Source of the DNA: a virus
Length of the DNA: 20,021 nt
Virus record (IMG/VR): IMGVR_UViG_3300031857_012508
Span: 1-20,021 of that record
Direction: 5' to 3' (one strand)
Shown: one piece after another, positions 1 to 20,021 of the stretch
Numbering within the stretch: position 1 is the stretch's first letter
How the letters are laid out: each line of letters starts with the position of its first letter
The notes under the pieces: model-generated
The model's database searches: none
Told to the model about the DNA's origin: nothing
What the model saw: only the letters and a program-made list of their open reading frames with translations
Program-made: the position numbers and the translations under genes

Positions 1-369
1 CAAGACATGATTGGCAGAGTCAGTGGTGGGATTGTTGCCCCTGCGGCTGCAATGGCAGGAACTTCTACGGCTCCAGCGGCCGCAGCCCCCATTGTCAGCG
101 CAGCTGCGCGGCAGCCGCAGACTGTAGCGATCACGCAGCCTACGCAGCAAGCGGCTCAGATTCAAGCGCCAATGGCACAGCCAGTCATGCAAGTGCCCCA
201 GGTTTCCATGATGCCTGCACAGGGTTCCATGGTTGGCCCCATGTATTCAGATGCTACTGGAAACTTGGCACCTTCCAGCTATCTGGCAGCTGATCCTTAC
301 GACTTCATCAACATCCCTGACATCGTAGAGCCCACATTCATGGGTTACGATTACTTCGCAGGCCCTTGA
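1..369 (+). CDS. Ala/Pro/Gln/Met-rich protein, possibly 5'-partial virion protein
   Basis: The frame is open from the first base of the window (Gln-Asp before the first ATG at position 7), so this may be the end of a longer gene whose start lies to the left. The visible 120 residues begin with Ala-rich sequence, continue through a Pro/Gln/Met-rich stretch with many PQ, QAPMAQP and MMPAQ type segments, and end in a more ordinary acidic/aromatic tail (ADPYDFINIPDIVEP, then MGYDYFAGP). I see no catalytic motif and recognise no family. It lies 14 bases upstream of the 455-aa gene on the same strand, so it belongs to the same virion-protein operon. A linker-like or tail-associated structural role is inference from composition and neighbours only. 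The stop at 367-369 is clear; the true start is not known. Confidence 0.65.
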   Translation, partial: QDMIGRVSGGIVAPAAAMAGTSTAPAAAAPIVSAAARQPQTVAITQPTQQAAQIQAPMAQPVMQVPQVSMMPAQGSMVGPMYSDATGNLAPSSYLAADPYDFINIPDIVEPTFMGYDYFAGP

Positions 370-383
370 GTAGGAGCTGAATC

Positions 384-1751
384 ATGGCAACCATGTACGC
401 GCCTGGAGGCAGGCGATCTGCAGCACCTACATTCTCTCCGCGCACTGCGCTCATGTCATCAGCACTTTATGATGACCAAGTCACACGTGATCTGCTGGAT
501 GCAATGCTGTCTGCTACGCAGCCTGCGGGTGTTGGGCAGAGCCAGTCAAATGTGAATCTTGGAGAATCACTTGGCTCTGGCACGTACATTGACAACGTGT
601 TTGCTGGAGGTGATGGTGGAGGCCCTGGCGGAGATGGTGGCGCATCTGGCGGAGGTACTGGCAGCGTCAGTGATGGACTGGCTGGCATGAGTGCCTTTGG
701 CCAAGGAATGAGCGCGCTTGGCATGATTGGGCAAGATCCTGCAATGGCACAGTTTGGGAATGTGATGGGGCAAATGACTGCTGTTGCAGCTGCTGCAAAT
801 CAGGCAATGTCAGGAAATTTTGGTCAAGCAGCTCTCTCACTGGGGCCTACGGCTTTGAGCGCGCTAGGAGTGCCTGCATCTCTTGTCGGACTTGGCATGA
901 CTGCCATGAATCCTGCCCTTGGGCAAACGGATATGACAGCGCAACTTGGTAAGGCTGCATTAGGCGCCGTGTCTCCTGCAGCTTTGGCAGTACTCTCACT
1001 CGCTGAAATTATGGGACTTGTCAGCGTGAAGGGCATGCTGACTACCGTAGAAAACAAAGACATTAATACTGCCGCGTTTTCACCTGAGGCTGCAGAAGAA
1101 GCTCAAGCACTTGATGCATTTCTGGGGCAGATCGCTGCCACTGACGCTGCAATGGCTGCAGAAGCACAAGCTCAAGCGCAAGCAGAAGAAGGCGCTGCGA
1201 TTGCTGCGGGCTTTGGAGACTCTATGGGAATTTCTACCGCTGACGCTGTTGCAGCTGATGCTGCAGCGGTTGCTGCTGGGTTTGGAGACGCTGGCGGCAA
1301 TAGTGGTGGCGGTGCATCTAGCGCAGGCACTGCTGCAGACGCGGGGGCGGCAGCGGCAGCTTCTGCCAGTGCAGATTCCACAGATGCTGGCCCTGCAGGA
1401 GATGCGGGTGGCGGTGCAGGTGGCGCAAAGATCATCTGCACAGCCATGAACCAAGCCTATGGATTCGGCGCTTTCCGTCAAGTCATCTGGCTGCAATACG
1501 CTGAAAAGCATCTGACCAAAGCTCACGAAGTAGGCTATCACACGCTGTTCCTGCCGTTTGTAGCAGCAGGTTACAAGCACAACAAGTGGTATAGTTCTAC
1601 CATTCGCAAGATTCTCGAACATGGCACACGCCACCGCACTGCTGACCTGCGGGCAGAAATGCGTGGAACCAAGCGAAACAACCTTGGCAGGTTCTACCGC
1701 ACCATCTTTGAGCCGCTGTGCTGGGTTGTTGGCAAGCTGAAAGGGTACTGA
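384..1751 (+). CDS. Gly/Ala-rich virion (internal/ejection) protein with C-terminal conserved domain
   Basis: The protein has 455 residues. The ATG at 384 follows a GGAG Shine-Dalgarno sequence at 373-376. After about 65 ordinary residues there is a Gly-rich linker (roughly 72-98), then a hydrophobic Ala/Gly/Met/Leu region (about 100-220) of membrane-active appearance, then a long Ala/Gly/Asp low-complexity stretch (about 245-348). The last 105 residues form a compact basic domain that starts with an ICTAMN motif and continues YGFGAFR, IWLQYAEKHLTKAHE and GYHTLFLPFV. I know this C-T...GYH type C-terminal domain from many phage structural proteins, but its function is not established to my knowledge. 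The stop is one base before the next start. Position just before a coiled-coil protein and a giant protein suggests an internal or ejection protein; this is inference. Low-complexity repeats make antisense frames open here, but those are not genes. Confidence 0.85.
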   Translation: MATMYAPGGRRSAAPTFSPRTALMSSALYDDQVTRDLLDAMLSATQPAGVGQSQSNVNLGESLGSGTYIDNVFAGGDGGGPGGDGGASGGGTGSVSDGLAGMSAFGQGMSALGMIGQDPAMAQFGNVMGQMTAVAAAANQAMSGNFGQAALSLGPTALSALGVPASLVGLGMTAMNPALGQTDMTAQLGKAALGAVSPAALAVLSLAEIMGLVSVKGMLTTVENKDINTAAFSPEAAEEAQALDAFLGQIAATDAAMAAEAQAQAQAEEGAAIAAGFGDSMGISTADAVAADAAAVAAGFGDAGGNSGGGASSAGTAADAGAAAAASASADSTDAGPAGDAGGGAGGAKIICTAMNQAYGFGAFRQVIWLQYAEKHLTKAHEVGYHTLFLPFVAAGYKHNKWYSSTIRKILEHGTRHRTADLRAEMRGTKRNNLGRFYRTIFEPLCWVVGKLKGY

Positions 1752-1752
1752 C

Positions 1753-3504
1753 ATGGACATCAATGCAATCCTCAAAAGCATCACGGGTACAGCAGATGCT
1801 CGCACGAAAGCAATCGCAGACCAGGCTGCCAGCATGCAGGCAAGCACTGCAGCCCTGCGTGGCATGATGGAAGTCAATGTTCAGGAGGCACAAGCAGTTT
1901 CTGCCACGGCCGGCCAGCTTGCTGCAGAACGTGCGCAGACTGACTACCTGAAGAACAAGGCCATTCAGGAGGCGGCGACCATCTTTGGCATGAATGCGGA
2001 CGAGAACAACTTCATCGTCTCGCAGCGCATGGCAGAGTACGCAACTGCGGAAGACCAGCGCAAGGTTGCACGCGCAGAATTTGACAGCCTGACTGCCGTC
2101 AACCCGCTGCAAAGCCCTGTCAACTTCATTCTTGCCCAGCTGAAACTTCCGCAAGCTGCTGCTCGCAACAATGCACTGGTCGATGCTCGTGACGCTGCGG
2201 CTGCAGACATTGAAACACGCCAACGTTTGGCGGCTGCGCAGAAGCAAGTCACCACGGTGAACACCGCGGATCGTGTGAAGGCGACTGCCCTTGCAGAAGC
2301 TGAGAACACTCGGCGTGCTGCAGAGATTCAAGTCCGTCAAGCACAGATTGAGAACTCTTCCAAGCTGGCAGGCATGGACCTGCAGATGTTCACGCTGAAG
2401 GACAAAGCATTTGATGTGCAGGGCGATCTGTTCAACAAGACGCTGCAAGTTCAGCAATGGCAAATGTCGTATGAATCTATGCAAGCTCAACGGCAAGCTG
2501 CACTGATTGCTGCACAAGAACGTGCAGATCGTCTGAAGGCAGAAGCCAAGAACAAGGTTGAGCAAGATGCACAGATCATGGAACTGAACAATGGCTTTGC
2601 CACTGTGTCCAGGTTCCTTGGGTTGCAGACTCCCATGAACGTGGAAATTTGGAAGAAGCTTCCAGATGCCAAGGTCAAGCAGGCCTGGGTAGAGGCTGCA
2701 CAGACTGGCGTGCTGGGCTCTGATCTGTTGCAGAGTCTGAAGTTCGTCACGCAGGTTGGCAACACGGCTGCACTTGCACAGTCTAACCCTGGGACTGCAC
2801 TTGCAATTCGAGGCTTTACTGAGGCGCTCGGAACTGCTACGTCTGCGGCCGCTGGCAGAAAAGAGAACATTGGCAAGAAGACTGCGGAGTTGGCAAACAT
2901 TGCCACAGAAGACTATGTGAGACTCATCACCAGTTCTGCAAGTGATCCCAATGCCAAGCAGACTTTGACCTCTCCTCAGTTCGACACGCTGTTCAACCCG
3001 TACAAAGCCAATCACAAGGTGTTGATTACGGAGCCGGCGCTTGCAAACAACGCAGTCACAAAAGCGTTGCAAGCTGCAACTGTGGGCAAGCCTGCTACAG
3101 ATGCGCCGAATCTGCCTGCGGAAATGGAGCAGCAAGCACTGCAAAGCATCATCGCTCAAGTTCGTGCTCGCACGCTGGGTGTAGACGATGCAGCACGCCA
3201 GCTCAATGCGTATTATGGTACAGCAGCTCGCAAGAACTTTGAACTGTACCAATACAATCTGCTGGGCCTGCCTGCGCAGTCAAAATATGTGGCACGTATT
3301 GATGTGCCTGGTATGTTTGCAGAGCCAGTCACTGCGGATTTGATGAACTTTGCAAGCACGAAAGCGGCGCTGACAAAGGCTGCACGTAGTGGCGCAGGTA
3401 CGAAGAATCTGGAACTCACGCAAGGCCTTCCGATGGCAGGGCCATTCCTGCTGCCCAAGACTGCCTCAATCCTCCAGAACGTACTGCTCGGTAGGGAAGA
3501 GTAA
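1753..3504 (+). CDS. Coiled-coil internal virion (ejection) protein, 583 aa
   Basis: The product has 583 residues, starting at the ATG at 1753 one base after the upstream TGA, with an AAGGG at 1741-1745 as ribosome-binding site. It is rich in Ala, Gln and Lys and very low in Gly and Pro over its first half. Residues about 155-280 form a long predicted coiled coil (TRQRLAAAQKQ through RADRLKAEAKNKVEQ). The C-terminal half is globular, with segments such as FATVSRFLGL and TEDYVRLITS. No enzyme motif and no signal peptide is visible. In short-tailed phages, helical proteins of this kind are internal core or ejection proteins that leave the capsid with the DNA. The assignment here rests on composition and on its place between the Gly/Ala-rich protein and the giant protein, so it is inference. 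Tight spacing implies co-translation with both neighbours. Confidence 0.85.
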   Translation: MDINAILKSITGTADARTKAIADQAASMQASTAALRGMMEVNVQEAQAVSATAGQLAAERAQTDYLKNKAIQEAATIFGMNADENNFIVSQRMAEYATAEDQRKVARAEFDSLTAVNPLQSPVNFILAQLKLPQAAARNNALVDARDAAAADIETRQRLAAAQKQVTTVNTADRVKATALAEAENTRRAAEIQVRQAQIENSSKLAGMDLQMFTLKDKAFDVQGDLFNKTLQVQQWQMSYESMQAQRQAALIAAQERADRLKAEAKNKVEQDAQIMELNNGFATVSRFLGLQTPMNVEIWKKLPDAKVKQAWVEAAQTGVLGSDLLQSLKFVTQVGNTAALAQSNPGTALAIRGFTEALGTATSAAAGRKENIGKKTAELANIATEDYVRLITSSASDPNAKQTLTSPQFDTLFNPYKANHKVLITEPALANNAVTKALQAATVGKPATDAPNLPAEMEQQALQSIIAQVRARTLGVDDAARQLNAYYGTAARKNFELYQYNLLGLPAQSKYVARIDVPGMFAEPVTADLMNFASTKAALTKAARSGAGTKNLELTQGLPMAGPFLLPKTASILQNVLLGREE

Positions 3505-3521
3505 TTTTTTCTAGCTCACAA

Positions 3522-3541
3522 TTACCCGATGGGGTAAGGAG
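3522..3541 (+). promoter_or_regulatory. Hairpin abutting the Shine-Dalgarno of the giant virion protein gene
   Basis: A perfect 6-bp inverted repeat (TTACCC at 3522-3527, GGGTAA at 3532-3537, 4-base loop) overlaps the first bases of the strong SD sequence TAAGGAG (3535-3541), which lies 5 bases before the ATG at 3547. The hairpin could partly hide the ribosome-binding site and reduce or time translation of the 1701-aa protein. The geometry is visible; the regulatory role is inference. There is no U-run after the hairpin, so it is not a terminator. Confidence 0.4.
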
Positions 3542-3546
3542 ACGTC

Positions 3547-6500
3547 ATGCCTTTTGCTCAACAGCAATTTCATCCTGTATCTCTCGCGTCTGATACCACA
3601 GACTATCAAGCCAATACACTGACGCGCCTCACGCAAGCGGTGTCTCGTGGCTTGCCGGCCGCTGCTGCCAGTGGTGCAATAAGCATCTATAACAGTGTGC
3701 TTGCCAATCCCATTACTGGCCTCAAGGATATTGAGACTGAAAGTTTCCTCCGTAAATATGGTGGCAACGAGATGGGAGACTATTACAAGGACAGTCAGGA
3801 AGCCATTGACACTGTTGGTTTTATTGCCACGGCTCTCGTTCCTGGCAGCTTGGGCATCAAGGGCCTCAATGTTCTCCGCAGTGGCAATGCTGCCGGGAAC
3901 TTTGGTACATTTCTCAGGATGCCCAGCACCCGCAAGAATGAATATCTGAAAGCAGCACTTCAAGAAGTCGCCAAGGATGGCGGAGCAATCAAAGGCATTC
4001 TCTCGTCCACCAACCGCCGCAAACAACTCCAGTGGGAAATTGCAGATCAGACTCTGAATGGTGCAGCCTTTGAGCTGGCAGTAGCTGCGACCATGTTCGA
4101 TAGCCCTATCTTTGACAACTCCAGCTTGTCTGATTTCGGTTGGAACTTTGCTCTAGGTGCTGGCTTGTCTGGCGCGCTGGGAGGCCCCATTGGCTCCATC
4201 GCTGCCAAGGGCATTCTCAAAAACGCAGCCACAGAAGTTCAAGCACAGTTGCGCCTGGCTGACTTGGTTACTGATCCCAGCAAGCTGGGCTTGATGGGAG
4301 GCACAGAAGCTCTGCTCATGGCAGAAAGCATTGCAAAGCTGCCGACCAAGTTTGACAATCTGGAATTCACGTATCGTGAGAACGGCGTGAAGAAGAAGAT
4401 TGAACTGGAAACCGCAGGCGCAATATCTGCTGCCAAGGACTCTGCTGAACGCCTGGGAACGGAAAAGCTGAAGCTCAAGTTCAATGAGATTGCACAAGGC
4501 AATGAGCGTGTGGGTCAGGCGCTGTTTGAAGCGCTTCAGCGAAAGACGATTGCATCCAAAACCGCAGGGGATGCACCCACTGAAACCATTCAACAACTGA
4601 ATGGATACCTCAACATGCTGGCGCGTGTGCGCGCAGTTGATCCTGAGCAGCTGGCACTGGAGCAGCGCAAATTCTATCTCATCATTGATCCGCAAGGATT
4701 GCCCAAGGACAAGAGAAACATTTCCAATCTCTTCTCTCTGAAGCGTGAGAAGGGAACTTCTGGCAAGGAGATCACGAGCAAGCAGCCGTACTATCTCGCC
4801 GACGATGTCATGGCGGAGGATTTGCGGCTGGCCTCATTTGCTGATCTTGCAGAAGACAATCTTTTCAAGGCATTCCAAAATAACCCTGATCTTGATCTGA
4901 TTCAGATTGGTGACGGCTCGTACCGCGTCAATCCAAAGTCTCCCAGGATTCTCAAGTTCAGGGAAGACCCCAACACCACGAAGATGCTCATGGACTTGGA
5001 GAGTTTGCAGTTCTCTCCTGACACTGTGCTGGCATTTGGCGACATCATTCCCGCAGGCAAGCTGCTCACGGCGTCTGATGCAATCTACGCTGGCACGCGA
5101 GCATTCCGGCAAGGTGCAAGTGCTGCAGTCAATATCACTCTGGAACCTCTGCAATCCAGTGCTCGTTACGCATGGGCAGCAGGCCAGAACTTCACAGACT
5201 TGCGGCGCACTGTAGGCTCCACTGTCAACTTGTCTGATCTTCCTGTACTTGACCGCATTGTTGAGCTGCTGGACCAGGGACTCGTGAAGGAAGACACGCT
5301 TCGCACTCTCAAGTTCATTGATGGCGAACGCACTCTGAGCTTTGACGATATCGTCAACTTCCGTTCACTGCCTGAGCAGATGCGTATGGAAGTGCTGGAG
5401 ACTCAGCTGGCTAAGCTGGATGGTCAAGCTGTGCCGGATACCCGCTCACTTGCCATTCACATGAACAGTTCGCGTGAGTGGGTGGAACAAGCGATTGAAT
5501 CTGGTTTTCAGGTCAGCAAGAAAGAGGCGCCTCTGTTCCCCACGAAGCTGGCACTGCAACCACGCACTGTGCAGATGGAATGGGACTTCACGAATCTCAT
5601 CACGAACAAGAACGTGGTGCTTCCTGAAGAAGCCTACAACATGAACATGGGTCCGAATCATCTCTGGACGAAAGAGATGACCAAGGAGTATCAGCGGGAA
5701 ATCCGACTTAAGATCAATGTCACCGCATCCGATATAGCTGTTGGTCCAGACGCTGCTGCACTCATCCCACAGGAATCAGATTTCATCGGCTCCGGAAACA
5801 AGTTTGGAAACAAGCTGAGCATGTCTGCTACCGAGCAGGGCGCTGGTGCTACATTGTTTGGCTCCAGCAATGCAGGTTATGGAGAAGCTGCTCGTCTGTT
5901 CGTGCAAGAAATGGGCAAGAATGTGGCGCTGATTTCTCAGCGTTTCCGTGACGCTGTGATTGACACGCTGGCTCCCAACGTGAATGCGCTGCGGGCCAAT
6001 CCGCGTGCCAGTGCAGAACTTGGCGTACTGACTACTGCGCTTCGCAAGTCAGAGCATCGCTATGTGTTTGACGGTTCCAGCAATCGCATCATTTCTGAAG
6101 AAGCTTCTGCACTCGCATTGAGGCTGGAAGGCGATCTGGATGCTGCACTTTTGCAGCTGGAAGGCAAGAGCAAATCACCTCACAGTTTCACAATTACGTC
6201 CCCAGAAGTGGCAGACTTTTTGCGCACCAGCACGCGAATCAATGCCAAGCGGCAAGATAAGTTCACTACACTTTACAATGCCATGGGCCTTGTGAAGAAG
6301 CCTGTGGATGAGCGTGTGATCTACGTTCCTCCTATCAACACGGTCAAGTATCCATACCATGCCTTTGTCAAGACCAAGGAAAAGGTCGGTGTGGGTTCTA
6401 ACGTGGGCATGATTACTGCTCGCAGCGAAGAGCAGCTTCGTACACTGGCTGCACAAGTCAGCGACGATTATGATGTATTCTTCAAGCAGAACACAGACAA

Positions 6501-8652
6501 TTACTTTAAGGCCAAGGGAGAATACGAATACCAGAACACTCTGAACGAGGCCGCAGTCAGTAGTGATTTGGCCCGTCGCGGAGTTCTGGCAGACTTCTTC
6601 CCTGAGACTCGTCTTGAAAACGTCATGACGGATTGGCTTGAGTGGCATGCCAAGCAGGAAGAGAAGCTGGTACGCAATGCTGCGCAGGTGAAGAATCGTG
6701 AGTTCTTCTCAGAAATGAACTTTTTGTCTGAGCAATATCGCAAGGTGTCTGAGTCTGTCACGCGTGGCATTGGCTCTCAGTTCCGCGCAAAGGTGGCTGA
6801 TCCGTTTGGAGACTTCACCAAGACTGCGCTCAATATCTCCAAGCAACAAGAGTTTCCTCTACTGGATTCTCTCAATGACTTTATCGACAAGGTCAGCTTG
6901 GCGGCTGGTGATGGTATCCAACGGGGCTTCCGAGATGCAAAGAAGGGACTCATCTCCTGGGAAGACGCAAACAAAGTTACGGAACAGTATGGACTTGGCA
7001 GGCCATATACGAATGAAGCCACATATCTCACGGCAAACGAAAGAATGCCACTGAATGTGGTGCGTACGTTTCTTCAGAAGGCCAACATGGCCATCGCTAC
7101 AACCACGCTGCGACTTGACTTTCTCAACTCACTCATCAATATCATTTCTACCCCCATCATGCTGGGAACGGAAATGGCCAGCATTCGTCGTATGATTGCC
7201 ACGGATGATGTGGCGGCTGGCAAGCTCCGTGAACTCATGACTGTCAAGGTACCTGGTAAAGACTACAGTGTGCCATCTACCACGAAGTTGATTGGACAAT
7301 CTGTGGAGAACTTCTTCTCTACAGACAAGCAGCAGCTGCTCACACGGTACGAAAATATTGGAGCCATCAAGAAAGTCAGCCAGCTGTATCATGAAATGCT
7401 GGATGATCTGAGCTTCAATCCTACGATCAATCCCAGCGAGGCACTCAACAAGCTGGAGCGTGGTGTTGAGACTGCTGCGAAGATCACGGGCAATACGTTC
7501 TCAGAAGACTTCACACGCTTTGTGTCTGCCGACGTGATGCGGCAAATGTCTGATCCGCTGGTGCAAGCTGGCAAGATGACGGTTAAGGAGCAGAACGCAT
7601 ATATCTCCACCTTTGTGAATCGGGTGCAGGGAAACTATGTGACCAGTCAGCGGCCCATTGTCTTCCAAGGCACAGTGGGTGCAGCAGTCTCGTTGTTTCA
7701 AACGTATGCGTTCAACGTTCTCCAGCAGCTTCACCGCCATATGGAACGTGGAGACAAGCGCACGCTGGCTATATTTGCAGGCTTGCAGGGTACGATCTTT
7801 GGCTTGAATGGTCTGCCATTCTTTGACGCAGCCAACACGTACATCCTTGGCAAGTACATCGCAAGCAATCCTGAACATAAGGACATGTACAGTGTTCTTC
7901 CATCGTTTAACAAAGAGCTTGGAGACTGGATGCTGTACGGTACGGCGTCTGCTTTCCCGCTGTTCTCTGGATCAAGCCCTGCGCTGTTTACTCGTGGCGA
8001 CATCAATCCTCGTCATATTACTATACTGCCTACTAATATCGTTGATGTTCCAGCTGTCAGTGCTAGCATCAAGCTCGTAGGACAAATCTACGAGTTTGGC
8101 AAGAATGTGTCCAGCGGTGCAGACATGAGTGCTTCCATGCTTCGTGCACTGGAGCATCAAGGGTGGAACAGGCCATTGGCAGGTTTTGCTCAGGTGATGG
8201 CAGGCAGGACGACAACAAGTACGGGCTCACTCATCAGTGCTGCAAACGAGTTTGAGACTACAGCTATGCTGACTTCGCTGCAGGATAGACTCGTGGATTT
8301 CGGCGGAGTCACGAGAATGCTGGGCAGCCGGCCAATGGATGAAGCAGTTGCACTGACTGCGCTCTATCGCGAGAAGCGATATGAGGCAATGGACAAAGCG
8401 CGTATCGAGCGTCTTGGTGAAGTTGTCAAGAGCAAACTCTACGCTGGCGAAGTGCCTACGGATGAGGAATACGAAGAGTTTCTCACTCGTTATGCTCGTA
8501 GCGGTGGACGTGTGGAATCGTTCAATCAAGCGTACATGCGCTGGACAAGAGATGCCAGTGAGAGTGTGGTCAATCAGATGCTGGAAAAGCACAAGAACCC
8601 ATTCAGTATCAAGCTGTTTGAGATTATGGGTGGCGAGCCGTTGCCAGATTGA
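3547..8652 (+). CDS. Giant internal virion / DNA-ejection protein, 1701 aa
   Basis: This is the largest gene of the window, starting at the ATG at 3547 with SD TAAGGAG 5 bases upstream. Hydrophobic, Gly/Ala-rich segments lie near residues 90-110 (IATALVPGSLGIKG) and 197-222 (ALGAGLSGALGGPIG). The middle 900 residues are mixed globular sequence. The C-terminal third has further hydrophobic segments near 1181-1208 (TLRLDFLNSLINI), about 1375-1395 (VSLFQTYAFNVLQQLHRH) and 1405-1432 (AIFAGLQGTIFGLNGLPFF). The FQTY.FN..QQL and GLQ..IFG..G.P..D patterns recur, as I recall, in very large internal proteins of podoviruses. I see no lytic transglycosylase, protease, RNA polymerase or ADP-ribosyltransferase signature. 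Likely role: packed in the virion and ejected to form or line the channel across the host envelope. Family assignment is inference. It ends 29 bases before the terminator that closes the rightward operon. Confidence 0.88.
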   Translation: MPFAQQQFHPVSLASDTTDYQANTLTRLTQAVSRGLPAAAASGAISIYNSVLANPITGLKDIETESFLRKYGGNEMGDYYKDSQEAIDTVGFIATALVPGSLGIKGLNVLRSGNAAGNFGTFLRMPSTRKNEYLKAALQEVAKDGGAIKGILSSTNRRKQLQWEIADQTLNGAAFELAVAATMFDSPIFDNSSLSDFGWNFALGAGLSGALGGPIGSIAAKGILKNAATEVQAQLRLADLVTDPSKLGLMGGTEALLMAESIAKLPTKFDNLEFTYRENGVKKKIELETAGAISAAKDSAERLGTEKLKLKFNEIAQGNERVGQALFEALQRKTIASKTAGDAPTETIQQLNGYLNMLARVRAVDPEQLALEQRKFYLIIDPQGLPKDKRNISNLFSLKREKGTSGKEITSKQPYYLADDVMAEDLRLASFADLAEDNLFKAFQNNPDLDLIQIGDGSYRVNPKSPRILKFREDPNTTKMLMDLESLQFSPDTVLAFGDIIPAGKLLTASDAIYAGTRAFRQGASAAVNITLEPLQSSARYAWAAGQNFTDLRRTVGSTVNLSDLPVLDRIVELLDQGLVKEDTLRTLKFIDGERTLSFDDIVNFRSLPEQMRMEVLETQLAKLDGQAVPDTRSLAIHMNSSREWVEQAIESGFQVSKKEAPLFPTKLALQPRTVQMEWDFTNLITNKNVVLPEEAYNMNMGPNHLWTKEMTKEYQREIRLKINVTASDIAVGPDAAALIPQESDFIGSGNKFGNKLSMSATEQGAGATLFGSSNAGYGEAARLFVQEMGKNVALISQRFRDAVIDTLAPNVNALRANPRASAELGVLTTALRKSEHRYVFDGSSNRIISEEASALALRLEGDLDAALLQLEGKSKSPHSFTITSPEVADFLRTSTRINAKRQDKFTTLYNAMGLVKKPVDERVIYVPPINTVKYPYHAFVKTKEKVGVGSNVGMITARSEEQLRTLAAQVSDDYDVFFKQNTDNYFKAKGEYEYQNTLNEAAVSSDLARRGVLADFFPETRLENVMTDWLEWHAKQEEKLVRNAAQVKNREFFSEMNFLSEQYRKVSESVTRGIGSQFRAKVADPFGDFTKTALNISKQQEFPLLDSLNDFIDKVSLAAGDGIQRGFRDAKKGLISWEDANKVTEQYGLGRPYTNEATYLTANERMPLNVVRTFLQKANMAIATTTLRLDFLNSLINIISTPIMLGTEMASIRRMIATDDVAAGKLRELMTVKVPGKDYSVPSTTKLIGQSVENFFSTDKQQLLTRYENIGAIKKVSQLYHEMLDDLSFNPTINPSEALNKLERGVETAAKITGNTFSEDFTRFVSADVMRQMSDPLVQAGKMTVKEQNAYISTFVNRVQGNYVTSQRPIVFQGTVGAAVSLFQTYAFNVLQQLHRHMERGDKRTLAIFAGLQGTIFGLNGLPFFDAANTYILGKYIASNPEHKDMYSVLPSFNKELGDWMLYGTASAFPLFSGSSPALFTRGDINPRHITILPTNIVDVPAVSASIKLVGQIYEFGKNVSSGADMSASMLRALEHQGWNRPLAGFAQVMAGRTTTSTGSLISAANEFETTAMLTSLQDRLVDFGGVTRMLGSRPMDEAVALTALYREKRYEAMDKARIERLGEVVKSKLYAGEVPTDEEYEEFLTRYARSGGRVESFNQAYMRWTRDASESVVNQMLEKHKNPFSIKLFEIMGGEPLPD

Positions 8653-8680
8653 AAGTTGACAAAACGCAAGGCCAAAGAAA

Positions 8681-8700
8681 AAGCCCCCGAATGGGGGCTT
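8681..8700. terminator. Bidirectional rho-independent terminator between convergent operons
   Basis: A perfect 8-bp stem (AAGCCCCC at 8681-8688, GGGGGCTT at 8693-8700) closes a GAAT tetraloop. On the + strand it is followed by TGTGTTTTG; on the - strand the stem runs into TTTTTCTTT, a better U-tract. It lies between the stop of the 1701-aa gene (8652) and the stop of the convergent MazG-like gene (8723), and can therefore end transcription from both sides. Confidence 0.93.
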
Positions 8701-8722
8701 TGTGTTTTGTGCCGGGAATATC

Positions 8723-9373
8723 TCAATCCTTGAGAGGATCACCACGTTGAGCCGCGGGGGGAAGTGCCAGACGAATCTGAGCTTCCAACAGCCTGCGAAT
8801 CATGGGTTCAGGCTTCCAATAGTTGGGGCCCTTGAGCACCTTGCCGCGTTCATCGTAGATGGGCTTGCCATCTGGTCCCAGCTTGGAGAAGTTGGAGCTC
8901 ATGATGATGCCGAGAATGTCATTGCTGCGAAGGCCATACTTGCGCATTTCGCTGGCGCAGTAGACCATGATATCACCGAGCCAATCGGCAAGATCAGTGA
9001 GAATGTCTACAGGATCAGGCCTAACCCCCCGCAACTTGTCTACCAAGTCATCCACCTCTTTCATTTCTTCTTGCAGAATATCGTGGAATTTTCGCAGCAA
9101 GTTGACCATATCCTCAGGATGCGCTCCACGAAGCACAGGACGTTCTGGCGCTTCCAGGCCATACATCTTGTTAAAGTGTTCGATGGCCTGGTCCAGCTGA
9201 AACGTGTCAAACGGGCGTCTCTGTGTGTGCTCTGACTCTGGGTTTTCCAGGATCGTAGCTGTAGTGTCTGTTACGCCATCAATCGTGTATGCTCTTCCTG
9301 ACACGTGATCTGTCAGGTCAGGAATCTCCTTGCTGTGATTGATGGTAAGGCGGATGTGGGTTTGAAAAGTCAT
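8723..9373 (-). CDS. MazG/HisE-like nucleotide pyrophosphohydrolase
   Basis: The product has 216 residues. The domain begins near residue 60 and carries the acidic metal-binding pattern of the all-alpha NTP pyrophosphatase superfamily: E102-E103-x-x-E106 on one helix, then D127-x-x-D130 and D134 (DLADWLGDIMVY). After it comes a segment typical of phage members, IIMSSNFSKLGPDGKP through GKVLKGPNYWKP (about 153-190). Such enzymes hydrolyse nucleoside triphosphates to the monophosphate and pyrophosphate; in phages they may cleanse or remodel the nucleotide pool, or act on alarmones, but the substrate cannot be told here. The first 55 residues have no motif I recognise. It is the last gene of the leftward block. 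The ATG at 9373 has no clear SD and follows a G-poor leader. Annotation as phosphoribosyl-ATP pyrophosphohydrolase would be a family-level label only. Confidence 0.9.
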   Translation of the reverse strand: MTFQTHIRLTINHSKEIPDLTDHVSGRAYTIDGVTDTTATILENPESEHTQRRPFDTFQLDQAIEHFNKMYGLEAPERPVLRGAHPEDMVNLLRKFHDILQEEMKEVDDLVDKLRGVRPDPVDILTDLADWLGDIMVYCASEMRKYGLRSNDILGIIMSSNFSKLGPDGKPIYDERGKVLKGPNYWKPEPMIRRLLEAQIRLALPPAAQRGDPLKD

Positions 9374-9437
9374 GATGGTTGGGCTTTCGCTGTGGAAAAA
9401 GTTGATGGAGTGGGATGGAAAAGATTAAGTTGCTGGA

Positions 9438-9674
9438 CTATCTAGCTGCCTCCTTTTCGATTCTTACGCCTGCACTATAGAAGCGAATCTTCTTTGTTTT
9501 GCCTTTTGGATTAGCCCGCAGTTCACTCTTTACCCAGCCCTTCAGTTCGGCATATGCCAGGGACTTGTGGATATTGACGCGCTTCACTCCCCACATTTCG
9601 TGGATTTGCTCTGTTGTCAACTCCGCTGCTGGATGTGTTGCGAGATAGACTGCGATAGGAGTTATGATGCTCAT
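9438..9674 (-). CDS. Small winged-helix-like DNA-binding protein, 78 aa
   Basis: The 78-residue basic product has the layout of a small winged helix-turn-helix: VYLATHPAAELTTEQIHEMW (first helices), GVKRVNIHKSLAYAELKGWV (recognition helix and turn) and KGKTKKIRFYSAG (a basic beta wing). This is a fold-level guess from pattern, not a family match. A good GGAGG SD lies about 5-10 bases upstream of the ATG at 9674, inside the preceding gene, and the start overlaps that gene's stop as ATGA. It could bind DNA as a small regulator or accessory replication protein. The stop is TAG at 9438-9440. A 64-base G-poor leader separates it from the MazG-like gene. Confidence 0.72.
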   Translation of the reverse strand: MSIITPIAVYLATHPAAELTTEQIHEMWGVKRVNIHKSLAYAELKGWVKSELRANPKGKTKKIRFYSAGVRIEKEAAR

Positions 9675-9907
9675 AGCTTCCCCTCCGCTTTGGCGATGAC
9701 GGCGCGGGCGGTTTTCAGCGCAATAAGCGCGTTATGCCCAGTGCCAAGTGCCACGCTGGTTGCGGCCAACGCCTCCAGCAATTCGTCCCGCTGCTGTTCC
9801 ACCGCGCTCAGGCGGCGCAGTTCGGCGGCGGCTTTTTCCACAATCTCGCCGTCATGCCAGCGATCAAGCGCATCCGCCAGCAGCTCGGCTTTGGTTTGTT
9901 CAGTCAT
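9671..9907 (-). CDS. Small helical hypothetical phage protein, 78 aa
   Basis: The product is 78 residues, almost entirely predicted helix: TKAELLADALDRWHDGEIVE, then AAAELRRLSAVEQQRDELLEAL, a heptad-like coiled-coil segment. I do not recognise a function; similar short proteins with the ADALD..HDGEIVEKAAAELRRL style occur in phages and prophages of beta- and gammaproteobacteria, from memory. The ATG at 9907 has an AAGGAG SD at proper distance and overlaps the upstream stop by 8 bases; its own stop forms ATGA with the next start. The gene is clearly more GC-rich than its surroundings (40 of 60 bases G or C at 9781-9840), like the gene before it, which suggests that the two arrived together. 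Confidence 0.75.
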   Translation of the reverse strand: MTEQTKAELLADALDRWHDGEIVEKAAAELRRLSAVEQQRDELLEALAATSVALGTGHNALIALKTARAVIAKAEGKL

Positions 9908-10544
9908 GGTGGTTCTTCTCCTTTAGCTTGGCCTCGATGGCTTGGAAGATTTCGTAATCAGACTTGTTGGCCCTCACTAATGTTTCAAATAAGACAACAC
10001 GTTGCTCCTCGCTCAACCCTCGCCACTCGCGGCGGGGTGGGTGGGTGTAGAGGGGCTCCACCCAGCCTTTATGGTTTGGGTTGCGCTTGTCCCATTCATT
10101 ACGATAGTTCTCGTTGTCGTCGTAAGTGCGGTAGTCATATCCTCCCTCACCGTCAAATGTGCGCCACGCCACCGGCTCGGCCTTATCCGGCTGCTCCAGC
10201 GCGGCCAGCTTGCGGTCAAGCTCGGTGTTCTGCGCCTCCAGACTGGCGCAGTTAGGGCAGCGCGCCCCGTACTCGTACCAGTGCCGTCCGCAGATCACAC
10301 CGTAGGCAGTTGCAGGCTCTCCTTCACGGGTCGTTACGGGCCACTCGGCAGGGACGCCGGCGTATTGCGAAGGGCATCCGCATGACAAGGTGAACTTTGG
10401 CTTCTGCTCCAGCGTGGCGCGCAGATTGATCGCGGCCTGTCTTCCGGCTTGGGAAGCCAACGGCGGCGCCAGCGACTGCCATCCGTTCAGTTCTTCCAAC
10501 GCCTCCAGCGCCTGCTGGGCGGCGGCTTTCTTCAGGTCAGTCAT
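9900..10544 (-). CDS. Hypothetical phage protein with VAWR...WVEPLYTHP domain, 214 aa
   Basis: The product has 214 residues. The N-terminal half begins with an Ala/Leu-rich helix (KKAAAQQALEALEELNGW), then a Cys-containing part (SCGCPS, later CGRHWYEYGARCPNC near residues 86-99), which could bind a metal ion, then a coiled-coil stretch (LEAQNTELDRKLAALEQ). The segment EPVAWRTFDGEGGYDYRTYD through GWVEPLYTHPP (about 124-172) matches a short module (PVAW...LYTHP) that I know as widespread in phage hypothetical proteins, without known function. The ATG at 10544 follows AAGGAG and overlaps the helicase stop as ATGA. Its base composition is distinctly GC-rich (40 of 60 bases at 10201-10260, against 27 of 60 just upstream at 10621-10680). 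Confidence 0.8.
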   Translation of the reverse strand: MTDLKKAAAQQALEALEELNGWQSLAPPLASQAGRQAAINLRATLEQKPKFTLSCGCPSQYAGVPAEWPVTTREGEPATAYGVICGRHWYEYGARCPNCASLEAQNTELDRKLAALEQPDKAEPVAWRTFDGEGGYDYRTYDDNENYRNEWDKRNPNHKGWVEPLYTHPPRREWRGLSEEQRVVLFETLVRANKSDYEIFQAIEAKLKEKNHHD

Positions 10545-11812
10545 CTATCATTCTCCTTCAACAAAGAAAAGTCACAGTACACATGCTTATTGCTAAGCAT
10601 CTTACGAACAATCAAATATCCTTGTGCATTTCCTGTCTTGGTGCGAGACACATATTGTATCTTTCCACCTTGCACAAGACCTGCAAGAAGTTTGTTCAAA
10701 TCCTCTGGCTTGTCCAGATCGCTTTGCACTTGCTTCCACAATGCTGGCGTATCCATCGGACCCTTTGCATCACTCAGCACAGATATCAACCGCGCTGCGA
10801 CGTCTGCGTTCTTTGCCTTGCCAAACTCTCCCATTGCATTGGGCATGCGATGTTCCGTGTATGTCAGCAGCGTGTTTGCAAAGAGAACATCTTCGGCACG
10901 AATCTCAGTCCTGCGGTTTGCAGCAGCAGTCAGAAGACACAGTTTCAACAGATGCGTGTATCGTCTGGTGCTGTAATGCTTGAACCGTGCATCTTCCAGT
11001 CCTTCAAAGCTATGGTAGATTGTCTGCAACATGTCTCTAGCTTTGCTGGACATAGTTGCCTCGCCAGAGACTTGCGTCTTAATCTCCACAAACTCATCAA
11101 TGAGTTGCTGCTTCAGACTGTCTGGTGGCTTCTCTGGGAATGCAAACTTCTTGCCGCTGCTTTCACCAAAGACCAGAATCAGCCGTGACAGAAAGCCTTG
11201 ACCAAGTGTCTGCGGTGGGAATGCTTCTGCAAAACCTGCATGAGTATTGCCACTCAGAATGTTGATCGTTGGTTGAAAGATGGAAACAGATCGTGAAGTC
11301 TTCAGTCTCTGTTTGAAGGGGGCAACAGGATCATCCCAATCCCAAAGACTGCCAAGAAGACTAAGGAATTCAAGATTCCCTGAGCCAACGAATTCGTTGA
11401 ACTCATCTGCAACAACGAAAACTTCACGAGGATCAACGTTAGCATAGTCGTCTCCAAAGAGATTACGCATCACAGCACTGGCATCTTTGACAGAACCTGT
11501 GTCATCTTCCACACCTTCCAAGTCCAGCAGAAACTTCTCCTTGGATGTTCTCTCTGCTGAGAACTTGTCATAGCCAGAAGCACTCAGAATGCGCTTGCTT
11601 GTCTTGATGGCCGTTGACTTTCTCGTGCCTGGGTCACCAATCAGCATCACATACATGTTTGGAAAGATGCGAAAGTCTGCGAATGGTAGATAGAATTGCC
11701 GGCCGAGACTGGATGCCAGACAAGACATAAGACTCCAGCGGTGAAACACCATTGGAGGTTCTGTCTTCTCGGTGTATTTGAAGTACAGATCGGAGAGAGT
11801 TTGAACACTCAC
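10541..11812 (-). CDS. DUF3987-like P-loop ATPase, putative replicative helicase/primase-helicase
   Basis: With the start chosen here the product has 423 residues. A Walker A motif GDPGTRKS lies at residues 59-66 and a Walker B strand VFVVADE at 131-137, followed by NEF. Further conserved-looking parts are NILSGNTH, a probable sensor segment, and LSRLILVFGE, with a candidate arginine finger. Arrangement and sequence style fit the DUF3987 group of phage ATPases related to replicative helicases; helicase activity itself is inferred. The C-terminal 100 residues look like a small winged-helix region (LISVLSDAKGPMDTPALW). The longest open frame starts with a TTG at 11827, but a GTG at 11812 overlaps the polymerase stop (GTGA) and has GGGGAG 6 bases upstream, so I prefer the GTG. 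It is translationally coupled to DNA polymerase, supporting a replisome role. Confidence 0.83.
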   Translation of the reverse strand: MSVQTLSDLYFKYTEKTEPPMVFHRWSLMSCLASSLGRQFYLPFADFRIFPNMYVMLIGDPGTRKSTAIKTSKRILSASGYDKFSAERTSKEKFLLDLEGVEDDTGSVKDASAVMRNLFGDDYANVDPREVFVVADEFNEFVGSGNLEFLSLLGSLWDWDDPVAPFKQRLKTSRSVSIFQPTINILSGNTHAGFAEAFPPQTLGQGFLSRLILVFGESSGKKFAFPEKPPDSLKQQLIDEFVEIKTQVSGEATMSSKARDMLQTIYHSFEGLEDARFKHYSTRRYTHLLKLCLLTAAANRRTEIRAEDVLFANTLLTYTEHRMPNAMGEFGKAKNADVAARLISVLSDAKGPMDTPALWKQVQSDLDKPEDLNKLLAGLVQGGKIQYVSRTKTGNAQGYLIVRKMLSNKHVYCDFSLLKENDR

Positions 11813-14025
11813 TTCAAGTCTCCCCAATACTTCTCACCTGAGTTCATGTCTGGCGGGATGGTCATAGTTCTCACTACGCCATCCGTACCCTTGACTTGAA
11901 CACTCTCCTTCATTCGCTCTAATACAACACCAGGAGTGTCAGCCCCACGATAAGCAAAGAACAGGCTGTCATGAATCTGTGCCTTGAGCCTGACTTTGTC
12001 GCGTAAATCTCCATAAACAGAGTCATGCCAGATACGATAAAAAACACGGTTGATAATACCCACAGAAAAGTTTTGAGGTCCGTGTGCTACTGCCGCGTTG
12101 AGTGCTGGTTTGGATGCAGTTGGGTCAGCAAAGAAATGCCGAGTCCAACCAAGGGGACTGACCAATTTCTTGGTCAGCTTGATGGTACGCTTGACTTCAT
12201 CGTACCAATCTTTCTTCACTTCCGGATAGGTCTGCTCGTAGGTTTTCAGGAGGTGTGTGCAGACTTGCTGGAGCGTCCACTTCGCCGGAAGTTTAAGGAG
12301 ATTGCGGGCCTCTGCAACCGCCTTCGGACCCATAGTATCGAGGAGAACTGCTGCGCCCATGTTATAATTCGAGCCGTGGTTGACACGCTTGGAGAGATTT
12401 CTAAGCGGTTTACTGACTTCTTCGTAAGGGACTCCAAAGAACTTGTGAGCATTCCAGCTGTGATAATCTCTGTCTGACTCCACGAGAGTAATGAGACTCG
12501 TACATCCGGACATGTATCCGACGCATCGAGCTTCACTCTGAGCATAGTCCCCTTCTGCCAGTCCTTCCCAGTCGCTGTCAACCATAATCCACGACTTGAC
12601 TGCTTTACCTTGAGGGATATTTTGAATTTGCAGTCCGGTCCAGAAACTTGATTCAGTACTTGCAAGGCGACCTGTATCAGTTCCGGCAGGGTTTGTCTTG
12701 TAGTAGAGTCGACCATTCCAGAATTTCTCCCAGACGAAATAGGTGGACAGAAGTTTTGCCTGCTTGCGATATGCAAGAATGGCAGACACGATGAGTTCAT
12801 TGAATGGATGCACAGCCGCGCAAGCGTTCATGGCCTTTGCATCTGCGCTCTCCACTTCACCCATTCCCAGAACCTTGAGCAGTCTCTTGCACTGGTCAGG
12901 GCTTGCAGGATTGAAGCTAGGTCCAAACCATGCGTGAAGTTTCTCACGTTGCTTTTCTACTGCAACTTCGGCAGCTGCCTTGGCTTCGTCAAATTTTGCG
13001 CGATCCAGGCTCAAGCCATCTGCTTCCATGTGCAGACATGGGAAGACCAGTGGAAACTCCATCAGGTAATTGCGCAGTGCCCAATCAGGAACTTCCAGCA
13101 GAAGAGAGCACCAAGCGTTCATGGTTGCCCAACAGTCGCGGGCATTGTATTCAAACAGGCTGAACTCATCGCCGGCTGCATCATCTTTCCAGAAGCGAAT
13201 ACGGCGTACTGCGAATGCAGTAATGAAGTCTAGGCGCTTGGGCAGTTCTGAATACCAGGAATGGAACAGATGCTGCGTGTCGTAGAGCCAGTTGTGCACT
13301 GGCACATTGAAGCGCAGAAAATAGAGGTTGTCATACATTCCATTCTGGAATATCTTGGGCGGCGCTGAGGCATTCAGATTGCGTACAAACTGATGAGCCA
13401 GCATGTCCTTGAATGGAACAACTACAGAGTGAGTGCTGCCGTCGCTAAACAAGCCACAATAGCCAACGCAATGAATGCGTCGCAGGTCGTCGCCCACATA
13501 GGTTTCGATGTCAACTGCGAGTAGTCTGGCATGTGAGAATTTCTCCAGCAGTCTTGCACTTGATTCTGGCTTCCAGACTTCCCATGTGAATGCAGTCTGC
13601 GGGAACCAACTCTCCGGCTTGGTGAGTTTGCTGATGAACCGCTTGAAAACAAATGGGCCTTCGGCCGTCGTGACCAGATGTTGCAGCGGATTGAGAATGA
13701 GAACTTGCACATCTTTAGTTCCTCCCAGCGCATGAGCAGGAATGGTGAAGAAGGAGCCAGCGTAGTCATCCAGTGTGAGGCGCCGCTTGAGTCCACGCTT
13801 GTCAAGAGGATGACGAAAATCCAGCTGAGTACCAAGCAGCATGGGCAGCATGTCTGCATTCGTGCAGATGATGCCATCCAGATCATGCAGTTTGATCTTG
13901 GCTGCAAGGCCAGCAAGATACTCCTCCGTTGCTAGACTCACCTTGACGCTGTGAGCGCCGATCATTTCATTCAGTCTGGGAAGAAATGCACGATCCAAGG
14001 GAGTGCCAAAGAATGCAAGTTTCAT
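11809..14025 (-). CDS. Family A DNA polymerase with 3'-5' exonuclease domain
   Basis: The product has 738 residues from the ATG at 14025. Proofreading motifs are intact: Exo I D172-x-E174 (AVDIET), Exo II N228-x3-D232 (FQNGMYDN), Exo III Y293-x3-D297 (YNARD). Polymerase motifs are motif A DYAQSEAR (D493, steric-gate E498), motif B R542-x3-K546-x3-H550-x3-Y554, and motif C HDS with D686. Relative to E. coli Pol I, motif B has His where F762 stands, YN in place of YG, and motif C has Ser instead of the second acidic residue. The catalytic aspartates are kept, so it should be active. There is no 5' nuclease domain; the first 165 residues (MKLAFFGTPLDRAFLP...) are a domain I do not recognise. The enzyme replicates phage DNA. 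A TTG 45 bases further upstream is rejected because it lies in a terminator loop. No clear SD is visible before 14025. Confidence 0.95.
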   Translation of the reverse strand: MKLAFFGTPLDRAFLPRLNEMIGAHSVKVSLATEEYLAGLAAKIKLHDLDGIICTNADMLPMLLGTQLDFRHPLDKRGLKRRLTLDDYAGSFFTIPAHALGGTKDVQVLILNPLQHLVTTAEGPFVFKRFISKLTKPESWFPQTAFTWEVWKPESSARLLEKFSHARLLAVDIETYVGDDLRRIHCVGYCGLFSDGSTHSVVVPFKDMLAHQFVRNLNASAPPKIFQNGMYDNLYFLRFNVPVHNWLYDTQHLFHSWYSELPKRLDFITAFAVRRIRFWKDDAAGDEFSLFEYNARDCWATMNAWCSLLLEVPDWALRNYLMEFPLVFPCLHMEADGLSLDRAKFDEAKAAAEVAVEKQREKLHAWFGPSFNPASPDQCKRLLKVLGMGEVESADAKAMNACAAVHPFNELIVSAILAYRKQAKLLSTYFVWEKFWNGRLYYKTNPAGTDTGRLASTESSFWTGLQIQNIPQGKAVKSWIMVDSDWEGLAEGDYAQSEARCVGYMSGCTSLITLVESDRDYHSWNAHKFFGVPYEEVSKPLRNLSKRVNHGSNYNMGAAVLLDTMGPKAVAEARNLLKLPAKWTLQQVCTHLLKTYEQTYPEVKKDWYDEVKRTIKLTKKLVSPLGWTRHFFADPTASKPALNAAVAHGPQNFSVGIINRVFYRIWHDSVYGDLRDKVRLKAQIHDSLFFAYRGADTPGVVLERMKESVQVKGTDGVVRTMTIPPDMNSGEKYWGDLK
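11819..11824 (-). promoter_or_regulatory. Ribosome-binding site fixing a GTG start for the helicase-like gene
   Basis: GGGGAG on the - strand lies 6 bases before the GTG at 11812-11810. That GTG shares bases with the polymerase stop codon TGA (11811-11809). The SD is inside the last codons of the polymerase gene (Trp-Gly-Asp), so the helicase is probably translated by ribosomes finishing the polymerase. Confidence 0.65.
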
Positions 14026-14053
14026 AATGATTTGAGTTATTGAGACTTCAGAC

Positions 14054-14084
14054 GAAAAAGCCCACAACAATAAAGCTGTGGGCT
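14054..14084 (-). terminator. Rho-independent terminator upstream of DNA polymerase
   Basis: An 8-bp perfect stem (AGCCCACA at 14059-14066 with TGTGGGCT at 14077-14084, 10-base loop) is followed on the - strand by TTTTT at 14059-14055. It lies 25 bases after the stop of the 155-aa gene and about 30 bases before the polymerase start, so it should reduce leftward readthrough into the polymerase and helicase genes. Confidence 0.85.
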
Positions 14085-14108
14085 CTTGGAGTATGAAGTC
14101 GGAAACCC

Positions 14109-14576
14109 TTACAGGACCACGACGTCACGCAGGGAGAAGTCAAAGCGGTCAGCTTCCTTCTTGTTCTGCTTGCGGACAAGCGATGCAGCCACCGTGACCT
14201 TGTCGATCTGCGCGATGGTTTCACCCATGTTCTGAGTGCCGAAGTGCTGAGCGAACGGCGCGCAGGCTTCCTTCAGGAATCCGATGCCGAACTCATTGAT
14301 GGTGCCATCCTTCTTGAACGGCGAGAAGATCTGCGAGAACTTCTGGCCGACGGCCGCTTGCTTCTCTTCTTCGGGGTTCTTCACCTCGTTCACAGCTTCC
14401 ACGGTGTAGCTGAACTTGATGTATTCATTGCCGCTGTTCTCAGAAGTCTCGCGCGAAGCAGAAACTTGCAAAGAGTAATGGCCCGTGGGAGGAACACCAA
14501 CAGGTGGCAGGTCTTCGATGTCATCCATCGAAGCGTTCATCAGGGCGTCGAGGTCAGAGAAAGTTGCTTTGGACAT
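14109..14576 (-). CDS. Putative single-stranded DNA-binding protein (155 aa, tentative)
   Basis: The product has 155 residues. An acidic N-terminal arm (FSDLDALMNASMDDIEDLPP) leads into a beta-rich region, GHYSLQVSASRETSENSGNE then YIKFSYTVEAVNE, and IDKVTVAASLVRKQNK near the C-terminus, ending RFDFSLRDVVVL. Strands of this kind with PPTGHY at the front look like an OB-fold or a DUF669-like phage protein. No residue proves DNA binding, so the function is inferred from fold impression and from position between recombinase, DUF3310 and polymerase genes, where phages often carry their SSB. It stands between an internal promoter upstream and a terminator downstream, suggesting a short, strongly made transcript; abundant synthesis would suit an SSB. 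No SD is visible; the 81-base leader is G-poor with CA repeats. Confidence 0.8.
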   Translation of the reverse strand: MSKATFSDLDALMNASMDDIEDLPPVGVPPTGHYSLQVSASRETSENSGNEYIKFSYTVEAVNEVKNPEEEKQAAVGQKFSQIFSPFKKDGTINEFGIGFLKEACAPFAQHFGTQNMGETIAQIDKVTVAASLVRKQNKKEADRFDFSLRDVVVL

Positions 14577-14657
14577 GATGTGTGTGTTTCAGAAAAGAAA
14601 AGATTGAGGAAAAAGATTGGAGCAAAGTTGGGTTGAGTTGTGTGTGTGGATCGTGGT
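14577..14657 (-). promoter_or_regulatory. G-poor, CA-rich 5' leader without Shine-Dalgarno
   Basis: On the - strand this 81-base leader is nearly free of G and built from A, C and T. CA runs sit at both ends (14579-14587 just before the ATG and about 14639-14648), with AATCTTTTTCC and AATCTTTTC between. No GGAG-like element precedes the ATG at 14576. Such unstructured A/C/U leaders can support initiation through ribosomal protein S1; that this one does is inference. Confidence 0.4.
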
Positions 14658-14945
14658 TTAGTCAGTGCCTCCGGGGTTTGCGGTTGAAAGAATGTGCTCA
14701 ATCACAGCGTCTGCCTCTTGATCGTTCTTGTGCAGTTCAATCAGCAGTTCGATGTAATGCTTGGCCTTCTCCAAATCGGCAATGCCGTTCTTGCCTTTCC
14801 AGCGTGTCACGTACTTGATGACGTTGCCTTCAAAGTAACCAATGTTGTTTGCGTGGATGAACTCAACAGGCTGGATAGCCAGCTCTTTGTAATGAGTTCC
14901 GCCGATTTGCTTTTCCAGCGCAGACTTGACAAAAGTTCCAGACAT
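14658..14945 (-). CDS. DUF3310 domain protein (phage nucleotide kinase-like annotation)
   Basis: The product has 95 residues. It contains the hallmark of DUF3310: QIGGTHYKELAIQP at 13-26, EFIHANNIGYFEGNVIKYV at 28-46, TRWKGKNG, then DLEKAKHYIELLIEL. Members are common in tailed phages and are often labelled nucleotide kinase, but I know of no firm biochemical proof and would keep the label DUF3310. The open frame extends upstream to a TTG at 15011, but that extension reads through a promoter. The ATG at 14945 with AAGGGA 6 bases upstream is the likely start. It opens the short unit running from the internal promoter to the terminator at 14054-14084. Confidence 0.92.
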   Translation of the reverse strand: MSGTFVKSALEKQIGGTHYKELAIQPVEFIHANNIGYFEGNVIKYVTRWKGKNGIADLEKAKHYIELLIELHKNDQEADAVIEHILSTANPGGTD

Positions 14946-14982
14946 AAAATGTCCCTTCAAAAGATTCGTGAAAATGTTGTCC

Positions 14983-15011
14983 AGTGTAGAACGTTTCCGC
15001 TCCGATGTCAA
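14983..15011 (-). promoter_or_regulatory. Sigma70-like promoter for DUF3310 and downstream genes
   Basis: On the - strand a perfect -35 box TTGACA (15011-15006) is spaced by exactly 17 bases from TACACT (14988-14983), which matches 4 of 6 positions of TATAAT including the key TA....T bases. The -35 box contains the stop codon of the Sak4-like gene. Initiation would fall near 14976, giving a leader of about 30 bases that includes the AAGGGA ribosome-binding site. Host RNA polymerase would read it. Confidence 0.7.
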
Positions 15012-15820
15012 CCCCTCTGAAAGAGAGAAAGCAGAGACAGTTCGCCGCCTTTCTTCTCATCCACATCCACAGCCAGCCGTGATCCGGTGATGATCGTGGG
15101 GCTATAGGTGCTGGAACTGTAAGCGCGATGTTGTTTGTTGACCACTGCACAATGCACTACGCTGTCGAAATACTTGGCGCTATTCAGCGAGAAGTTGCGC
15201 GTGCCCGCAACAGGAACAATCTTCTCACGACCTTCCAGACTTTCACTCTCCAGTTCATGACTGATGGCTACGACGTTAATATCCACCACTTGAATGAAGC
15301 TGAGCACTTGCTCCATCAGACTACCTTGCACAGCATAGTCTGTGAATGTCTTCTTGTATTCTTCGCCGCCAGGCTTCTGGAGTTCCTTGAGAATGCCCTT
15401 GTTCATGGCACTGTTGGCCAGCTGGCTCAGACTGTCAATGACGAGAATGTCATTGGCTCCAAACTTGGCAAGGTCAAGTTCAGAGTGCTTGGCTTCTGCA
15501 TCCTTTGCACAGATGGGGCAGTTGATCTTGCCATGTGAGGAACAGATCTTTTTCACACCACCACGAATCACTTCACGCACTGTGTCGATGGCAATGGGAT
15601 AGAGCCTGTGATCGGGGATGGAAATCACGTTCACATTCTTGCGGAACTTAGGATCAAGGATCGCAGGATTGAGTAGTGTTTTGATTCCGTTCTCAAGGTC
15701 CATCCAGTGAAGCGTGAAATGCTCCGCGAGTTTTCCCACAAGTGCAGTCTTGCCAGTCTTCGGCGCACCGTAGACAAGTACCTTTGCGCGTGTGGCAGAT
15801 GAGTAATCGTTCAGATTCAT
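15008..15820 (-). CDS. RecA-like P-loop ATPase, Sak4-type recombinase candidate (AAA_24)
   Basis: The product has 270 residues, about the size of a single RecA-fold domain. Walker A is GAPKTGKT (18-25) directly after the first strand (KVLVY), and Walker B is DILVIDSL with D129. The C-terminal part has HELESESLEGREKIVPVAGT and strands as in AAA_24 proteins. Phage proteins of this group include the Sak4 family of single-strand annealing recombinases; the assignment rests on fold and motifs. Between strands there is C93-x2-H96-x4-C101-x2-C104, a zinc-knuckle-like set not required by the fold. The ATG at 15820 follows AAAGG at short distance and lies 9 bases after the 174-aa gene's stop. With the nuclease two genes upstream and a possible SSB downstream it could form a recombination module repairing or concatenating phage DNA. 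Confidence 0.85.
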   Translation of the reverse strand: MNLNDYSSATRAKVLVYGAPKTGKTALVGKLAEHFTLHWMDLENGIKTLLNPAILDPKFRKNVNVISIPDHRLYPIAIDTVREVIRGGVKKICSSHGKINCPICAKDAEAKHSELDLAKFGANDILVIDSLSQLANSAMNKGILKELQKPGGEEYKKTFTDYAVQGSLMEQVLSFIQVVDINVVAISHELESESLEGREKIVPVAGTRNFSLNSAKYFDSVVHCAVVNKQHRAYSSSTYSPTIITGSRLAVDVDEKKGGELSLLSLFQRG

Positions 15821-15829
15821 GTGAGCCTT

Positions 15830-16354
15830 TCAGTGAGGAGTTGTGGAAGGGGGAGAAGTCATCAGGTGAAGCTGCCGCTGGAGAAGCGCAATGATGCGAT
15901 CCACATCTGCTTGCTCCACTTCGACAGTGATGATCGCGAAGAATCTGTAGATGGGACCAGAGAGAGTGTGCTCTGTTTCGCGCTTGTCCAGCTGGATGCG
16001 GAACATAGAACTTTCTCCTCTGCGCTGTTCTCCAAGATATTTCAAGTCCAGCTTCTCCATGATTGCACAGATTGCTTCTGCTGCTTGCTCGTTGGAAAGA
16101 GGAATCTTGGATGTCATCGTTGCAGCGTAGTTGATACCGCAAGGAATCATGGAATCCATGCCAATCATCGGCGCGGGGGAAACTCCAATGAACACTTCAT
16201 TCGCGGAGTCACCAAAGGTGATGGACGGCTGTCCAGGAAACGCAGCAAGATCAGCATCCAGCATCTTGTACTTATGCGGATTCACTTCACCTGAACGAAC
16301 TACCTTGGGCAGTTTGAACAGGCTCTTCACATCAAACTTGTCAGAATCGCTCAT
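15830..16354 (-). CDS. Hypothetical protein between nuclease and recombinase, 174 aa
   Basis: I do not recognise this 174-residue protein. The N-terminus is basic (KSLFKLPKVVRSGEVNPHKY), followed by a strand-rich middle (PSITFGDSANEVFIGVSPAP, MIPCGINYAAT). The C-terminal half looks like an alternating helix and strand domain (NEQAAEAICAIMEKLDLKYL, SSMFRIQLDKRE, IYRFFAIITVEVEQADVDRI), which resembles a ferredoxin-like alpha/beta layout, though that is only a guess. There is no catalytic motif. The ATG at 16354 has AAGGAG upstream and overlaps the nuclease gene by 14 bases, while the recombinase gene starts 9 bases after its stop, so the three genes are translated together. Position suggests a helper of the nuclease or ATPase. 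Confidence 0.8.
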   Translation of the reverse strand: MSDSDKFDVKSLFKLPKVVRSGEVNPHKYKMLDADLAAFPGQPSITFGDSANEVFIGVSPAPMIGMDSMIPCGINYAATMTSKIPLSNEQAAEAICAIMEKLDLKYLGEQRRGESSMFRIQLDKRETEHTLSGPIYRFFAIITVEVEQADVDRIIALLQRQLHLMTSPPSTTPH

Positions 16355-17363
16355 TCAGTCTCTCCTTCTGTCGCTGCGTGATTTCTGTCAGCGTGGTTGC
16401 AAAGTCAATGTGTTCGATTGCTTCGATATCTGCGAGACTTTGGATGCGGGGAAGCTCACCAAAGTTCTTGCCGAAGGCATGTGATGTTGAGAACTCACAA
16501 GTCTCGAAGAACTCACAACGCTTCATGAAGTTGAAGCATGATCTTCCACGCTTGGGGAAGAAGTTGAGTTCAGTGTAGTGCTCGATCTGCTGATGCAGAA
16601 GCAGTTGATCTTGAATCCACTCTGCTTTCTTGAGTGCGTTCTTCACAAACTCAAACTGCATCCACTCCTGACTGGAAGCACTGTAGACTGTGTAGAGCAC
16701 AGAGTATTCTGTACCGCCGAGCATGTCCACTACAACTGCGTAGCTCAGGGCTTGGTCTGAGTTGGCATACATGACGGGATCGACGCTGGTGAATCCAGTA
16801 GTCTTGTTCTCTTTGACCAGGAACCTGCCAGTCTCACGATGCTGAAGCACTTCGTCAATGTGGCCACTGTAGAAATGGCCATCCTCGAAGTCAATGGCCA
16901 TCGTGCCTTCGATCTTTACAGAGTCATACTCTGCAAGATTGGTCTCCGTCTGGTAGAATTCTTCGTAAGCGTACAGTGCCCAGATGGCTTCAAAGAAACT
17001 CTTACCTGCACTGCGTGTAGCCTTGCGTTCTTCCATGAAAAGATCAATGTCCCATGCAAGAAACGCTGCCCATGTTGCTTCGTTGATATCTCGTGTCTTG
17101 TCGTAAACGGCAACACCCGCACCAACTGCGTGGCCAAACGCGAAGGTGGGAGAATTCAAGCGATCTGCTGTGCCCGCTTCGGCTTGCAGTTTCTTGATCT
17201 GATATTTGCGCGGGCAGCTGTGAAAAATGTCAGCTGTAGAATACGTGATGAGGTTCTGGTGTGCAACCAGTGTGCTGTAGTTATCCTTGAGCACTTTGAC
17301 TGCGGCACCAAAACCTGGCGTAGCTTCTGTCACGCTTGTTGCGAGAATGTCATTCATGTTCAT
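16341..17363 (-). CDS. PD-(D/E)XK exonuclease, RecB/Cas4-like with 4Fe-4S cysteines
   Basis: With the start at 17363 the product has 340 residues. Motifs of the RecB nuclease family appear in order: H78 (FAFGHAVGAG), D170 in GHIDEV, E185-x-K187 in KENKTTG, and the QxxxY motif Q204-ALS-Y208. Cysteines C50 (SCPRKY), C276, C283 and C289 (CFNFMKRCEFFETC) match the split arrangement that holds an iron-sulfur cluster in AddB and Cas4-like enzymes. It probably resects DNA ends to give single strands for the RecA-like ATPase encoded just downstream. The frame is open to an ATG at 17444, but the ATG at 17363 has AGAGGAG 6 bases ahead and overlaps the previous gene by 14 bases, so it is preferred. Polarity and processivity cannot be read from the sequence. 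Confidence 0.92.
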   Translation of the reverse strand: MNMNDILATSVTEATPGFGAAVKVLKDNYSTLVAHQNLITYSTADIFHSCPRKYQIKKLQAEAGTADRLNSPTFAFGHAVGAGVAVYDKTRDINEATWAAFLAWDIDLFMEERKATRSAGKSFFEAIWALYAYEEFYQTETNLAEYDSVKIEGTMAIDFEDGHFYSGHIDEVLQHRETGRFLVKENKTTGFTSVDPVMYANSDQALSYAVVVDMLGGTEYSVLYTVYSASSQEWMQFEFVKNALKKAEWIQDQLLLHQQIEHYTELNFFPKRGRSCFNFMKRCEFFETCEFSTSHAFGKNFGELPRIQSLADIEAIEHIDFATTLTEITQRQKERLNERF

Positions 17364-17622
17364 GTTCTGCTCCTCTGCGCTCAAGTTCCTTATCAAAGTC
17401 ATCAAGCCATTGATAAATGGGTGTGCCGTAAACTGGAACATCATACCCGTCTATTTCGAACTCATCAAACGCCTCGTCTCCGAGATACACCATCTCGAGC
17501 CCAGTTAATTCCTTCGCTTTACGCTCAAGGAATGCCCGAGTGTTTCTGATGTGCGATGTTTCCATATCTTTGATAGCAATACGCTTGCCATCTTTGCACG
17601 TCCAAATGCGTAGCCTGCTCAT
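17350..17622 (-). CDS. Small phage protein of W..KDG..I.I.DM..SHI type, 90 aa
   Basis: The product has 90 residues. Its first half, RIWTCKDGKRIAIKDMETSH followed by IRNTRAFLERKA, fits a small family I know from phages and plasmids in which a W-T-x-DG strand pair precedes an I-x-x-M-x-x-xH-I helix; no function is known to me. The C-terminal half is acidic and aromatic (FDEFEIDGYDVPVYGTPIYQ, WLDDFDKELE) and ends RRGAEHEHE. The ATG at 17622 has AGGAG upstream and overlaps the preceding stop (ATGA). The last codons double as the ribosome-binding site and first codons of the nuclease gene, so expression of the two is linked. Confidence 0.8.
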   Translation of the reverse strand: MSRLRIWTCKDGKRIAIKDMETSHIRNTRAFLERKAKELTGLEMVYLGDEAFDEFEIDGYDVPVYGTPIYQWLDDFDKELERRGAEHEHE

Positions 17623-17852
17623 GTCTTGCTCCTCTTAGGCCAATCAGCGGGGCGGTCAGTCCATTCGATTTCATCCTGGATGACCGCTAGCTCTGGCTTT
17701 CGAGCGGTGCTTGCTGCAACTTTCACAGGCGTGTCTGCCCAAGCAGCTTGGCTCCAATGCTTTCCATTCCACCAGCGCACGCAACCTAAATCCTTGCAAA
17801 CGCTGGCAGGCCACCAACCAATGCTGGGTGGCGGTCCTTTTCTCCAGTTCAT
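17619..17852 (-). CDS. Small Trp-rich phage protein, 77 aa
   Basis: The product has 77 residues with eight tryptophans. The segment PPPSIGWWPASVCKDLGCVR then WWNGKHWSQAAW recalls the short WW-NG-xW modules seen in many small phage and prophage proteins, where they may mediate binding; function is unknown. The tail IEWTDRPADWPKRSKT is a short motif of similar style. The ATG at 17852 has AAGGAG 6 bases upstream and overlaps the previous gene as ATGA, and the stop overlaps the next start in the same manner, so it sits inside a chain of four coupled small genes. Confidence 0.8.
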   Translation of the reverse strand: MNWRKGPPPSIGWWPASVCKDLGCVRWWNGKHWSQAAWADTPVKVAASTARKPELAVIQDEIEWTDRPADWPKRSKT

Positions 17853-18133
17853 TTCATGCTCCTTGCTCTCAGCATGGTGTCGGCTACCTCGCCAGCGCGA
17901 CGTACTATTTCTCTCGGTGACATGTTCGGGAAGATCGACAACTCTACTTCCAGCGCTCTTGCGGCAAGATCATGTCGCAAGCTGACACAAATCATGTCGT
18001 CTAGCCAGTCGGTGCCGCTGTTTGGTACGCGCAGCTTGATGGCCGCGTATTGGCGCAGGGTCATGCCCTCTTCTTGGCCGTGCATGTGTGTTGACGGAAA
18101 CGCCGGTCCGCCAGTTTGTTCAAGCATGTTCAT
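17849..18133 (-). CDS. Phage hypothetical protein, TGGPAFP...EGMTLRQY type, 94 aa
   Basis: The product has 94 residues from the ATG at 18133. The opening TGGPAFP, then EGMTLRQYAAIK, and a C-terminal helix ending AGEVADTMLRARSMK, are the pattern of a very common phage protein (GGPAFP...GMTLRDYFAA...ADAMLKAR) whose function I do not know. The frame is open upstream to a TTG at 18193 and an ATG at 18187, but 18133 has GGAG 9 bases ahead and a 14-base overlap with the previous gene, the same architecture as at the nuclease start, so I prefer it. Here AAIKLRV stands where most relatives have AAKA. Confidence 0.83.
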   Translation of the reverse strand: MNMLEQTGGPAFPSTHMHGQEEGMTLRQYAAIKLRVPNSGTDWLDDMICVSLRHDLAARALEVELSIFPNMSPREIVRRAGEVADTMLRARSMK

Positions 18134-18362
18134 CTTCAGCGTCTCCACGGTCAAAAGGTTCAAGCAGATTGCGGAGCTTTTTGGCATTCGCAATCATCCA
18201 GTCAGCAGTTTCTGTGCACGCAGTCACGGAATCTACTGTAGGCATATCACTATTAATGTACCTCAGTAGTGGCATTCTTGCAGCTTCGTAAAACCGCTCT
18301 CGTCGAGCTTTCAGTTCAGCCAATGCCTCTTCATCTTTCTTCGTCCACGTTTCACGTGTCAT
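18120..18362 (-). CDS. Small charged helical hypothetical protein, 80 aa
   Basis: The 80-residue product is rich in Glu, Arg and Lys. The first half is one predicted helix (TKKDEEALAELKARRERFYE), the second carries VDSVTACTETADWMIANAKK and ends FDRGDAEDEHA. No family is recognised. The ATG at 18362 follows AGGAG at 9 bases. The leader before it repeats AATCTTTGA-type units (three ATCTTT copies in 18380-18405 on the - strand). Its last codons overlap the next gene's start by 14 bases and resemble, base by base, the end of the 90-aa gene at 17350. Confidence 0.75.
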   Translation of the reverse strand: MTRETWTKKDEEALAELKARRERFYEAARMPLLRYINSDMPTVDSVTACTETADWMIANAKKLRNLLEPFDRGDAEDEHA

Positions 18363-18395
18363 GATTGTTTCTCCTGAACAAAGATTTCAAAGATT

Positions 18396-19100
18396 TTAAA
18401 GATCATCCACAGCGATCTTCTTACGTGCTCCCGAAGCACTCGTGCCTTTTACCGTCGCCTTGACAATCTCAGTCTTCGTATGCACTTGTGCTGCATCAAT
18501 GATGCGAGCAATTTCTGCATCATCCAACAAATGCACAGTCTCAGGATAGCTGATGAGCAGACTGTGAACATTGCGAAGATGCTGTGGCATCATGGGGTCT
18601 TTGGCAAGCAACGTAGATTCCAGCGATGCTAGAGACATCTCCAGCTTGGTCATTACGTCATGCGGGATTGCATCATTTGTCTTCATGGTTCTTTCTCTCC
18701 AGGAAAGTGGCTCGGCCGCGGCTCCGCCGTTACAAAATGTGAGGGTCACAGCTATGTTGTCAAGTGCAGTCATGCGTTCTTGTTGACTAAGCTGCATGAA
18801 TTGCCACTCGATACGATCCAGCTTCAGATCACTGAGCGGTCGTTGCCAATAGTTTAGCGTGTGTGTCAGAAGCAAATGTCGTTGATAAGATTCCAGGGGA
18901 ATCCAATCTTTGGCAAGCACTGCACTCGGGAATCTGTGCAACACATTCAACACCAGCGGCAATGAGATATGCGATTCTGCGGTGAAGCGAGATGCCGGCG
19001 AAGTGATGTGAAAACAAAACCCTCGGGCTACATGAGCAACGAGGGTTCTTCGTTGTAGTTCCTCAGAAAATGGAGGAACAAAATAGGGAAGTCTGGGCAT
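18396..19100 (-). CDS. Open frame of 234 codons; C-terminal 96 residues resemble a small phage protein
   Basis: The C-terminal part from the internal ATG at 18686 (MKTNDAIPHDVMTKLEMSLA, then LLAKDPMMPQHLRNVHSLLI, SYPETVHLLDDAEIARII, ending IAVDDL) is of a type I recall as a free-standing phage protein of about 100 residues with unknown function. That ATG has GGAG 10 bases upstream. The same frame is open without a stop up to the ATG at 19100, one base after the preceding gene. The added 138 residues (MPRLPYFVPPFSEELQRR..., LDRIEWQFMQLSQQERMTAL) look protein-like, but contain a terminator-like hairpin at 19018-19047, and the stretch FCNGGAAAEPLSWRERT looks non-coding. Three readings remain: one 234-aa protein, two in-frame proteins without a separating stop, or a 96-aa gene with a 414-base leader. 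The SD at 19100 is weak. Confidence 0.6.
   Translation of the reverse strand: MPRLPYFVPPFSEELQRRTLVAHVARGFCFHITSPASRFTAESHISLPLVLNVLHRFPSAVLAKDWIPLESYQRHLLLTHTLNYWQRPLSDLKLDRIEWQFMQLSQQERMTALDNIAVTLTFCNGGAAAEPLSWRERTMKTNDAIPHDVMTKLEMSLASLESTLLAKDPMMPQHLRNVHSLLISYPETVHLLDDAEIARIIDAAQVHTKTEIVKATVKGTSASGARKKIAVDDL
18684..18700 (-). promoter_or_regulatory. Internal ribosome-binding site and ATG inside the 234-codon frame
   Basis: On the - strand GGAG (18700-18697) precedes an in-frame ATG (18686-18684) by 10 bases. Initiation here would give a 96-residue protein covering just the conserved-looking part of the frame. Confidence 0.45.
19018..19047 (-). terminator. Terminator-like hairpin after the 63-aa gene
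   Basis: A perfect 8-bp stem (AACCCTCG at 19018-19025, CGAGGGTT at 19040-19047) with a 14-base loop is followed on the - strand by TTGTTTTCAC, a U-rich tail. It lies 54 bases after the stop of the 63-aa gene, a normal terminator place, but inside the open frame that starts at 19100. It could terminate, attenuate, or be without effect when the frame is translated. Confidence 0.6.
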
Positions 19101-19101
19101 G

Positions 19102-19293
19102 TCAGTCAGTGATGACCTTAACCGGCTCAACTTCAATGGGCAAACCGTTGCGATCATTGACGAACATGTCAAAGTTCATGGGCAGAGTCGTTCCATCAAC
19201 GTATGCAGAGATACGGAGAACAGAGAAAGTGCCGAACTGTTGAAGCTGCTGGGTAACACGAGTGACGTTGTGAAGTTCAAGGCGAGATATCAT
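19102..19293 (-). CDS. Small hypothetical phage protein, 63 aa
   Basis: The 63-residue product looks like a single small beta-rich domain: MISRLELHNVTRVTQQLQQF, then GTFSVLRISAYVDGTTLPMN and a short acidic tail (IEVEPVKVITD). I recognise no family. The ATG at 19293 has AAAGGA 6 bases upstream. Its leader carries the sequence AGTCTCAACAACCTCAA, which nearly matches part of the polymerase leader. A terminator-like hairpin follows the stop, so this gene may close an upstream transcription unit that starts outside the window. Confidence 0.75.
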   Translation of the reverse strand: MISRLELHNVTRVTQQLQQFGTFSVLRISAYVDGTTLPMNFDMFVNDRNGLPIEVEPVKVITD

Positions 19294-19322
19294 GATGTGT
19301 CCTTTGGTTGAGGTTGTTGAGA

Positions 19323-19571
19323 CTATAGGGCTGTGAGATACAGAAGGGTGAAGTCAATTCTTGTGTGCGTTGCAGAAAGCTCAGTTCTTGTGATGACTAG
19401 CTTGCTCCAGCCTACCAAGCCTGCTTGCCGCCGTGCAACATTCTCCGCTGTCTTGACACGCTTTACACCATCTTCAACAGTGCGAGCATGCTCCTTGCTG
19501 ACAGTGATGGATGCGCTGCCAGTTTGTTTGATTGTGTTCCAGATTGTGTGATATCTGGAAGACAGCATCAT
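19323..19571 (-). CDS. Small basic hypothetical phage protein, 82 aa
   Basis: The 82-residue protein is basic. It reads RYHTIWNTIKQTGSASITVS, then KEHARTVEDGVKRVKTAENV and ARRQAGLVGWSKLVITRTEL, ending with strand-like TRIDFTLLYLTAL. The layout (helix, turn, basic helix, strand) suggests a small nucleic-acid-binding or structural protein, but I recognise no known function. Two ATGs in tandem start it; the first, at 19571, overlaps the previous stop as ATGA. The SD is weak (AGAGAA), consistent with reliance on coupling to the upstream gene. Confidence 0.75.
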   Translation of the reverse strand: MMLSSRYHTIWNTIKQTGSASITVSKEHARTVEDGVKRVKTAENVARRQAGLVGWSKLVITRTELSATHTRIDFTLLYLTAL

Positions 19572-19840
19572 ATGTTCTCTACACTGAACATTTTTCTGCG
19601 GTGTTCTGTTGTGTTGCAGAGTCTGAAAGTTCCAACTTGCTCAGTGCTCGCGTATGAACACTTGAGAAACTTGTCGTCATAAGTTTCCATGCCAATGCTG
19701 GAGCATTGTCTCTGATAGGCAAGAAACTTGCGGACCAGCATGACGCGCAGACTCTCATACTCTTTTTGCGATAGCGCCGACACGCGGATGGTCTCGCCAT
19801 CCATCACGACGCTATTGAAAATAGACTGTAGAGTTTTCAA
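19568..19840 (-). CDS. Small hypothetical protein with TTG start, 90 aa
   Basis: The 90-residue product starts with a TTG at 19840 that overlaps the previous gene's stop (TTGA). A full AGGAG lies 6 bases before this TTG. The next in-frame ATG is 12 codons later and has no comparable ribosome-binding site, so TTG is favoured. The first part contains TIRVSALSQKEYESLRVMLV then RKFLAYQRQ, a strand followed by a long helix. The second part has three cysteines in SSIGMETYDDKFLKCSYAST and EQVGTFRLCNTTEH. No family is recognised; it looks like other small phage proteins of early regions. Confidence 0.7.
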   Translation of the reverse strand: MKTLQSIFNSVVMDGETIRVSALSQKEYESLRVMLVRKFLAYQRQCSSIGMETYDDKFLKCSYASTEQVGTFRLCNTTEHRRKMFSVENI

Positions 19841-20021
19841 TCAATGCTCCTGGCAGCTTCTTCTTGCAGCGCATCGTCTACAAGCGTTTCGATTCTGTGG
19901 ATGTCTTGAGGCGTCAGATCACGCTCAAGCACCATACGTTGCTGGCCATTGGAAACTTTCCAATGGGAAGAATACACAATCCATGCGCCATCTTCATCAT
20001 AGCTGACCCAACGAGTTTGAG
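19837..20021 (-). CDS. 5'-truncated hypothetical protein (60 C-terminal residues visible)
   Basis: A reading frame enters from the right edge and stops with TGA at 19837-19839. The 60 visible residues run QTRWVSYDEDGAWIVYSS, then HWKVSNGQQRMVLERDLTPQ, and end ETLVDDALQEEAARSID. The beginning is strand-rich with Trp and Tyr, the end is a charged helix. There is no start codon within the window, so the gene begins to the right of it. Its last bases supply the SD and overlap the TTG start of the next gene, the same coupled layout as elsewhere in this block, which supports it as real. Confidence 0.75.
   Translation of the reverse strand, partial: QTRWVSYDEDGAWIVYSSHWKVSNGQQRMVLERDLTPQDIHRIETLVDDALQEEAARSID
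19847..19851 (-). promoter_or_regulatory. Ribosome-binding site deciding a TTG start
   Basis: AGGAG on the - strand stands 6 bases upstream of TTG (19840-19838). The TTG shares two bases with the stop of the truncated upstream gene. The spacing is ideal, and makes TTG more likely than the ATG 36 bases downstream. Confidence 0.6.

Follow-up and report, generated by a model that had tools for sequence, protein, structure and literature searches.

An undescribed, fast-evolving protein family between the exonuclease and Sak4-like ATPase genes of an uncultured phage

The locus analyzed here raises the question of what is encoded by a 174-aa gene lying between a phage nuclease and a RecA-like ATPase, and whether its product belongs to this pair. 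In a preliminary description, the arrangement was regarded as an exonuclease plus recombinase pair with an extra component, and the 174-aa protein was proposed to be a new subunit, for example a loader or inhibitor. The window, i.e. the whole stretch of DNA that was analyzed, is a virus record of 20,021 bases (IMGVR_UViG_3300031857_012508), which had no near match among the 50,697 phage records with which it was compared.

Gene order and proteins of the module

The features of the locus are listed in table 1. In the order of transcription on the minus strand, a 90-aa ORF is followed by the genes of the nuclease, the 174-aa protein, the ATPase and a DUF3310 protein, and then by those of an SSB candidate, a family A DNA polymerase and a primase-helicase. 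The three central ORFs lie where they had been placed before, with an overlap of 14 bp between the nuclease and 174-aa genes, and a gap of 9 bp between the 174-aa gene and the ATPase gene. All three starts have a plausible ribosome-binding site (AAGGAG for the 174-aa gene, GAAAGG for the ATPase), and the 174-aa gene is probably co-transcribed and translationally coupled with the module. The start of the nuclease (340 aa) was assigned to the ATG at 17363, which has GAGGAG as its ribosome-binding site and agrees with the starts of the homologues; the mechanical ORF extends to 17444. Rfam and tRNA scans found nothing in the window, and a promoter/terminator scan gave no enrichment over shuffles.

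Table 1. Features of the recombination and replication locus, in order of transcription.
Feature	Coordinates	Strand	Basis or remark
90-aa ORF, no name	17350-17622	-	first of the minus-strand series
PD-(D/E)XK exonuclease with four invariant Cys	16341-17363	-	PF12705, phrog_1218, invariant residues in 13 homologues
174-aa protein from an undescribed family that is acidic and evolves fast; accessory gene of the nuclease-Sak4 slot	15830-16354	-	no family, PDB-sequence or fold match; dN/dS 0.19-0.39
Sak4-like P-loop ATPase (AAA_24)	15008-15820	-	phrog_124, PF13479, alignment of 14 homologues
DUF3310 gene	14658-14942	-	PF11753 (E 2e-12)
SSB candidate, DUF669 / PHROG 378-like	14109-14576	-	sub-threshold; phrog_378 in relatives; homology to Tiera_030
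Family A DNA polymerase	11809-14025	-	same orientation, downstream; PF00476 (E 1e-30), phrog_17 (E 5e-67)
DUF3987/PHROG 14296 primase-helicase	10541-11827	-	family matches

The nuclease matched PDDEXK_1 (PF12705) above the cut-off (E 5e-7), as well as the exonuclease family phrog_1218 (E 3e-10). In an alignment of 13 homologues, including those of named phages at 25–30% identity, the catalytic residues D170 and K187 were invariant, position 185 was E or D, and four cysteines, one N-terminal (C50) and three C-terminal (C276, C283, C289), were also invariant. The D...(E/D)xK residues constitute the PD-(D/E)XK active site, and cysteines spaced in this one-plus-three manner are known from the Fe-S nucleases Cas4 and AddB. 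These data suggest that the protein has exonuclease activity and may bind a 4Fe-4S cluster in a Cas4/AddB-type arrangement. The earlier label of Fe-S nuclease agrees with the profile match, the catalytic residues and the conserved cysteines, with the cluster itself as a prediction. A link to the Cas4-domain exonuclease of PA73 was rejected, the profile covering the active-site stretch only and the match not being significant.

The ATPase matched the Sak4-like family phrog_124 (E 3.9e-13, in two stretches) and PF13479 (E 3.9e-11). It contains a Walker A motif (GAPKTGKT) and a Walker B motif (ILVIDS), and residues G18, K21, G23-K24-T25 and D129-S130 were invariant among the 14 homologues aligned. 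By profile match and conserved Walker motifs, the protein is assigned to Sak4 (PHROG 124, core-only RecA-like). The proposed pair of exonuclease and recombinase was borne out, the recombinase being specifically Sak4-like. Residues 93-104, starting with C93, form the motif C-x2-H-G-x3-C-x2-C, which was invariant in all 14 Sak4 homologues and probably constitutes a zinc-binding insert, located between Walker A and Walker B. The Sak4 protein of phage HK620 was described as having no Sms-type N-terminal zinc finger, and given this description the insert may mark a subgroup of Sak4.

The SSB candidate matched DUF669 under the cut-off (E 0.006–0.02), while the corresponding proteins of 6 of 10 relatives matched the SSB family phrog_378 (best E 9e-4). 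In close relatives whose sequence extends that far, the ATPase gene is followed within roughly 1 kb by a homologue of the SSB candidate. Up to 80% of sak4 genes are reported to adjoin an ssb (PMC5928155). Direct profile comparison with the SSB proteins of HK620 and PA73 gave no significant match. The preliminary description had counted the SSB candidate within the module at 15008–17363; an SSB-like gene is indeed present downstream, but it lies outside this interval, and the DUF3310 gene intervenes after the ATPase gene. The interval between the ATPase and SSB genes was observed to be a second variable slot, in which the DUF3310 gene is optional, being present, diverged or replaced among close relatives and absent or replaced in several relatives.

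The window also contains three long ORFs (455, 583 and 1701 aa) on the plus strand (384-8652), convergent to the replication genes. They had no confident PHROG match, the longest being searched over residues 1–1318.

The 174-aa family and its rate of evolution

For the 174-aa protein, nothing convincing was found in Pfam, PHROGs, PADLOC or the PDB sequences, whether the search was made with the single sequence, member by member or with profiles. Homologues were found neither in named phages or plasmids (tblastn) nor in a scan of bacterial genomes. Relatives in IMG/VR ranged from 85–87% identity for the nearest distinct ones to about 19–28% for remote ones, and P62, G65, F118 and Q161 were invariant in 11 sequences. 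The dN/dS values between close relatives were 0.19–0.39, indicating purifying selection. The ORF is considered a true gene because of these values and because homologues down to about 20% identity retain a conserved core. Every member of the family is acidic (pI 4.2–5.9).

Two AlphaFold2 models of the family (pLDDT 74 and 77; pTM 0.67 and 0.70) agree in predicting strands on either side of a middle helix, several of them before it, and a long helix at the C-terminus, the core being strand-strand-strand-helix-strand-strand. A fold search of the models against the PDB and BFVD gave no convincing match. Tail-terminator/neck-like, ferredoxin-like and START-like folds were rejected as weak (TM-score <=0.37, best E 1e-3) and inconsistent. 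Thus the earlier statement that the protein has no recognized family was confirmed for both sequence and fold, and no profile match to a known unrelated family emerged; the protein represents a real, undescribed family.

The predicted strand-rich core followed by a long helix, together with the position beside Sak4, would suit a further protein that binds nucleic acids, SSB- or annealase-like, with an unrecognized fold. Since nucleic-acid-binding folds such as OB or Rad52 were absent from the fold hits at any strength, all members are acidic, and another SSB candidate is already present at the locus, this explanation is highly improbable.

The 174-aa gene diverges far faster than its neighbours, its dN being roughly 3–16 times that of the flanking genes over several pairs of relatives. 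For L017 and L021, dN was 0.457 in the 174-aa gene versus 0.029, 0.038 and 0.031 in the nuclease, ATPase and SSB genes, and the protein identity was 45% versus 94–95%. Higher values in the 174-aa gene than in the two flanks were also found for the window and L012 (0.087 versus 0.021 and 0.015) and for L023 and L024 (0.638 versus 0.175 and 0.113). Between the window and L004 the value was 0.075 versus 0.023 in the nuclease gene; the ATPase gene was nearly unchanged (0.002), and a ratio to it is not meaningful.

In L017 and L021, the nucleotide identity fell from about 82–95% in the nuclease gene to 50–67% across the 174-aa gene, and recovered in the ATPase gene. Synonymous codons at conserved residues were identical in 46% of cases in the 174-aa gene versus 72–78% elsewhere (p=5e-7). 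This pattern is consistent with the exchange of a diverged 174-aa allele in this one pair. In the comparison of the window with L012, synonymous change in the 174-aa gene equalled that in the flanks (p=0.67) and amino-acid change was higher (p=1.5e-6), which shows that rapid change is also a property of the protein. Fast divergence was likewise seen in other small genes of these phages (36–40% identity), so that this rate is not unique to the 174-aa gene.

Slot content and possible roles of the 174-aa protein

Loci with this ATPase were surveyed, and 54 records had both the nuclease and the ATPase in sequence. The slot between the two contained a member of the 174-aa family in 25 of these, among them the most divergent members (L056-L058), which matched the profile weakly (E ~0.001–0.01) and were counted partly on position. 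In two of the 25 the family member was followed by a PHROG 13551-like gene. The slot was empty in 10 records (the two genes overlapping or lying less than 170 bp apart), and in 19 it held other genes without the family. Four of these 19 had a PHROG 13551-like gene (one of them, L063, with an unrelated ORF in addition), and the other 15 had a MazG-like gene (phrog_671), a DnaQ-like exonuclease, DUF6378, a DHH protein or unknowns. While the contents of the slot vary, the gene order and the flanks are conserved.

The larger slot proteins of L063-L065 could not be shown to be family members (hhalign scores of about 20 or less versus 120–330 for known members). The PHROG 13551-like protein recurs in the slot (L025, L026, L028, L032, L057 and L063), sometimes behind a member of the 174-aa family.

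The 174-aa gene does not always accompany the pair, which occurs without it in 29 of the 54 records, and both partners are kept where the slot is empty (L027, L029, L061, L062). In L061, L067 and L068 (37–45 kb), in which the slot is empty or differently filled, the family was found nowhere in the whole records. The 174-aa protein is therefore not an obligate subunit. In addition, its divergence, far above that of both partners, is the opposite of what a conserved interface would predict, and the proposal of a new subunit is thus not supported and has been weakened.

The 174-aa protein might still act, as proposed, by binding the nuclease or Sak4 of the phage itself, as a regulator or loader restricted to its lineage. 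All homologues found in the data searched lie between the two partners and none outside the slot, the gene spacing in the window suggests coupling, and the 174-aa gene is never absent in an inner clade of 13 rows in the Sak4 tree, all of which would suit such a protein. Nevertheless, the pair is common without the gene, relatives with an empty slot retain both partners, and the protein is only 45% identical where the partners are 94–95% identical. A protein that specifically loads or inhibits the phage enzymes themselves is accordingly less likely, and we consider this explanation rather unlikely. On a Sak4 tree, the family-only label required 4 changes versus 14 in shuffles, and the family is therefore clade-bound, with gains or losses.

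Judging from family membership, the nuclease would resect DNA ends, the SSB-like protein would coat the single strand and Sak4 would anneal it, and the interval would serve a tailed phage as a recombination module linked to replication. The 174-aa gene would be lineage-specific accessory cargo in a slot whose content differs between phages, some having no gene there and others unrelated ones. That the gene is missing from many intact pairs, and evolves fast although under purifying selection, suggests that the product is a soluble acidic protein contacting a fast-changing partner. The most likely partner would be a host recombination/end-processing or defence protein, contacted in a Gam- or Abc2-like manner, since contact with the conserved nuclease or Sak4 should slow the change of a protein. 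The reading that we tentatively prefer, at somewhat less than even odds, is accessory cargo, its leading form being a host-directed role; we infer both the partner and the direction of the effect.

Phage recombination operons often carry Gam- or Abc1/2-type genes (PMC5928155), and such accessory genes (lambda Gam, P22 Abc1/Abc2) act on host RecBCD (PMC5928155). The likeness to the 174-aa protein is one of analogy, as no sequence or fold similarity to known Gam/Abc-type modulators was found in Pfam, PHROGs, PADLOC, the PDB or BFVD. Against a host-directed role, neither fold nor family searches linked the protein to an inhibitor of host factors, and the recognizable slot occupants elsewhere resemble proteins of nucleotide or nucleic-acid metabolism, not of counter-defence. 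Against the cargo reading, the constant presence of the gene in the inner clade indicates that it may matter to the pair there. An accessory role may include that of an inhibitor or modulator of host factors.

The nature of the other occupants (MazG-like, DnaQ-like, DUF6378, DHH) would also agree with ordinary cargo unrelated to recombination, for example in nucleotide metabolism or DNA modification, placed here by phage mosaicism. The variability of the ATPase-SSB interval and the differing position of the MazG gene in Tiera and in the window point in the same direction, but the 174-aa protein has no enzymatic motif or known catalytic fold, and its family never occurs outside the slot in the data searched; such an origin appears improbable. 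A MazG-like pyrophosphohydrolase gene (phrog_671) is present in the window at 8723-9373 on the minus strand, the same PHROG occupies the nuclease-Sak4 slot of Tiera, and MazG-resembling proteins occupy that of L084-L086; because of these positions, the gene seems to have moved in related phages.

In a broader reading, the family might found a new class of phage proteins modulating end resection or strand annealing, diversifying quickly because its target does. Its members would either bind the nuclease/Sak4 pair or disarm a target outside it, namely a host nuclease or a defence system sensing phage recombination. We regard this broader proposal as possible but doubtful. If the family does counter host recombination or defence, a new type of factor directed against the host would be recognizable by position alone. 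The nuclease-Sak4 slot offers a defined place to seek fast-evolving phage accessory proteins, possibly directed against host recombination or defence.

Relation to known phage modules

Phage modules that combine exonuclease, Sak4 and SSB are of a known kind, and what is new here is one undescribed, optional family. The module represents a new uncultured lineage among these systems. Pseudomonas phage 73 and Burkholderia phage KL1 had earlier been noted to have an exonuclease together with Sak4 (PMC3483164). These phages share a Cas4-type exonuclease, Sak4 and SSB clustered with the polymerase and MazG, but they differ in having the reverse gene order, the SSB as the in-between gene, and a nuclease that is not detectably similar by profile.

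HK620 (hkaL, hkaK, abc2; PMC5928155) shares the Sak4-like ATPase, a neighbouring DUF669-type SSB and variable small operon genes, the last with no known relationship to the 174-aa family. Its Sak4 anneals single strands, and annealing is stimulated by the SSB (PMC5928155). Unlike the present module, that of HK620 has Abc2, a RecBCD hijacker, in place of its own PD-(D/E)XK nuclease. As a precedent for the host-directed reading, RecBCD hijackers are carried by the modules of both HK620 and P22, and the 'abc1' position of HK620 is occupied by a protein unrelated to P22 Abc1 (PMC5928155).

PaP2/PaMx41 (Fredfastierviridae), Polaromonas phage Tiera, EBPR podovirus 3 and Aeromonas phage P5 have a homologous nuclease (27–29% identity) and Sak4 (34–37%) in the same order, and all except P5 were also found to share the polymerase and an SSB-like gene downstream. 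They differ in having no member of the 174-aa family, the slot being filled by unrelated genes; homology of the 174-aa protein to the slot proteins of PaP2, Tiera, EBPR podovirus 3 and P5 was considered and rejected. In EBPR podovirus 3 (L007 7008-7649; JF412296, ~29081-29648), the Sak4-like gene has no annotation other than a misc_feature, and the match extends over half of its length, so that it looks broken or mis-assembled.
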